Part shown: piece by piece, positions 1 to 64,000 of the stretch | Layout: every line of letters starts with the position of its first letter | How positions within the stretch are numbered: the stretch's first letter is position 1 | Assembly: GCA_947053925.1 (NCBI GenBank) | Contig: CAMRUG010000004.1 | Location: 1-64,000 of the forward strand | Direction: 5' to 3' | DNA length: 64,000 nt | DNA from: an uncultured Clostridia bacterium | Lineage (GTDB): Bacteria > Bacillota > Clostridia > Christensenellales > CAG-314 | Made by a program: the position numbers and the translations under genes | Notes under the pieces: generated by a model | Told to the model about the DNA's origin: nothing | The model's database searches: none | The model's input: the letters and a program-made list of their open reading frames with translations, nothing else

Positions 1-189
1 GCATGCGGGGCATTTGAAAGTAAATCCCCGTACCGTCAATTCGCGTTTTCCGTCGCAAATTTTACACGGCTCGCGAAATGAAAGATTTTTCCCACGAACG
101 ACCGTATAAAATACGTCGCCAATATTGACGGGTCGCGGGGCGCGATAATGTATCGCGGTTGTTTGGTTTGGTGTGTTTGGATTGTGCAT
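1..189 (-). CDS. Partial small phage-type protein with CxxC...CxxC, running off the left edge
   Basis: Not in the ORF track because it is truncated. The reverse strand from ATG at 189 reads MHNPNTPNQTTAIHYRAPRPVNIGDVFYTVVRGKNLSFREPCKICDGKRELTVRGFTFKCPAC, with an AAGGAGG-type RBS just upstream. Confidence 0.6.
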   Translation of the reverse strand, partial: MHNPNTPNQTTAIHYRAPRPVNIGDVFYTVVRGKNLSFREPCKICDGKRELTVRGFTFKCPAC

Positions 190-199
190 TTTTGCCTCC

Positions 200-916
200 T
201 TAAATTAAATCGAATATTGATATTTGCGATCGTACCGTATCGAGCCATTGTGTACCCGTCGCGTATTCGTCGGGATCAATTTCAAATAAGATATAATCGC
301 GTTGCAACCGATACGCCGCAACCGCTGTCGCGCAACTGCCGCCGAACGGATCGAGTATCAAGTCGCCCTCGCGGGTATGTTGCCGAATTATGCGCGATAG
401 TAGGTCGGTCGGCTTTTGGTTTTGGTGTATCCGTTCTTTTTCGGATAGACGGTTGAATTTCCATATATCGCCGTATCGCGGCATACCGTCCATAAACGGG
501 GCGCGACCCTTGTTTGCGTATATGATAAACTCGTAATTTTTTCCGTATTGTGCGCCGAGGTCGCCCATTGTCGGCGCGCCTTTATCCCACACGATAATAT
601 TTTTTACGGTAAAGTATTTCTCGATTTCCGCTTTGAAAAAATCGACTTTATCACTACCGCAAAACATATAAAGAGGGGAGTTGTCTTTCAAAACGTCGTA
701 CAGTAACGGGATCACGTCGATTATGAGTTGCGGGTTGTCGTCGTTTTGAATAGGCTTGCAAAATTTATGTGATTTGTCCGCTCGGTTGTTCGTCTTGTAG
801 TTGATAAGATACGGCGGGTCGGTTATGACGCAATCAACGCGTACCCCCCCCCGCAACATATCGCGCAAACCGTCGAGGCAATCCATGTTGTAAACGCGGT
901 TTCGCTCGATCGTCAT
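200..916 (-). CDS. Phage-type DNA methyltransferase (N6-adenine/N4-cytosine class, DPPY motif)
   Basis: MTIERNRVYNMDCLDGLRDML...CVITDPPYLINYK...DPFGGSCATAVAAYRLQRDYILFEID; internal ATG at 916 with a GGGAGG RBS is the likely start. Confidence 0.85.
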   Translation of the reverse strand: MTIERNRVYNMDCLDGLRDMLRGGVRVDCVITDPPYLINYKTNNRADKSHKFCKPIQNDDNPQLIIDVIPLLYDVLKDNSPLYMFCGSDKVDFFKAEIEKYFTVKNIIVWDKGAPTMGDLGAQYGKNYEFIIYANKGRAPFMDGMPRYGDIWKFNRLSEKERIHQNQKPTDLLSRIIRQHTREGDLILDPFGGSCATAVAAYRLQRDYILFEIDPDEYATGTQWLDTVRSQISIFDLI

Positions 917-1704
917 TTTTCCTCCCGCACACATGCGCCGCATGTTGTTTTTTTGCATTTTTCGGGGTCGTTTGCGTATTTTCTTCCGCATGTTGCGATT
1001 GCGGTTTTGTCTGTTCCGATAGCGGGATCGACGCCGATTATTGTTATCGTTTCGTTTTCGGGCAAAAGGGGGATTTCGTCGATACGCTCGATAAATATTT
1101 CCGCGTCGCCCGCCTTGACGGGGTATTTTCCGTTTGTATCCGCGGGCGTAAAGTTCTTTGCGTGGGTAATATCGCTCGTGTGCTTGCAATCGGGGTCGCA
1201 CGGCGCGCACTTTTTCCGATCGCAAACGTAATATATTTTTCCCGCTTGTTTATCCATTATCGCGCCTCCCGTATCCGACGGACGCATAACGACAACCATT
1301 GACGGAAAGGGCGCGGCGGATTTGCTTTCGTTGAAATGCAACCGTCCGCGTATAAACCGTACCGCGTGTTTTTTGTATATGTAATCGTGAAAATACGCCG
1401 TATCCGTTCGGGCGGGAATAAGCATAACAACCGTTGTACCCCCCCCCGCAACAACCTCCGCATGTGCTTTCGCAACCCATTTCGCGAGGTCGCGTCCGTA
1501 CGGCGGATTGCAAAATACGGTTTCGCCGCGCCAACTTTGCGCGAGTCCGTCAATTTCCTTTGTGAAATAGCGGGCGCATTTTGCATTTTGCGGTGTGGCG
1601 CACGGGTCGAGCGTAAACGCAAATTCTTTGTTTAATTCGTCGAAAAACGCTTGCGGCGTCGCCCACTCGTTCGTATTGCTTGTAAACATTGCCGAGTTAA
1701 TCAT
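913..1704 (-). CDS. Phage N-6-adenine methyltransferase (Dam-like, CNPPYG motif) fused in frame to a small Cys-rich phage protein
   Basis: TNEWATPQAFFDELNKEFAFTLDPCAT...VFCNPPYGRDLAKWV; C-terminal YYVCDRKKCAPCDPDCKHTSDITHAKNF; likely start 1704; internal SD+ATG at 1257. Confidence 0.75.
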   Translation of the reverse strand: MINSAMFTSNTNEWATPQAFFDELNKEFAFTLDPCATPQNAKCARYFTKEIDGLAQSWRGETVFCNPPYGRDLAKWVAKAHAEVVAGGGTTVVMLIPARTDTAYFHDYIYKKHAVRFIRGRLHFNESKSAAPFPSMVVVMRPSDTGGAIMDKQAGKIYYVCDRKKCAPCDPDCKHTSDITHAKNFTPADTNGKYPVKAGDAEIFIERIDEIPLLPENETITIIGVDPAIGTDKTAIATCGRKYANDPEKCKKTTCGACVREEK

Positions 1705-1975
1705 TGTCGCGCCTCCTATGTTGCGCCGCATGCGGGCAAGTCGCCCAATGCGGGATATAACCTTTCCCGTCGATAACGGGGGAAAGGAAACCGCCGCCCG
1801 CTCGGTCGATTATAGTTGCTTTGATGACGCGCCCGTCCTCGGTAACGACCGTCGATTTGCCTTTGTAATTTTCTTGATATTCGACCGCGTCCGCGTCGCA
1901 CGGCATATTTTTTCCGTTTTGCGTTTTTATCCACACAATCGGCGCGCCGCAACTTTTACAATTTACGATCCGCAT
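1697..1975 (-). CDS. Hypothetical phage protein, zinc-ribbon-like N-terminus (CKSCGAP)
   Basis: ORF MRIVNCKSCGAPIVWIKTQNGKNMPCDAD; overlaps neighbouring genes in typical phage operon style. Confidence 0.55.
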   Translation of the reverse strand: MRIVNCKSCGAPIVWIKTQNGKNMPCDADAVEYQENYKGKSTVVTEDGRVIKATIIDRAGGGFLSPVIDGKGYIPHWATCPHAAQHRRRDND

Positions 1976-2144
1976 TTGCCGCCTCCGCTTTCTTTTGTTT
2001 TACCAATTCCGCCGCCCGTATCGGTATCACAACGCCATAATTGCAAGCGTCGCAACACAACCCGCGATCTTTAACGGGCGCGGGATTATTCCCGTATCCG
2101 CTGTATTCTTTTTTGCATATACAACATTTCTTTTTGTCGTCCAT
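1956..2144 (-). CDS. Hypothetical small Cys-rich phage protein
   Basis: MDDKKKCCICKKEYSGYGNNPAPVKDRGLCCDACN; CxxC pairs. Confidence 0.5.
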   Translation of the reverse strand: MDDKKKCCICKKEYSGYGNNPAPVKDRGLCCDACNYGVVIPIRAAELVKQKKAEAANADRKL

Positions 2145-2147
2145 AGT

Positions 2148-2408
2148 TCAATACTCCTTGATATGTTTGACGTGGGATTTCTTAAAGAAAACGCGGCACG
2201 TCGGGGTTTCGAGATAATAACCGATAATGCGTCGATTGTCGAAAATGAGGCACTCGGTACGCGTCGCGAGGGTTGCGATATGTAGAAAACCCGCCGCGTC
2301 CGATCCGTCGGTAAACTCAATAAAAACGGATTTCCCGCAAAGTGCGGTCAATTTCGCGCTTTCGGCGCGGGTATGGATATACCCGTCTTTCGGGGGAGGA
2401 ATTATCAT
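2148..2408 (-). CDS. Hypothetical phage protein
   Basis: 86-aa ORF; ATGA overlap with upstream gene. Confidence 0.5.
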   Translation of the reverse strand: MIIPPPKDGYIHTRAESAKLTALCGKSVFIEFTDGSDAAGFLHIATLATRTECLIFDNRRIIGYYLETPTCRVFFKKSHVKHIKEY

Positions 2409-3436
2409 AAAACGCCCTCCGTATAATGCGGGTTTAATCCGTTTGACGCCGCCTCGTCGCGTACGGCGTCGTATTTGTCAACGTGTCCGCAAGGATTTTC
2501 CCAACCGTCGCAAATCAAACACAAACTCCCGTCGTACGATCGCACGGTCTTTATTTCTCCGCGCCTTTTCCCGCAAACGGGGCAAAACCAATACAATTTT
2601 ACTTTGACCGTTTTATATCCCTCGTGTTCAAAGCATGCGGGGATACATACTTCTTTTGTGTTTGCCGCGCGGCGCGGTGTAAAATTGCCCGTTGTGCGCT
2701 GTCGTTGTTTTGGTATGTAACCGTTAATAAATCGGATTTCCAAATCTTCGAGCGATTGCGTCTTTAACATGAGGCAACGGCTGTCTTTTTCGATTGTTTT
2801 CAAATCGTTGAAATATTCGGGGTAACCCCTCCAAAGACAATAAACCGAGTAAATACGTTGTTTCGGGCAAAACCAACAACCGCCGCGCGCCGTAATGTTG
2901 TAAATCGGGGATACGAGGTCGTACGGCTTGCAAATATCAAACGCCATGCGCTCGGTAATGTTGTTTTCGCAAAGTACGGATCGTTTATGTATTTTGTCCG
3001 TCGCGCGGGCGCGGAGGGCAAACATGCGCTCGACCTCGTCCGCCGCAATCCCGATATATTCCGTTATTTCGTCGTGCAAACTGTTTTCGTATTGTTTTAT
3101 GACGTCGAGTTTTAGACGGGAATTGCACCACGCGCCGACTTGAAACGGGAAACCGTAAATTTCCCCGACGTGTGCACCCTTTTGCTTTTTGCGGTAAAAA
3201 TATTCTCTAAACGAATATTGCGCCGAAAGGTGTTTGACCGTATATCCGAGTTTTTCTTTGATAATTTTTTCGGCGGTCGGTATCTACGCCGCCATGATCG
3301 GGTGTTCGCCGCTTATTTCGGGCGTATATCGAATATCGACATATACGACCTCGTCGAGCGGGAGTCCGAGTTCTTTTATTTTGATAAGTTGCGCGATACT
3401 ATCTTTCCCGAACGATAAAAAGGCAATGTGTTTCAT
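2405..3436 (-). pseudogene. PAPS reductase/adenine nucleotide alpha hydrolase-like protein interrupted by an in-frame TAG (3284-3286)
   Basis: N-part MKHIAFLSFGKDSIAQLIKIKELGLPLDEVVYVDIRYTPEISGEHPIMAA*, continuing in the same frame IPTAEKIIKEKLGYTVKHLSAQYSFREYFYRKKQKGAHVGEIYGFPFQVGAWCNSRLKLDVIKQYENSLHDEITEYIG... Confidence 0.75.
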
Positions 3437-3449
3437 AGCCGCCGCCTCC

Positions 3450-4010
3450 TTAAAGCCCTTGCATACTGTCGCGCGCAAGGGCGATCAACGAGTCCGCCGT
3501 TACGCATTTTTCGCGCGTGTATCCGTTCGTGCATGTAATAACGACGGTTTCCTCGCCCGTCTTTTCGTCTTTCACGTATTCCGCGCCGCGGACGCAAATA
3601 CGCGCCGCCCGCAAAAGAGGGGAAAGGTAGTTTTTAACGAACGCCGCTTTTGTCTTGCTTTCGATTTCCGCCGTATCCTCGTCGGCATTTACCGACGCGA
3701 TCGCGTCGCCGACAATCTTTTTAATCAAAATCCGCAATTTTTCGTTTTCGAGCGTCTTTTTGTAAATTGTATCGGTGTTTCCGATAATCAATTTTTCGGC
3801 GCGGTCTTTTAACCACATGAGGGCGTCGGTGTATTCCTCGAAAGCGCGGTATTTTTCGATATAGCCGAACGACATATCGGTTTTGCGGAGAGTGTGTTCA
3901 TATCCGTTGATTTCGGCGATATATGTTTTTGCGGTTTCTTTTATGACGGTCGCCTCGTGGATAATCCCGTCCACGACCTCGCGCGACGATATGTAATAGA
4001 TTTTTTTCAT
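3450..4010 (-). CDS. Hypothetical phage protein
   Basis: MKKIYYISSREVVDGIIHEATVIKETAKTYIAEING...; start at 4010 overlaps upstream stop. Confidence 0.55.
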   Translation of the reverse strand: MKKIYYISSREVVDGIIHEATVIKETAKTYIAEINGYEHTLRKTDMSFGYIEKYRAFEEYTDALMWLKDRAEKLIIGNTDTIYKKTLENEKLRILIKKIVGDAIASVNADEDTAEIESKTKAAFVKNYLSPLLRAARICVRGAEYVKDEKTGEETVVITCTNGYTREKCVTADSLIALARDSMQGL

Positions 4011-4426
4011 TATTCGCCTCCGAGTATCAAATCGTACAAAATGCCCGCGTAACCGTCGTTGAGTGCCTTTTCTTTCAATTCTAAAAGCGGGCAATTTTGG
4101 TTGATTTCGACTAAATGCACGTGGTCGAAATATTCGCAATCCATACACGCGCAACGCGTACAATGATTTTCGACGTCGATTTTGAAAACATTATGTAATT
4201 GCGCGCGTTGTTCGTCGGGCGTATAAACTTCGACGTACGCCGTAACGATCCCGTCAATTCTCGATATTTTTATCGCCTTGACGATCGGGACGAGTTTAAC
4301 AAAAAAGTTGTAAAACGTTTCCGCCCGTGCGCCCGATAGTTCTTGCGTCGAAACGCCCGAAACAATAATCTTTGTCGGCTTGCCAAATACGCCGAGCGGG
4401 TTTGTGGTGGTTTGGGTAGTGTTCAT
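4010..4426 (-). CDS. Hypothetical phage protein
   Basis: MNTTQTTTNPLGVFGKPTKIIVSGVSTQELSGARAETFYNFFVKLVPIVKAIKIS...; RBS AAGGAGG upstream of ATG 4426. Confidence 0.55.
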   Translation of the reverse strand: MNTTQTTTNPLGVFGKPTKIIVSGVSTQELSGARAETFYNFFVKLVPIVKAIKISRIDGIVTAYVEVYTPDEQRAQLHNVFKIDVENHCTRCACMDCEYFDHVHLVEINQNCPLLELKEKALNDGYAGILYDLILGGE

Positions 4427-4437
4427 ATTTTGCCTCC

Positions 4438-4614
4438 TTAAATTTTGCCGTATTTGTCGGCGTATTCTTTGCATGCGGCGCGGATAACGACTCCGTATCC
4501 GTTGCCTTGTCTTTCCGCGATTTCGCGCAATACTTTGTCCGTGTCGGCGGGGATCAATGCCGAAATGGGTACGTTCTTTGTCGCGCGTACGTCTTTTTTT
4601 GCCGTGTCCGTCAT
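4438..4614 (-). CDS. Small hypothetical protein, first gene of the phage-type operon
   Basis: MTDTAKKDVRATKNVPISALIPADTDKVLREIAERQGNGYGVVIRAACKEYADKYGKI; GGAGG RBS. Confidence 0.5.
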   Translation of the reverse strand: MTDTAKKDVRATKNVPISALIPADTDKVLREIAERQGNGYGVVIRAACKEYADKYGKI

Positions 4615-4633
4615 GTTTGCACCTCCATAAAAT

Positions 4634-4663
4634 AAAGTGGGTTTGTTGCAACAAACCCACTTT
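4634..4663. promoter_or_regulatory. 30-bp perfect palindrome in the leader of the phage operon (operator or attenuator)
   Basis: AAAGTGGGTTTGTTGCAACAAACCCACTTT read directly; related inverted repeat at 4693-4720. Confidence 0.6.
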
Positions 4664-4926
4664 TGAAAGGTCGATAACCCGTATAAAACAAAAATAGGCT
4701 TGTTTTTTAACAAACCTATTGTAAATTAGCAAAAAAAATGTAAAAACTTTATTGCAATTTAAAATGCAGTGTGATAAACTTATATGGTAACAATTACGGC
4801 AAACTATACATAGTTGGGAGATACGCAATGAGTAAAACCAATTTGGCGTTGACAAGATTACTCAATTATCGTCTGGGGGGGGGTATAGACCTTTCCGCTT
4901 GTCGTCATATAACAAGTACTTTTAAA

Positions 4927-4961
4927 CTGTAAAAGGGAAATTTCCCCCTTTTACAGTTTTT
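4927..4961 (+). terminator. Rho-independent terminator between the phage-type block and the giant lipoprotein gene
   Basis: AACTGTAAAAGGG aaattt CCCCCTTTTACAGTTTTTTTT. Confidence 0.75.
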
Positions 4962-4993
4962 TTTATTGTAAATTTTTTAAAGGAGAGATATCA

Positions 4994-7900
4994 ATGAAGA
5001 AGGTTGTTCGTATATTGCTGGCAATCGTTATGGTAATGTGTTTGACATTGACAATTACCGCTTGTAAAAACGACTGTCAAAAAGGCAATCACACATGGGA
5101 TGACGGTAAAGTTACTTCCGCTCCGACGTGTACCGAAAAAGGGGTAAAAACTTACACTTGCGTAAAGTGTAACGAAACCAAAACAGAAGATATAGACAAA
5201 TTAGGACACGACTTTGAAAACGGAATAGATAAAGGCACAACCGAAGCAACTTGTACTTCGGCGGCTATACAAACCATCCAATGCGCGCGCTGTTCCGAAA
5301 CTACTACTAAAACGGTAGGCAGTCCTTTGTCTCACAACCCGTCCAATACTTGGCAGGTAGACGCGGTCAAGAACACTCACTACAAAACTTGTGCAAACGG
5401 CTGCGGACTGCGCATTGACGAACACGCAATCGACTTTGTTCTCGATGCCGAACAGCCTAACGCTCCCACTTGCGAACAGGCAGGCTCGCTCTCGTATCAC
5501 TGTACTCACGAAGGTTGTACAGTAACAAATACTGATGAACAGGCTAAACTCGGACACTCTCCTGCAACAGAATGGAGCCACGGCGAAATTGACGGCAAAG
5601 ATATGCACTGGCACGAATGCACGCGCGAGGATTGCAGTGCTAAACTCGACCTTGCCGAATGCAGCGTAGACGTTACGGCTTATATTCACGAAAATATCGG
5701 CGGTGTAAACAAACACTATAATGTTTGCTCCGTTTGCGAAACTCACTACAACGAAGAAAACTGTGCAGCAACAGGCGAATACCAAATTGATACTGCTCTA
5801 AATAAACACTACAAAACGTGCGACAAGTGCGAATACCGTTTGGAAGAAGCCGACCACGATGCGCTCGGCGAACTTGTAAAATCAGCTGAGGGGCACGCTC
5901 ACAAGTGTTCTGCCTGCGGCAATACTCCTGCTTTAACGGCGCATACCGAAGTGGAAATTCCCGCTGTTGCTCCCACCTGTAATGAAGACGGAACAACTGC
6001 CGGCGTCAAGTGCTCGGAATGCGAATATGTCATAACTGCGCCCGAGATCGATACTAAACGTCCAAAACATAACTATGAATGGATTTACGGTGCGGACAGA
6101 GCGGACGATATGCTTGCTTATGCTCATTACCAAAAGTGCAGTGTATGCGCTCACATAGACGCAAGCAGTAAATCTGTCGATCATACACTTAAAATGACCC
6201 AAGGCGACAAAGACTATCACTGGGAAGCCTGCGAATGCGGCTATGCCGATTTGGAAAACAAATCCGCGCACAATTACGAAACGGAACTTGTATGCCCCGT
6301 ATGTAACAAAGTGCCCGAGCATATTCGCTTTGCTTTGCGTATAGGCGACGGAGAATACCAAAGTTGGCACGATAATGTTGCAGAAGAACAAAACGTAACT
6401 TTGCAAGAAGTTGTAAACCAAGTTCCTGCAAACAGCACGGCTACGATTTATATCGGAATGGACATTGAAGACGGCGTTGGAATTTTCGTTTCCAACAACA
6501 AAAACATTACGTTCAGATTCAACAACCACACATATAACGTTTCCCGCGAGACGGTAGGTAGTGCAGGCACGGAAAATCAGGCTTTCCATTTAGAACAAGG
6601 CTCAACAGTTGCAATTTACAACGCTACTATAACGGCTACTGCAAGTAACGTCCGTATGTTAGTGCAAAACTACAGCAACTTAACGCTGGATAACGTAAAA
6701 CTTAATGCGGCAGACAATGCTAACGTAGCGTATGTATTGTCTAATAATGCGGGAACGGTTGTTCTCTGCAACGATACGGAATTGAGAGCGCACGATGGCA
6801 AAGTGGCTTTGGACGTTTACTACAACTTAAAGGGATATTACCCTGCAGGCGTTAGCGTAACCGTCGAAAGCGGCTGTTTGGTAAGCGGAATTATCGAATA
6901 CGGCGCGGACGTTGAATCGGACGGTTGGACAGACAAAACCGTATTGTCTCTTCCCAGTAAAGACCGTAACTACAATATCCGTTTTACGACAAGCAACGTA
7001 ACTTGTGAGACCGCCAATATCACCAAGGGCGGAGACCGCTTAACTCACGAAGAAGATAACGGAATTGTAACAACAGAGCCTACGTGTGCGGTTAAAGGCG
7101 TTAAAACGTATACTTGCACCCGTTGCGGACATACGCGCACGGAAGATATAGCGGCGCTCGGACACGATTTTGCAACCGTACTTACAACCGATTCCCAAGC
7201 AAAGACTCACTATTATGCTTGCTCGCGCTGCGACGAACGTCAAGACGAAACGGAATGCACATTTGAAACACGCGGCGCAGTTGCGGCAACTTGTATAAGT
7301 ACCGGTATGCGCGGTGAGACTTACTGCTCGGTATGCAATCACGTTTACGAGAAAAACACTGCTACAAACAAAAACCCTGCTAATCACGAAGGAAGTCTCG
7401 AATGGACTACCGACGGCGAAGTCCATTATCAGCAATACAGTTGTTGTCATGCGGAAGATACCGACAACTTGCACGAAATGGAATGGGTAGCGGAATCTAC
7501 AACTGCGACCTGCGTAAGCGGCGGTGTTACGACATACAAATGCGGACACGAAGGCTGTACTCTTACCAAAACGGAAAACGTTTCCGCGCTCGGTCATACT
7601 TACGGAGACTTTGCAGACGATAATAACGGCGAAACCCACACCAAGACCTGTACGCGCGCAGGTTGTACGACAGATACGGCAGGACACTCCGTAACGGAAA
7701 ACCACGAATATGTGTATATTTCTGTAGATAACGACAAGCATACAAAAATGTGCGATTGCGGTTACGAAGTTGAAGAAGTGCATATTTGGAATAACGGCGA
7801 AGTTACAACCGCGCCTACTTGTACGGAAGACGGCGTAAAAACGTATACCTGTACGGCGGACGGCTGCGGCGGCACTAAGACCGAAGTGATTGTCAAATTA

Positions 7901-10450
7901 GGACACGAATTTGCCGCAACTTATTCGGTAGACGACGAAACAGGCAAGCATTACCGCTCTTGCACGCACGCGGGTTGCACGGTACGCGATGACGAACACC
8001 AACCCGATATGAAAACTACTTCCACCGCAAATTGTACACAAGCAGGAGTGGAAACAACAGCTTGTCAACATACTAATTGTTCGGTACAAACGTCAAAGGA
8101 CGTGGCGGCACTGGGACACAACGTTGAAACGGCAACTTATCAAAGCGAAGGCAAACATATCGGCGAATGCGCAAGATGCAATGAGACTGTTACCGAAGAC
8201 TGTAATGCCGACGGCGCAAACGGCGAATGTTCTGCTTGCGGACGTAAAGCAGCGTCTAAATCAGTAGAAAGCAATATTACATTTACATATAACGATATAA
8301 CAAGCAGTAAGATAACTAACGGTTACGAACTTACAAAAGAAGGCGTTTTTGTTTCTATTATTAAGGATACGGGAACAACTGCTCCACAAACATATCAAAA
8401 TGTTGAGATAAGAGCGTATATAAGTAATAAATTAACTGTAAAACTTGCCGGTGGTTTAATAACTTCAATTGAGTTTGGCGGCGGTATTGCCAATGCTAAC
8501 AGTAAAGGTAAGAAACCCACAGGATGCAGTGTTAATATCGGTAGTTTGACAGACTGGAAATCTTGGAGCAACGACAATGACGGTGCAAGCGAGATAACGT
8601 TTGTAGTTAAAGGAGAGGCTGGAAACTGGGGCTTTAAGTACATTAAAGTTTATTATACGGCTACATCAGCTTGTTACCACGACAATGTTCGTCATATCGA
8701 AAGCGCAATCCAAGCCGACTGCGTTACAATGGGCTTCTCGGGCGAGTGCTATTACTGCCCCGATTGCGGACATTGCTATCAGGACGCTAATTGCGTAAAC
8801 GACGCTGACGTTACCGTTACGCCTGCTCTTAGCGAAAACGGCGAACACAGTTACGGCGACGTTGTAGCGGTAAGAACTGCAACCTGCGTTGAAACGGGCG
8901 TAAAAGTCGAACACAAGCATTGCTCTGTATGCGGACAATATGTCAGTGCAGACGGAACAACTGTACTTAGCGAAAGCGATGTTATAGAAGCTGTGAATGC
9001 AAATAACCACGCTTACGGCGAGTGGCAGCAAAGCGGAACGGAAGCCGAACCCACACATACGCGTATATGCGGCAACGACAATACTCATACCGAAACCGTT
9101 GCTTGTTCTGCAGCAGACGGCGCGCAATATTTGACAAGTCCTACCCATCACTGGAAGGAGTGCGCAACTTGCGGCAATACAATCGGTTATGTAGAACACG
9201 ACTTTACAAACGGCGACTGTGTTTGCGGTGCAAGCAGCGACACAAAGTATTTGCCGATTAACGTAACCAATGCTGTAAGCGGTACGCCTTTGACCGAAAC
9301 CGTTGCAACTGTAAACGGACTTTCGGAATTGGGAATTGTAGGACAAAGTTACACGTTTACCGTTACCGTAACGGGTTACCGCGTTGAATCGGTTGTAGCA
9401 AACGGTACTGAACTGACCGCAGTCGACGGCGTATATACCTATACGGTAGTAGACGGCGACAATAACATAGTAATAAACTTAGTAAAACTTGTAAAACTGT
9501 CAGTTACTGTCAACGGAGAAACGTTGGGCAGTGTAACGCCGAGCATAAACCTTGATAGTCAAGGCATTGCCACTGTGGATAAAGGTACCGAACTCAGTCT
9601 TAATGTTGGGTACGACGCAAGTAAGGTAACGGTTGGCATAACGGTTAACGGCACGGCGGTTACGGACATAAATGCCGCAATAACTTTATCTGACGACACC
9701 GAAGTTGTAATAACGTTTAGTAATGTTGTAACGGTAACTTACGACGAAGAACTGACGATTGCTAACGGAATGGTAGAGATTACCGTCGACGGCGAAACGT
9801 TAACTTCGGGCGATAAAGTTGCGGTAGGTTCAACTCTTGCAATTACAATCGCACACGACGATGGCTATGAAGTTACAAGCGTAAAAGTCGGCGAAGACGA
9901 AGCAACCCTCAGCGGCGATACTTACACCTATCTAATCCCCGACACTCTTGCCGCCGGCACAGAACTTGCCGTAACGGTAACTATAGAAGAAGCAAAGAAG
10001 GAACCTTTGGTCGTTAAGTTTGTTAAAAATACAATGGGTAATACTGGCGGATATACTGAGACAAAAACGACAATAAACACTAATCCTATACTAACTGTTG
10101 AAAATTTTCATAATAATAACAATGGCTGGGATTATATAAAATGCGGTCGTAAAAATGTCGCCAGTGTAGCAAAGATAACTACAGGTCAACTTACGCAGGC
10201 AATAACAAAAATTGAACTAACAATAGATACTATTACTGCTGCAAAAGTAAATAGTATTACACTTAAAATTGCCGACAATGCAGATTTTAATAATTCTACA
10301 GATGTTAGCGTTAATAAATCAACAGGTGTTCAACCTATAGTTATTCCTTCTCCTGCCGCAAATATGTATTATCAATTAGTATTTGATTGTGCTAGTGGCG
10401 CCTCAAATGGTTTAATACAAATATCGCAAGTAGCATATTATTATGCTTAA
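4994..10450 (+). CDS. Giant Cys-rich repeat lipoprotein (1818 aa), predicted surface-exposed
   Basis: Signal peptide plus lipobox MKKVVRILLAIVMVMCLTLTITAC; many repeats of the type PTCTExGVKTYTCxxC...LGH and HxxxCxxC; two AT-richer non-repeat domains. Confidence 0.85.
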   Translation: MKKVVRILLAIVMVMCLTLTITACKNDCQKGNHTWDDGKVTSAPTCTEKGVKTYTCVKCNETKTEDIDKLGHDFENGIDKGTTEATCTSAAIQTIQCARCSETTTKTVGSPLSHNPSNTWQVDAVKNTHYKTCANGCGLRIDEHAIDFVLDAEQPNAPTCEQAGSLSYHCTHEGCTVTNTDEQAKLGHSPATEWSHGEIDGKDMHWHECTREDCSAKLDLAECSVDVTAYIHENIGGVNKHYNVCSVCETHYNEENCAATGEYQIDTALNKHYKTCDKCEYRLEEADHDALGELVKSAEGHAHKCSACGNTPALTAHTEVEIPAVAPTCNEDGTTAGVKCSECEYVITAPEIDTKRPKHNYEWIYGADRADDMLAYAHYQKCSVCAHIDASSKSVDHTLKMTQGDKDYHWEACECGYADLENKSAHNYETELVCPVCNKVPEHIRFALRIGDGEYQSWHDNVAEEQNVTLQEVVNQVPANSTATIYIGMDIEDGVGIFVSNNKNITFRFNNHTYNVSRETVGSAGTENQAFHLEQGSTVAIYNATITATASNVRMLVQNYSNLTLDNVKLNAADNANVAYVLSNNAGTVVLCNDTELRAHDGKVALDVYYNLKGYYPAGVSVTVESGCLVSGIIEYGADVESDGWTDKTVLSLPSKDRNYNIRFTTSNVTCETANITKGGDRLTHEEDNGIVTTEPTCAVKGVKTYTCTRCGHTRTEDIAALGHDFATVLTTDSQAKTHYYACSRCDERQDETECTFETRGAVAATCISTGMRGETYCSVCNHVYEKNTATNKNPANHEGSLEWTTDGEVHYQQYSCCHAEDTDNLHEMEWVAESTTATCVSGGVTTYKCGHEGCTLTKTENVSALGHTYGDFADDNNGETHTKTCTRAGCTTDTAGHSVTENHEYVYISVDNDKHTKMCDCGYEVEEVHIWNNGEVTTAPTCTEDGVKTYTCTADGCGGTKTEVIVKLGHEFAATYSVDDETGKHYRSCTHAGCTVRDDEHQPDMKTTSTANCTQAGVETTACQHTNCSVQTSKDVAALGHNVETATYQSEGKHIGECARCNETVTEDCNADGANGECSACGRKAASKSVESNITFTYNDITSSKITNGYELTKEGVFVSIIKDTGTTAPQTYQNVEIRAYISNKLTVKLAGGLITSIEFGGGIANANSKGKKPTGCSVNIGSLTDWKSWSNDNDGASEITFVVKGEAGNWGFKYIKVYYTATSACYHDNVRHIESAIQADCVTMGFSGECYYCPDCGHCYQDANCVNDADVTVTPALSENGEHSYGDVVAVRTATCVETGVKVEHKHCSVCGQYVSADGTTVLSESDVIEAVNANNHAYGEWQQSGTEAEPTHTRICGNDNTHTETVACSAADGAQYLTSPTHHWKECATCGNTIGYVEHDFTNGDCVCGASSDTKYLPINVTNAVSGTPLTETVATVNGLSELGIVGQSYTFTVTVTGYRVESVVANGTELTAVDGVYTYTVVDGDNNIVINLVKLVKLSVTVNGETLGSVTPSINLDSQGIATVDKGTELSLNVGYDASKVTVGITVNGTAVTDINAAITLSDDTEVVITFSNVVTVTYDEELTIANGMVEITVDGETLTSGDKVAVGSTLAITIAHDDGYEVTSVKVGEDEATLSGDTYTYLIPDTLAAGTELAVTVTIEEAKKEPLVVKFVKNTMGNTGGYTETKTTINTNPILTVENFHNNNNGWDYIKCGRKNVASVAKITTGQLTQAITKIELTIDTITAAKVNSITLKIADNADFNNSTDVSVNKSTGVQPIVIPSPAANMYYQLVFDCASGASNGLIQISQVAYYYA

Positions 10451-10470
10451 ATTTAATTAGAACTAATTTC

Positions 10471-10505
10471 AAAAAGAGAAAGGCTATCCGCCTTTCTCTT
10501 TTTAA
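10471..10505 (+). terminator. Rho-independent terminator
   Basis: AAAAAGAGAAAGGC tatcc GCCTTTCTCTTTTT. Confidence 0.85.
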
Positions 10506-10652
10506 CTGCAATTTTAACAAATTATCAAATGTTTGAAAATTAAAAGTTTGCAAGAAACCAAGTGCCTATAATTTTACTTTTTGTATATAATAATACTAGA
10601 AAATATTTTTTGATAAATTGACTTTAATTTAATTATGTGTTACAATTAGTGT

Positions 10653-10722
10653 AATGAAATTTAGGGCTGATCTTTAGAGATCCGGGTCCACCTTCGGCGG
10701 GGATGTTCCCCGCCATTTTTTT
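10653..10722 (+). ncRNA. Candidate small RNA with its own promoter and terminator
   Basis: TTGACT (10618-10623) N17 TACAAT (10641-10646); terminator GGCGGGGA tgt TCCCCGCC (10696-10714) plus T-tract; no ORF in the interval. Confidence 0.55.
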
Positions 10723-10777
10723 GTAATATCATATTGTATTTAAGTGTTATTTTATACAACAATAATTAGAACCATAA

Positions 10778-10916
10778 AATTATTTCGGTAATGTATACGT
10801 AAAAATATTATCCGAAATACTCGGTTACAAAAATGCAACGATTACGCTAAACCGCTATGTACATAGCCTTATGGAACATAAAGCAGAAATGATGAATAGG
10901 CTAGGCAAATTGCTGT
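10778..10916 (+). pseudogene. C-terminal remnant of a tyrosine recombinase
   Basis: Frame reads NYFGNVYVKILSEILGYKNATITLNRYVHSLMEHKAEMMNRLGKLL*, the conserved LSEILGH..TLNRYVH C-terminus; upstream TAA at 10775-10777. Confidence 0.75.
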
Positions 10917-11010
10917 AAGTGTAATATTTGTGATACAAAATAGTCAATAATATTGACTTTAGTGTTTATTCGTGATACAATTTGCGTATAGTAAGTTAGG
11001 AGGAGATATT

Positions 11011-11286
11011 ATGGCAAAAACTTCTACATTACATACGCGTATAGAAACGGATTTGAAAAACAGCGCGGAAAGCATATTTGCTCAATTAGGGCTTACTTCG
11101 GCAGACGCAATAAAACTGTTTTACAAACAAGTAGAACTGCAAGGCGGTTTGCCTTTTGAGCTTAAAGTGCCGCCAAAAGTGCTTGCGGAGCAAAAACTGT
11201 TTGATGAAATAGAAGCGGGTATAAAGTCTGCCGAAACGCAAGGATACATTAGCCTTGCCGACAGCAAAAAGGCTATCTTGGAGTAG
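11011..11286 (+). CDS. RelB/DinJ family antitoxin
   Basis: MAKTSTLHTRIETDLKNSAESIFAQLGLTSADAIKLFYKQVELQGGLPFELKVP. Confidence 0.85.
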   Translation: MAKTSTLHTRIETDLKNSAESIFAQLGLTSADAIKLFYKQVELQGGLPFELKVPPKVLAEQKLFDEIEAGIKSAETQGYISLADSKKAILE

Positions 11287-11289
11287 ACT

Positions 11290-11601
11290 ATGGAAATACG
11301 ACTTACTCCCGAAGCACACAACGATATACTTGGCATATACGGTTACGTTAAAAAGGATGGCGAACAAATTGCCCAAAAACAAGCACAGTACATATACGAC
11401 GGAATAGAAAAATTGTCGCAATTTCCCAATATGGGCGCGGCATTGCAGAAGTTTGTAAAACGTAAAACCGCGCTTCGATATCTGGTAATACATAGCACAT
11501 ACATTGTAATTTACAATGTTGCCAATACAATAGATATTATTCGCGTTTTCCGTAAAGACCAAGATTTTATTTCTATTTTGGGTTTAACAAATAGTATATA
11601 G
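11290..11601 (+). CDS. RelE/ParE family toxin
   Basis: MEIRLTPEAHNDILGIYGYVKKDGEQIAQKQ...LRYLVIHSTYIVIYNVANTIDIIRVFRKDQD; adjacent to antitoxin. Confidence 0.85.
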   Translation: MEIRLTPEAHNDILGIYGYVKKDGEQIAQKQAQYIYDGIEKLSQFPNMGAALQKFVKRKTALRYLVIHSTYIVIYNVANTIDIIRVFRKDQDFISILGLTNSI

Positions 11602-11664
11602 ACGCTAACCAAAATGACATGGTTGTGTAATGTAACTCTGCCGTTTTACAAATAAAACTCTCCG

Positions 11665-11695
11665 AAATTCGATCGGAGAGTTCTCTTTTGTATAA
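11665..11695. terminator. Bidirectional-type terminator between the toxin gene and plsX
   Basis: ACTCTCCGA aattcga TCGGAGAGT with flanking A/T runs. Confidence 0.65.
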
Positions 11696-11709
11696 TTACG
11701 ATGTTTAAA

Positions 11710-12738
11710 TTACTCTTCTGTTTTAGTTGTTGTTGCCGCTACAATTTTGTCTGCAATGGCGGTGCAAAGGTTATTTGCCTCCATATTGTAGGCTTGTTTT
11801 ATGCATTGGTAGACGGCTTCTTCTTTGCTGGAGCCGTGTCCCTTAACAACCGTTTTAGACGCGCCTAGAAGCACTGCGCCGCCGTAGTTGTTGTAATCCA
11901 TAAGGTCCTTTACTTCGTACATTTTCTTTTTGATGAGCAGTGCGCCTATTTTAGATTTAAAACTCGACATCATAGATTTTTTGAGCAAGCGCATAAGTTC
12001 TAAACACGCGCCCTCTGTCGATTTGAGTAAAACGTTGCCGCTAAATCCGTCGCATACCACAAGGTCTATTTCGCCCGAAAGCAAATCGCGCGCTTCCATA
12101 TTTCCTACAAAGTTAATAGACGGCGTATTGCTTAGAAGTTGGTATGTTTCCTTTCTTAACGCGTCGCCTTTTTCCTCTTCTACGCCAATATTAAGCAGTG
12201 CTACTTTGGGATTTTTTACTCCGTAAGCCTTGTTCATATACAGACTGCCCATTATTGCAAACTGTTGCAGATATACGGGGTCGCAGTCTACATTTGCGCC
12301 GCTGTCGCATATACCGACAATTTTGCCCTGTATCATTGTGGGTAAAATAGGGCAAAAGGCGGGGCGTTTTACTCCCCTTATACGTCCTACGCGCAACACC
12401 GTGCCGGCAAGCAGAGCGCCCGTAGAACCCAAACTTACCAAAGCGCGCGCTTCGGTATCGGTGCGTACCAGTTCAAACGCTTTAGACATAGAACTGTCTT
12501 TTTTCGTTTTTATGGCTTCGGTGGGTTTGTCGTTGCAACTTATAACTTCGCTCGCGTGCAGTATTTCCAAACGGTTTTTGTCGTATTTCTCTTTTGCAAG
12601 CAATGCCGCAAGTTGCGTTTCGTCGCCCACAAGAGTAATTTTTATATCTTTTATTTTATTTAATGCTTTTACGACGCCGCTTACATTGACTGTAGGACTG
12701 TTGTCTCCGCCCATTGCGTCTACTACAATTTTTATCAT
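11710..12738 (-). CDS. plsX: Phosphate acyltransferase PlsX
   Basis: MIKIVVDAMGGDNSPTVNVSGVVKALN...GFSGNVLLKSTEGACLELM...YNNYGGAVLLGASKTVVKGHGSSKEEAVYQCIKQA. Confidence 0.95.
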   Translation of the reverse strand: MIKIVVDAMGGDNSPTVNVSGVVKALNKIKDIKITLVGDETQLAALLAKEKYDKNRLEILHASEVISCNDKPTEAIKTKKDSSMSKAFELVRTDTEARALVSLGSTGALLAGTVLRVGRIRGVKRPAFCPILPTMIQGKIVGICDSGANVDCDPVYLQQFAIMGSLYMNKAYGVKNPKVALLNIGVEEEKGDALRKETYQLLSNTPSINFVGNMEARDLLSGEIDLVVCDGFSGNVLLKSTEGACLELMRLLKKSMMSSFKSKIGALLIKKKMYEVKDLMDYNNYGGAVLLGASKTVVKGHGSSKEEAVYQCIKQAYNMEANNLCTAIADKIVAATTTKTEE

Positions 12739-12905
12739 ATCTTCACCTTCAAAAACGATTTTCGGATAGTGTCAGTATAGCATTATTAGTTTTAACTGTC
12801 AATAATATGTCGGTTTTAAGGGGCAGTGTAATAAAAACAGATATAAAAGCCGTATCGGATACTTATTAAAATAATATTTAAATTGCAAAGAGATTTAAAT
12901 TCATC

Positions 12906-12988
12906 ACGGCTTGTATGCGCTTAAAGTATGTTTTGTAAACTTACAGGCTTGCGCTGTCAGAACTTTGCCGCAAGCCGTTTTTTATTTT
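12906..12988 (+). ncRNA. Candidate attenuator/leader RNA with competing stems ending in a terminator
   Basis: ACGGCTTG (12906-12913) and GGCTTGCG (12946-12953) can each pair with the same CGCAAGCCGT, followed by TTTTTTATTTT. Confidence 0.4.
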
Positions 12989-13197
12989 AAAGAAATAATT
13001 TAAAAGACTCTAAACGCTTTTTCACTTTTGTTTTGAATTTTGTCAAATAATTCGGTTTTTAGAAATAGTATACTTTTTTATCACATCTCAGTAAAACGAC
13101 GACTTTGTTTTTTCAGCAACTTGACATAATGGTGTTAAAATGCTAATATTAAAAATGCTTAGTCGCATTAAATTTTTAATTGGGGAATTTAACAAAA

Positions 13198-14328
13198 GTG
13201 ATAGAAATACGTCAAGTTGAAACCAATAAGGAACAGAAAGAATTCTTGCAGTTTCCTTTAAAACTATATAAAGACAATCCCTATTTCGTGCCGCCTCTCT
13301 ATGCGGACGAAAAGAAGATTTTTAATAAAAACTATATGTATTACGACCAAGCCGAAGCAGTGTACTTCAATGCTTATATGGACGACATTATGGTCGGGAG
13401 AATATCCGGAATATTGCAGAATGCCGCAAATAAAAAATGGGGACAGAACCGCGCCAGATTTACGCGTTTTGACGCAATAGACAATCAGGAAGTGGCAAGC
13501 GCATTGTTTAATGCGGTTGAGTCGTGGGCAAGAAGCAAAAACTTAAGCGAAATTGTAGGACCTTTGGGATTTTCCGACTTAGAACGCGAAGGGCTGCTTA
13601 TCGAAGGTTTTGACCAACTGTCTACTTTTGAAGAACAGTACAATTACGGGTATTATCAAAAACTTATTGAAAACTGCGGTTACGTTAAAGACGTCGATTG
13701 GGTAGAACGTAAAGTCAGTATTCCTGACGGCGGTATTGATCCGCGTATAGAAAAAATAAGTAACGATATGCTTAAAAAGTACAACCTCCGTTTTGCAGAG
13801 GCTAAAAATACCGAAGATTTTCTTAAACGTTATGTTGATCAAGTTTTCCGTATTTGGGACGAAACATACGACAAAATTTACGGTACGGTTCCTTTTACCG
13901 ATAAAGTAAAAAGGGCAATGTTAAACAACTTTAAATTAGTTATTGATTTGCGCTTTATTACCGCTATCGTAGACGAAAACGATAAAATAGTTGCTTTCGG
14001 CGTAGTGTTTCCGTCCATGGCAAAGGCAGTGCAGAAGTCGGGCGGTAAGCTGACGCCTGCGTGTCTTACCAAAATATTACACGATATCAAAAACCCCAGT
14101 ATTGTCGAAATGGCGTTAATAGGCGTGTTGGACGAATACAAAAACAAAGGTATCGCAACTGCTTTGGTTTCGGTATTCAGCGAAAGAATGCAGCGTTACG
14201 GCATAGAGTATGCCGAAACAAACTTAATGTTGGAGCACAACAGTCCTATACAAAACTTGTGGAAGCATTTTAATACGGTACAGCACAAGCGCCGCCGTTG
14301 CTTTATAAAAAAGTTTGATGCCGACTGA
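13198..14328 (+). CDS. GNAT-superfamily-like acyltransferase
   Basis: VIEIRQVETNKEQKEFLQFPLKLYKDNPYFVPPLYADEK...VEMALIGVLDEYKNKGIATALVSVFSERM; GTG start after GGGGAA. Confidence 0.7.
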   Translation: MIEIRQVETNKEQKEFLQFPLKLYKDNPYFVPPLYADEKKIFNKNYMYYDQAEAVYFNAYMDDIMVGRISGILQNAANKKWGQNRARFTRFDAIDNQEVASALFNAVESWARSKNLSEIVGPLGFSDLEREGLLIEGFDQLSTFEEQYNYGYYQKLIENCGYVKDVDWVERKVSIPDGGIDPRIEKISNDMLKKYNLRFAEAKNTEDFLKRYVDQVFRIWDETYDKIYGTVPFTDKVKRAMLNNFKLVIDLRFITAIVDENDKIVAFGVVFPSMAKAVQKSGGKLTPACLTKILHDIKNPSIVEMALIGVLDEYKNKGIATALVSVFSERMQRYGIEYAETNLMLEHNSPIQNLWKHFNTVQHKRRRCFIKKFDAD

Positions 14329-14501
14329 CAGCAACGTGCAAAAGTTTATTTGCCTAAAATCGACATTATATAAATAAATTTTTTATATTATTTGTTTGTT
14401 TTTGCGCAAATTTTCAGGTAATGTTAATTACTTAGTGGTATCATTTGTAAGAAAAGTGTATAATTATTTTATGGAAAGATAATTTTGCGAGGAGTATAGC
14501 C

Positions 14502-15329
14502 GTGTTAAGAGTTTTAGTTGATTCGGGAAGCAGTATAAAATTTTCGGAACAAGAGAAGTGCAATGTAGAAATAATTCCGTTAAGATATTTGATGGGAGAC
14601 AAGGAATATCAGGACGGCTTGGACGAAACGATAGACGACTTTTACAAAGAGTTGATAGACAACAATCTCTTTCCCCAAACGTCTTTGCCGCAACTTGATA
14701 TATTGAAAGATAAAGTTGACGGGTACGTTAGCGCAGGAGACGAAGTTATTATTATAACTATATCGTCCAAAATTTCAGGCACTTATAATGCAATTTGCAA
14801 TTTGTTTGCAGATATAAACAGCGTACACGTTGTAGATTCGCTGTCGGCTGTCGGCGGTCTAAGATTGATTGTAGAAGAAATAAACCGCAACAGAGATTTG
14901 CCGATAGACGAAATACTTGCAAAAGTCAATGCGCTTATTCCCAAAATTCGCGTAATAGCTATTCCCGAAACGTTAGATTATCTGATGAAAGGCGGAAGAC
15001 TTTCTAAAAAAGAATGGCTGTTCGGCAGTATTTTAAATCTAAAACCTCTTATTACTATAACAAACGGCGTGGTAAAAGTTGCTACGAAAAAGATAGGACT
15101 TAAAATGGCAATGCGCGAATGCGCCGATACGTTGAAAAAGTGGAATGCCGACGAGAATTATCCTATCATTGCTTCGTATACTTATAACTCTGAAAATTTG
15201 ACAAAATTGATAGAGATGACGGACGCAGTTTACAAACCTTTAATGTCGGAATACGATAACCTTTGTCCCGTAATTGCCTGCCACTGGGGACCGAACGCGT
15301 TCGGGTATATTTTTGTAAGCAAAGACTGA
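14502..15329 (+). CDS. DegV family (fatty-acid binding) protein
   Basis: MLRVLVDSGSSIKF...DGLDETIDDFYKELIDNNLFPQTSLPQLDILKDKV...ISSKISGTYNAICNLF...AIPETLDYLMKGGRLSK. Confidence 0.9.
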   Translation: MLRVLVDSGSSIKFSEQEKCNVEIIPLRYLMGDKEYQDGLDETIDDFYKELIDNNLFPQTSLPQLDILKDKVDGYVSAGDEVIIITISSKISGTYNAICNLFADINSVHVVDSLSAVGGLRLIVEEINRNRDLPIDEILAKVNALIPKIRVIAIPETLDYLMKGGRLSKKEWLFGSILNLKPLITITNGVVKVATKKIGLKMAMRECADTLKKWNADENYPIIASYTYNSENLTKLIEMTDAVYKPLMSEYDNLCPVIACHWGPNAFGYIFVSKD

Positions 15330-15387
15330 TTTAAAGACGGTATGAAACTATCGCATTAAATGTTTTATATATTTGTTTGAATTTAAA

Positions 15388-15422
15388 AAAGACGTTGATA
15401 CTGTTGTTCAACGTCTTTTTGC
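15388..15422 (+). terminator. Rho-independent terminator
   Basis: AAAGACGTTGatactgttgttCAACGTCTTTTT. Confidence 0.7.
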
Positions 15423-15632
15423 GTAAGTATTTGCTAAACCGGAAATTATCACATAATGCGGCAGTCTTTAAGGCTGCGCATATTGACAACACGGTTTTAA
15501 CAATGTACAATATATCTGTGAGCGAAACAGGTTGTGTGAAATATATACTCACCGATATGCGGCGGAAGGTAACCGCATTATCGAGGGGAAAGTTTTGAAA
15601 ATAATTGTAAAAATAATTGCAAGGTATAATCT

Positions 15633-16223
15633 ATGAGCATTTCAGACGGTTACGGTAAGTATTCTATCGACCAAGTAGCGACAAGTTTAAATTACGGACA
15701 GCCGATGACGGCGGTACAACGTAGCGTAAACCGTGTCGTATCCGTTGCAATGTACGTTTGCATTGCAGTATTGTTTGTAGCAACAATTGCGTGCCTGTGC
15801 TTTAAAGAAAGTATGAGCGCGGCGTTGTATACGGGTTTGGCGATGTTGTTGCCCGTCGCGCTTATTTTGATTTTAAAGCGGACGACCTTTCTGCGGAACA
15901 AAGTCGAACAGTTAATTAAAGCGTGTCTTAGCGATGCGGTAGAAATTGACGCTACTATGAAGTACGAATTTTATTTGTTCGACAGCGGCGACAACATTAT
16001 GTCTTATGTGGTGCATTTCGATATGGACGGCACAGAGTATGCCGTAACATACGCCAAACCCGTTGTAAATACCGACCCTATGATTGATTTGGTAGTTTCT
16101 AGCCGACCCGATTTGGCAGTTTTTAACGGCAAATTTTTTAAGGCGCTGTATTCGCCTAAGTATAACGATGTACTTATATTGACTGCGCAACAGCATACTC
16201 AAGAATCTGCAGAAATAGAATAA
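15633..16223 (+). CDS. Hypothetical membrane protein
   Basis: 196-aa ORF with two TM-like segments. Confidence 0.6.
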   Translation: MSISDGYGKYSIDQVATSLNYGQPMTAVQRSVNRVVSVAMYVCIAVLFVATIACLCFKESMSAALYTGLAMLLPVALILILKRTTFLRNKVEQLIKACLSDAVEIDATMKYEFYLFDSGDNIMSYVVHFDMDGTEYAVTYAKPVVNTDPMIDLVVSSRPDLAVFNGKFFKALYSPKYNDVLILTAQQHTQESAEIE

Positions 16224-16238
16224 ATTACTTTAAATTAA

Positions 16239-16292
16239 AAAAACGCTTGTTAAGTGTGTTTGTTAAACATCGGTGTGCAAGCGTTTTTTTGT
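16239..16292. terminator. Terminator between convergent genes
   Basis: AAAAACGCTTG...CAAGCGTTTTTTT. Confidence 0.7.
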
Positions 16293-16335
16293 TGATTTTA
16301 ATAAGTTTAAGTCAGGCGGATATGAACAATAGTAT

Positions 16336-17136
16336 TTATTTGCAGCCGATATTATCTACTACGTTTAGCTTTTGATTGATAGCGTAAGCGTACAATCTTT
16401 TCACATATTCGTCGCAAAGGTCTTTCGGGTTGTGGCAGTCTGACGACACGATAACCTTTGCGTTGTATTTTTTGCACAAGTCTATCAGCAGTTGAGTAGG
16501 GTAGTGGAAACGGTGGTAACGTATGCCGTTGGCGTTTAATTCTAGTACCGTATCGTATTTTACGGCTTCTTTGACTACCTCTTCGAATGCGTTTGCCATT
16601 ATTTGGGTAACGGCAGGGCAGTTATAAAAAATCACATCGGGGTGAGCGACTAGCGAAAAATAGCCCGAGCGTATGCCTGCTTTTACGTTGTTGCAGTACG
16701 CAATAACGTTTTCTTCGTCTATGCCGTCAAAAAAGGAATTTTTGAGTTTGCCGTTTAAGACATATTCGTGTTGCCCCATAACAAGATAGTCTAGATGATT
16801 AAGCAGGGTTTTATAATAACCGTCATTGTTTTCAAAGTACTCTATCTCTACGGCTGAAAGTATATTTATTTTATCTCCGTATAAATTTTGAGCGTGTTTA
16901 AATTGCGGCAAGTACTCGCCTTGCAGAGTTTCGACTGTCATATAATTCGGCGATGTCAGGTTTAGCGGATGGGTACAGTGGTCTGATATGCCGATAATCT
17001 CGTAACCGAATTTGACGGCTTCTTTAACATAGTCGCTTACCGTACCTCCGGCGTGTCCGCACATATAGTTATGAGTATGAAAGTTGCTTTTTATTTTTAC
17101 GTTTTTTGTAGGACAAGTATTAAAGTCTTTTAACAT
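16336..17136 (-). CDS. PHP-domain phosphatase (histidinol-phosphatase-like)
   Basis: KSNFHTHNYMCGHAGGTVSDYVKEAVKFGYEIIGISDHC...VVSSDCHNPKDL. Confidence 0.85.
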   Translation of the reverse strand: MLKDFNTCPTKNVKIKSNFHTHNYMCGHAGGTVSDYVKEAVKFGYEIIGISDHCTHPLNLTSPNYMTVETLQGEYLPQFKHAQNLYGDKINILSAVEIEYFENNDGYYKTLLNHLDYLVMGQHEYVLNGKLKNSFFDGIDEENVIAYCNNVKAGIRSGYFSLVAHPDVIFYNCPAVTQIMANAFEEVVKEAVKYDTVLELNANGIRYHRFHYPTQLLIDLCKKYNAKVIVSSDCHNPKDLCDEYVKRLYAYAINQKLNVVDNIGCK

Positions 17137-17479
17137 TATTCTCCTTTGACGCTTTTGCGCATAATATCAAATTGAACAAATCAAGTATGTATTTGTAATT
17201 TTTAGTCGGACAAAATTTTGAAAACACGTTATTTATGCAATCTGACCTTGCAAAGATACTGATATATTCGGTAAGCATAATTGCCGTTGCGCTATATACG
17301 GGCAGTTTACAAAGCGTTTTTTTACACTCTTGAACGCAGGGCGTTGCCGGTTATAAATTTATGCTGTACCGCTTATCTTTAGATTGATTGCTGCTTTGTT
17401 GACTTTTAGTATACTACTTACTTATTTTACAGTCAATATGCGGCAATAAACAGTATATAAAAATTATTTATTTATCGGT

Positions 17480-17508
17480 TGACAAAATAGAACAAATGTT
17501 TTATAATT
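17480..17508 (+). promoter_or_regulatory. dinB promoter with embedded LexA-type SOS box
   Basis: TTGACA (17480-17485) N17 TATAAT (17503-17508); spacer contains GAACAAATGTTT (17491-17502). Confidence 0.75.
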
Positions 17509-17582
17509 GTAAAACAATATATTTTTATTGAATATGATTAAATGAATTACCGTTAGTATTAACTTTTAGAGGCAAGTAGAGT

Positions 17583-18806
17583 ATGGACATATTGCATTGC
17601 GATCTTAACAATTTTTACGCTTCGGTAGAGCAGACGTTGAATCCCGAACTGCAAGGAAAGTACATTGCGGTATCGGGCAACCCCGAAACGCGCAGCGGAG
17701 TAATTCTTGCAAAAAACACGGCGGCTAAACAAATGGGCGTATTAACGGGAGAGCCTATTTGGCAAGCAAAGCAAAAGTGCCCCGAGCTTATTTGCGTGCC
17801 GCCGCATTTTGAGTATTATGTGCATTATTCTAAACGTGTGCGGGCTATATACGAACGCTATACCGACAAGGTAGAGGGTTTTGGTTTGGACGAGTGCTGG
17901 CTGGATGTTACGCACAGCAAAATATTCGGCACACCTTACGAAATTGCCGAAAAAATCCGCGCCGAAGTTAAGGCGGAAACAGGCTTGACAATATCTGTCG
18001 GAGTATCTTTTACCAAGACTTTTGCAAAGTTGGGAAGCGACCTTAAGAAGCCCGATGCGACTACCGTTATTTCTCGCGAAAACTACAAGCAGGTAGTGTG
18101 GACGTTGCCTGTACGCGAAATGCTGCTAATAGGTAAACACACCGAAGACAAACTTAACGAGATGGGAATATTTACTTTGGGCGACCTTGCAAACGGCAGT
18201 GTGGTTGCCTTAAAAAAGCGCTTTGGAATAGTTGGCGAAAGGCTGTACCGAGCCGCGCGCGGAGAAGACGAGGAAGAAGTACGCGAAGCCCATACCGAAA
18301 GAGATATAAAGAGCGTAAGCCACGGTACGACAACGCTTAGAGATATGGTAACGTACGAGGACGCGAATAAAGTTATTTTTTATCTTTCGGATATGGTTGC
18401 AACCCGACTGCGCCGTTACGGATATGTAGGCGAAGTAGTGCATTTGTATATACGCCGAAACGACCTTACTTACGAAGGAAAACAACGCAAAATAAGCGCC
18501 ACACACATTGCCGACGATATATATCACGCTGCTTTGGAGCTTTTAAAGAGCCTTTGGCGCGGCGAAGCAGACAAACCGTTACGTTCTTTGACCGTTGGTG
18601 TTTCGGGCTTGTACGAAGTGTATTTGGGCGCGCAAATGAGTCTTTTTGACGAGCGCAAAGACAAGAACGAGCAGTTAGAATATTACCTTGACCGTATACG
18701 AAAAAAGTACGGTTTTAATGCTATTACGCGCGCAGGCATACTGGATAACGACCTGCTTTCTAACAAGCTTTTCAGCGAGGAGGACCTTTTGCCGTTTAAA
18801 AGATAG
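17583..18806 (+). CDS. dinB: DNA polymerase IV / Y-family polymerase
   Basis: MDILHCDLNNFYASVEQTLNPELQGKYIAVSG...GFGLDECWLDVTHSK...TISVGVSFTKTFAKLGSDLKKP. Confidence 0.93.
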   Translation: MDILHCDLNNFYASVEQTLNPELQGKYIAVSGNPETRSGVILAKNTAAKQMGVLTGEPIWQAKQKCPELICVPPHFEYYVHYSKRVRAIYERYTDKVEGFGLDECWLDVTHSKIFGTPYEIAEKIRAEVKAETGLTISVGVSFTKTFAKLGSDLKKPDATTVISRENYKQVVWTLPVREMLLIGKHTEDKLNEMGIFTLGDLANGSVVALKKRFGIVGERLYRAARGEDEEEVREAHTERDIKSVSHGTTTLRDMVTYEDANKVIFYLSDMVATRLRRYGYVGEVVHLYIRRNDLTYEGKQRKISATHIADDIYHAALELLKSLWRGEADKPLRSLTVGVSGLYEVYLGAQMSLFDERKDKNEQLEYYLDRIRKKYGFNAITRAGILDNDLLSNKLFSEEDLLPFKR

Positions 18807-19212
18807 TAAACTGTTTTTTAGGTAAATGGTTGCCGTTTGAGCATATATTTAAAATTTATAAAGTGTGGAAACAGGCTAGTTAGGAAGATGTTTTAATGCA
18901 CGGAATTTATTTTATTATAACTAAGTTTTATTTGAAAATAAGTTTCAATGTCAGAACTTTTAATTGCAAAAATAGGGCATTTTTTATAAGTTTTGACGCT
19001 GATTTTAGCCGTTTTTGAGTAACTTTTATAACAAATTTACGGTTTTAGCGCCGATTTTACCAAAAAATTGCGCAAACTTGCCTGTTTTTGCCCCACAAAT
19101 GCCACGACTAAAATACCCGTAAATTCCCCGTAAATTTCCCGCCTTTTATCCCGTAAAATGCAGGAAATCCAATCGGGCATTGACACACAATTATAACAAA
19201 AATTTCAACCCC

Positions 19213-19247
19213 AAAAGCGACGAAACTTAACGATTTCGTCGCTTTTT
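19213..19247 (+). terminator. Terminator near the left end of the element
   Basis: AAAGCGACGAAActtaacgaTTTCGTCGCTTTTT. Confidence 0.75.
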
Positions 19248-19352
19248 ATAATTTGCTAATAATTACCGGCTATTGACTTTATGTGTATTTTTTTGTATAC
19301 TAAAAAACACAAGTTTTTTTTGATAATGACAATTATACTTGAGAGGAAATAT

Positions 19353-20762
19353 ATGAGAGTACTATCTACAAAATTGAATCTTATTGAAAGTGTAACTGAT
19401 TCGCAGTTTTATGAAACAATTATTAAGTGGCTAAAGTCAGCTGGGCCATATAAAAAAGTTGGAGAAATGTTTGAATCTTGTGAAGATAAAAATAATGTTC
19501 ATTTTGTGGCAGACTACTGTATGCTTGATACATTAAATATAGAAAATGAAGCTGGCATTTATAACGTTGTTAAACTTGAAAATATTTTTCACTCACAGAC
19601 TTGGACGACAGAAATTATCTTAGCGGTTACTGCAAACGAAAAAGTTGTGTATTTTCATATCGACTGTTCACGTGATGTAACGCGTTTTGATGAAGTACCT
19701 GCAATGCGTAGTGATGTTATAAGAGCATTTGTAAATAGCGGATACATTAGGCAACCAGTCATACCGATTATAGAGAATCCTCTTGATTTGAATGTCGATG
19801 TGATGAATTTAATTGTATCAGGGATTCAAGAGAAATATACTGCGGAAATTCCCCTTATTTTAATTACCTCTTATTTCGATTCTTTTGCAGGTGAGATAGA
19901 CGAAGAAATACTTGCTAGAAAACTCGCAGGATTAGCATATGTAGTAAAATGCAGCAATGAAGATACGCGAGTACTTAAGGATAAGGCACATCGTAAGGCA
20001 CCATTTAACGGTACGGTCGCGATTTATAGTAAAGGTGGAAAATCGAAGCAGTTTCGAAAGGATGATGTTTTTCATGGTGTGGCACTAGATTCGTTAGTAT
20101 CGCAGGAGGTACTGCGTTACATTACGGCAAAAGTAGACGCTGAGGCGCCTACGTGGGAATTACTACATACCGAAATAGTTCACGCTCAGGCAAAGCATAA
20201 TGAAGAAATGTTGGGTTTGGCTTTTGATGAAAATGAAGCACTGGATGAACAATTGAAAAAAGCAAAAGAGCGCATCTCTATGCTAGTTCAGGAAAACCTC
20301 CAATTAAAAGCCAAAACTGACAGTTTGGAAGTTGCGTTAAAGTTGAGTGAATCGGGAAAACCGATTTTGAAAAAATCTGATATTCCAGAATTTTTCGAAG
20401 GTGAGCAGCATGATTTAGTGGTTTCGATCTTGCAAAGAGCACTTTCTACTAGTGGCACGAGTGAAACAAGAAGATATGAGTTGCTCACAGATTTACTAAA
20501 AAAGAATCAAATTTTAGGCAACGGCAAGGAGGTTTTTGAAGTTGTAAAATCAATTTTTTCTAATGGCGAAGAAATGACTTCAAAAGATATTTCCGAACTG
20601 AAACGCATTGGGTTTGAAATTGTGAGTGAAACCCCTCATTACAAACTCGTGTACAAGAGAAGCAAATATTGGTTCACGGTATCAAAAACCGCTAGTGATA
20701 AAAAGCGAAGTGGAAAGAATCTGATGTCAGATATTACTAGAAGGCTCTCTGTTTATAAGTGA
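19353..20762 (+). CDS. Uncharacterised protein with central coiled coil, possible defence effector
   Basis: MRVLSTKLNLIESVTDSQFYETIIKWLKSAG...; EQLKKAKERISMLVQENLQLKAKTDSLEVALK coiled coil; HicA-like-looking C-terminus GFEIVSETPHYKLVYKRSKYWFTVSKTASDKKRSGKN. Confidence 0.6.
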   Translation: MRVLSTKLNLIESVTDSQFYETIIKWLKSAGPYKKVGEMFESCEDKNNVHFVADYCMLDTLNIENEAGIYNVVKLENIFHSQTWTTEIILAVTANEKVVYFHIDCSRDVTRFDEVPAMRSDVIRAFVNSGYIRQPVIPIIENPLDLNVDVMNLIVSGIQEKYTAEIPLILITSYFDSFAGEIDEEILARKLAGLAYVVKCSNEDTRVLKDKAHRKAPFNGTVAIYSKGGKSKQFRKDDVFHGVALDSLVSQEVLRYITAKVDAEAPTWELLHTEIVHAQAKHNEEMLGLAFDENEALDEQLKKAKERISMLVQENLQLKAKTDSLEVALKLSESGKPILKKSDIPEFFEGEQHDLVVSILQRALSTSGTSETRRYELLTDLLKKNQILGNGKEVFEVVKSIFSNGEEMTSKDISELKRIGFEIVSETPHYKLVYKRSKYWFTVSKTASDKKRSGKNLMSDITRRLSVYK

Positions 20763-20880
20763 TGTTGTTTTAATCCAACACAAAGAACATAACTAACAAA
20801 ACTAAACTTTTTAACAAAATTATCGTTAAAATCATTGACAAAAATTGAACTAAATGTTAATATAAAATTAGGTGATAAAA

Positions 20881-21348
20881 ATGCTCAATAATTTGAAATT
20901 AATTAGAGAAATATATGGAGTTTCTCAAGATACAGTTGCGAAAGTGGCAGGAGTAAGCAGGTCAACGGTGTCTCAATGGGAAACGGGGCTATTGACGGCT
21001 TCACAAGTCAAATTGGAGCAGTTATCAATTTTTTTTGGAATAGGACCAGACTTTTTTTATGAAAAAAATTTGGATGATGAGGCTAAAGAGTTAATTCGTG
21101 CTACTGCTAAGAGGGAGAAAGTAATTGTTGCTGCTAATGCCGAAAGAGATAAAGCAAATGAACTGGCATATTTTCTTGAAAATACTAGTTTTAGAAAACA
21201 GATGGCGAATTTTATGTATGCAATGAAAATGATGCTAGCGTTGTCCGATGAAGCGACGATAAATGATTTAGAAGAGGCATCGATAATTACTAAAAAGATG
21301 AGCAAAAGATTAGATGCAATATATGAAATAAGAAAAGGTGAAGAATAA
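20881..21348 (+). CDS. XRE-family transcriptional regulator
   Basis: MLNNLKLIREIYGVSQDTVAKVAGVSRSTVSQWETGLLTASQVKLEQLSIFFGIGPDFF. Confidence 0.85.
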   Translation: MLNNLKLIREIYGVSQDTVAKVAGVSRSTVSQWETGLLTASQVKLEQLSIFFGIGPDFFYEKNLDDEAKELIRATAKREKVIVAANAERDKANELAYFLENTSFRKQMANFMYAMKMMLALSDEATINDLEEASIITKKMSKRLDAIYEIRKGEE

Positions 21349-21494
21349 TTAATTTGATTATATAATGAATAAGAGAAAACCCTCTTGAGTGCTAGTCAAG
21401 AAGGCCTTGTAAGATACATATAAAATATGCTCTAACACAATTATTTTATCATGTTATTTTAGATAAGTCAACGATATGATTTAGAAAATCACTT

Positions 21495-21542
21495 ATAGCT
21501 CTTATTCTTGATATAAAATATTATAAGGAGGTAAGAGCTATG
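21495..21542 (+). promoter_or_regulatory. Hairpin overlapping the start codon and enclosing the RBS of the next gene
   Basis: ATAGCTCTTA (21495-21504) / TAAGAGCTAT (21532-21541) perfect 10-bp arms; loop holds AAGGAGG; ATG at 21540-21542. Confidence 0.6.
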
Positions 21543-21821
21543 TTGTATGCAACTAAAATATCAATGAAGCGAGGCTGCGAAAATTCAGAGAGTGTTCTGG
21601 AAATTGATCAAATATATGTTGATGATTTCAATGGTCATGCAAATTGGTATAAAAAGGCAGATCTTTATGATTTAATTCGTTATAAAAATGGTGTAATTAA
21701 AGTCTATAGATCTCCATATCCAGTGCTTGAGGCAGTTCTGAGTGTAAATGGTGAGAAATATGTTCGTTCAGAAGCAAATAACTGGAAGCGAGATAATTTA
21801 CTCGCATTGCCAAGATATTAA
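21540..21821 (+). CDS. DUF3892-like small protein
   Basis: MLYATKISMKRG...NWYKKADLYDLIRYKNGVIKVYRSPYPVLEAVLSVNGEKYVRSEANNWKRDNLLALPRY; family assigned by pattern recall. Confidence 0.55.
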   Translation: MLYATKISMKRGCENSESVLEIDQIYVDDFNGHANWYKKADLYDLIRYKNGVIKVYRSPYPVLEAVLSVNGEKYVRSEANNWKRDNLLALPRY

Positions 21822-22049
21822 ACAAAATAGAGTCGAGAAAAATACTCGGCTCTTTTTTTGTTAAAAGAAAACCATTAGATAGTCTGCTACTAATGTTGTT
21901 TGTTTTTGCTAGAATCTTTATCATTTTTTTATAAAATGAACATTAGGTGTGAGCTCGCACTCACGTGAGTGAAATATAGTTAAAATATTGACAAAATATT
22001 GGCAATAAGTATTGTAAATTCACTCAAATTGTGATAAAATATTAGCACC

Positions 22050-22343
22050 ATGAAAAATCAATACGATATTTCTACATTTGTTAATGTGCTGACCGTACAG
22101 GCAGCAGGAAAAAATCTGTGCGAACGCTTCAAAAAAAGGCGCAAGGAAATGGGACTTTCTCAAAGAGAAATGGCAATGCAATCGGGCGTTAATTATTCGT
22201 CGTTGCGCCGTTTTGAAAGCACGGGTGAAATTTCTTTTGTTTCTCTTTTGAATCTTGCCAAGGTGTTGGGGTGTTTGGAAGACTTCAACGCCGTTTTTGC
22301 AACACCCATTATCAAAGATTTAAAGGACTACAACAATGATTGA
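22050..22343 (+). CDS. hipB: HipB-like XRE antitoxin/regulator
   Basis: GKNLCERFKKRRKEMGLSQREMAMQSGVNYSSLRRFESTGEISFVSLLNLAKVLG; overlaps hipA start. Confidence 0.8.
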   Translation: MKNQYDISTFVNVLTVQAAGKNLCERFKKRRKEMGLSQREMAMQSGVNYSSLRRFESTGEISFVSLLNLAKVLGCLEDFNAVFATPIIKDLKDYNND

Positions 22344-23436
22344 CAACGTCAAAAAACTAACGGTAAAATACAACGGCAAAACTGTCGGCATTTTGTCGGA
22401 AATCGAAACGGGGCAAATCGCGTTTCAGTACGACGAAAAATGGTGCAAAAACGGGTTTTCGGTCTCGCCCATTTCGTTGCCGCTTTCGCGCGAGGTGTAT
22501 ATAAACCGCAAGCCGACGTTCGGCGGATTGTATGGCGTGTTTAACGATTCTTTGCCGGACGGTTGGGGCGAATTGTTGGTTGCGCGGATGCTTTCGCGGC
22601 AAGGGTTGGATTACGGGAAATTGTCGCCGTTGACAAAGTTGTCCATTGTTGGCGAAAACGGCTTGGGGGGATTGACATATGAACCGTCGCAGGCGGACAA
22701 GGAGCAAATAAGTTTCGATTTGGATACGTTGGCGCAACAGGCGGCGCAGTTGCTTGATGACGGCACCGTTGGCGATGACTTTGACAAAATATACAGGCTA
22801 GGCGGTTCAAGCGGCGGAGCGCGTCCTAAGGCACATATTCGCGACGGTGAGGACGAGTGGATTGTAAAATTTCCATGCAGAATCGATCCTGCGAATGTTG
22901 GCGAACTTGAATATAATGCGAATATGCTAGCAAAGAAGTGCGGAATAGATGTGAACGAGTGCAAACTGTTTCCGTCGCAAATTTGTAGCGGTTACTTCGG
23001 CGCAAAGCGTTTTGACCGAGTGGGCGGAAAGCGTGTGCATATGGTGTCGCTATCGTCTATTTTGGAGACGACGCACCGCATTGCAAACTTGGATTATATG
23101 CACTTGTTTCAGGTGATTTCGGTGGTGTGCAAGGATATGGACGATATGAGCGAGGCGTACCGCAGAATGTGCTTTAACGTGTTGTACGGCAACCGCGACG
23201 ACCATGGCAAAAACTTTGCGTTTATTTATGACGAGAAACTGCAAGGCTACTGCCTGTCGCCGGCGTACGACATAACCCAAACGCCCAACAAACCCGAACA
23301 CGAAATGACCGTCCTCGGCAACGCCAAACCAACCGAAAAGGATTTGCTTCCAATTGCCAAAGAATTTGATATATCATTAACTATATCAAAGACAATATTT
23401 GATCGAATTTCGTTAATTTGCAATAGCATTAAGTAA
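22336..23436 (+). CDS. hipA: HipA-family serine/threonine kinase toxin
   Basis: GGLYGVFNDSLPDGWGELLVARML...RLGGSSGGARPKAHI...WIVKFPCRIDP...RMCFNVLYGNRDDHGKNFAFIYD...LSPAYDITQTP. Confidence 0.9.
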   Translation: MIDNVKKLTVKYNGKTVGILSEIETGQIAFQYDEKWCKNGFSVSPISLPLSREVYINRKPTFGGLYGVFNDSLPDGWGELLVARMLSRQGLDYGKLSPLTKLSIVGENGLGGLTYEPSQADKEQISFDLDTLAQQAAQLLDDGTVGDDFDKIYRLGGSSGGARPKAHIRDGEDEWIVKFPCRIDPANVGELEYNANMLAKKCGIDVNECKLFPSQICSGYFGAKRFDRVGGKRVHMVSLSSILETTHRIANLDYMHLFQVISVVCKDMDDMSEAYRRMCFNVLYGNRDDHGKNFAFIYDEKLQGYCLSPAYDITQTPNKPEHEMTVLGNAKPTEKDLLPIAKEFDISLTISKTIFDRISLICNSIK

Positions 23437-23669
23437 GCGTATTCATTTTAAAATAAAACTTTGCTTGTACAATGGAAGGTTTAATGGTACAAAGATTGTA
23501 TATAAGTTATGACTAGTTAATATGGTTGCGTTGCAAATTTTGTGATAGAATTAAAGCTGTAGTTGTTTTTTTGCTTGAGTCTTTAGATGATAGTATAAAA
23601 TTCAATCTTTAGTTTCTATGTGCAGTGTATTTATATTCAATAATGAAGAAATTTATAAAGGAGTATAAT

Positions 23670-24878
23670 ATGTCTTATCATGAAGCGCCACAACAAATGG
23701 CTGGTTATCTTTATCAAGTTGTGCAATCATTATTGCTTTTGCTTGATAGTGATGATCCGTCGTATAGTATTTGTATTGAAAAATTTGACGATATTGCTTT
23801 TATAGAAAATGGTAGTCCGAAGGATTTAATACAAGTAAAGCATCATAAAAATCGCCAAGGAAATTTGTCTGACTTGAGTGTTGATCTATGGCGAAGTATA
23901 AGCAGTTGGTGTGATGCAATTCGCAATTATGATTTAGATATAGTTAGCACTAATTTTATTATTATTACTACTGCATCTGCAACGAATGATTCTATTGCTT
24001 GGTATTTATCTCAAAATCAGAAACAGCGTAATGTTGACACAGCAATTAAAAAAATACAAACAATAACAAAAAAGAAGAGCAATGTGGTACAAAAGTTTAT
24101 TGATAATTTTCAGTCTCTATCGAAAATCCAACAAGAACAATTGATTTCTCAAATATTTATAATAGATAACAGCTGTAAATTGATAGATTATCGCACTGAA
24201 TTAAAAAAGAGATTGCGATTGGGAACCTTGCCTAAATATTTAGAAAGTATATGTGATGAACTTGAAGGTTGGTGGTTTCAAAAAGCAATAAGTTTTCTCT
24301 GCGAAGAAGATGTTAATTGTATTAAACAAAGGGAAGTTCAAGCGAAATTGTATGATATATTTCAATCTTATCAAGACGATAATTTGCCGATAACTATAGA
24401 TTCGAATATTTCTCCTACTGCAGAAGAAATCCGAGAATTAGGAATGGATACAAGAATTTTTTTAGAACAGCTAAAACTTATATGTTTAACTGACAAGAGA
24501 ATGCAATTGGCGCTTAAAGATTATTATAATGCATATCGTCAAAAAGCTATGTGGATACGAGAAGAACTATTGTATGTAAATGATTTGGAGAATTATGAAA
24601 AAAGATTAATTGACGAGTGGGAGCGCTTATTTGAGATAAGTAAAGAGCATCTTGAGCGTTTTAATAAAGATGAACAAAGGCGCATAGAAGAGGGAAGAGA
24701 ATTATATAATAAAATTCAAGATTTAGATATTAAAATTAAAGATAGGGTTTCTAGTCCGTTTATAATGAGGGGCTCATATCAACAACTTTCCAATGAATTA
24801 AAAGTTGGCTGGCATGTTGATTTTTATAAACGACTATATAATTTGTTGCGCGGAGGAAAAAATGAGAAATTGGGATAA
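23670..24878 (+). CDS. ABC-three component (ABC-3C)-type system, first (dsDNA-sensor/CTD-type) protein
   Basis: MSYHEAPQQMAGYLYQVVQSLLLLLDSDDPSYSICIEKFDDIAFIENGSPKDLIQVKHH; genetic context with middle component and DUF3732-like ATPase. Confidence 0.65.
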   Translation: MSYHEAPQQMAGYLYQVVQSLLLLLDSDDPSYSICIEKFDDIAFIENGSPKDLIQVKHHKNRQGNLSDLSVDLWRSISSWCDAIRNYDLDIVSTNFIIITTASATNDSIAWYLSQNQKQRNVDTAIKKIQTITKKKSNVVQKFIDNFQSLSKIQQEQLISQIFIIDNSCKLIDYRTELKKRLRLGTLPKYLESICDELEGWWFQKAISFLCEEDVNCIKQREVQAKLYDIFQSYQDDNLPITIDSNISPTAEEIRELGMDTRIFLEQLKLICLTDKRMQLALKDYYNAYRQKAMWIREELLYVNDLENYEKRLIDEWERLFEISKEHLERFNKDEQRRIEEGRELYNKIQDLDIKIKDRVSSPFIMRGSYQQLSNELKVGWHVDFYKRLYNLLRGGKNEKLG

Positions 24879-25344
24879 GCGTTGTAGAGAAATAGCATAT
24901 TTGTTAAATCCTGCATTTTGCGCAGGTATAATCTTTGAGACTATAACGTCTTATTATAATGAAAAGAAACAGCAATTTCCATTCCCATTAGTCTATTTAG
25001 TTTTACCAATTGTATTACATAAAAAAACGCGAGAATCAATAAATTCACGAACGCATATGAAAGTTTTTTTACAGCGAAATCCGGAATGCTTAGTAGGATT
25101 TGCAGAAAGAGCCAAAGATTTAGTGGTCATTACAAATGAGAGCTTGGAATTCTTGTTGAAGTGTAATATAATTAGATTTAAAAATGGTACATTGGAAGTT
25201 CAAGGTCTATTGAAGAAGAAATTGCAAAATACAATGGACGATGAAATAGTGGATTGCTATAAGAAAGCTAATTCCATAGGGAAATGGTTTGCACGAAATG
25301 GAATGGTTGAAAATATTTATCAATGTTGGGGAGTAAGGCCGTAA
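24862..25344 (+). CDS. ABC-3C-type middle component
   Basis: MRNWDKRCREIAYLLNPAFCAGIIFETITSYYNEKKQQFPFPLVYLVLPIVLHKKTRESI; overlaps flanking genes. Confidence 0.65.
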   Translation: MRNWDKRCREIAYLLNPAFCAGIIFETITSYYNEKKQQFPFPLVYLVLPIVLHKKTRESINSRTHMKVFLQRNPECLVGFAERAKDLVVITNESLEFLLKCNIIRFKNGTLEVQGLLKKKLQNTMDDEIVDCYKKANSIGKWFARNGMVENIYQCWGVRP

Positions 25345-27254
25345 TGCAAATTGAAAAATTAATAATATATGGTAAAAATGGAAAAATACGAGTTCTTAAA
25401 TTTGAAGTTGGAGAACTTAATATAATATCTGGCAGATCAAAAACAGGCAAATCGGTTATTGGAGACATTATAGATTATTGTTTTGGTGGCAATACATGTA
25501 ATATTGCTGAAGGAGTGGTTAGAAATACTGCTGAATGGTATGCTCTACTATTAAATAATGCAGGTGAACATATATTTATAGGCAGAAAAAATCCAGAACA
25601 AGGTCAATCTTCATGCAGTATATGTTGTTATCAATTAGGGATTTCAGATTTTCCTAAAGATATTACTCAAACTGTAAAAGTTGATGTTAATGGACTGGAA
25701 CAATTTTTATCAAATAAAATTGGCATTATAAACAATATTCATATGCCGATTGAAGGACAAACAAGGCAACCGCTAGTTGCAAATATAAGGCATTCTCTTG
25801 CATTTTGTATCCAAAATCAAGATGAAATAGCCGCACAAAAAACATTATTTCATAAACAGAATGATGGGTTTGTTATGCAAGCAATCAAAGATACAATCCC
25901 TTATTTTTTAGGAATTATTAATGAAGATACTATTAGGTTGCTTTCAGAAAAATCGCTACTTAAAAGAGAATGTATAAATATTAGAAAATCATTAACTGAG
26001 TTGGAACAAATAAAAGGTCCTGGTTTGGAACGCGCAGTGGCATTAGTCGAAGAAGCAAAAGGAGTAGGTTTGCTTTCTGATGTGACTCAAATTGATTTTA
26101 GCAACTATTTGTCAGTTAGGGAAGTTTTTACTAATATAGTTAAATGGGAGCCAGAGGAAGTTTTTATTTCTGGGATGGATCGTATCAGCTTCTTGCAAAC
26201 TGAAGTTCAGGGAATGCAAAAAGAATTAGAAGATTGTGAGTATGCTATTAAAAGCATTAAGGAATTTGTTGGAAGTCATGATGGCTATGAAAGGGAAATC
26301 AACCATCAAATCAATAGATTGAAATCAATAGGATTGTTTGAAGAATTAAATTTTGACGAAGGGGTTTGTCCTTTCTGTTCTCAAAAATTAGATGGTGAAT
26401 CGCCAATAGTTTTGCAAATTAAGGAATCAATTGAACGACTGGCTATTAATCTAGAAACAACGAGTCGTGATACTCCGTATCTTGATAAACAATTGGATGA
26501 CCTTAAAAGTAAAAAACAAAGTTTAATTGAAAAAATTAAACAAGCAAACATTGAAATAAATGCATTGTATAAAGCAAATTCGAATGCACAAATTTACAAG
26601 GATTTAAATGAACGTCGAGCCAAGGTTATTGGGAGGATCAGTTTGTGGCTAGATAGTGTATATTTAATTGATGACTCTACAAAGAAAAAAGAACAACTTA
26701 TAGCAAAACAAAATAGAATAAACGAAATAGACGAACTATTAAGTCAAGATTTGGTAGAAGATAAAAAACAGTCTATTTTGAATCGTATGTCGGTAGATAT
26801 GTCTAAATGGGCTAAAGAACTAAAATTAGAACATTCTGAATTTCCGTATCGTTTAGACATAAACAAAATGACCGTTGTTGTTGATAAGGAACGCCCAGTA
26901 CCATTGCAACAACTAGGTAGCGGTTCAAATTGGCTGGGGTGTCATCTAATTGCGTTCTTTGCACTACACAAGGTGTTCATTAATCGTCGAAGACCTGTGC
27001 CACAATTTATATTTATAGATCAGCCCTCGCAAGTATATTTTCCTTCCGAAGACGATGCGAGAAAAGTGGATAGTCAAGAAATAAGGATGATTTATAAATT
27101 TATTTATAAAATGGTGATAGAATTAAGTCCAAATTTACAAGTGATAATTGTTGATCATGCTGATATTAAAGAAGATTATTTTAAAAATGCTATTGTAGAA
27201 GAGTGGTGGAATGATGGTTGTGCGCTTATACCATCATCGTGGTACAAAGAATAG
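25344..27254 (+). CDS. DUF3732/ABC-3C-type SMC-like ATPase
   Basis: MQIEKLIIYGKNGKIRVLKFEVGELNIISGRSKTGKSVIGDIIDYCFG...VCPFCSQKL...QFIFIDQPSQVYFP...VIIVDHADI. Confidence 0.8.
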   Translation: MQIEKLIIYGKNGKIRVLKFEVGELNIISGRSKTGKSVIGDIIDYCFGGNTCNIAEGVVRNTAEWYALLLNNAGEHIFIGRKNPEQGQSSCSICCYQLGISDFPKDITQTVKVDVNGLEQFLSNKIGIINNIHMPIEGQTRQPLVANIRHSLAFCIQNQDEIAAQKTLFHKQNDGFVMQAIKDTIPYFLGIINEDTIRLLSEKSLLKRECINIRKSLTELEQIKGPGLERAVALVEEAKGVGLLSDVTQIDFSNYLSVREVFTNIVKWEPEEVFISGMDRISFLQTEVQGMQKELEDCEYAIKSIKEFVGSHDGYEREINHQINRLKSIGLFEELNFDEGVCPFCSQKLDGESPIVLQIKESIERLAINLETTSRDTPYLDKQLDDLKSKKQSLIEKIKQANIEINALYKANSNAQIYKDLNERRAKVIGRISLWLDSVYLIDDSTKKKEQLIAKQNRINEIDELLSQDLVEDKKQSILNRMSVDMSKWAKELKLEHSEFPYRLDINKMTVVVDKERPVPLQQLGSGSNWLGCHLIAFFALHKVFINRRRPVPQFIFIDQPSQVYFPSEDDARKVDSQEIRMIYKFIYKMVIELSPNLQVIIVDHADIKEDYFKNAIVEEWWNDGCALIPSSWYKE

Positions 27255-27438
27255 AATTTATAGGCTGGTTCATTTACTCAAGTGAACCAGTTTTTATTTC
27301 GGTGTGTTAGAGCTCTGCATTACTATTAATATGTTAGTGTTAAATAACAAATATTTTGTTTAAAAACTCGTACATTTGTATTGTAAATGATAGTTTTGTG
27401 TGTTATAATTTATTTATATTACTAAAAGGTACATTTAT

Positions 27439-27645
27439 ATGGCAGTTAGTTATAATAAATTATGGAAATTACTTATTGACAAAGGTATGACAAAGACGGA
27501 TTTGCGTCAAGCTACTGAAATATCCACATCCACATTAGCTAAAATGGGTCGCAACGAAACGGTGTCTATGGATGTTATGCTACGCATTTGTAAAGTTTGT
27601 GACTGCAAATTGGATGACATTGTTGACGTAACAAAAGAAGACTGA
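27439..27645 (+). CDS. Small XRE-family regulator (R-M controller-protein-like)
   Basis: YNKLWKLLIDKGMTKTDLRQATEISTSTLAKMGRNETVSMDVMLRICKVCDCKLDDIVDV; immediately upstream of a DNA MTase. Confidence 0.85.
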   Translation: MAVSYNKLWKLLIDKGMTKTDLRQATEISTSTLAKMGRNETVSMDVMLRICKVCDCKLDDIVDVTKED

Positions 27646-27666
27646 CCCTAAGGTGGATGAAACGAT

Positions 27667-28905
27667 ATGAATTTTATTGATTTATTCGCAGGTGCTGGGG
27701 GTTTATCAGAAGGATTTATTCAATCCGGATTTGTCCCAGTAGCACATGTTGAAATGAATGTTGATGCTTCTAATACGCTGAGAACTCGTGCTTGTTATCA
27801 CTATTTGGACAAAAATGGTCAGTTGGATACTTATTATAAATATGAAAAAGGTCTGATAACCAGAGATTACCTATATAACTTGGTTCCCCCAGCGATATAT
27901 GAGTCAGTAATCAATGCCGAAATTTCTGAAAAGACGATAAATGATATTTTTAAGCAAGTGGACGAACTGTTGCTGAAAAATGAAAATTGGAAAAAACAAG
28001 TCGATGTTATTATTGGAGGTCCTCCCTGTCAGGCGTACTCATTAGTAGGGCGTGCAGTAAAAGATGATAAAATGAGAGGGGATTATCGAAACTTTCTCTA
28101 TAAGATGTATTGTAGGTTTTTAAGACGGTATCGTCCTAAAATGTTTGTTTTTGAAAATGTTCCTGGCTTGTTAACAGCCAGTGGCGGAGAACATTTTAGA
28201 AATCTAAAAAAATATTTACAACATATAGGTTATAGAGTAAAGTGCCAAGAACTTAATGCAAAGGATTTTGGTGTGCTTCAAAGTCGCCGGAGACTTATTA
28301 TTATTGGTTGGCGAATAGGTGAAGAGCATTTTTATCCTGAGTTCGTCCCGATTAAACATGGTTATCTTGTAAGCGATATTTTGAATGACCTCCCTAAAAT
28401 GCAAGCAGGAGAAACAAAAAATAGATATCGCAAAGTTGCGCCAAGTATGTATTTAACCGAGTATGGAATTCGAACGGAAAAAGATGTGCTTACATTTCAT
28501 GTTGCTCGCCCGCATATTGAAAGAGATAGGGAAATTTATAGAAAAGTAATTAGTGCATGGAATGATGGGCATAAAAGGTTAAAATATTCGGATCTCCCTG
28601 ATGAATTGGCTACTCATAAAAACAAGTCAGCGTTTTTAGATAGATTTAAAATTGTTGAGGGGGATTTGCCGGCTTGTCATACAATGATGGCGCATATTTC
28701 TAAGGATGGACATTATTTTATTCATCCTGACATCAAGCAAGCAAGGTCAATTACAGTGCGAGAAGCTGCAAGAATCCAGTCATTTCCAGACAATTATTTC
28801 TTTGAAGGAAGTCGTACTGCAGCATTTACACAAATAGGTAATGCCGTGCCTCCTCTAATGGCAAAAGCCATAGCAACTGCACTTTTAGATCAATTGAATA
28901 AATAA
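27667..28905 (+). CDS. DNA (cytosine-5) methyltransferase (DrmMII-like candidate)
   Basis: NFIDLFAGAGGLSEGFIQSGF; GGPPCQAYS; FVFENVPGLL; QSRRRLIIIGWR; ARIQSFPDNYFF; QIGNAVPPLMAKAIA. Confidence 0.92.
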   Translation: MNFIDLFAGAGGLSEGFIQSGFVPVAHVEMNVDASNTLRTRACYHYLDKNGQLDTYYKYEKGLITRDYLYNLVPPAIYESVINAEISEKTINDIFKQVDELLLKNENWKKQVDVIIGGPPCQAYSLVGRAVKDDKMRGDYRNFLYKMYCRFLRRYRPKMFVFENVPGLLTASGGEHFRNLKKYLQHIGYRVKCQELNAKDFGVLQSRRRLIIIGWRIGEEHFYPEFVPIKHGYLVSDILNDLPKMQAGETKNRYRKVAPSMYLTEYGIRTEKDVLTFHVARPHIERDREIYRKVISAWNDGHKRLKYSDLPDELATHKNKSAFLDRFKIVEGDLPACHTMMAHISKDGHYFIHPDIKQARSITVREAARIQSFPDNYFFEGSRTAAFTQIGNAVPPLMAKAIATALLDQLNK

Positions 28906-28920
28906 CCACGGAGCATACAA

Positions 28921-31545
28921 ATGAGCAATCTCTTGATACAACAATATGGAATGTTTAAAAAGAAACATTTGGACGAGAATCCATACAGTTGTCTTTTGAA
29001 TACTTCCATTGAAATAAATCCTCACCAAGTAGATGCTTTTTGTGCGGCAGTAAAAGCGCTAAAAACAGGTGGTATAATTCTAGGTGATGAAGTTGGATTG
29101 GGAAAGACAATCGAAGCTGGACTAGTAATAAAGTATGTAATAAAAACTGGCGCAAAAAAGATAATGATAGTTCTACCGTCATCGTTGCGTAAGCAATGGG
29201 AAATAGAACTTTTAGAAAAATTTAATTTTAGTAATAAAGAAGTAAAAATAATTGATCGTAACGCCTTAAATTTTGATCCATATGGGCTGTTAGACCTATG
29301 GCTAAAAAAGAAAGATCAGTTATGTATAGCACTTACGTCTTACGATTTTTCGGCTAAGTTAATACAAGAATATCCGTCTATTAAGTGGGATTTTATTGTA
29401 ATAGATGAGGCGCACAATCTTCGCAATGCTTTTCACGGAGCAAAGCGTGCAAAACGATTGTATGATGTTACTAAAAATATTCCCAAAATACTCCTAACTG
29501 CAACGCCATTGCAAAATAGACTTAATGATCTACACGGAATCGTATCTTTTATTGATGATCGTATTTTTGGCGGCGAAAAGGCATTCGTAAAGCAATATAT
29601 TAATGATCAAGATTACGTTACATTAAAGCAAAATCTTGCTCCGGTTTTGTATAGGACTTTAAGAAGGGATGTTGTAAAGTATATGCAATTCCCAAACAGA
29701 GAGTGCCGAACATTTGATTTTGAATTGAGTTATCAAGAAATTTTATTATACGAACGTGTAAACGAATTTTTAAAGAGACCAATTTTATATTCGATACCAC
29801 AGCAAAATCGTAATTTAATTATATTAGTAATTCGCAAACTACTTGCTTCATCAAGTTTTGCTTTGGTAGAGACTTTTGAAGTCTTGCAAGATAGATTGGA
29901 GAAGTTGTATCAAGGTTCGCGCTCACAAGAAGCGAAAGAAGGCTTTGATTTATTCTTGCAATATTTGGAAGACGAACTTGACGAAATCGGGCAGGAAGAG
30001 GACGAGGATGTCGTCTTTCAAAAGCAACAAATACAAAATGAGTTGGACGAAGTAAATGCAATAATTGAACAGGCAGAAAAAATAAAAATTAATGCAAAAG
30101 TTAAGGCTTTGCGACAAGCAATTGATGTTGCATTTGCAATTCAAGATAAAAAGGGGATACCGCAAAAGATAGTTATATTTACAGAGTCTAAGCGAACTCA
30201 AAAATACATTGCAAGCGAATTGGTTGCGAATGGTATGGACGATGATGATATTGTCTTGTTTAATGGTGAAAATACCGACGCAAAAACACGAGAGATATAT
30301 AGAGCATATAGTGCCAAAAATTTTGGAAAGTCAAATTATGGACCTGCGGTAGAACGCAAACATGCAATCGTTGACTACTTTAAAAATAATGCCAAAATCC
30401 TTATATTGACGGATGCGGGTAGCGAAGGTTTGAATTTGCAATTTTGCAATACAGTTATAAATTACGATTTGCCTTGGAACCCAATGAAGATTGAACAAAG
30501 AATTGGTCGTTGTCATCGTTATGGACAAAAGAACGATGTTGTGGCAATAAACTTGTTGAACTCAACCAATCAAGCGGATAGACGCGTGTACGAAATCTTA
30601 TCTCAAAAATTCGAGTTGTTTAATGGCGTTTTTGGTGCTTCTGATATAGCGTTGGGAATATTGGAGTCGGGAGTAAACTTTGAACAAGAAGTATTGGCAA
30701 TTTACCAAAGGTGCAATAGTGTGGTAGAGATCACAAAGGCTTTTGACAAATTGAGTAGACGATTGGATGCTAAGCGAAATAACCGTGCAAGAGAATTGCA
30801 AGAAATTCTGTTGTCCCGTTCAAGTGACGAAAAACGCGCCGACCTTGATACAATACAAAAAGATATAAGCAAATATTTGAAACAAGTTGACTATTGGAAT
30901 GGTGTGGAGATTGAAGACTTAGAATTGCCTCCGCTTAACTACTGGAGAGTAGATTCGTGGGGCGAAGAAACAATCGGTGGTCATGGCTATCTGTTTGTTG
31001 GTGCAATGTGCGACAGCACAAAAGTGCTGTTCCCAGTATTGTTGATGTGCGACGAAAACGGCAATTATATAGATTTTGATGAGGACGATTTATTGCCAGA
31101 ACTGGATAAAATAGACGATACTGATATTTTGAATTTCTCTGCTACATCAAAAGAAACGGAATTGGTCAACAAAATATATTGGCAACTGCACGCCGAAATG
31201 GTCAACAAGTACGAATCAATTGTTGCTCCAATAAAGGCGTATCACAAAAAGAAGATGGATAACTGGCTTGCAGTTCAAATCGAGTTGCTAAACATTCGTA
31301 TGCAGGAATTGGCTGACGAGGCTCAAGAGTTATTGCGTCAAGCTAATGCGGCAACCAATTTTAATGAAAAACTGGATTGGCGTAGACAGTTGGAAAAGAA
31401 ACGTGACGAAATTAAAAAGTTTCAAGAGAGTTTTCACGAAAGGGTTTCAAAACTAAACGAAGAAGCAGATCTGCAAGTTACCGATTTTAATAAAACTTTG
31501 GAAATTCAGCCATTTTTGGTTATTAAAGTTGTATTGAAGTTCTAA
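28921..31545 (+). CDS. SNF2-family helicase (DrmD-like candidate)
   Basis: GGIILGDEVGLGKTIEAGLVIKYV; DFIVIDEAHNLRN; LLTATPLQNRLNDLHGIVSFID; LILTDAGSEGLNLQFCNTVINYDLPWNPMKIEQRIGRCHRYGQKNDV. Confidence 0.85.
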   Translation: MSNLLIQQYGMFKKKHLDENPYSCLLNTSIEINPHQVDAFCAAVKALKTGGIILGDEVGLGKTIEAGLVIKYVIKTGAKKIMIVLPSSLRKQWEIELLEKFNFSNKEVKIIDRNALNFDPYGLLDLWLKKKDQLCIALTSYDFSAKLIQEYPSIKWDFIVIDEAHNLRNAFHGAKRAKRLYDVTKNIPKILLTATPLQNRLNDLHGIVSFIDDRIFGGEKAFVKQYINDQDYVTLKQNLAPVLYRTLRRDVVKYMQFPNRECRTFDFELSYQEILLYERVNEFLKRPILYSIPQQNRNLIILVIRKLLASSSFALVETFEVLQDRLEKLYQGSRSQEAKEGFDLFLQYLEDELDEIGQEEDEDVVFQKQQIQNELDEVNAIIEQAEKIKINAKVKALRQAIDVAFAIQDKKGIPQKIVIFTESKRTQKYIASELVANGMDDDDIVLFNGENTDAKTREIYRAYSAKNFGKSNYGPAVERKHAIVDYFKNNAKILILTDAGSEGLNLQFCNTVINYDLPWNPMKIEQRIGRCHRYGQKNDVVAINLLNSTNQADRRVYEILSQKFELFNGVFGASDIALGILESGVNFEQEVLAIYQRCNSVVEITKAFDKLSRRLDAKRNNRARELQEILLSRSSDEKRADLDTIQKDISKYLKQVDYWNGVEIEDLELPPLNYWRVDSWGEETIGGHGYLFVGAMCDSTKVLFPVLLMCDENGNYIDFDEDDLLPELDKIDDTDILNFSATSKETELVNKIYWQLHAEMVNKYESIVAPIKAYHKKKMDNWLAVQIELLNIRMQELADEAQELLRQANAATNFNEKLDWRRQLEKKRDEIKKFQESFHERVSKLNEEADLQVTDFNKTLEIQPFLVIKVVLKF

Positions 31546-31556
31546 GGAGAAAATTT

Positions 31557-33329
31557 ATGAGTTATAGTGTAATATTAAAAAAAGTTAGAATTAAAAATTT
31601 TAGATCTATTATTGATGAAACGATAGAATTTGATAGATTTAATATTTTTGTTGGTTTTAATGATAGTGGTAAATCTAATGTGCTAAAAGCATTAAACTTG
31701 TTTTTTAATGGAAAAACTGAAAATACACATGAGTTTAATTTTGATAGGGATTATAGTCAAAAGGGTATTACTGGTCAAGGAAAAGCAAAGGAAATAATAA
31801 TTGAGTTGGATTTATTAGTACCAAATAATTTTAGTGAAAAAGGCGTGAAAACATGGAAAAAAGTTTGGCGTAGAGATGGCTTGTTTTCTGATAATCTTAA
31901 AGATTTATTTAAGGAGTATTCGAAATGTGTTACTCTTTTTAATCGAATTATTTTTGAATATATTCCAGCAGTAAAAAGTTCGGATTATTTTCAAGATTTG
32001 TTATTGAAATTATATTATTCGATGATTCAATCAGCTAATAATGCACTTGCTACAATGAACAAATCATATTCTTCCACGTTGAAGTCATTAACTATTGGGC
32101 TGAGTGATAACATAAAAAAACAGTTAAATATTTTATCTACTGTGCAAATGCCTGATGAATTATCAATCTTATTTCGTAATATGAAAATAAGCACTAAAGA
32201 TAATTACGTACATAATATTGATTTAGACTATCGTGGCGATGGAATTAAGGCTCGGCACATACCATCGATACTGTTAAGTATTACACGAAATGTAAAAACA
32301 AATAGGCAAAAAAATTCAATAGATTATACGTATATATGGGGATATGAGGAACCTGAAAACGGAGTTGAGTTTTCAGCGTGTCAGAAATTGGCGGAAGAAT
32401 TATATGGATATAATAATGAAATTCAAATACTTCTAACGACTCATTCGCCTGCTATATATGGAATGAGAGATAGGGTAGGTGCTACTTGTTATTATACGTA
32501 TAAAAATGATAGAGGGGCATCTAAATATGAATCTGATTATAGCGTTGCAGAGTTGCATAATAAAATAGGACTCATGCCATTAATTGCTCCTTATATTGAA
32601 GAAAGACAAAGACTGTTGAGAGAAATGCAGGAAGAAAACAATCGTATTGTTAGCGAATTTCAAGCAGTAAAAGAATTGAGTCAAAAAGTTGTTTTGTACA
32701 CGGAAGGTCAGACCGACGCAATGTATATAGGAAAGGCATTAGAGGGTACTAAATATATTTCTCGCGTGCTTATCAACCCGAACCTTAAAGACGTAGATTA
32801 TGGAGACAGCAATCTAGAACAAAGATATAAATTATTACAGCAAGTGCCAGGTGTTAAAATATGTATATTTGATAGAGATAATACAAAATATATTATTTCG
32901 GAGGAGTATTGCAAAGGAGACAATAATACATTCAAATTTTCGATTCCAATACCTTCTTTTAGACAACAAGGAGATTTAATTTCTATTGAGCATTATTTTA
33001 AAGATGATGAAATAATGACATTTGATGAAAATGGAAGGCGATTATTTATGCTTCAAGAATTTGACAAACAAGGCAATACGCGAGATGATGTATATTTTTG
33101 TCAGTATCCTATTCGTGTGGGGATAAACACGCCGTTACATATATTAGACGGAAGAGATGAGAACTCGAAAGTTTTTAAGCGAAAGGGAACGGAAAACGTT
33201 GCTTTGTCTAAAAAAGCATTTGCTACTAATGTTATTACTCAAAAAGCAAATTTCAATTTTAAATTAGACGAATTCAAATTAATAGTAAATGTGATTGCTA
33301 AAATAATTGATTTAGTAGATACGAAGTAA
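31557..33329 (+). CDS. OLD-like AAA ATPase with C-terminal TOPRIM-like domain
   Basis: VRIKNFRSIIDETIEFDRFNIFVGFNDSGKSNVLKALNLFF; YIWGYEEPENGVEFSACQKLAEEL; ILLTTHSPAIYG; VVLYTEGQTDAMYIGKAL...ICIFDRDNTKY. Confidence 0.75.
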   Translation: MSYSVILKKVRIKNFRSIIDETIEFDRFNIFVGFNDSGKSNVLKALNLFFNGKTENTHEFNFDRDYSQKGITGQGKAKEIIIELDLLVPNNFSEKGVKTWKKVWRRDGLFSDNLKDLFKEYSKCVTLFNRIIFEYIPAVKSSDYFQDLLLKLYYSMIQSANNALATMNKSYSSTLKSLTIGLSDNIKKQLNILSTVQMPDELSILFRNMKISTKDNYVHNIDLDYRGDGIKARHIPSILLSITRNVKTNRQKNSIDYTYIWGYEEPENGVEFSACQKLAEELYGYNNEIQILLTTHSPAIYGMRDRVGATCYYTYKNDRGASKYESDYSVAELHNKIGLMPLIAPYIEERQRLLREMQEENNRIVSEFQAVKELSQKVVLYTEGQTDAMYIGKALEGTKYISRVLINPNLKDVDYGDSNLEQRYKLLQQVPGVKICIFDRDNTKYIISEEYCKGDNNTFKFSIPIPSFRQQGDLISIEHYFKDDEIMTFDENGRRLFMLQEFDKQGNTRDDVYFCQYPIRVGINTPLHILDGRDENSKVFKRKGTENVALSKKAFATNVITQKANFNFKLDEFKLIVNVIAKIIDLVDTK

Positions 33330-33397
33330 AGAATTTAAACCGATATTGGACGAATCGAATAGAAATGACTGTTATGCTAAAATAAGGTGAGTTATAG

Positions 33398-33427
33398 TTG
33401 ACATGATAGAAAATACTAGTTTATAAA
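33398..33427 (+). promoter_or_regulatory. Candidate promoter for the Mod-Res-drmABC operon
   Basis: TTGACA (33398-33403) N18 TATAAA (33422-33427), in a 300-bp intergenic gap. Confidence 0.5.
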
Positions 33428-33628
33428 AATGGCTAGAACAAGGGGGCATGTGTATCTTTATAGAGAATATGACATGCATACTTTTGTTGAAATCCTTCTA
33501 TGTTGCTAAGGATATTTACTAAGCTAGATGATTTAGATTTGAATGTGCTTTTCCCAGAAAAGAAAATGGTGATAAGCTTATATATAATTAATATGTGGGG
33601 TTTGGAATAACAAAAGGAGCACAATATT

Positions 33629-35149
33629 ATGCAAAAGACAGGAAAATTGGAGCTGACGTGGGTTGGCAAATATGAATCAAAAGTAATTGAGCCCAGGATA
33701 TTAGTTGAAAATCCTGAGTTGAGTTATGGTGATCCGAATAGTGAAAATATGCTCATTCACGGTGATAATCTTATTGCATTAAAGGCGCTTGAACAGGATT
33801 ATGCAGGCAGAATTAAGTGCATATATATCGATCCGCCGTATAATACCGGTTATGCATTTACCCATTACGATGACTCTGTTGAGCATAGTATTTGGCTTTC
33901 TTTGATGCGTCAGAGATTGGAAATATTATATACTTTGTTGGATGATGACAACGGTTCATTATGGATAAGTATTGATGATGACGAAAGGGATTATCTAAAA
34001 GTATTATGTGATGAGATATTGGGGCGTGCTAACTTTGTGTGCTCAGTTATTTGGCAAAAAAAGTATTCGCCACAAAACGATGCAAAGTGGCTATCAGATA
34101 ATCATGATTATGTTTTGGTTTACGCTAAAAATAAAGCGGTTTGGAGACCAAATTTGTTGCCACGCAGCGAGGAAGCGAATGCTAGATATAAAAATCCTGA
34201 TAATGATCCGCGCGGTCCGTGGAAATCGGGAGATATTTCTGTTAAAAGAGTAACGCCTAAAGACATTTACGAGGTAATTACTCCTTCTGGGCGGCGGGTA
34301 TTACCGCCTGCTGGTACTAGCTGGCGACTTTCTAAAGAAACATTTGATGATTATGTTGCAGATAATAGAATTTGGTTTGGACCTGATGGTAATAATGTTC
34401 CGTCTATAAAAAGATTTTTGTCTGAAGTAAAGGATGGTATGACATCTTTAACTATTTGGTTGCGTGAAGAGGTGGGAGACAATCAAGAGGCTAAACGCGA
34501 GGTAAAAGAGTTAAACAGTGATGATGTCTTTGATACGCCTAAACCAGAAAGACTTATAGAAAAAATACTAAAATTAGCCACTAAAGAAGGAGATTTAGTT
34601 CTTGATTCATTTCTTGGCTCCGGTACAACAGCGGCAGTTGCTCATAAAATGGACAGACGGTGGATTGGCATTGAACTTGGCAATCATGCTTATACGCATT
34701 GCAAAGTTCGTTTAGATAAAGTAATTGACGGCGAACAGGGTGGTATTTCTAAAGCGGTTGGTTGGAAAGGCGGTGGGGGATATAAGTTTTATGAATTAGC
34801 ACCCAGTTTGCTTGTGCCTAATCCAATTATTCCCGAAATTAAGCAAATCAATCCAGTATATACATTTGAAATGTTGTGCGAGGCAATTTGTAAATTAGAA
34901 GGTTTTAAATATAAGCCTAATGGCAGAATTCATGGACAATCAAGCGAAAAGAGATTTATCCACATTACGAAGGAATTTGTAAACGGTGAGTATGTAAATA
35001 GTCTTATTGCTACATTGGGTGAAGGACAGTCGTTGCTTATATATGGAACAAAGATTCAATCGGATTTAAGATTGCCCGATAATATTGTAGTAAAAAAAAT
35101 ACCAAAAGATTTGCTAGACAAGTGTACATTTGAAAGCGAGGTAAGATAA
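33629..35149 (+). CDS. Type III-like site-specific DNA (adenine-N6) methyltransferase, Mod
   Basis: LIHGDNLIALKALEQDYAGRIKCIYIDPPYNTGYAFTHYDD; LIEKILKLATKEGDLVLDSFLGSGTTAAVAHKMDRRWIGIELG. Confidence 0.9.
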   Translation: MQKTGKLELTWVGKYESKVIEPRILVENPELSYGDPNSENMLIHGDNLIALKALEQDYAGRIKCIYIDPPYNTGYAFTHYDDSVEHSIWLSLMRQRLEILYTLLDDDNGSLWISIDDDERDYLKVLCDEILGRANFVCSVIWQKKYSPQNDAKWLSDNHDYVLVYAKNKAVWRPNLLPRSEEANARYKNPDNDPRGPWKSGDISVKRVTPKDIYEVITPSGRRVLPPAGTSWRLSKETFDDYVADNRIWFGPDGNNVPSIKRFLSEVKDGMTSLTIWLREEVGDNQEAKREVKELNSDDVFDTPKPERLIEKILKLATKEGDLVLDSFLGSGTTAAVAHKMDRRWIGIELGNHAYTHCKVRLDKVIDGEQGGISKAVGWKGGGGYKFYELAPSLLVPNPIIPEIKQINPVYTFEMLCEAICKLEGFKYKPNGRIHGQSSEKRFIHITKEFVNGEYVNSLIATLGEGQSLLIYGTKIQSDLRLPDNIVVKKIPKDLLDKCTFESEVR

Positions 35150-35150
35150 T

Positions 35151-37802
35151 ATGGACGAAATAGTAAAAAATATAAGTTATGCTATGAGTTTGAGAGAGCC
35201 ACAAACGGAAGCTCTCAGTTATCTTGATGCAATAAGTGTTCATTGTGACTATAAACGTGATAATTTAGCAAACGTACAAGATGTTGCAACGGAATATTGC
35301 GAAGATAAGCACAAGATTAAGATTGATTTTGAATTTCCATCATTTTGTTTTGACATGGCAACTGGTATAGGCAAAACGCGCTTGATGGGCGCCGCTATTT
35401 ATTATTTGTACAAGACAAAGGGGTACAAACACTTCTTTATTCTTGCTCCTGGAAACACCATTTACGATAAACTTCGCAAGGAGTCTAATCCGGCGCACCC
35501 CAAATACATATTCAAAGGGTTAGAATCTGAGATGGGCAGACCAAAGGTGTATGATGGTGAGAATTATACTACATATCCAGTTAGGTATGTTCAAGGTGAA
35601 ATTGAAATAGAAAAGTCTTCTGAAATCCAGCTGTTTATTTTTAACATTGGCAAAATTTTTAACAGTAAAACGGATACTACATTTAAGTTTCACAAATTTC
35701 AAGAAACATTGGGTTCTTCATTTGCAGATGTTTTGTCACGGTTTAATGATCTTGTTATTTGTATGGACGAGGCACATCGTTACTATGCCCCTGCGTCTAT
35801 GAACGCGATTAACTACTTAAAACCAGTTCTAGGTTTGGAATTTACTGCAACGCCTAAAAGTCATAGCAATGTAATTTATAGTTATGACTTGGCGAAAGGT
35901 GCAGGTAAGTATTTGAAGATACCAACAGTTTTGGGCAGAACTAATATTGGTGGTTATAGTGCGGATGACATAGAAGAAATGAAAATCCGTGATGGCTTGA
36001 CATTGCATGAAAATCGCAAAAGGGTGGTTTATCAATATTGCAATGAAACAGGGTTGGATTATGTAAAGCCAATCGTTCTTATTGCCTGTAAGGACACAGA
36101 ACATGCCAAGAAAGTTCGCGCGTTAATTGATAATGACAATTTTGAACGTGGAAAATATTGCGGAAAAGTTATAGAAATCCATTCCAATATGAAAGGTGAA
36201 GAGTCTGAAGAAAATATTCGTTTGTTACTTTCCATCGAAAGATCTGATAACCCTGTAGAAATAGTCTTACACGTTTACAAATTGAAAGAGGGCTGGGATG
36301 TAAACAATTTGTTCACGATCATTCCTTTGAATGCGGCCAAAAGTGATATTTTGGCTTTGCAAACGATTGGTCGTGGCTTGCGCTTGCCGTTTGGTTTTAT
36401 TACAGGCAATGACGAAATAGACACACTAGATATAGTTGCACATGAGCATTATCGTCAGATTGTTGACGAAATCAAAGAAAGCAAAGTTTTTAGACAACGC
36501 AATTTAGATGAAGAAAAAATTGAAGAGACAGAGACATTTGAATTGAAACCAATAGTCGATGAAGAACAGTTGGATTTATTTGGAGAAATGTTGACTTCGA
36601 TAGGTGTGAAATCTTTTGAGCAAATTAATAATACTACAACTCAAGAACAACTATATCGAGAGTATACAAAAACATTTGGTAGAGATCCGAGAAAGAATAC
36701 AACTAGCGGAATGCAGCAAATGTCAATTTTTGATAGTATAGGTTCAAAACAACAACCTGTTGTGGAGTCTGTATCACAAGAAACGCTAACTATGTCTGAA
36801 GGAATAGAGCCTAAAACTAATCTGCCATTAAAAAAGGAAGAATTTGTTGCAAAACTAGATGAATATTGTAAGGTCGCGATTTCTGTACCTAAAATTCTTA
36901 TTCAGCCAAGTTCGGTGGTTACATTAAGACCGTTTGCGGTAAAGTGTAATATTATGGAATTTGAGATTGCTGCAGCTCAAATTGAAAGGTACGATGCGAT
37001 AAATGCGGAAAAATTGAAGTCGTTTGATGCTCAAATTCTTGAAGTGGAGAACCCGATAAATACCATTGCCTGCATGCTGTTGGACTGTGATGAATTGAGT
37101 GAGGTGTCTGTTGATGATGCTGAATACATTTTGGATGTCGTTAAGCAATATTTGGCACAAGTTGAAGGCACAGATGACGACAAGAGAAAAATCGTTCGTC
37201 GGTATGCAACGCTTATTCTTAATGACATTATTAAGCAAATACACACCCACATGGACAAGCAGACATATTATACGTCGGTTGTGCAAAAAGATTTAATCAT
37301 CTTTGGAAAGTCTGTAAAAACAATACGTAAGGATAGCGGAGTAGTGTCTTTTCGCAAAGAAATCGCTGACAAGAAAAACATTCGAAAGTATGTATATACT
37401 GGATATAAAAAATCGTATTATTCGCAAAATGGATTTGATAGTGATACAGAAAGGGCATTTTCTGTTATACTTGAGGATGACAAAGAAGTTTTACGTTGGA
37501 TAAAACCACCTCTAAATCAACTTGGCATTTTTTGGCAAGCTGGTCAGCAGTACAACCCAGACTTTTTAGTGGAAACAAATGACGGTAAGTACATGATTGA
37601 AGTAAAAGCACGCAACGAAGTGAGTACAACAGAAGTTCAAATCAAAGCACAAGAAGGTGTAAAGTGGTGCAAATATGCAACACAAGTGGATTTCGATAAT
37701 AAAAAATGGAAATATAGACTTGTTACAGACGACTGTATAAATATTGGTAATACGTTTAAGTACACAATCGGACTCGCTGTAAATATTAATTCGGAGGAGT
37801 AA
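35151..37802 (+). CDS. Type III-like restriction helicase/nuclease, Res
   Basis: CFDMATGIGKTRLMGAAIYYLY; LVICMDEAHRYYAPASMNAINYLKPVLGLEFTATP; LQTIGRGLRLPFG; C-terminal NPDFLVETNDGKYMIEVKAR (PD-(D/E)XK-like). Confidence 0.9.
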   Translation: MDEIVKNISYAMSLREPQTEALSYLDAISVHCDYKRDNLANVQDVATEYCEDKHKIKIDFEFPSFCFDMATGIGKTRLMGAAIYYLYKTKGYKHFFILAPGNTIYDKLRKESNPAHPKYIFKGLESEMGRPKVYDGENYTTYPVRYVQGEIEIEKSSEIQLFIFNIGKIFNSKTDTTFKFHKFQETLGSSFADVLSRFNDLVICMDEAHRYYAPASMNAINYLKPVLGLEFTATPKSHSNVIYSYDLAKGAGKYLKIPTVLGRTNIGGYSADDIEEMKIRDGLTLHENRKRVVYQYCNETGLDYVKPIVLIACKDTEHAKKVRALIDNDNFERGKYCGKVIEIHSNMKGEESEENIRLLLSIERSDNPVEIVLHVYKLKEGWDVNNLFTIIPLNAAKSDILALQTIGRGLRLPFGFITGNDEIDTLDIVAHEHYRQIVDEIKESKVFRQRNLDEEKIEETETFELKPIVDEEQLDLFGEMLTSIGVKSFEQINNTTTQEQLYREYTKTFGRDPRKNTTSGMQQMSIFDSIGSKQQPVVESVSQETLTMSEGIEPKTNLPLKKEEFVAKLDEYCKVAISVPKILIQPSSVVTLRPFAVKCNIMEFEIAAAQIERYDAINAEKLKSFDAQILEVENPINTIACMLLDCDELSEVSVDDAEYILDVVKQYLAQVEGTDDDKRKIVRRYATLILNDIIKQIHTHMDKQTYYTSVVQKDLIIFGKSVKTIRKDSGVVSFRKEIADKKNIRKYVYTGYKKSYYSQNGFDSDTERAFSVILEDDKEVLRWIKPPLNQLGIFWQAGQQYNPDFLVETNDGKYMIEVKARNEVSTTEVQIKAQEGVKWCKYATQVDFDNKKWKYRLVTDDCINIGNTFKYTIGLAVNINSEE

Positions 37803-37804
37803 GC

Positions 37805-38344
37805 ATGGAAGATAATGAAATGTTAAGAAGGGCACAAATGTATATTGAAGCCATGTCTCAAGGCATTAATCCTGTGACTGGAGAGGTTGTTTGTGATAAT
37901 GACACATTGAATAATATTAAAGTTTCTAGGTGTTTATTTTTTGTTAATGATATTTTGAAGGAACTTATTTGCAATAATGGAAAGCTCCATAGAGAGAAAG
38001 TTCCAAGAGTACAAAAACAAAATTTTGTTTACAATGAACATTTAATGCAACAAGTTACTGTTTGTAATACGCCAATATCACTTTCAGAAATTATTAGAAA
38101 TATTCTAAAAATATATGGTGACGAGACCAAACTAACTTATAAAATGGTGGCTGAGTTGCTGTTAAATAAAGGAATATACATAAAAAATGCAGAAAACAGT
38201 CCTAAGTATATTGCAACTCCAGAATCTAAAAAGTATGGAATATATACTGAATTAAGGCACACAATGCAAGGCGATAGATTGATTACATTGTATAATAGTG
38301 AAGGACAAAAATATCTTTTGTCATTGCTAAAAGATTTGAAATAA
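37805..38344 (+). CDS. Uncharacterised protein between Res and DrmA
   Basis: MEDNEMLRRAQMYIEAMSQGINPVTGEVVCDNDTLNNIKVSRCLFFVNDILKELI...; tightly spaced in the operon. Confidence 0.7.
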   Translation: MEDNEMLRRAQMYIEAMSQGINPVTGEVVCDNDTLNNIKVSRCLFFVNDILKELICNNGKLHREKVPRVQKQNFVYNEHLMQQVTVCNTPISLSEIIRNILKIYGDETKLTYKMVAELLLNKGIYIKNAENSPKYIATPESKKYGIYTELRHTMQGDRLITLYNSEGQKYLLSLLKDLK

Positions 38345-38361
38345 ATATTAAGAGAGGAATT

Positions 38362-41300
38362 ATGGATAAAAGTTTCCTTGAGGCGGAAGTTCGTCAAAAA
38401 ATAATAGAAGCATTGAGAGTTGATTTGGTTGGTCCAAGTAGTGAGGACGAAATATTGGACGAGAACCCAATGTTTGAGTATTTAACGGGCATGTTGTATC
38501 CTCAAGTGTTGGCAGATGCTGATTTGCTTGAACAAGAAATTGATGGTGATATACAACATGATATAGATTGTGACTTTACACCACAACCGGACGAAGACGA
38601 TAACGAACCAATGGCTGCAACCAAGTTTAAACAGCAGTCATCTATTGGTATGAGCTTTTATTTGGCAAAATCAACGCAAAGTATGATGGTTCGAGTCTCT
38701 TGGGGGGATTATATAAAGGGTACCGAGACTGAGACCAACGAAGAGAGGGAAGAGAGGTCTAGAATAATTTATAAACGACTTGATATGCTTGACGATATTC
38801 GTATTGATCTCTCAACAAATAACCGTGTGCAAGATATTGCACTAACGCAGGATCCCTGTTTGCACTTGCATGTGGTAAAGTTTGGCTTGGAAAATAATTA
38901 TATGTTGGTAACAATACATCTGACCAACAAGCGTCCAAGGGGCAATTCTCCATTGGAGTCCATAATATTCCAAGCAAAATTGGAAGTCACATTAGAATCT
39001 CCCAAGGAGTATTTTGTTGCAGAAAATACATGTAGAGGAATACTTGCTGCTGATGAATTTTACTATGCACAACGTCCTATTTTCGGTCGCGGAAGAGGGT
39101 GCGCCGTTATGTGGGATAAGATAGATGCTGACCATGCTTCTAAAGTATACACGACATTTATTCCAGAATATGAATTTCCTGGTGTCAAGGCCGTAATAGA
39201 CGGTTTTTCAAAAGATCACTTTTTGATGAGTTTCTTGGCAAAGCCTGCGAATAAAGCGCAGTCCATTCAACGTTTGAAAGAATTGTACAAAGCCTATAAG
39301 TATTGGATAGAATACACCATGGAAAAAGATGGTAGAATGCAAGACACGGAATTTAGACAAAAAGTCGGGAACGAAGCTATAGCAAAATGTCATGATGCAT
39401 TAAGAAGAATAGGTGAAGGGATAGCACTTATCGAAAGTAATGAAATCGCTTTTGAATCTTTCAGTTTTATGAATAGTGTAATGGCGATGCAACGTAGCAT
39501 TGGAGCATATGCTAAAAAACATGGAAAGGGGATAAAATGCTCTTTTGCTGATTTTATGGATCCGCGCAAGGAAGAAAACAACTTTTGTTGGAGACCATTT
39601 CAAATTGCCTTTATTTTGATGAATATTAAAGGTATCATTGAACCGACCTGCGAAGACAGAGAAATTGTTGATCTATTATATTTCCCGACAGGCGGTGGTA
39701 AAACCGAGGCTTATCTGGGACTCATTGCTTTCACTATTGCTCATCGTCGGCTGACAAATGGAATGCATAGTGAGTTTAACAATGATGGGGGAGTTACTGT
39801 AATATTAAGATATACTTTGCGTTTGCTTACTACACAACAAAGAGACAGACTTACAAAAATGGTAATTGCTGCCGAATACGTGAGAAGAAGTAATATGAAA
39901 CGCTATGGGTATGAACCCATCAGTATTGGATTCTTTGTTGGTGGACAAGTTACTCCAAATAACTTTGATGAATTGAAGGACTCTTCCTCTGACCCAGGCG
40001 CTGCGAAATATAAAAGGGGCTTACTTTATAAACAGCTGCTCACATGCCCGTTCTGTGGAAAAAAACTAGAAGAAAAGAACTTTCATATTGATCATGATGC
40101 GAAAGAAGTTAAGATTTATTGCGATGACAAGGACTGCCTTTTCTATAAGTATGGATATTCTAATACTGGAATAACTCTGTCTATTCCCGTTCATATGATA
40201 GACGAAGAAATATATAGAAAATGCCCAACCATAATTCTTGCAACTGTCGATAAATTTGCTGTGCTACCGTGGAAGCCCGAAGCGAATTCTTTATTTGGAA
40301 GAATTCATCAAAAATGTACGCGTGATGGGTATATTGCTATGGGAGAAAAGGTACACAAGATACATCAGGAGACGGAAGAGTTGGCAGCATCGAAATTAAT
40401 AGATGTAAAGCCTTTTGCGCCACCAGAGTTGATAGTTCAGGATGAGTTGCACTTGATTACTGGACCATTAGGCACAATTTATGGAGCATACGAGACAATA
40501 ATTCAAGACTTGTGTACATATGAAAAGGATGGCAAAAAAATTAGACCCAAATATATTGTTTCTACAGCAACTATAAAGAATGCCCCAGAACAAATACGGT
40601 GTTTGTACGGACGCAGAAACTCGATGCAGTTTCCGCCAAATGGTTTGGAAATAGGGGATAGTTTCTTTATAAAAGAGATTCCAACGGAAGAAAAGCCTTT
40701 TCGGAAGTATGTCGGAATTAGTGCAAGTGGACAATCTATGAAGACAACCACTTTGCGCACATATGCAATAATTTTGCAAACGGTCCATGAACTTGAGAAA
40801 GTAGAAAAGTATAAAGACGTGCTCGATCCATATTATACGTTGATTGGCTATTTTAACAGTATTAGAGAGCTTGGTGGCACAGTTCGTTTACTGCAAGACG
40901 ACATACCTAAAAGAATAAATCGCTTAAAAAAGAAATATAAGTTTAATTCGCTCAGATATATTAATAATAAAATTGAGATAACATCACGCATAAGTTCAAG
41001 TAAAATAGCAGAAAGTCTTCAAAAGTTGGAAATACCGATGGATAAGAAGGAATGTTTGGATACTGCAATAGCGACAAACATGATTGCGGTTGGTATGGAC
41101 GTGGATCGTTTGGGCATGATGACAGTAATGGGGCAACCTAAGCAAAACTCCGAGTATATTCAGGCTACCAGCCGTATTGGTCGTCAACATCCAGGTGTTG
41201 TATTTACAATATATAATCCTTATAGACCAAGAGACCTCTCGCACTATGAAAATTTTGTCGGGTATCATTCTCAACTGTATAGATACGTAGAAGGTACAAC

Positions 41301-41715
41301 GGCTACGCCATTTTCTGCTCGTGCAAGAGATCGTGTATTGCATGCATTAGTTATTGCTGCAATTAGATTGAAATTTCCACAGTTTGGCGAAAATTCGACA
41401 GCAAACAATATCGATAGTTTAACTGATTATCAAAAAGAAATTGTCATAGACACTATATTAGATAGGTTGGCTATCGTGAATCCTAAAGCTCGTGAAGATA
41501 CAAAAAGAGAAATTGAAATTTTTATTGGTGACTGGAAAAGTTTGGCTGCGCAAAGAAAACCTTTGACATATTTTGTAGCAGTTAAGAGCTTGGACAATTA
41601 CAATAGGTTGATGAATCGTTACAGTGATAACTGCGCTCCGACAGAGAAAGGAACCCTTAACTCAATGCGAGAGGTTGAAGCATCGTCGACGTTGTATTAT
41701 TTTTTGGAGGATTAA
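38362..41715 (+). CDS. drmA: DISARM helicase DrmA
   Basis: VGPSSEDEILDENPMFEYLTGMLYP; DLLYFPTGGGKTEAYLGLIAFTIAHRRL; PELIVQDELHLITGPLGTIYGAYE; EYIQATSRIGRQHPGVVFTIYNPYRPRDLSHYENF. Confidence 0.9.
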   Translation: MDKSFLEAEVRQKIIEALRVDLVGPSSEDEILDENPMFEYLTGMLYPQVLADADLLEQEIDGDIQHDIDCDFTPQPDEDDNEPMAATKFKQQSSIGMSFYLAKSTQSMMVRVSWGDYIKGTETETNEEREERSRIIYKRLDMLDDIRIDLSTNNRVQDIALTQDPCLHLHVVKFGLENNYMLVTIHLTNKRPRGNSPLESIIFQAKLEVTLESPKEYFVAENTCRGILAADEFYYAQRPIFGRGRGCAVMWDKIDADHASKVYTTFIPEYEFPGVKAVIDGFSKDHFLMSFLAKPANKAQSIQRLKELYKAYKYWIEYTMEKDGRMQDTEFRQKVGNEAIAKCHDALRRIGEGIALIESNEIAFESFSFMNSVMAMQRSIGAYAKKHGKGIKCSFADFMDPRKEENNFCWRPFQIAFILMNIKGIIEPTCEDREIVDLLYFPTGGGKTEAYLGLIAFTIAHRRLTNGMHSEFNNDGGVTVILRYTLRLLTTQQRDRLTKMVIAAEYVRRSNMKRYGYEPISIGFFVGGQVTPNNFDELKDSSSDPGAAKYKRGLLYKQLLTCPFCGKKLEEKNFHIDHDAKEVKIYCDDKDCLFYKYGYSNTGITLSIPVHMIDEEIYRKCPTIILATVDKFAVLPWKPEANSLFGRIHQKCTRDGYIAMGEKVHKIHQETEELAASKLIDVKPFAPPELIVQDELHLITGPLGTIYGAYETIIQDLCTYEKDGKKIRPKYIVSTATIKNAPEQIRCLYGRRNSMQFPPNGLEIGDSFFIKEIPTEEKPFRKYVGISASGQSMKTTTLRTYAIILQTVHELEKVEKYKDVLDPYYTLIGYFNSIRELGGTVRLLQDDIPKRINRLKKKYKFNSLRYINNKIEITSRISSSKIAESLQKLEIPMDKKECLDTAIATNMIAVGMDVDRLGMMTVMGQPKQNSEYIQATSRIGRQHPGVVFTIYNPYRPRDLSHYENFVGYHSQLYRYVEGTTATPFSARARDRVLHALVIAAIRLKFPQFGENSTANNIDSLTDYQKEIVIDTILDRLAIVNPKAREDTKREIEIFIGDWKSLAAQRKPLTYFVAVKSLDNYNRLMNRYSDNCAPTEKGTLNSMREVEASSTLYYFLED

Positions 41716-41716
41716 A

Positions 41717-43480
41717 ATGGCGAGTTTTTTTGATAGAAATAAAATTGGAGAAGTTAGACCAAACCAATTGATTACTACATTTGGTCCAGGATCAATAATT
41801 GATGCGGTAAGAGATTCAGTCACGATTTTAGATACGGATTATTGGAAAGAAAAAGGCAAAAAAATAATTGACGGTAGGCTTGCTGCATATTTAGGAGTAT
41901 CACACTTTTATATGCCTAAGACAAGCGACAAAGGAGATTTGCCAGTAGTATCTTTTCCAAACTATCACGTTTGTTCGAATGCTAAATGTAACAATTTATT
42001 TGATATTCGTGAAGATTTTGATGAGGAACGATACAAGAAGTTCGGAGCAACTTGTCCCAAATGCGGCAACCAAGCATATCCTTCAAGATTTATAGTGATG
42101 TGCAATAATGGTCACATGGACGATTTTCCTTGGAATTGGTGGGTTCACTATGGTGCAAAAACAAATTGTAAAGGACATTTTAGATTATATTCTAATGGTA
42201 ATACTTCAACATTGGCAGATATGACAGTTGAGTGCCTAGATTGTCATCAAAAACGTAGTATGAGCGGGGCAACTCAACCAGATAATTTTACTGGATTAAA
42301 TTGCTCTGGACGCCATCCTTTTCGTCCTCATCATAAATGTGAGTCTTGCAAAGAAGGAGTTATACCTTCGCAGCGTGGAGCATCTAATGTCTATTTCCCA
42401 GTTATTAGAAGTGCGATTTCTATCCCTCCGTGGACTGATCCATTGTACAATTTGATAGACGAACACTTACGATTTATTGAACAAATGGAAGAGGTTGGCG
42501 TGCCTGATGCCACCGGCAGGGCTTATCAACAATATTTTTCAGACAAATACACTCGCGAGCAATTCGACAGGGCGTTGGAAAAACGTCGCCAGAATATCAA
42601 GGAGTTTTCAGAAATTAAATTGATGGAGTATCAAGCAATTACTCATCATAATGATCCATCATATGCTTCAAACAAAAAGCATTTTAAGGCTGAAGAAGAT
42701 GCTGTTCCGGCATGGTTAAAAAAGTATTTTTCTAGAGTTATTAAAATCACTAGGTTGCGTGACGTAATGGTGTTACTGGGTTTCACGAGAGTTACAGCCC
42801 CTGATCCAGATGCAGAAATGCAAGTTAATATTGTTCCGCTTAATAGAGCCCGAAGTGAAATGTGGTTACCTGCTGTGGAGATTAATGGCGAAGGTGTTTT
42901 TATAGAATTTAATAAAGACGAAATTGCAAAATGGGAAAAAGAAACTAATATTAGACTTTTATCTAAGCAATATGAACTTTGTTACGAACAATACTGTGTA
43001 TCGCATGGTTGGACACAGACTGTAAAGCGTGGTGCAAAGTATGTTTTATTGCATACGTTCGCGCATTTAATGATAAAAGAAATGTCATTACAATCTGGAT
43101 ATTCATCGTCTGCGATTCGTGAAAGGGTATATTGTAATGATGATATGTGTGGCATTTTGCTGTATACTGGCAGTGCGGATAAAGAAGGCTCTCTCGGCGG
43201 TCTGGTTGAACTTGGCGGTTATGAGCATTTGGCGGAGCTACTTAAAGGTGTTTTAGAAAACGCATTGGTATGTACGAATGATCCGGAATGTATGACGAAT
43301 ACGCCTACAATAGAGAAGTTCAACGGCGCTGCTTGTCACTCTTGTTGCATGATTTCCGAAACGGCTTGTGAAAATGGCAATAGATTGTTGGACAGAGGAT
43401 TAATAGTGCCATTATCTGGTAGGGAGGACCAATCATTTTTCAAACAATTGGTGGTGGAGTTATGTCATTTAGAAGTATAA
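41717..43480 (+). CDS. drmB: DISARM DrmB (DUF1998)
   Basis: IGEVRPNQLITTFGPGSIIDAVRDSVTILD...RFIVMCNNGHMDDFPWNWWVHYG...KYVLLHTFAHLMIKEMSLQSGYSSSAIRERVYC...ACHSCCMISETACENGNRLLDR. Confidence 0.92.
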   Translation: MASFFDRNKIGEVRPNQLITTFGPGSIIDAVRDSVTILDTDYWKEKGKKIIDGRLAAYLGVSHFYMPKTSDKGDLPVVSFPNYHVCSNAKCNNLFDIREDFDEERYKKFGATCPKCGNQAYPSRFIVMCNNGHMDDFPWNWWVHYGAKTNCKGHFRLYSNGNTSTLADMTVECLDCHQKRSMSGATQPDNFTGLNCSGRHPFRPHHKCESCKEGVIPSQRGASNVYFPVIRSAISIPPWTDPLYNLIDEHLRFIEQMEEVGVPDATGRAYQQYFSDKYTREQFDRALEKRRQNIKEFSEIKLMEYQAITHHNDPSYASNKKHFKAEEDAVPAWLKKYFSRVIKITRLRDVMVLLGFTRVTAPDPDAEMQVNIVPLNRARSEMWLPAVEINGEGVFIEFNKDEIAKWEKETNIRLLSKQYELCYEQYCVSHGWTQTVKRGAKYVLLHTFAHLMIKEMSLQSGYSSSAIRERVYCNDDMCGILLYTGSADKEGSLGGLVELGGYEHLAELLKGVLENALVCTNDPECMTNTPTIEKFNGAACHSCCMISETACENGNRLLDRGLIVPLSGREDQSFFKQLVVELCHLEV

Positions 43481-44166
43481 AAACAGAATTGATTCTGAAT
43501 TCCATTATTGAAGAGTTAAATGCCTTGGGCAAAGGTGATTTCTCTGTTTCGGCTTTTCCTCACTCATTAGAATTAATTTCGAATATTTTCCCACAGATTA
43601 GTGATACTCAAAAGATTTTTTTATTGAATCTTGTATTAGATGCATATACTTGCGGAGAGAGTGATGAAGTGGAACTGGTTGCAACAGTCCCAGTGTCGTT
43701 TGCGTTGAAGTCTAGGCGCACGCAAGACGTAGCTCACCAAATTTTACACGATGCAAAGCAAAGCGTATTAATTACTGGTTATTCAATCTCTGATTTTATT
43801 AATGAATTTATTGACGAAATCGTTGCAAAAAGCAACAAGGGTGTTTTTGTGAAAGTATTTATTAATGATATAGATAATCAGATTGCGGTTGAAAAATTGG
43901 TGCGTTACCAAAGTAGATTTTTACAAATTTATAACTATACAAATGATGAGGATAAAATGTCTGCGCTACACGCCAAAGTAATTAGCATTGATGGCGAGGT
44001 CTCCTTGATATCATCGGCAAATTTATCATATTATGGAATGAGTGGTAACATAGAAATTGGTAGTTTAATTAAGTCAAAACGAATAGCAATGCAAATCAGT
44101 GAGTTATTTACTCAATTGATTTTTCAAAAAGTCTTAAAATTAGTTGTTAAGAAAGTAAAAAACTAA
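43462..44166 (+). CDS. drmC: DISARM DrmC (phospholipase-D-like)
   Basis: SVLITGYSISDF...ALHAKVISIDGEVSLISSANLSYYGMSGNIEIG (HxKxxxxD). Confidence 0.88.
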   Translation: MSFRSIKTELILNSIIEELNALGKGDFSVSAFPHSLELISNIFPQISDTQKIFLLNLVLDAYTCGESDEVELVATVPVSFALKSRRTQDVAHQILHDAKQSVLITGYSISDFINEFIDEIVAKSNKGVFVKVFINDIDNQIAVEKLVRYQSRFLQIYNYTNDEDKMSALHAKVISIDGEVSLISSANLSYYGMSGNIEIGSLIKSKRIAMQISELFTQLIFQKVLKLVVKKVKN

Positions 44167-44173
44167 AAATCGC

Positions 44174-44202
44174 TTGACAATCGAACGAATGTTCTATATA
44201 AT
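44174..44202 (+). promoter_or_regulatory. Consensus promoter with embedded LexA/SOS box driving the mobility module
   Basis: TTGACA (44174-44179) N17 TATAAT (44197-44202); CGAACGAATGTTCT at 44182-44195 between the boxes. Confidence 0.8.
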
Positions 44203-44225
44203 GATAAGGAAGGTTATATGGAACG

Positions 44226-44741
44226 ATGAAAGAGATATTGTACGAGTTTTATGATGGGCATGTGGAGTGTTTGGAAGTTGAAGATGCAGTAGCGGAAGTG
44301 TATGGGCAAATTGTTACAGAAGAGGAGCGCAATGAACGCAAAGAAACGCGCAGGCATCAGTCTTTGGAAGTTATGTTAGACGCAGGTTTTGACTTTGCGG
44401 ACGAAAGGGCAAGCATTGATTACATCCTTGAACAGCAAGAGTTGCGCGAAAGCGAACGGCGGTTTAGGCAGCAATACAATCAGTGTGTTAGGGCAATGTA
44501 TAGGGCTCTCAAAAAGTACATTCCCAAACGTCAAACGCAAGCATATTTGTTGTACACGCAAATGTATTTTTCAAAGGTCGAAATTGCCCACCTTATGGGC
44601 ATAACGGAAGGTGCTGTCCGTAAGTTACTTTTGAAAGCGAAAGCAAATGTTAAGAAGTTAAAAGACAGATTGCAGGAAATCCGCAAAATGCCTTATGTAC
44701 CGCAAACTGAAAGTTTACACACAAACGCAAATAAGCAATAA
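44226..44741 (+). CDS. Sigma-70 region 4-like HTH protein of a mobile element
   Basis: C-terminal RQTQAYLLYTQMYFSKVEIAHLMGITEGAVRKLLLKAKANVKKLKDRL. Confidence 0.7.
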   Translation: MKEILYEFYDGHVECLEVEDAVAEVYGQIVTEEERNERKETRRHQSLEVMLDAGFDFADERASIDYILEQQELRESERRFRQQYNQCVRAMYRALKKYIPKRQTQAYLLYTQMYFSKVEIAHLMGITEGAVRKLLLKAKANVKKLKDRLQEIRKMPYVPQTESLHTNANKQ

Positions 44742-44956
44742 AAATAATTTTAAAATATGATAGGGGGGGACGATTTTTCGCGCCTCTCGTGGCTTTATAA
44801 TAGAGGGTAATAAAAGTTTATGACGCTTAACGGTAATTAACTTTTGTTAAATACTTACTACTACATCGTATCACGTTGGTTATTTTGCTTTGCAATAAAT
44901 AGTGTTCGTGTACGATATTATAGAGGGACATACAATTTAATATTTTTATCCAAGGG

Positions 44957-44990
44957 TGATTGTACAAATTTGCAGTCGCCCTTTTTGTAT
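44957..44990 (+). terminator. Candidate terminator/attenuator upstream of the relaxase
   Basis: AGGGTGATTGtacaaatttGCAGTCGCCCTTTTT. Confidence 0.5.
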
Positions 44991-45146
44991 ATATACATTT
45001 TACAACAAGGAGGTGATGCGTATGAATGTTTTGTAAAGATTTTAATGCAAAAATGTAGTAAAAACAGCGAGCAAACGTGTGGGATTGGTGCAACAAATAC
45101 ATTGAAATTTGTAGCAGGATAAGTAAAATGTAATTCGTGTTGCAAA

Positions 45147-46502
45147 TTGCATTTTAGCGGTTCGGTAGCGGGAAACCCGCCTGCCGTTTGCTTGCACAAG
45201 AAAAAGAAGGAGGAAAAGAACATAAGCAATCAACCAATTATTTTCAATATTAGTTATACACCGTATAAAATTCGTAGAGATGCTTCGACATACGAACAAG
45301 AAAAATTCAAACAGCAAAGAGCCTTTTACGAGATGTCCGGAGACGGTAACAATATCTATAAATACATAACGAACGATCGCAAATTAAACGGAGAAAACAG
45401 CAAGACAGAAACACGTTCGATGATACAGTATTTTGAAAAGTCTACAGGCGTTTTCAACGATCAAGGAGGCATAATACGTCAGCAACTACACGAAATACAG
45501 CAACGCGCAAAAGCCCATAAAAACCTATGGCACGGCTTCATATCTCTCAACGAGGAAATGAGTTACAAAATAGACTGCGCGGAAAAGTGCGTACACTTAG
45601 TAAAACGCACCTTTGGAGATTTATTCAAAGATATGGGTTTAGATCCTAAAAACATAGACCTAATCTGTGCCTTACACAAAGATAAGCCTCATCATCTGCA
45701 TATACACTTTTGGTTTGCGGAAAAAGAACCTAAATGCAAATACCGTGGCAAAAATTTAGAGTACCGCCATAAAGGCAAAATACCCAAAGCGGTAATAGAC
45801 AAAATGCACATTAGACTAAATCTCTACATAGACGAAAGCCATCCCGAAATATATAATTCCCGAGATGTAGCCATCAAGGAACTTAAACGGATGACTTTTA
45901 ATAAAAGAATAGTAGAATACAACGACGTCAAAAAAGCGGTAATAGCATTAGCAAAGGAAATACCTAAAACAGCAAGTTTCTTTTACGGCAAAAGGGACAT
46001 GGAACTGTACCGAGATAAAGTAGATAATATTGCTCATTTATTAGTCCTACACGATAGACGCATAGCCAAAGCCAACGCTAACTTTTATATTAACATTTCT
46101 CAACTAAATAAAAAAATAAAAGCACTATGTAATACCGACCACGCAGGAAAGCACATAAACCACTACAAAATTGACAGTAATAACATTACCGTTACCCAAG
46201 ACTTAATACAGGACTTCAAACATAGACAAGGCAATGTAATATTACAAGCAGTTAAACAAATAAAGGGAGAACTGTCTCAAACACGCATACACCACAAGGT
46301 AAACGATAAACCCTTAAAACGCCGCCTTGCCATATCTCACCGTAAAGTAGGCAAACTGTTCGACAACTTCATTCTATCCTACATAGACGAAATACAAACA
46401 GCAGAACAAGAGTATTCTAAAAAGATACAGCAAGAGGAAAACGACATAGACGAGCAAACCAACTCTGCCAAGCAAAACACTAAATACAATTACGGTAAAT
46501 AA
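45147..46502 (+). CDS. MobL-like relaxase (mobilization protein)
   Basis: LWHGFISLNEEMSYKIDCAEKCVHLVKRTFGDLFKDMGLDPKNIDLICALHKDKPHHLHIHFWFAEKEPK (HxHxxF). The true start may be ATA at 45222, after AAGGAGG. Confidence 0.75.
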   Translation: MHFSGSVAGNPPAVCLHKKKKEEKNISNQPIIFNISYTPYKIRRDASTYEQEKFKQQRAFYEMSGDGNNIYKYITNDRKLNGENSKTETRSMIQYFEKSTGVFNDQGGIIRQQLHEIQQRAKAHKNLWHGFISLNEEMSYKIDCAEKCVHLVKRTFGDLFKDMGLDPKNIDLICALHKDKPHHLHIHFWFAEKEPKCKYRGKNLEYRHKGKIPKAVIDKMHIRLNLYIDESHPEIYNSRDVAIKELKRMTFNKRIVEYNDVKKAVIALAKEIPKTASFFYGKRDMELYRDKVDNIAHLLVLHDRRIAKANANFYINISQLNKKIKALCNTDHAGKHINHYKIDSNNITVTQDLIQDFKHRQGNVILQAVKQIKGELSQTRIHHKVNDKPLKRRLAISHRKVGKLFDNFILSYIDEIQTAEQEYSKKIQQEENDIDEQTNSAKQNTKYNYGK

Positions 46503-46667
46503 CTTCCTGATTCGGTTGAATAACTTTGCAAAAACCTATTGACACTTCCCCGCAAAAGATTTATACTAAATGCGTAAATCGTATATATACTGTTTGGTAA
46601 AAACTGCAATAACTAAAAAAGCAGTTAAAAGAATCGTCTTAACGGCGAAACAAAGGAGGTAAAACCT

Positions 46668-46982
46668 ATGGCAAAGCAATGGACAGTGGAAGAAGTAGTA
46701 GAGTACGAAAGAACGCATAAGCCGAAAGGACAAGTCTACGGCAAGTATGGAACAATAGCCAAGCATTACCTTGAACAGCATCAAGGAATAGAGATGACAA
46801 TGATAGGGCAAATTCCCGATTACCTACACAACATAGATAAGCAAGCGGACGAGATGTACGATACTCTGTATGAGCAGTTGTCTAAACGCCCCGAATACCA
46901 GAAGACGGGAGATTACATTGACGACCTTCGCAAGCAAACGGAAATGCAAAACTTTATCGAACACGAAATACTTACTACTTAA
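46668..46982 (+). CDS. Hypothetical mobile-element accessory protein
   Basis: MAKQWTVEEVVEYERTHKPKGQVYGKYGTIAKHYLEQHQ...; RBS AAAGGAGG; promoter TTGACA N17 TATACT at 46539-46567. Confidence 0.65.
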   Translation: MAKQWTVEEVVEYERTHKPKGQVYGKYGTIAKHYLEQHQGIEMTMIGQIPDYLHNIDKQADEMYDTLYEQLSKRPEYQKTGDYIDDLRKQTEMQNFIEHEILTT

Positions 46983-47006
46983 TTTATATTTGGGAGGAAA
47001 AATAAA

Positions 47007-47246
47007 ATGGTAACACGCAAAGAAGACACGCCGCAAAGGTTGGCTAACCGCAAGTACGAAGAAAAGAACAAACAAAAACGCAAGGACGCAAGCGGAAATT
47101 TTCAAACGATGATTCCGCGCGAAAAATTCGAGGAAATTAACGCGTTCCTTAAACAAAACAACATCACAAAAGTATACTTCATTTTGCAAGCCTACGAAAT
47201 TCTTAAAACACAACACAATCAATCAAACACAAAAAAGGAGGAATAA
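47007..47246 (+). CDS. Small basic mobile-element accessory protein
   Basis: MVTRKEDTPQRLANRKYEEKNKQKRKDASGNFQTMIPREKFEEINAFLKQNNITKVYFILQAYEIL. Confidence 0.6.
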   Translation: MVTRKEDTPQRLANRKYEEKNKQKRKDASGNFQTMIPREKFEEINAFLKQNNITKVYFILQAYEILKTQHNQSNTKKEE

Positions 47247-47289
47247 AATTGATAGAGAGAGAACATTGTATCTATAAATTTACGCATTT

Positions 47290-48597
47290 ATGGTAAAAGA
47301 TACATTTTCTAACAACACACAAATTACAAACGATATGCTTGCCCAAATACTTGCAACTTTACAGGCGCAGGGAGAGGCAATCAAATCGCTTATGGGCGAA
47401 CAAGCGCCCGCAACAATTATTCAGTCAAACGCGGTATCAAGTCGTGGCAGACGGGCAAAAATGGGCTTCAAATTTACTAAAAAGGAGATAGACATTATGC
47501 CATCAAGATACCAAAACATATTTGCGTGCGGAGACACAATAATACCGTACCGTTACCACAAGGGCGTTTACGAAGTAAACTACCGCCGCAAAGGAATTCA
47601 CATTTATGCTTGCGCAAGCACGATTGAAGAAATGAAACGCCGTTTTTTAGACAAGTTAATGAGAGGAGAACAAGTAAACCACAACAAACCGCAGCGCGCA
47701 GCAACATACAACACACCCAAAACTTACAACAAAACAACCAAACCGCCGCAAGGCATACCGTTTGCTCACTACGTGGACGAGTGGTTGGCGTCCAAGCGTT
47801 TTAACGTTAAGGAAAGCACCTTTAAGGAATACCAACGCGTAGCAGATACGCACTTAAAACGGGATTTTATGGGCGTTACAATGGCGGAGATGACACGCAG
47901 CCGCGTGCAGGAATACTTGTTCGGCTTTGTAGAACAGGAAAAGCACCGCACTGCGGAAAAACTGTCGGTTGCGTTTTCGTGCATTTTCGAACTTGCCGTA
48001 GAGGACAAAGTGGTGGAATCCAACCCGATGAAGAAAATCAAACTTCCCTACGCCGAACGTAAAAAAGGTTCCGCCTTTACCTTGAAGGAGGAAGCGGAAC
48101 TTGTAAACATATGCCGGAAAAATTTGCAGTCCGATTGGGCACACGCGTTTTTAGTGCTGGTGTACTTCGGCTTGCGCAAGTCGGAATTAACCAGCATAAA
48201 AATAAAGGACGAAAACCTAAGTTGTATATCGAGTAAAACCCGTTTGGGTAGGAAGGAAGTTGTTCGCACAATACCCTTTACGCCGGTATTCAAACGCGTA
48301 CTGCCGTATGTGGATTTTAACAGGGCAAAGCGCGCCAATCCCAACACGATGCAAACGGCAATGAGAAAGCATTTCCCTAACCATCACATACACGAACTGC
48401 GCTATACGTTTATAACGCGCTGTAAGGAGTGCGGCGTTGCGGGCGAAGTGGTTATGCAGTGGGACGGGCATTCCTACGACAGGGATGTTGTAACATCGGT
48501 AGTGGACAGAGGCTACACCGACTATTCGCAAGAATTTTTGCAGCGTCAAGCCTTAAAAGTGGATTACGAATTGCCGACACTAAAATACGACGAATAA
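47290..48597 (+). CDS. Tyrosine recombinase/integrase
   Basis: PFAHYVDEWLASKRFNVKESTFKEYQRVADTHLKRDFMG...LVLVYFGLRKSELTSIKIKDEN...HIHELRYTFITRCKECGVAGEVVMQWDGHSYDRDVVTSVVDRGYTDYS. Confidence 0.9.
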   Translation: MVKDTFSNNTQITNDMLAQILATLQAQGEAIKSLMGEQAPATIIQSNAVSSRGRRAKMGFKFTKKEIDIMPSRYQNIFACGDTIIPYRYHKGVYEVNYRRKGIHIYACASTIEEMKRRFLDKLMRGEQVNHNKPQRAATYNTPKTYNKTTKPPQGIPFAHYVDEWLASKRFNVKESTFKEYQRVADTHLKRDFMGVTMAEMTRSRVQEYLFGFVEQEKHRTAEKLSVAFSCIFELAVEDKVVESNPMKKIKLPYAERKKGSAFTLKEEAELVNICRKNLQSDWAHAFLVLVYFGLRKSELTSIKIKDENLSCISSKTRLGRKEVVRTIPFTPVFKRVLPYVDFNRAKRANPNTMQTAMRKHFPNHHIHELRYTFITRCKECGVAGEVVMQWDGHSYDRDVVTSVVDRGYTDYSQEFLQRQALKVDYELPTLKYDE

Positions 48598-48676
48598 CCC
48601 CACAAAATTTACCCACATTTTTATCCCCGTAAATTCCCGCAAAAATTACGGGGTAAAAGATAAAAGTGGTTTAAAA

Positions 48677-48714
48677 AACCTAAAATCTGGCGCAAAAACA
48701 CCAGATTTTAGGTT
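48677..48714. terminator. 14-bp perfect inverted repeat next to the tRNA-Gln 3' end; tRNA terminator on the minus strand
   Basis: AACCTAAAATCTGG cgcaaaaaca CCAGATTTTAGGTT; minus strand continues TTTTTT. Confidence 0.75.
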
Positions 48715-48718
48715 AAAA

Positions 48719-48793
48719 TGGCTAGGGTAGCAGGATTTGAACCTGCGAATGACGGAGTCAGAATCCGTTGCCTTACCGCTTGGCTATACCCCA
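48719..48793 (-). tRNA. tRNA-Gln (anticodon CUG)
   Basis: Reverse complement TGGGGTATAGCCAAGCGGTAAGGCAACGGATTCTGACTCCGTCATTCGCAGGTTCAAATCCTGCTACCCTAGCCA folds as a cloverleaf with loop TTCTGAC. Confidence 0.95.
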
Positions 48794-49010
48794 ATGCAAT
48801 CTATAGTATAAAACTTTTGTTTATTACTGTCAATCTTTTGCGTTAATTTCGTTTGTATTTTATGTTTTAGCCGCGTCTTAGTTATAAATTATTATTTTTA
48901 TATTAGTATATTCTCTTACCCCGCCGCAGGGCGTTTGCTCTTGACAATTAGGTTAATTTATGGTAGATTATATTCAAAATGGAATATTATGTCCGTAAGG
49001 AGATTTCAGT

Positions 49011-49589
49011 ATGAATATCAGACCGTATCAAAAGAAAGATTTCCGTTATGTTCAGGATATATGTATGGCAACGTCATCTTATAAAGACGACGATACGCCC
49101 GTTAACCGCGCCCATTTATGCGCGTTGTACTGCGATTATTATTTGGATAACGAGCCCGAAACGTGTTTTGTCGCTGTAAACGAAGACGATATTCCGATAG
49201 GATACATTTTGTGCGCTGCGGACAGAGAAAATTACGCGGAAATGATGGACGCATATTATCTTCCTCTTGTGCGCAAGCTCGATAGCGGAGAATTTTTCCG
49301 CATTAACGCATTGTCTAAGGTTGAACAGCGTTATGTCCGTCAGGGATATACGGCGCATTTGCATATAGACATTTTGGAAGACTACCAACATCAAGGCATC
49401 GGCACTAAACTTATTGAAACGTTGTTTAATAAACTTACCGAACTTAAAGTAGAAGGCGTATATCTTATTTGTGGAGCAAAAAACGATGCGGCGCGCAGAT
49501 TTTACGAAAAAACGGGCTTTGCGGATATCGACTATATTACGGGCGCGGTAGTTTACGGCAAAAAATTTATTACAGATGACGAACAATAA
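49011..49589 (+). CDS. GNAT family N-acetyltransferase
   Basis: MNIRPYQKKDFRYVQDICMAT...HLHIDILEDYQHQGIGTKLIETLFNKL...GAKNDAARRFYEKTGF. Confidence 0.9.
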   Translation: MNIRPYQKKDFRYVQDICMATSSYKDDDTPVNRAHLCALYCDYYLDNEPETCFVAVNEDDIPIGYILCAADRENYAEMMDAYYLPLVRKLDSGEFFRINALSKVEQRYVRQGYTAHLHIDILEDYQHQGIGTKLIETLFNKLTELKVEGVYLICGAKNDAARRFYEKTGFADIDYITGAVVYGKKFITDDEQ

Positions 49590-49986
49590 TATCGGTTTCG
49601 GAAAAATTCTTACCGAAAAGGAAGCGGCAAGTTTAAATCCGCTTGTACTAGCGTATGTGGGAGACGCGGTGGAAAGTTTGTTTGTCCGCCACCGTTTGGC
49701 TGTTTCTCACGACTTAAAAGCCGGCGAATTGCACAAACTCGCGTCAGATAAAGTAAACGCGCACGAACAGGCAGTTTTGTCCGATAAACTTTTCGATATA
49801 TTATCCGATGACGAAAAATCGGTTTTTCTGCGCGGGCGCAACGGTAAGGCGCATCATAAGGCCAAAAACCAAACGGGCGCGGATTACCGTAAGGCAACAG
49901 GTTTAGAAGCGGTGTTAGGATACTTGTACCTTACGGGCAACAACGAGCGTATAAATCAATTACTGGGCAATTATTATGAAGATTGA
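49576..49986 (+). CDS. mrnC: Mini-ribonuclease III
   Basis: NPLVLAYVGDAVESLFVRHRLAVSHDLKAGELHKLASDKVNAHEQA...RGRNGKAHHKAKNQTGADYRKATGLEAVLGYLYLTG. Confidence 0.92.
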   Translation: MTNNNIGFGKILTEKEAASLNPLVLAYVGDAVESLFVRHRLAVSHDLKAGELHKLASDKVNAHEQAVLSDKLFDILSDDEKSVFLRGRNGKAHHKAKNQTGADYRKATGLEAVLGYLYLTGNNERINQLLGNYYED

Positions 49987-50677
49987 AGGAAGAAACAGCG
50001 TATTCGAAGCGCTTAAATCGGATAGCATAACGGTCAATTCTTTAATGTGCGAAAAAGGCAAATCGGACAGTATTATTTCTTTGGCGCGCAAATCTGGCGT
50101 TAAGGTTACCTTTGTCGACAAAAAGGTATTGGATAAAGAAAGTACAGAAGGCAGGCATCAAGGCTATATTGCCGATGTCGTCGAGTTCGAGTATTGCGAA
50201 GTAGAAGATATTTTAAACGTAAGCAGGCAGCCTTTTATAGTAATACTGGACGGAATTAACGACCCTCACAATTTCGGCAGTATAATCCGTGCGTGCGAAT
50301 GTGCCGGAGTGGACGGAATAATTATCGGCAAAAACAGACAGGTTGCCGTAACCGATACGGTTGTGCGCTGTTCGGCAGGCGCTGTGTCGCACGTTAAAAT
50401 TGCGCGCGTAACAAACGTAAATAACGCTATCAAACAACTAAAAGACAATAACGTTTGGGTGTATGCTTTGGATATGGACGGGGAAGAAATTACCGCTGTC
50501 AATTTAAAAGGCGCGGTTGCAATAGTCGTCGGCGGCGAAGGAAACGGCGTATCTCAATACGCTCGTACACTGTCCGACGGTATAATTTCCCTTAAACTCA
50601 AAGGAAAAGTCAATTCACTAAACGCTTCCGTCGCTTGCGGAATTGCGTTGTACGAAGTAGTACGTCAGCGGGGATAA
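49976..50677 (+). CDS. rlmB: 23S rRNA (guanosine-2'-O)-methyltransferase RlmB (TrmH family)
   Basis: MKIEGRNSVFEALKS...VILDGINDPHNFGSIIRACECAGVDGIII...VVGGEGNGVSQYARTLSDGIISLKLKGKVNSLNASVACGIALYE. Confidence 0.93.
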   Translation: MKIEGRNSVFEALKSDSITVNSLMCEKGKSDSIISLARKSGVKVTFVDKKVLDKESTEGRHQGYIADVVEFEYCEVEDILNVSRQPFIVILDGINDPHNFGSIIRACECAGVDGIIIGKNRQVAVTDTVVRCSAGAVSHVKIARVTNVNNAIKQLKDNNVWVYALDMDGEEITAVNLKGAVAIVVGGEGNGVSQYARTLSDGIISLKLKGKVNSLNASVACGIALYEVVRQRG

Positions 50678-50680
50678 ATT

Positions 50681-51223
50681 TTGGATAAAATTATAGAACA
50701 GGCTAAATGCGGCAACCAACTTGCAATAGAACAGATATCGGCGCAGTACAAGGGACTTATTCGATCTTACGCCAACAAGTTTTATCTTGTCGGCGGCGAC
50801 AAAGAAGATTTACTGCAGGAAGGTATGTTGGGGTTGTATTTTGCGGTAATAAACTACGACGAAGAAAAGGGAAGTTTCCCCGCTTTTGTAGAATTGTGCG
50901 TGTTACGTCAGATACTGGACGCTGTTAAGCGCGATAACGGCGCAAAAAACAAGCCGTTATATAATTACGTCGATATAGACGAAGTGCGTAACGTAATTAC
51001 GGATTCGTCTACTCCGCTGGAAAATCTGCTGCGTAAAGAACACGCCGAAAGAGTAGCGCAAATAATCGAAACCAAATTAACTCCTACCGAAAAACAGGTA
51101 ATCAAACTTTTTTCGGAAGGGTACAGTTACGAAGACATATCGGAAAAATTAGGAAAAAGTTACAAGGCGGTAGACGGCGCGCTTCAACGCGCCCGCAAAA
51201 AACTGTTGGTAACTAAGGAGTAG
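50681..51223 (+). CDS. sigH: RNA polymerase sigma factor (SigH-like)
   Basis: GDKEDLLQEGMLGLYFAVINYDEEKGSFPAFVELCVLRQILDAVKR...LTPTEKQVIKLFSEGYSYEDISEKLGKSYKAVDGALQRARKKL; TTG start; mrnC-rlmB-sigH synteny. Confidence 0.8.
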   Translation: MDKIIEQAKCGNQLAIEQISAQYKGLIRSYANKFYLVGGDKEDLLQEGMLGLYFAVINYDEEKGSFPAFVELCVLRQILDAVKRDNGAKNKPLYNYVDIDEVRNVITDSSTPLENLLRKEHAERVAQIIETKLTPTEKQVIKLFSEGYSYEDISEKLGKSYKAVDGALQRARKKLLVTKE

Positions 51224-51225
51224 AA

Positions 51226-52722
51226 ATGAATTACGTTGCATTATACCGTAAATACCGTCCGCAGATTTTTGACGACGTTATAGGGCAAGACCATATAATA
51301 AATACTTTGCGTAACCAAATATTAAAGGACAAGGTGTCTCACGCCTATCTGTTTACGGGTACCCGCGGAACGGGTAAAACGACCACGGCAAAAATTTTCG
51401 CCCGTGCGGTAAACTGTTCCGATGCCAAACAGCATAACGGCAATCCCTGCGGCAAATGCGCCGTTTGCAAGGACGCAGGACAAGCTAATCTCGATATTAT
51501 CGAAATGGACGCCGCAAGCAATAACGGCGTGGATTATGCAAGAGATATCCGCGAAAAAGTACAGTTTCCGCCTATTAACGGCAAATACAAAGTGTATATA
51601 ATCGACGAGGTTCATATGCTGTCGCAGGGTGCGTTTAACGCCTTGCTAAAAACACTGGAGGAGCCTCCCGCTCACGCGCTGTTTATTTTGTGTACGACCG
51701 AAGTTCACAAAATTCCCGCAACGATTTTGTCCCGTTGTATGCGTTTTGATTTCAGGCTTGTGCCTACTGCTACGCTTGCCGAACATATTGCAAAAATCTA
51801 CGATAAAGAAGGCAAAAAATACGAAAAGGAAGCGGTATTTTCAATTGCGCAGGCGGGCGAAGGAAGCGTCAGAGACAGCGTTTCGATAGCGGACAGATGC
51901 CTGTCGGTATCGAGCGGTAAACTGACTTATAACGACGTTTTGCAGGTATTGGGAGTGTCTTCTAAAAACAGCGTTTCGGCTTTGTGCGACGCTATTTTAG
52001 ATGCAAGGGTAGGCGATATACTTACAGAAATAAACAATGCCGTAAACAGCGGTAAGGACGTTGCCCGTCTTTCCAAAGACGTATCGCTTTATATGCGCGA
52101 CTTGCTGATGGTAAAGGAGTGCGCAAATGCAAATGCGGCGCTGTGCTTGCCTTCCGACGCTTACGAAAAACTTGTAAGAACGGCAGAAAAAATTACTCTT
52201 AAAAAACTTCTTTATGCAATAGACGTATTTGTTGGTCTGGATAGTAAGTTGAAATATGCCCTGTCTCCGCTTGTAACGCTGGAAGCCGCGGCATTAAAAG
52301 TTGCCTGTAGCTCCGGCGAAGTGGACGTTGACGGGTTGGATAAGCGTATAACGCGTTTAGAACAGTTGCCGCAAAATATTTCGGCGGAAAACCAAAGCGT
52401 ATTTATCGTTGACAAACGCAATGCAAAATCAATTTGGAAAGGCGTAAAACTGTCGCTGTCAGGTAAAAATATGCCGCTGTTAAGCGGTGTATGGAGCGAA
52501 GTGCGCGTTAATTTCGATCAGGATAACAGTTTTATCGTTACGGCACCCAAAGGCGCATATATGCTTATCGATATGGAATATAAGCAGATTTTGTTAAAGG
52601 AAATTTCCAAGTTTTGCGACAATAGCGTAACTTTTGTGTGCGAAGAAAAAATAAGCGAAAGCGACCTTGACAGACAACTTAAAAATTTGGGCAGAGATGT
52701 CCGCTTTGATACAAAAAAATAA
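51226..52722 (+). CDS. dnaX: DNA polymerase III subunit gamma/tau
   Basis: MNYVALYRKYRPQIFDDVIGQDHIINTLRNQI...TGTRGTGKTTTAKIFARAVNC. Confidence 0.95.
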   Translation: MNYVALYRKYRPQIFDDVIGQDHIINTLRNQILKDKVSHAYLFTGTRGTGKTTTAKIFARAVNCSDAKQHNGNPCGKCAVCKDAGQANLDIIEMDAASNNGVDYARDIREKVQFPPINGKYKVYIIDEVHMLSQGAFNALLKTLEEPPAHALFILCTTEVHKIPATILSRCMRFDFRLVPTATLAEHIAKIYDKEGKKYEKEAVFSIAQAGEGSVRDSVSIADRCLSVSSGKLTYNDVLQVLGVSSKNSVSALCDAILDARVGDILTEINNAVNSGKDVARLSKDVSLYMRDLLMVKECANANAALCLPSDAYEKLVRTAEKITLKKLLYAIDVFVGLDSKLKYALSPLVTLEAAALKVACSSGEVDVDGLDKRITRLEQLPQNISAENQSVFIVDKRNAKSIWKGVKLSLSGKNMPLLSGVWSEVRVNFDQDNSFIVTAPKGAYMLIDMEYKQILLKEISKFCDNSVTFVCEEKISESDLDRQLKNLGRDVRFDTKK

Positions 52723-52740
52723 ACAGGGAGATATATTGTT

Positions 52741-53097
52741 ATGGGAAATAAATACGGTTATAATGGTGCAGGCGGAAACGGCGGCGGCTTTGGCGGCGGC
52801 GGAATGCAAAACTTGATGAAACAAGCTCAGCAAATGCAGCAAAAGTTGGCGGAAGCGCAGCAGCAGTTGGAAGAATTGGAAGTTACGGGCAGCGCAAGCG
52901 GCGGAATGGTGCAGGTTACGGTCAACGGCAAAAAGACGGTTTTGTCGGTTAACATAAAACCCGAAGCGTGCGACCCCGACGACGCGGAAATGCTGGAAGA
53001 CCTTGTTATGGCGGCAATCTCCGATGCGTATTCTAAGGCGCAGGAAGAAGAAGACAGAATTATGGCTCCCTTTGCCGCAATGAAAGGACTTTTATAA
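52741..53097 (+). CDS. YbaB/EbfC family nucleoid-associated protein
   Basis: NLMKQAQQMQQKLAEAQQQLEELEVTGSASGGMVQVTVNGKKTVLSVNIKPE; between dnaX and recR. Confidence 0.93.
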   Translation: MGNKYGYNGAGGNGGGFGGGGMQNLMKQAQQMQQKLAEAQQQLEELEVTGSASGGMVQVTVNGKKTVLSVNIKPEACDPDDAEMLEDLVMAAISDAYSKAQEEEDRIMAPFAAMKGLL

Positions 53098-53098
53098 T

Positions 53099-53689
53099 AT
53101 GCCTAATTATATCGAGCCTATCGAAAAACTTATCCGTCAGTTGACCAAACTTCCGGGTGTAGGTTCTAAAACTGCACAGAGGTACGCTCTGACGGTATTG
53201 TCGATGTCTGACGAAGAGGCGAAGGCATTTGCCGAAGCGGTAATCGACGCTAAGGAAAACGTTAAAATTTGTTCCGTTTGCGGTAACTATACGGACAAAG
53301 ACCCTTGCCATATTTGCAACACGCGCGATAATTCGGTTATTTGCGTGGTGCAGGAGGCCAAGGACGTACTGGCTATCGAAAGATTGGGAGAATACAAGGG
53401 CGTTTATCACGTTTTGGGAGGAGTATTAAATCCGCTCAAAGGTATAGGACGCGACGATTTGCGTTTTGCCGAGTTGTTCAAGCGTTTGGCAGGCAACGTC
53501 AGCGAAGTTATTCTTGCCACCGATACGTCGGCAGAAGGCGAAGCCACGGCAACTTACATAGCGCGGTACGTCAAACAGTACGGCGTAAAGGTAACGCGTC
53601 TTGCTCAGGGGATTTCTATCGGGAGCGAATTGCAATATGCGGACGAGGTTACTTTGTCGCGCGCATTTACCAACCGTAAGGAACTGTGA
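53099..53689 (+). CDS. recR: Recombination protein RecR
   Basis: IEKLIRQLTKLPGVGSKTAQRYALTVL...CSVCGNYTDKDPCHIC...YHVLGGVLNPLKGIG. Confidence 0.95.
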   Translation: MPNYIEPIEKLIRQLTKLPGVGSKTAQRYALTVLSMSDEEAKAFAEAVIDAKENVKICSVCGNYTDKDPCHICNTRDNSVICVVQEAKDVLAIERLGEYKGVYHVLGGVLNPLKGIGRDDLRFAELFKRLAGNVSEVILATDTSAEGEATATYIARYVKQYGVKVTRLAQGISIGSELQYADEVTLSRAFTNRKEL

Positions 53690-53738
53690 ACTACGCTATA
53701 TGTCTAATGCCGCAGAGTTTTGGTGCGGTAAGATAATT

Positions 53739-53987
53739 ATGAGATTAGATAAATTTTTAAAAGTATCGCGTATATTAAAACGGCGTACTGTCGCGCAAGA
53801 TGCGGCAAACGGCGGAAAAGTGGACGTGAACGGACGTCCTGCAAAGCCTGCTTGTCAACTTAAAGTGGGCGATTTGGTGCGCGTGCATTTTGCTACGGCA
53901 GACCTTACTTTCAGAGTTAAAATGCTCAAAGAAACTGTCAAAAAAGACGAGGCCGCCGATATGTATGAAATTGTAATTGACGAATAA
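53739..53987 (+). CDS. S4-domain RNA-binding protein (RqcP/Hsp15-like)
   Basis: MRLDKFLKVSRILKRRTVAQDAANGGKVDVNGRPAKPACQLKVGDLVRVHF. Confidence 0.85.
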   Translation: MRLDKFLKVSRILKRRTVAQDAANGGKVDVNGRPAKPACQLKVGDLVRVHFATADLTFRVKMLKETVKKDEAADMYEIVIDE

Positions 53988-55048
53988 TGAAAAGCGCAAT
54001 AATAGTAGCCGCAGGAAGTTCGACTCGATTCGGCGGTAATAAACTGAACGAAAAAATAGCAGGTAAAACCGTACTTGAACGCTCGGTGGATATTTTCCGC
54101 GGAATTTCAGACGAAATAATCGTTGTAGGCGATTACGAAATAGAGGGCGCAGTATGCGTTAAAGGCGGCGCAACGCGGTTCGATTCGGTATTAAACGGAC
54201 TTAACGCGGTATCGGAGAACTGCGATATCGTAGCAATACACGACGGCGCGCGCCCGTATGCTTCTAAGCAACTGGTACTTAACCTGTTTGCCGAGTGCGA
54301 GCAGTACGGCAGCGCAGTGCCATCCTTGCCTATAACGGATACGGTTTGGCGCAAAACGCAGGGCGGACTCTCTCAGCCTAAACGCGACGATTTGCTTTCC
54401 GTTCAAACGCCGCAGGTGTTTTCCTGCTCAAAACTCCGTTACGCTTTTGCGAACGCTGACCGTAAATATACGGACGAAAGCGGTTTGTTTTACGTAACGT
54501 ACGGAGAGGTGCATTTTGTTGACGGCGAACGCGGCAATATCAAAATAACGTACAAGGACGATTTGCCCGATTACAGGGTGGGCGTAGGCTTTGACGTTCA
54601 CGCTTTTACGGAAGGACAAGGCGTAATTCTCGGCGGAGTAACAATCCCGTTTGATAAAAAGTTACAGGGACATTCCGACGCCGACGTACTGTGCCACGCA
54701 ATTTCCGACGCCGTATTGTCCGCTTCCGACAACAAGGATATCGGACATCAATTTCCTGATACCGACTCCAAATATAAGGGCGCAAACAGTATGCAGTTGC
54801 TTGCTGCTTGCGTTGATTTGGTAAATAAACGCGGATATTGTGTAGTAAATGTTTCGGCAGTGATTATTTGTCAGTTGCCTAAAATGTCGCCGTATATCGA
54901 TTCGATGTCGGCTAGTTTGGCAAACGTATTAAAGACAGACAAAACCTGCGTAAACTTGTCTGCAACTACAACCGAACATTTGGGCGCGCTCGGCAACGGC
55001 GACGGCATAGCGGTACAGGCACAGGCTTTGCTTAGAAGAATAAATTGA
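53987..55048 (+). CDS. ispDF: Bifunctional IspD/IspF
   Basis: MKSAIIVAAGSSTRFGGNKLNEKIAGKTVLERSVDIF... then GVGFDVHAFTEGQGVILGGVTIPFDKKLQGHSDADVLCHAISDAVLSAS in one ORF. Confidence 0.92.
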   Translation: MKSAIIVAAGSSTRFGGNKLNEKIAGKTVLERSVDIFRGISDEIIVVGDYEIEGAVCVKGGATRFDSVLNGLNAVSENCDIVAIHDGARPYASKQLVLNLFAECEQYGSAVPSLPITDTVWRKTQGGLSQPKRDDLLSVQTPQVFSCSKLRYAFANADRKYTDESGLFYVTYGEVHFVDGERGNIKITYKDDLPDYRVGVGFDVHAFTEGQGVILGGVTIPFDKKLQGHSDADVLCHAISDAVLSASDNKDIGHQFPDTDSKYKGANSMQLLAACVDLVNKRGYCVVNVSAVIICQLPKMSPYIDSMSASLANVLKTDKTCVNLSATTTEHLGALGNGDGIAVQAQALLRRIN

Positions 55049-55085
55049 AAGGTTAATTTTTAATAAATTAGAACAGAGGTTATAT

Positions 55086-55598
55086 ATGAAAATTAAAGAT
55101 AAGAAGATTGTCTGTTTGGTAATATTAGGCGTATCGATAGTGTCGTTGCTTTCTGCTATTGTTTCAGGTTTTGTTGCAGGAATAGTAGATTTAGCGAGCG
55201 ATATAAAATATTTAATAAAAGAGGGAAGTTCATCTTATATGTTGCTTTCTATTGCCACTTTGTTGCAAGTATTCTGCGGTGCGGCGTTTGCGGCGGTATT
55301 TTTCTTTTGTAAAAAGAAACGCAATGTAGTAAATATAGTACTTTCTGCGACTCTTGCGGGATTGTTCTTTATTTTTAATACGGTATTCGGAATTATAGAT
55401 TATTTTTCCGGTGCTTACAACTCTTGCATGTCATACATTTCAATTTGTCTTACCTTAATCGTTTCATCTGTAATTATGATTGTGTCGGACAGACTTGTAA
55501 GAAAATATAACGCAGATATTGCTGAAGCAATGGTAAATCCGCAAAACGGTCAGCCGAATTTAAATAACGGAAGTTCAGATTCTGACAAAAACAATTAA
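55086..55598 (+). CDS. Hypothetical membrane protein
   Basis: 170-aa ORF with multiple hydrophobic segments. Confidence 0.6.
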   Translation: MKIKDKKIVCLVILGVSIVSLLSAIVSGFVAGIVDLASDIKYLIKEGSSSYMLLSIATLLQVFCGAAFAAVFFFCKKKRNVVNIVLSATLAGLFFIFNTVFGIIDYFSGAYNSCMSYISICLTLIVSSVIMIVSDRLVRKYNADIAEAMVNPQNGQPNLNNGSSDSDKNN

Positions 55599-55617
55599 AA
55601 GTAATAATATGTAAAAA

Positions 55618-55650
55618 CAGCGTCGTTTTAGTTTTCGACGCTGTTTTTGT
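55618..55650 (+). terminator. Rho-independent terminator
   Basis: CAGCGTCGttttagttttCGACGCTGTTTTT. Confidence 0.8.
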
Positions 55651-55860
55651 ATGCCGATTTGTTCATAATTACTCCGCGGAGAGCGTCCGAACCCGACAAA
55701 GCGTTATTAAGAGCAAACAAACCGTTTGCCGTTTTGACCTTAAAATGTCGGGTAGAGTATAATTCTCTATTTCACAAAAATAGTATTTCTTTGCCTTTTG
55801 AAGAGGCTTTTAAACAAAGATTTTTTTATTGTCGATTCGAGGCGCGGAACAGGATTTGCT

Positions 55861-56361
55861 TTAATCGGAATAAGTTTTTAACATTTCTTTCAGTTTTTCA
55901 AGATGCAATTCTTCGTCTATAATAATGCGCTGAATGATTGCTTCAACCTGTTCGTTCTCGAGAATAAACAGCATTTTTTTGTATGTGGCTATTGCTTCCA
56001 ACTCTCCGCCTATATCGTCCATAAGCATTTTTTGCGGAGTTTTGGACTGCGATACTGTTGACGTACTAAAGTAGGTGCGCGTGTTAGGGCATTGAATGAA
56101 TTTTGGGTCTACGCCGAGTTTAAGCATTGCTTCTCCCAAAATGTCCAAATGTTTCATTTCGGCTATCGCTATACCCATCAAGGTGTCGGCGTAATCTTTG
56201 TTAATGTCTCCGAAATAAAAGTGGTGGTATGTATACTGCAAAATTGCCGTCAATTCGCTTTTGAGCGTTGCGTAAGCAAAAGATATTATTTGTCCGCTGC
56301 GCACGTCTTTTACTAAATATTCTGTTGACGGATACGGAAGATTGGCTATAAGCGGTTTCAT
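55861..56361 (-). CDS. Ferritin-like/rubrerythrin-type di-iron protein
   Basis: AYATLKSELTAILQYTYHHFYFGD...IAIAEMKHLDILGEAMLKLG...IGGELEAIATYKKML...IIIDEELHLEKLKEML (ExxH pattern). Confidence 0.75.
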   Translation of the reverse strand: MKPLIANLPYPSTEYLVKDVRSGQIISFAYATLKSELTAILQYTYHHFYFGDINKDYADTLMGIAIAEMKHLDILGEAMLKLGVDPKFIQCPNTRTYFSTSTVSQSKTPQKMLMDDIGGELEAIATYKKMLFILENEQVEAIIQRIIIDEELHLEKLKEMLKTYSD

Positions 56362-56614
56362 AAATTCTCCTTATTGTCTGCTTCAATGTATGCGGTATTT
56401 TACGGCGTTGTTAATATTATTTATATCGTTTTTTGTCTGACGCGCAATGTAATTAAATTCTGATTTTTCAATGCGTTAGTCTTGCACAGAATCGGAAGTT
56501 GTCTGTATTTACGGAGTCCTTTGTGATTTTGAATAAAACACAAAATTATCAAGCGGCGGCAAATTTATGCAAATTGCAGTGTCGCAAATACTTTTTGACG
56601 CATATTGTGTTTGT

Positions 56615-57661
56615 ATGAAAACACTTTCCGTAACTCTTATATGTAAAAACGAACAGGACAATTTAAAACGTCTGTTGCCAACGCTGGATTTTGCAGACGA
56701 AATTATTGTGGTTGATACAGGTTCCGATGACGGCACGGTTGAGACAGCCCAAGATTACGGCTGTATTGTCGGCTATTTTAAATGGCGCGACGATTTTGCC
56801 GCCGCGCGCAATTACGCTATAAATTTGGCAAGCGGCGACTATGTAATGTGGCTTGACGCAGACGACGCTGTGAGTAAATCTCTTGCGCGTGAAATCGAAC
56901 GGTGGAAACAAGACGGAAGCGATACTGCCGATACATATTACATAAAGTACCGAATGGGAACGAATTCCGATTTTTGGTTTTGGCGCGAACGCATTTTAAA
57001 AAGGTGCTCGAAATGCCGTTTTAAAGGTTTTATTCACGAAGCAATAGTGCCGTTCGGACAATCAAAGTATTTAAATGCCGAAATTATACACACGTCATCT
57101 GTCAGCCACGAAAAGCGCAATCTGGAAATTTACAGGAAAGCGGCAGAAAGCGGACGGCGTTTTTTCTTGCGCGATAAATATTATTTTGCGCGCACTCTTA
57201 CCGAAAACGGCTTGTTTGCCGAAGCAGAACACTTGTTAAACGATTTCCGCATAAATCCGCGCGCTTATGCTCCCGACCGTGCAGACGCGTGTAAACTGTT
57301 AGCACGACAGTATTTGTCGGATAGTAAAAGTAAACAGGCGTTAAACGTATTGATATACGGAACAAAAATTCTTCCGCCCGATTCGGAAACGTGCTGTTTA
57401 ATAGGCGATTGCTATTTTGCCGACGGAAAATATTTGTATGCCGCGCAGTGGTACGAATACGCAAATATAAGCAAAATTCAGTACGGATTTGTAAACGATT
57501 ATTACAAGAGCTTTTATCCCGATATTCAGTTGTCCGTTTGTTACTATAGGCTCGGAAATTACGGTAAGGCGCAGTTTTATCACAGAGTTGCAAAGGCAAT
57601 AAACCCTAAGCATCCGTCTGTTATCGCCAACGACAAATTCTTTCAAAACAAAAAGAAGTAA
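56615..57661 (+). CDS. Family 2 glycosyltransferase with TPR-like C-terminus
   Basis: MKTLSVTLICKNEQDNLKRLLPTLDFADEIIVVDTGSDDGTVETAQDYG...WLDADDAVSK. Confidence 0.9.
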   Translation: MKTLSVTLICKNEQDNLKRLLPTLDFADEIIVVDTGSDDGTVETAQDYGCIVGYFKWRDDFAAARNYAINLASGDYVMWLDADDAVSKSLAREIERWKQDGSDTADTYYIKYRMGTNSDFWFWRERILKRCSKCRFKGFIHEAIVPFGQSKYLNAEIIHTSSVSHEKRNLEIYRKAAESGRRFFLRDKYYFARTLTENGLFAEAEHLLNDFRINPRAYAPDRADACKLLARQYLSDSKSKQALNVLIYGTKILPPDSETCCLIGDCYFADGKYLYAAQWYEYANISKIQYGFVNDYYKSFYPDIQLSVCYYRLGNYGKAQFYHRVAKAINPKHPSVIANDKFFQNKKK

Positions 57662-57757
57662 CAGTGTAAAAAATAACAATTTTCAGTTAAAAAATTTAAT
57701 GCTTACTGCGGATACCGCAAAAGCGTTATATACTAAGTAAATATAAAAACCTTCCTA

Positions 57758-57800
57758 ACTTTTATATCCGTCCGAAATTGAATTTTCGGGCGGATATTTT
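57758..57800 (+). terminator. Terminator downstream of the glycosyltransferase gene
   Basis: ATATCCGTCCGAAA...TTTTCGGGCGGATATTTT. Confidence 0.65.
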
Positions 57801-58011
57801 GTCATCCTTTCGCTACACAACTTGTCGGTTGCAGTCTGTAATCTTAAAGTTGAGCATTGCGAGAGTATGGACAAATGTTAAGTCTTTATCTTCTAATTTA
57901 CTCAACTCCGCTCACAAGCGATGACACATTTTTCTTGTCGTCCTTACGCAACAAAAATTGTCGAGCCGCTGGTAAGCGAAGACAATTTTTATTATTTTAA
58001 ATACATTAAGA

Positions 58012-58040
58012 TTGATATTTTCTTTTGAATGTGCTATAAT
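58012..58040 (+). promoter_or_regulatory. Promoter of the structured leader RNA
   Basis: TTGATA (58012-58017) N17 TATAAT (58035-58040). Confidence 0.65.
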
Positions 58041-58044
58041 AACC

Positions 58045-58250
58045 TTGCGACGTCAATAAAATAACCCTTTTATCCTCTAATTTGGGGTACACTTCAATTA
58101 TAGAGGGCATTTTGTATTATTTTTTTTGGAAGTAGTAAAAAATTGGTAGTAATACCTGTTCTAGACTACTTCCTACGGAAAAGGGTTATTGGCGTCGCAA
58201 CCACGGAACGGTATTCTACGGTGCCGTTCCCGTAAGGGGCGGCATCTTTT
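58045..58250 (+). ncRNA. Candidate structured 5' leader (riboswitch/attenuator-like)
   Basis: Closing helix TTGCGACG/CGTCGCAA plus AATAACCCTTTT/AAAAGGGTTATT; internal CCTCTA/TAGAGG and GGAAGTAGT/ACTACTTCC; mutually exclusive GGAACGG/CCGTTCC versus GCCGTTCC/GGGGCGGC hairpins before TTTTTT-ATG. Confidence 0.65.
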
Positions 58251-58252
58251 TT

Positions 58253-58747
58253 ATGGCAACAATCGGAAAAACTTGTTCGTGTTTCGGGCATTTCGATGTC
58301 AATATAACGGACGATTTGGTAGCAAGAACAAGGATAGAAATCGACAAAGCGGTAGCGGACGGGGTAAGGATATTCCTATTCGGCGGCAGAAGCGATTTTG
58401 ACGATTTATGCTATGATATAGTTACCGAGAAGAAGAAAGCCGAACCGCAAATTGATATAAAAAGAGTGTTTTGTTTCCCGCTTGATAAACAATTGCGAAA
58501 ACCGCCGAGATGGTTTATACGGAAAGAGTATGAGGCATTGGAATGTCCTACAAAAGACTTTGATTATTGGTACACGTCAATTTATTACCGTAATATAGCA
58601 ATGATAGATCAAAGCGATTTGATTTTGTTTTGGGTAGAGTCGCGGGAAAACAGCGGCGCTTACAAGACTTATCAATATGCGGTAAAGAAACACAAACACA
58701 TAGTCAATTTGTTTTCAAAACATTGGTATCAAGGCGCACCGCAATAA
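58253..58747 (+). CDS. SLOG/DUF1273-like small protein
   Basis: TCSCFGHFDVNITDDLVARTRIEIDKAVADGVRIFLFGGRSDFDDLCYDIVTEKKKAEPQIDIKRVFCFPLDKQLRKPPRWFI. Confidence 0.6.
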   Translation: MATIGKTCSCFGHFDVNITDDLVARTRIEIDKAVADGVRIFLFGGRSDFDDLCYDIVTEKKKAEPQIDIKRVFCFPLDKQLRKPPRWFIRKEYEALECPTKDFDYWYTSIYYRNIAMIDQSDLILFWVESRENSGAYKTYQYAVKKHKHIVNLFSKHWYQGAPQ

Positions 58748-58759
58748 GAACCTTATAAT

Positions 58760-58912
58760 TTTTTTTACGTGAGCAACGCATACGTCTGTTCAGAAGGTCT
58801 CCGATTAAATCCGAGAACTACTGCGGTATGAGTTTCAGCCACAAGTAGACCACATTCGGTGTAGACCTGATATAATAGCGTAGCGGCAAAATGCCGTTGC
58901 GCTATTTTTTTA
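58760..58912 (+). ncRNA. Candidate structured intergenic RNA ending in a terminator
   Basis: No ORF; repeated GTAGACC able to pair with GGTCT; terminator AATAGCGTAGCGGCA aaa TGCCGTTGCGCTATTTTTTT. Confidence 0.4.
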
Positions 58913-59161
58913 TTGTCGTCGTTTATAACAAAATTAACAAACCGATACTGAGCGAAGAAACGTTTTTCTTTTGCGGTACTTACTTGTCGAACGGTATTGC
59001 AGTTTGTTCAAGTTTAAATTTATTTTTTTCAGTCAACCGATACGGGTAAAAGATAGTTGAAGCGGCATATCTTTTATCAGTCATTAAAATATTTTTAATA
59101 CATATAGTTTTATTTTCTGTCAACTATAAATATTGTCAATAATCAGTGGGCGGGTTTTCAG

Positions 59162-59190
59162 TTGACAATGCTATGACAAAAAACTATAAT
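59162..59190 (+). promoter_or_regulatory. Consensus promoter upstream of pgk
   Basis: TTGACA (59162-59167) N17 TATAAT (59185-59190). Confidence 0.75.
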
Positions 59191-59269
59191 TGTATCGTGA
59201 AAGTTTTGGCGTTAGTCGGTTTTAATTCGGCTGGCGGCAAATATTCAAAATATTTAAGGAGCGACATTA

Positions 59270-60583
59270 ATGAACAAGAAAAGCATCAAAGATGTAAACG
59301 TAAAAGGCAAGAGATGTTTGGTACGCGTGGACTTTAACGTGCCTATGAAAGACGGCGTTATTACCGACGAAAACCGTATTAACGGCGCGCTTCCCACAAT
59401 CAAGTATTTGATGGAACACGGCGCAAAGGTTATACTGTGCTCTCACTTGGGCAAACCCCACAACATTTTTACGCCTAACTTCAAATTGAATAAAAAAGAA
59501 AAGAAGGCTGTCGAAGCGTTACCTGCTAACGAACAAGCCGCCGCAAAAGAAGAATATATTGCAAAAGCGTTAAAGGGCGACGCAAAGAAATTTTCCCTTA
59601 AACCCGTTGCAGACAGACTCAATCAGTTGCTGAACGGCAAAGTAACCTTTGCAACAGATATTGTAGGCGCTGACGCGCAGGCTAAGGTTGCCGCTTTAAA
59701 GGAAGGAGAAGTAGTACTTCTTGAAAACACCCGTTTTGACGCGGGCGAAGAAGGACGCGACGAAGAATTTTGCAAGAAACTTGCCGCTTATGCGGATATT
59801 TATGTAAACGACGCTTTCGGTACGGCTCACCGTTCGCACGCCAGTACCGCGGCTATTGTAGAATACGGTTTTGTTAAAGACGCAGTTTGCGGATTCCTTA
59901 TCGAAAAGGAATTGTCCGTTATGGCAAACGCGTTAGAAAACCCCGTACGTCCTTTTGTGGCGATTCTCGGCGGCGCTAAGGTTGCAGATAAACTTAACGT
60001 TATCAATAACTTGCTCGAAAAGTGCGATACGTTGATTATCGGCGGAGGTATGGCATATACTTTCTTGAAAGCGCAAGGATACGAAATCGGCAAGTCGCTT
60101 CTTGATGAAGAAAAAATCGATTACTGCCGCGATATGCTTGCCAAGGCAGAACAGCAAGGCAAAAAGATTTACCTGCCTGTAGACTGCGTAACGATAGCAG
60201 ATTTCCCCAACCCCATTGACGCGGCAGTCGAAACCAAAGTTGTTGATGTTACGGCAATTCCCGCCGACCGCGAAGGCGCAGATATCGGACCCAAAACCTG
60301 CGCTTTGTACGCAGACGTTATCAAAGGCGCAAAGACGGTTATATGGAACGGACCTATGGGAATTTTTGAAAACCCGACTTTGGCAAAAGGTACTAACGCA
60401 GTAGCAAAAGCAATGGCGGAAAGCAGTGCGACGACTATTATCGGCGGCGGAGATTCGGCGGCGGCGGTAGCGCAACTCGGTTATGCCGACAAGATGAGCC
60501 ACGTTTCGACAGGCGGCGGAGCAAGTCTGGAATTGTTTGAAGGTAAAGTGCTTCCCGGAATCGCTTGCTTAAATGACAAATAA
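59270..60583 (+). CDS. pgk: Phosphoglycerate kinase
   Basis: [51 protein letters not shown]...[19 protein letters not shown]. Confidence 0.97.
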
Positions 60584-60644
60584 TTAAAAATATGTTTTGC
60601 GGCGTACGGGGCGTGCGCCGTAAATTTTGATAGGAGACGTTAAA

Positions 60645-61397
60645 ATGAAAAACAAAATTATTGCAGGTAACTGGAAGATGAACAATAACCGCGTACAGAC
60701 GGAAGCGTTAATAAACGAACTTATTCCGCTTGTAAAAGATACGGTTAATACGGTTATTGTCTGTGTGCCTTATACCGACTTATGCAAGGCGGTAAAACTT
60801 ACCAAAGGTACTAATATTCACGTCGGCGCGCAGAACTGCCACTGGAAAGAATCGGGAGCATATACAGGAGAAATTGCTCCGTCTATGCTTACGGAAATCG
60901 GCGTAGAATACGTTGTCATAGGGCACTCCGAACGCCGTACATATTTCGGCGAAACGGACGCAACCGTACTCGCCCGTACTAAGGCAGCGCTTGCCGCAGG
61001 ACTTAAACCTATTGTGTGCATAGGCGAAACTCTTGACGAGCGTAACAGCGGCAATATGCAATCGGTATTATCCCGCCAAGTTTTAGACGGTTTCGCCGAT
61101 ATTACCGCTGACGAACTTAAAAATATTATTGTCGCTTACGAACCTGTTTGGGCAATCGGCACAGGCGTTACCGCAACGGACGAACAGGCTAACGACGCCA
61201 TTAAATATGTCCGCAGTGTTTTTGCAGGCAAATACGGTAAGGATGCCGCCGAAAAACTGTACATACAATACGGCGGCAGTATGAACGATAAAAACGCCGA
61301 AGGACTGCTCAATATGCCGGAAATCGACGGCGGACTTATCGGCGGAGCAAGTCTTGTTGCAGAAAAATTTTCCAAGGTAGTCAACGCTCACAAATAG
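60645..61397 (+). CDS. tpiA: Triosephosphate isomerase
   Basis: MKNKIIAGNWKMNNNRVQTEAL...VIGHSERRTYFGE...VAYEPVWAIGTGVTAT...IQYGGSMNDKNA. Confidence 0.97.
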   Translation: MKNKIIAGNWKMNNNRVQTEALINELIPLVKDTVNTVIVCVPYTDLCKAVKLTKGTNIHVGAQNCHWKESGAYTGEIAPSMLTEIGVEYVVIGHSERRTYFGETDATVLARTKAALAAGLKPIVCIGETLDERNSGNMQSVLSRQVLDGFADITADELKNIIVAYEPVWAIGTGVTATDEQANDAIKYVRSVFAGKYGKDAAEKLYIQYGGSMNDKNAEGLLNMPEIDGGLIGGASLVAEKFSKVVNAHK

Positions 61398-61406
61398 GAG
61401 TTTATT

Positions 61407-62954
61407 ATGGATAAAAAAATAACAGCATTAGTAATAATGGACGGTTACGGCTTGTCTAAGACCGAACGCGGCAATGCTATAGGCGTTAACTGCTCGCCTT
61501 ACGTCAGATATCTTATGTCAACTTATCCCACAACTACGCTTGACGCAAGCGGACTTGCAGTAGGGCTTCCCGAAGGACAAATGGGCAACAGCGAAGTAGG
61601 ACATTTGAATATAGGCGCAGGCAGAGTTATCTATCAGGAACTGACCCGCATAACAAAATCTATCGCCGACGGAGATTTCTTTACCAATCCCGCATTTTTG
61701 ACGGCAATAGAAACAGTCAAGAAGAATAACGGAAAACTGCACGTTATGGGGCTTTGCTCTAACGGAGGAGTACATTCGCACATTACGCATCTGTTTGCGC
61801 TGATCGAACTTGCCAAGCGCGAGGGACTCGATAACGTTTACGTTCATTGCTATATGGACGGCAGAGACGTTTCTCCTACAAGCGGAGTAACCTTTATTCA
61901 GCAGTTGCAGACCAAAATGGACGAATTGCGATTCGGTAAAATTGCAACGGTTTGCGGCAGATATTACGCAATGGACAGAGATAACCGTTGGGATAGGGTA
62001 GAAAAAGCCTACGATATGCTGACTCTCGGTGTTGGAGAAAACTATACAGACGAGCCTGCAGAAGAACTTAAACGCAGTTACAAGGAAAACGTAACGGACG
62101 AATTTATTCTGCCTACCGTAGTAACGGAAAACGGTAAGCCTGTTGCCACAATCGAAAACGGCGATGCGGTTATATTCTTTAACTTCCGTCCAGACAGAGC
62201 AAGAGAAATGACCCGAGCGTTTACGCAAAGCGGTTTTGACGGATTTGACCTGAAAGGCAAGGCGCGCAAGGTACACTGGGTTTGTATGACTCAGTATGAC
62301 GAAAAGTTTACGGGAATAGACATTGCTTACCGTCCCGAAACGTACACGAATACTTTGGGCGAATATTTGGCTAAGCAGGGTAAAACGCAACTGCGTATTG
62401 CCGAAACGGAGAAATACGCCCACGTAACCTTTTTCTTTAACGGAGGAGTCGAAGCGGCAAACGAAAACGAGAGCCGTGTGCTTATTTCTTCTCCTAAGGT
62501 TGCAACTTACGATTTACAGCCCGAAATGAGCGCGGAAGAAGTTTGCACCCGTGCAATTGCGGAAATCGAAAAAGACAAGTACGACGTTATGATTCTCAAC
62601 TACGCCAACTGCGATATGGTAGGGCATACGGGAGTTATTTCTGCAACGGAAAAAGCCGTAGCAACGGTAGACGATTGCGTTCGTCGCGTTGTCGAGTGCG
62701 TGTTACAGCAGGGCGGCAGAGTTTTTGTAACAGCCGACCACGGCAATGCCGAAAGAATGCTTGCCGAAGACGGTTCGCCTTTTACTGCGCATACGACTAA
62801 TAAAGTACCCTTTATTATGGTTGACGAACAACTTAGAGAGAATGTAACGCTTGAGCAGGGCGCGCTGTGCGATATTGCTCCCACAATGTTGTATTCGATG
62901 GGTATGGATATCCCTTCCGAAATGACAGGAAAAGTGCTGATTAAAAATAAATAA
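61407..62954 (+). CDS. gpmI: 2,3-bisphosphoglycerate-independent phosphoglycerate mutase
   Basis: LVIMDGYGLSKTERGNAIG...GLPEGQMGNSEVGHLNIGAGRVIYQELTRI...VTADHGNAERML. Confidence 0.97.
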   Translation: MDKKITALVIMDGYGLSKTERGNAIGVNCSPYVRYLMSTYPTTTLDASGLAVGLPEGQMGNSEVGHLNIGAGRVIYQELTRITKSIADGDFFTNPAFLTAIETVKKNNGKLHVMGLCSNGGVHSHITHLFALIELAKREGLDNVYVHCYMDGRDVSPTSGVTFIQQLQTKMDELRFGKIATVCGRYYAMDRDNRWDRVEKAYDMLTLGVGENYTDEPAEELKRSYKENVTDEFILPTVVTENGKPVATIENGDAVIFFNFRPDRAREMTRAFTQSGFDGFDLKGKARKVHWVCMTQYDEKFTGIDIAYRPETYTNTLGEYLAKQGKTQLRIAETEKYAHVTFFFNGGVEAANENESRVLISSPKVATYDLQPEMSAEEVCTRAIAEIEKDKYDVMILNYANCDMVGHTGVISATEKAVATVDDCVRRVVECVLQQGGRVFVTADHGNAERMLAEDGSPFTAHTTNKVPFIMVDEQLRENVTLEQGALCDIAPTMLYSMGMDIPSEMTGKVLIKNK

Positions 62955-63037
62955 AAAAATATTTAAAAAACAGGAAACTTTTTGCCGCTAACTGCCGTAT
63001 ATATAAAGGGGGCATTTGCTTTAAAACTGTTTTTAGA

Positions 63038-63075
63038 ACCGAGTCCGGTATTTTATCGGACTCGGTCTTTTTGTA
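63038..63075 (+). terminator. Strong rho-independent terminator after gpmI
   Basis: ACCGAGTCCGGTAttttATCGGACTCGGTCTTTTT. Confidence 0.85.
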
Positions 63076-63236
63076 AATCAAACAAAATAACAATTTGTTT
63101 CTATTTAATATTTTAAAATGTCGATATGTTTTACATAAAATTTGTTGCAAAAAGATAAATGTTGTGGTATACTACATAAGCGTATTAAGTTAGGCGGGGC
63201 ATTTTGCCCCTAGGACTAGAACGGAGGTTCACAAAA

Positions 63237-63539
63237 GTGTTATATATTTTGGCTGCCGTAGATGCGGCAATCGTATCTGGAATAAAAATCGCTCTTGCGG
63301 CATTAGCGTTGATTTGCACGGCGTTTATTATATTTGTTGTTATGAAGCAATCGGGTAACTCCGACGGAGTAGAGGCCATGACGGGTTCTTCTTCTAAAAA
63401 TGACGAATCGGAAACTTACTACGGCAAAAATGCAGGTTCAAGAAAGGAAGCGCGTTTAAAACTGTTGACATACATTGCGGCAGGACTTCTTGCCGTTGTG
63501 TGCATTGTGTTGATTGTTTTGCAGACATTCATTCCTTAA
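63237..63539 (+). CDS. secG: Preprotein translocase subunit SecG
   Basis: Two TM segments (IKIALAALALICTAFIIFVVMKQSGNSDGVEAMTGSSS...LLTYIAAGLLAVVCIVLIVLQTF); GTG start after ACGGAGG; between glycolytic operon and rnr. Confidence 0.75.
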   Translation: MLYILAAVDAAIVSGIKIALAALALICTAFIIFVVMKQSGNSDGVEAMTGSSSKNDESETYYGKNAGSRKEARLKLLTYIAAGLLAVVCIVLIVLQTFIP

Positions 63540-63554
63540 AATTCAAAGGTTAAT

Positions 63555-63590
63555 TAGGGCGGTTGTATTTTCAAACCGCCTTTTTTGTTG
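63555..63590 (+). terminator. Terminator after secG
   Basis: AGGGCGGTTGtattttCAAACCGCCTTTTTT. Confidence 0.7.
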
Positions 63591-63668
63591 CTTTTAGGGC
63601 CAGTGCAATTTAATAAGCAAAAATATTTGTATAAAACTTCGGTTTAAGGGTAATTAGAAATACAGACT

Positions 63669-64000
63669 ATGAATATCAATCAAAAAATATTAGATATTAT
63701 CAAGAATATTGAAACAGATTATTTTACTGCAAAGCAGTTGAATATTTTACTTGGCAGTAAGTCTACCGCCGATCGGCAGATTGTAGCAAAGGCTCTTGCC
63801 GAATTGCAGTCGCAAAACGAAATTTTGTTTGACGGTCGCAGTCGCCGATACCGCATTGTTCGCGAGGGAGATTTCAGCAAAGCGGTATTCGAGTCCAACG
63901 CGCGCGGATTCGGTTTTCTTATCCGCGATGACGGCGACGATTTGTTTGTGCCGGCACATAGAGTAAACGGCGCGTTTCACAAAGATACCGTTTTGTACAA
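63669..64000 (+). CDS. rnr: Ribonuclease R, N-terminal part (truncated by window end)
   Basis: MNINQKILDIIKNIETDYFTAKQLNILLGSKSTADRQIVAKALAELQSQNEILFDGRSRRYRIVREGDFSKAVFESNARGFGFLIRDDGDDLFVPAHRVNGAFHKDTVLY; follows secG. Confidence 0.85.
   Translation, partial: MNINQKILDIIKNIETDYFTAKQLNILLGSKSTADRQIVAKALAELQSQNEILFDGRSRRYRIVREGDFSKAVFESNARGFGFLIRDDGDDLFVPAHRVNGAFHKDTVLY

Follow-up and report, generated by a model that had tools for sequence, protein, structure and literature searches.

A predicted host LexA operator in the promoter of a sigma-like regulator gene on a DISARM-carrying mobilizable element

Direct repression of mobile elements by LexA is established, GIL01 and the integrons being examples, and CTXphi represents a further case. 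In GIL01, a temperate phage of Bacillus thuringiensis, the P1 promoter is directly repressed by host LexA (PMC4551915). Integron integrases are likewise SOS-controlled, as reviewed in PMC9578287. Induction of the ICEs ICEBs1 and SXT is RecA-dependent and proceeds through element-coded repressors that are inactivated through RecA (PMC9578287). In clostridia, boxes of the form GAACN4GTTY are the norm (PMC4234289). A search of the open-access literature found no report of a LexA box in connection with DISARM or with mobilizable elements. The locus described here belongs to an uncultured Clostridia bacterium of the CAG-314 lineage (GCA_947053925.1), whose genome comprises 1.65 Mb in 34 contigs at 95% completeness. 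The window, meaning the whole stretch of DNA that was analysed, covers 64,000 nucleotides (positions 1 to 64,000 of contig CAMRUG010000004.1, forward strand).

The promoter at 44174–44202 and its palindrome

The 59-bp gap between the end of drmC (44166) and a 171-codon sigma-like gene starting at 44226 is occupied by a forward-strand sigma-A-type promoter (44174–44202) that matches the consensus at 12 of 12 positions. The TTGACA hexamer lies at 44174–44179 and TATAAT at 44197–44202, so that the whole reads TTGACA-ATCGAACGAATGTTCTA-TATAAT with a 17-nt spacer. Within this spacer lies the predicted LexA operator (SOS box) CGAACGAATGTTCT at 44182–44195, a GAACN4GTTC-type palindrome overlapping the promoter elements in the manner of an SOS promoter. 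An earlier, sequence-only reading had proposed precisely this arrangement of a LexA-type box inside a TTGACA-N17-TATAAT promoter, and the sequence at 44174–44202 bears it out exactly. The same reading had used the dinB promoter of the window (17479–17507, forward strand) as an internal reference. Its layout, with a LexA box in the spacer, is as described, with TTGACA starting at 17479 and not at 17480. Counted from the first T of the -35 hexamer, the dinB box, AGAACAAATGTTTT (17489–17502), begins after 10 nt and the 44182 box after 8 nt; thus the two layouts are alike but the boxes are offset by 2 bp. The dinB layout is kept in six relatives, whose promoters display a GAACN4GTTC-like palindrome with 0–1 half-site mismatch in the arrangement TTGACA-N-box-TAAAAT.

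The sites were scored with a position weight matrix built from 17 lexA boxes and 23 boxes of a core sigma-like gene, all from other species of the genus and with the own genome excluded. The sites at 44182 and 17489 (dinB) both reach 18.26, while the runner-up in the 64 kb scores 11.2. Under an order-2 Markov background, about 1.0 site per Mb is expected at a score of at least 18.2, which corresponds to 0.07 per 64 kb. The window contains 12 near-consensus promoters (TTGACA-N16-18-TAnnnT, both strands), and a high-scoring site is present in exactly two of them, those at 44182 and dinB. A genome scan for the box, proposed by the sequence-only reading as a check, showed boxes at lexA, uvrB and dinB and no enrichment of the loose pattern, since raw genome-wide counts of GAACN4GTTY amount to 22 matches against 36 for the reversed pattern. 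The evidence for the box therefore resides in its score and position, not in its count. This lack of enrichment, together with the approximately 1.7 sites of such score expected by chance in 1.65 Mb, would be compatible with a palindrome that fell into the promoter fortuitously. However, the probability that any one of the 12 near-consensus promoters would contain such a site by chance is estimated at about 2e-4 and the layout agrees with that of the dinB promoter, making a fortuitous origin barely credible.

Host LexA and the distribution of the box

The host genome contains a single lexA (C2:181043), whose product retains the HTH, the SAGAG cleavage motif, the GTSM serine and the VKR lysine, and a single recA (C2:173029). 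A host devoid of lexA had been named as grounds for dropping the LexA assignment; the gene is present and its product looks cleavable. Boxes resembling AGAACAAAAGTTTG lie upstream of lexA at a fixed distance in 17 of 18 same-genus species, and uvrB of the host displays the box CGAACACTTGTTCT. The canonical SOS genes of the host with the same box type are lexA, uvrB and dinB, and no LexA box was found at its recA. The palindrome at 44182 is accepted as a LexA operator on the basis of its equal top score with dinB, the cleavable-looking LexA, the presence of RecA, the boxes at lexA, uvrB and dinB, and the dinB layout in relatives. Positions 44182–44195 are therefore very probably an operator of the host LexA, as judged from sequence, and DNA damage would probably switch on the sigma-like regulator gene.

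The 13-mer CGAACGAATGTTC has three copies in the genome, located at 44182, at a core sigma-like gene and in a filamentous-phage-like prophage, all of them ahead of sigma-like genes. The core gene (G000:C2:29053-29475, 141 aa) is preceded by the same 14-mer as found at 44182 (G000:C2:29022), the identity extending over 18 bases, AATCGAACGAATGTTCTA. A GAACN4GTTY box accompanies this gene in 23 of 24 same-genus species, with the centre varying between AAAA, AAAT and GAAT among its orthologs (L069–L093). In the prophage, which lies near a tRNA-Ser (C1:261780), CGAACGAATGTTC is positioned downstream of a promoter and ahead of the sigma-like genes. The recurrence of the 13-mer before sigma-like genes on all three occasions could suggest the operator of a different regulator common to such genes, for instance a repressor of their own, instead of LexA. 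This is highly improbable, as the GAACN4GTTY box is also found at lexA, uvrB and dinB, genus-wide at lexA and dinB, and the orthologs of the core gene show the same kind of centre variants. With LexA as the preferred ligand, sigma-like regulators appear to stand under host LexA in three places, once at a core gene and once on each of two mobile elements that are unrelated to each other. It is conceivable, although doubtful, that these form a shared SOS circuit in which the core SOS-induced sigma-like regulator and the related ones on the two elements might act on each other's promoters. The comparison also brings to light a conserved, apparently SOS-controlled sigma-like gene of the genus that has no assigned function.

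Several further observations concern these loci. Upstream of the box of the core gene (L001, L068; orthologs L069–L093), near the -35 element, there is a conserved palindrome, CTGACAnnCwGTTGTCATAT. The prophage (L113, G000:C1:255000-274999) extends over approximately 5026–15872 of that locus and encodes an integrase, two sigma-like proteins, a Zot-like ATPase and a replication initiator; its LexA box, CGAACGAATGTTCC, lies 3' of its promoter. A search for exact CGAACGAATGTTC in 60 relatives returned one match outside the genome; it lies in G046, across the start of a 175-aa ORF that is unrelated, and was set aside.

The element, its regulator and its mobility genes

Copies of CCCGTAAATT occur in the window at 19116, 19127 and 48626 only, and bound an element of roughly 29.5 kb. 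The left end (19116–19157, forward strand) comprises the first two repeats and a partial copy at 19150, presumed to be integrase arm sites, and at the right end (48617–48661, forward strand) the remaining copy is placed inside an inverted repeat. The cargo consists of DISARM, a type III restriction pair and LmuA/LmuB genes, all on the forward strand and the defence genes assigned through PADLOC profiles. The LmuA/LmuB-type (Lamassu) defence genes extend over 23625–27254. The DISARM genes drmMII, drmD, drmA, drmB and drmC fill 27667–44166, interspersed with genes for an AAA ATPase and type III Mod/Res, and point towards the SOS promoter. The PADLOC matches for drmA, drmB and drmC (E 0, 4.5e-90 and 1e-77) and for drmMII (3e-169) provide a DISARM core plus methylase. 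The AAA ATPase and the Mod/Res pair (31557–37802) are located within the DISARM operon, which pairs drmD with drmMII. No T4SS genes were seen between 19 and 48.6 kb, and the element therefore looks mobilizable and not self-transmissible. An integrase and a relaxase (the latter recognized through homology to L109) without an own T4SS are the hallmarks of an integrative mobilizable element (IME).

A tRNA-Gln (CTG) gene (48719–48793, reverse strand) has its 3' end facing the island, 122 bp from the end of the integrase gene, and is a candidate integration target. Its 3' end was considered as an att site and rejected, as no duplicate of it was found at the left end. Neither an att core nor an empty site was found, and flanking synteny is not kept in relatives. 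These retain GNAT-MrnC-RlmB, with no tRNA detected alongside, and what follows their dinB gave no match anywhere in the window. The promoter of the tRNA-Gln gene (48833–48805, reverse strand; TTGACA-N17-TATACT) displays in its spacer AAACAAAAGTTT, a weak LexA-like palindrome scoring 10.7.

The gene directly behind the SOS promoter (44226–44741, forward strand) encodes a 171-aa sigma-70 region-4-like regulator. It is preceded by a leader ORF of 3 codons (44218), whose stop overlaps the start codon of the regulator gene. The product matches PF08281 weakly, as well as phrog_11138, a phage family without assigned function. Because the matches are to sigma region 4 alone and not to regions 2 and 4 as in a sigma-70 factor, and lie below the Pfam cut-off, the protein is named a sigma-like regulator and not a sigma factor. 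Regulator matches are present in 58 of 396 genomes of the order. At many of the homolog loci examined the gene heads an integrated filamentous-phage-like element that also encodes a serine recombinase or integrase; a Zot-like ATPase or a rolling-circle replication gene is seen in some of these. In two prophage-like elements, of G199 (L178 8592-9200) and G031 (L179 7964-8599), the gene of an S24-peptidase LexA-like repressor lies upstream of the homolog. A family that heads mobile elements, twice behind such a repressor, provides a precedent for damage-responsive control of this gene type, which looks like a mobile-element regulator. Among 29 homologous sigma-like genes of other genomes no GAACN4GTTC box was found, apart from one loose AAACN4GTTT match, which argues that SOS control belongs to this element and not to the gene family. 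The closest regulator homologs, in G139 (L169, G139:C46, 4220–9936), likewise lie behind cargo-like genes (HSP90-like ATPases, radical SAM), at contig ends. The terminator listing shows none between drmC and the regulator, so that read-through from DISARM could make the regulator without SOS, bypassing LexA.

A 400-nt gap separates the regulator from the relaxase. It includes two direct repeats (repeat D1, 44796–44941, forward strand) that share TATWATAGAGGG at 44796–44821 and 44916–44941, and which are put forward, speculatively, as candidate target promoters of the regulator. They are followed on the same strand by a terminator-like hairpin (44952–44983; RNA fold -19.7 kcal/mol, z -4.3) composed of a 13-bp stem and then a U-run. 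Immediately 3' of the hairpin there is a short ORF, ATGCGTATGAATGTTTTGTAA (45004–45036), with a full Shine-Dalgarno, possibly encoding a leader peptide. The MobL-type relaxase gene (45147–46502, forward strand) has no Pfam match of its own and gave no match against solved structures. Its product is 42% identical to that of L109:8620-9936 (G004), which matches PF18555 MobL above the cut-off and is followed by coupling-protein (T4CP), VirB4 and pilin genes. At the start position (45220–45222) the sequence reads ATA-AGC-AAT-CAA where relatives display ATG/GTG-AGC-AAT-CAA, and with ATA in this place relaxase expression may be low. A good Shine-Dalgarno precedes the ATA (45210–45230). The hairpin AGCGGGAAACCCGC upstream of the relaxase (45167–45190) is common to the G004 element (L109 10420-10441) and is a candidate oriT.

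Behind the relaxase, a near-consensus promoter (46539–46567, forward strand; TTGACA-N17-TATACT, 11 of 12 positions) without an SOS box precedes an operon of three forward-strand genes. These encode a TnpV-like protein (46668–46982; PF14198, E 1.9e-9), a small protein of 79 aa with no assigned function (47007–47246) and a tyrosine integrase (47290–48597; PF14659/PF22022; phrog_1 E 1e-32). The open frames of integrase and relaxase are intact, with 435 and 451 codons, respectively. No close relatives of relaxase, regulator or integrase were found in viral contigs, nor of the integrase in genome contigs, and the element itself likewise has no close relative among the sequences searched.

The sequence-only reading had expected DNA damage or phage attack to derepress the regulator and possibly relaxase and integrase along with it. 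All the genes lie on the same strand 3' of the SOS promoter, and terminator-like sites allow read-through or anti-termination, and behind the hairpin there is the short ORF with its Shine-Dalgarno; a single long SOS transcript through regulator, relaxase and integrase could mobilise the island directly on damage. The strong hairpin with its U-run, the 400-nt gap, the box-free 11/12 promoter of the integrase operon and the relaxase ATA oppose this, and such a transcript is considered unlikely. It is thus unlikely that the SOS box governs relaxase and integrase directly, and plausible that it would do so indirectly via the regulator. What stands of the proposed mobility-module promoter is a box in the promoter of the sigma-like gene, on an element that has an integrase and a MobL-related relaxase; the part concerning direct control of these two genes is not supported.

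A further possibility is that LexA binds the box but the regulator no longer governs mobility, either because the element is immobile or because the regulator has other targets, for instance the DISARM cargo or host genes. The relaxase ATA, the lack of a clear att duplication at the tRNA and the lack of a close integrase relative in public collections are in keeping with this. It is rather doubtful, however, given the intact frames of integrase and relaxase and the restriction of the CCCGTAAATT repeats to both element ends.

Proposed mechanism and comparison with known systems

The reading that is preferred, and regarded as reasonably probable overall, leads from a host LexA operator through the regulator to promoters of the element and hence to mobility; the sequence lends good support to LexA binding and to the identity of the predicted target gene, and the action on mobility is inferred. 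Host LexA would sit between the -35 and -10 elements and repress the consensus promoter, directly controlling a single gene, that of the sigma-region-4-like regulator (44226). RecA filaments formed on damaged or incoming DNA would promote LexA self-cleavage, upon which the promoter would fire. The regulator would then act in trans, its likeliest targets being promoters on the element itself, such as those around the 44796/44916 repeats and at 46539. Expression of relaxase and/or integrase would rise as a result, and the integrated element, together with the DISARM and Lamassu-type genes that it carries, could excise and transfer with the aid of a helper. If damage does activate the regulator and thereby the element, injury of the host by phage or antibiotics would render a defence island mobile, tying immunity cargo to spread. 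The locus also offers a small, testable case, in the draft genome of an uncultured-looking lineage, of a mobile element apparently held by host LexA instead of an element-coded repressor.

Strong profile matches of drmA, drmB, drmC, drmD and drmMII relate the cargo to known DISARM systems. It differs from these in the type III Mod/Res pair and AAA ATPase inside the operon, and DISARM is here the cargo of the element. The box agrees with the LexA regulon of Clostridioides difficile, where GAACN4GTTC/T boxes lie in promoters of a clostridial host (PMC4234289); by word search, phage, conjugative element and transposon are absent from the text of that paper. As with ICEBs1 and SXT, transfer of an integrated element could rise on DNA damage. 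In contrast to those elements, which employ repressors of their own, the sequence here predicts direct use of a host LexA operator. In integrons, too, a gene of a mobile DNA system has a LexA box in its promoter, although there the integrase gene is the LexA target, whereas here the integrase has a separate, box-free promoter. In GIL01, similarly to what is predicted at 44182, the early promoter of a mobile element is held by host LexA through a Gram-positive SOS box and not by an element-coded repressor. The extrachromosomal phage GIL01, however, has two LexA sites, both located downstream of the start, and employs the co-factor gp7, whereas the element described here is integrated and mobilizable, with one site in the promoter spacer and a sigma-like regulator as its predicted target.
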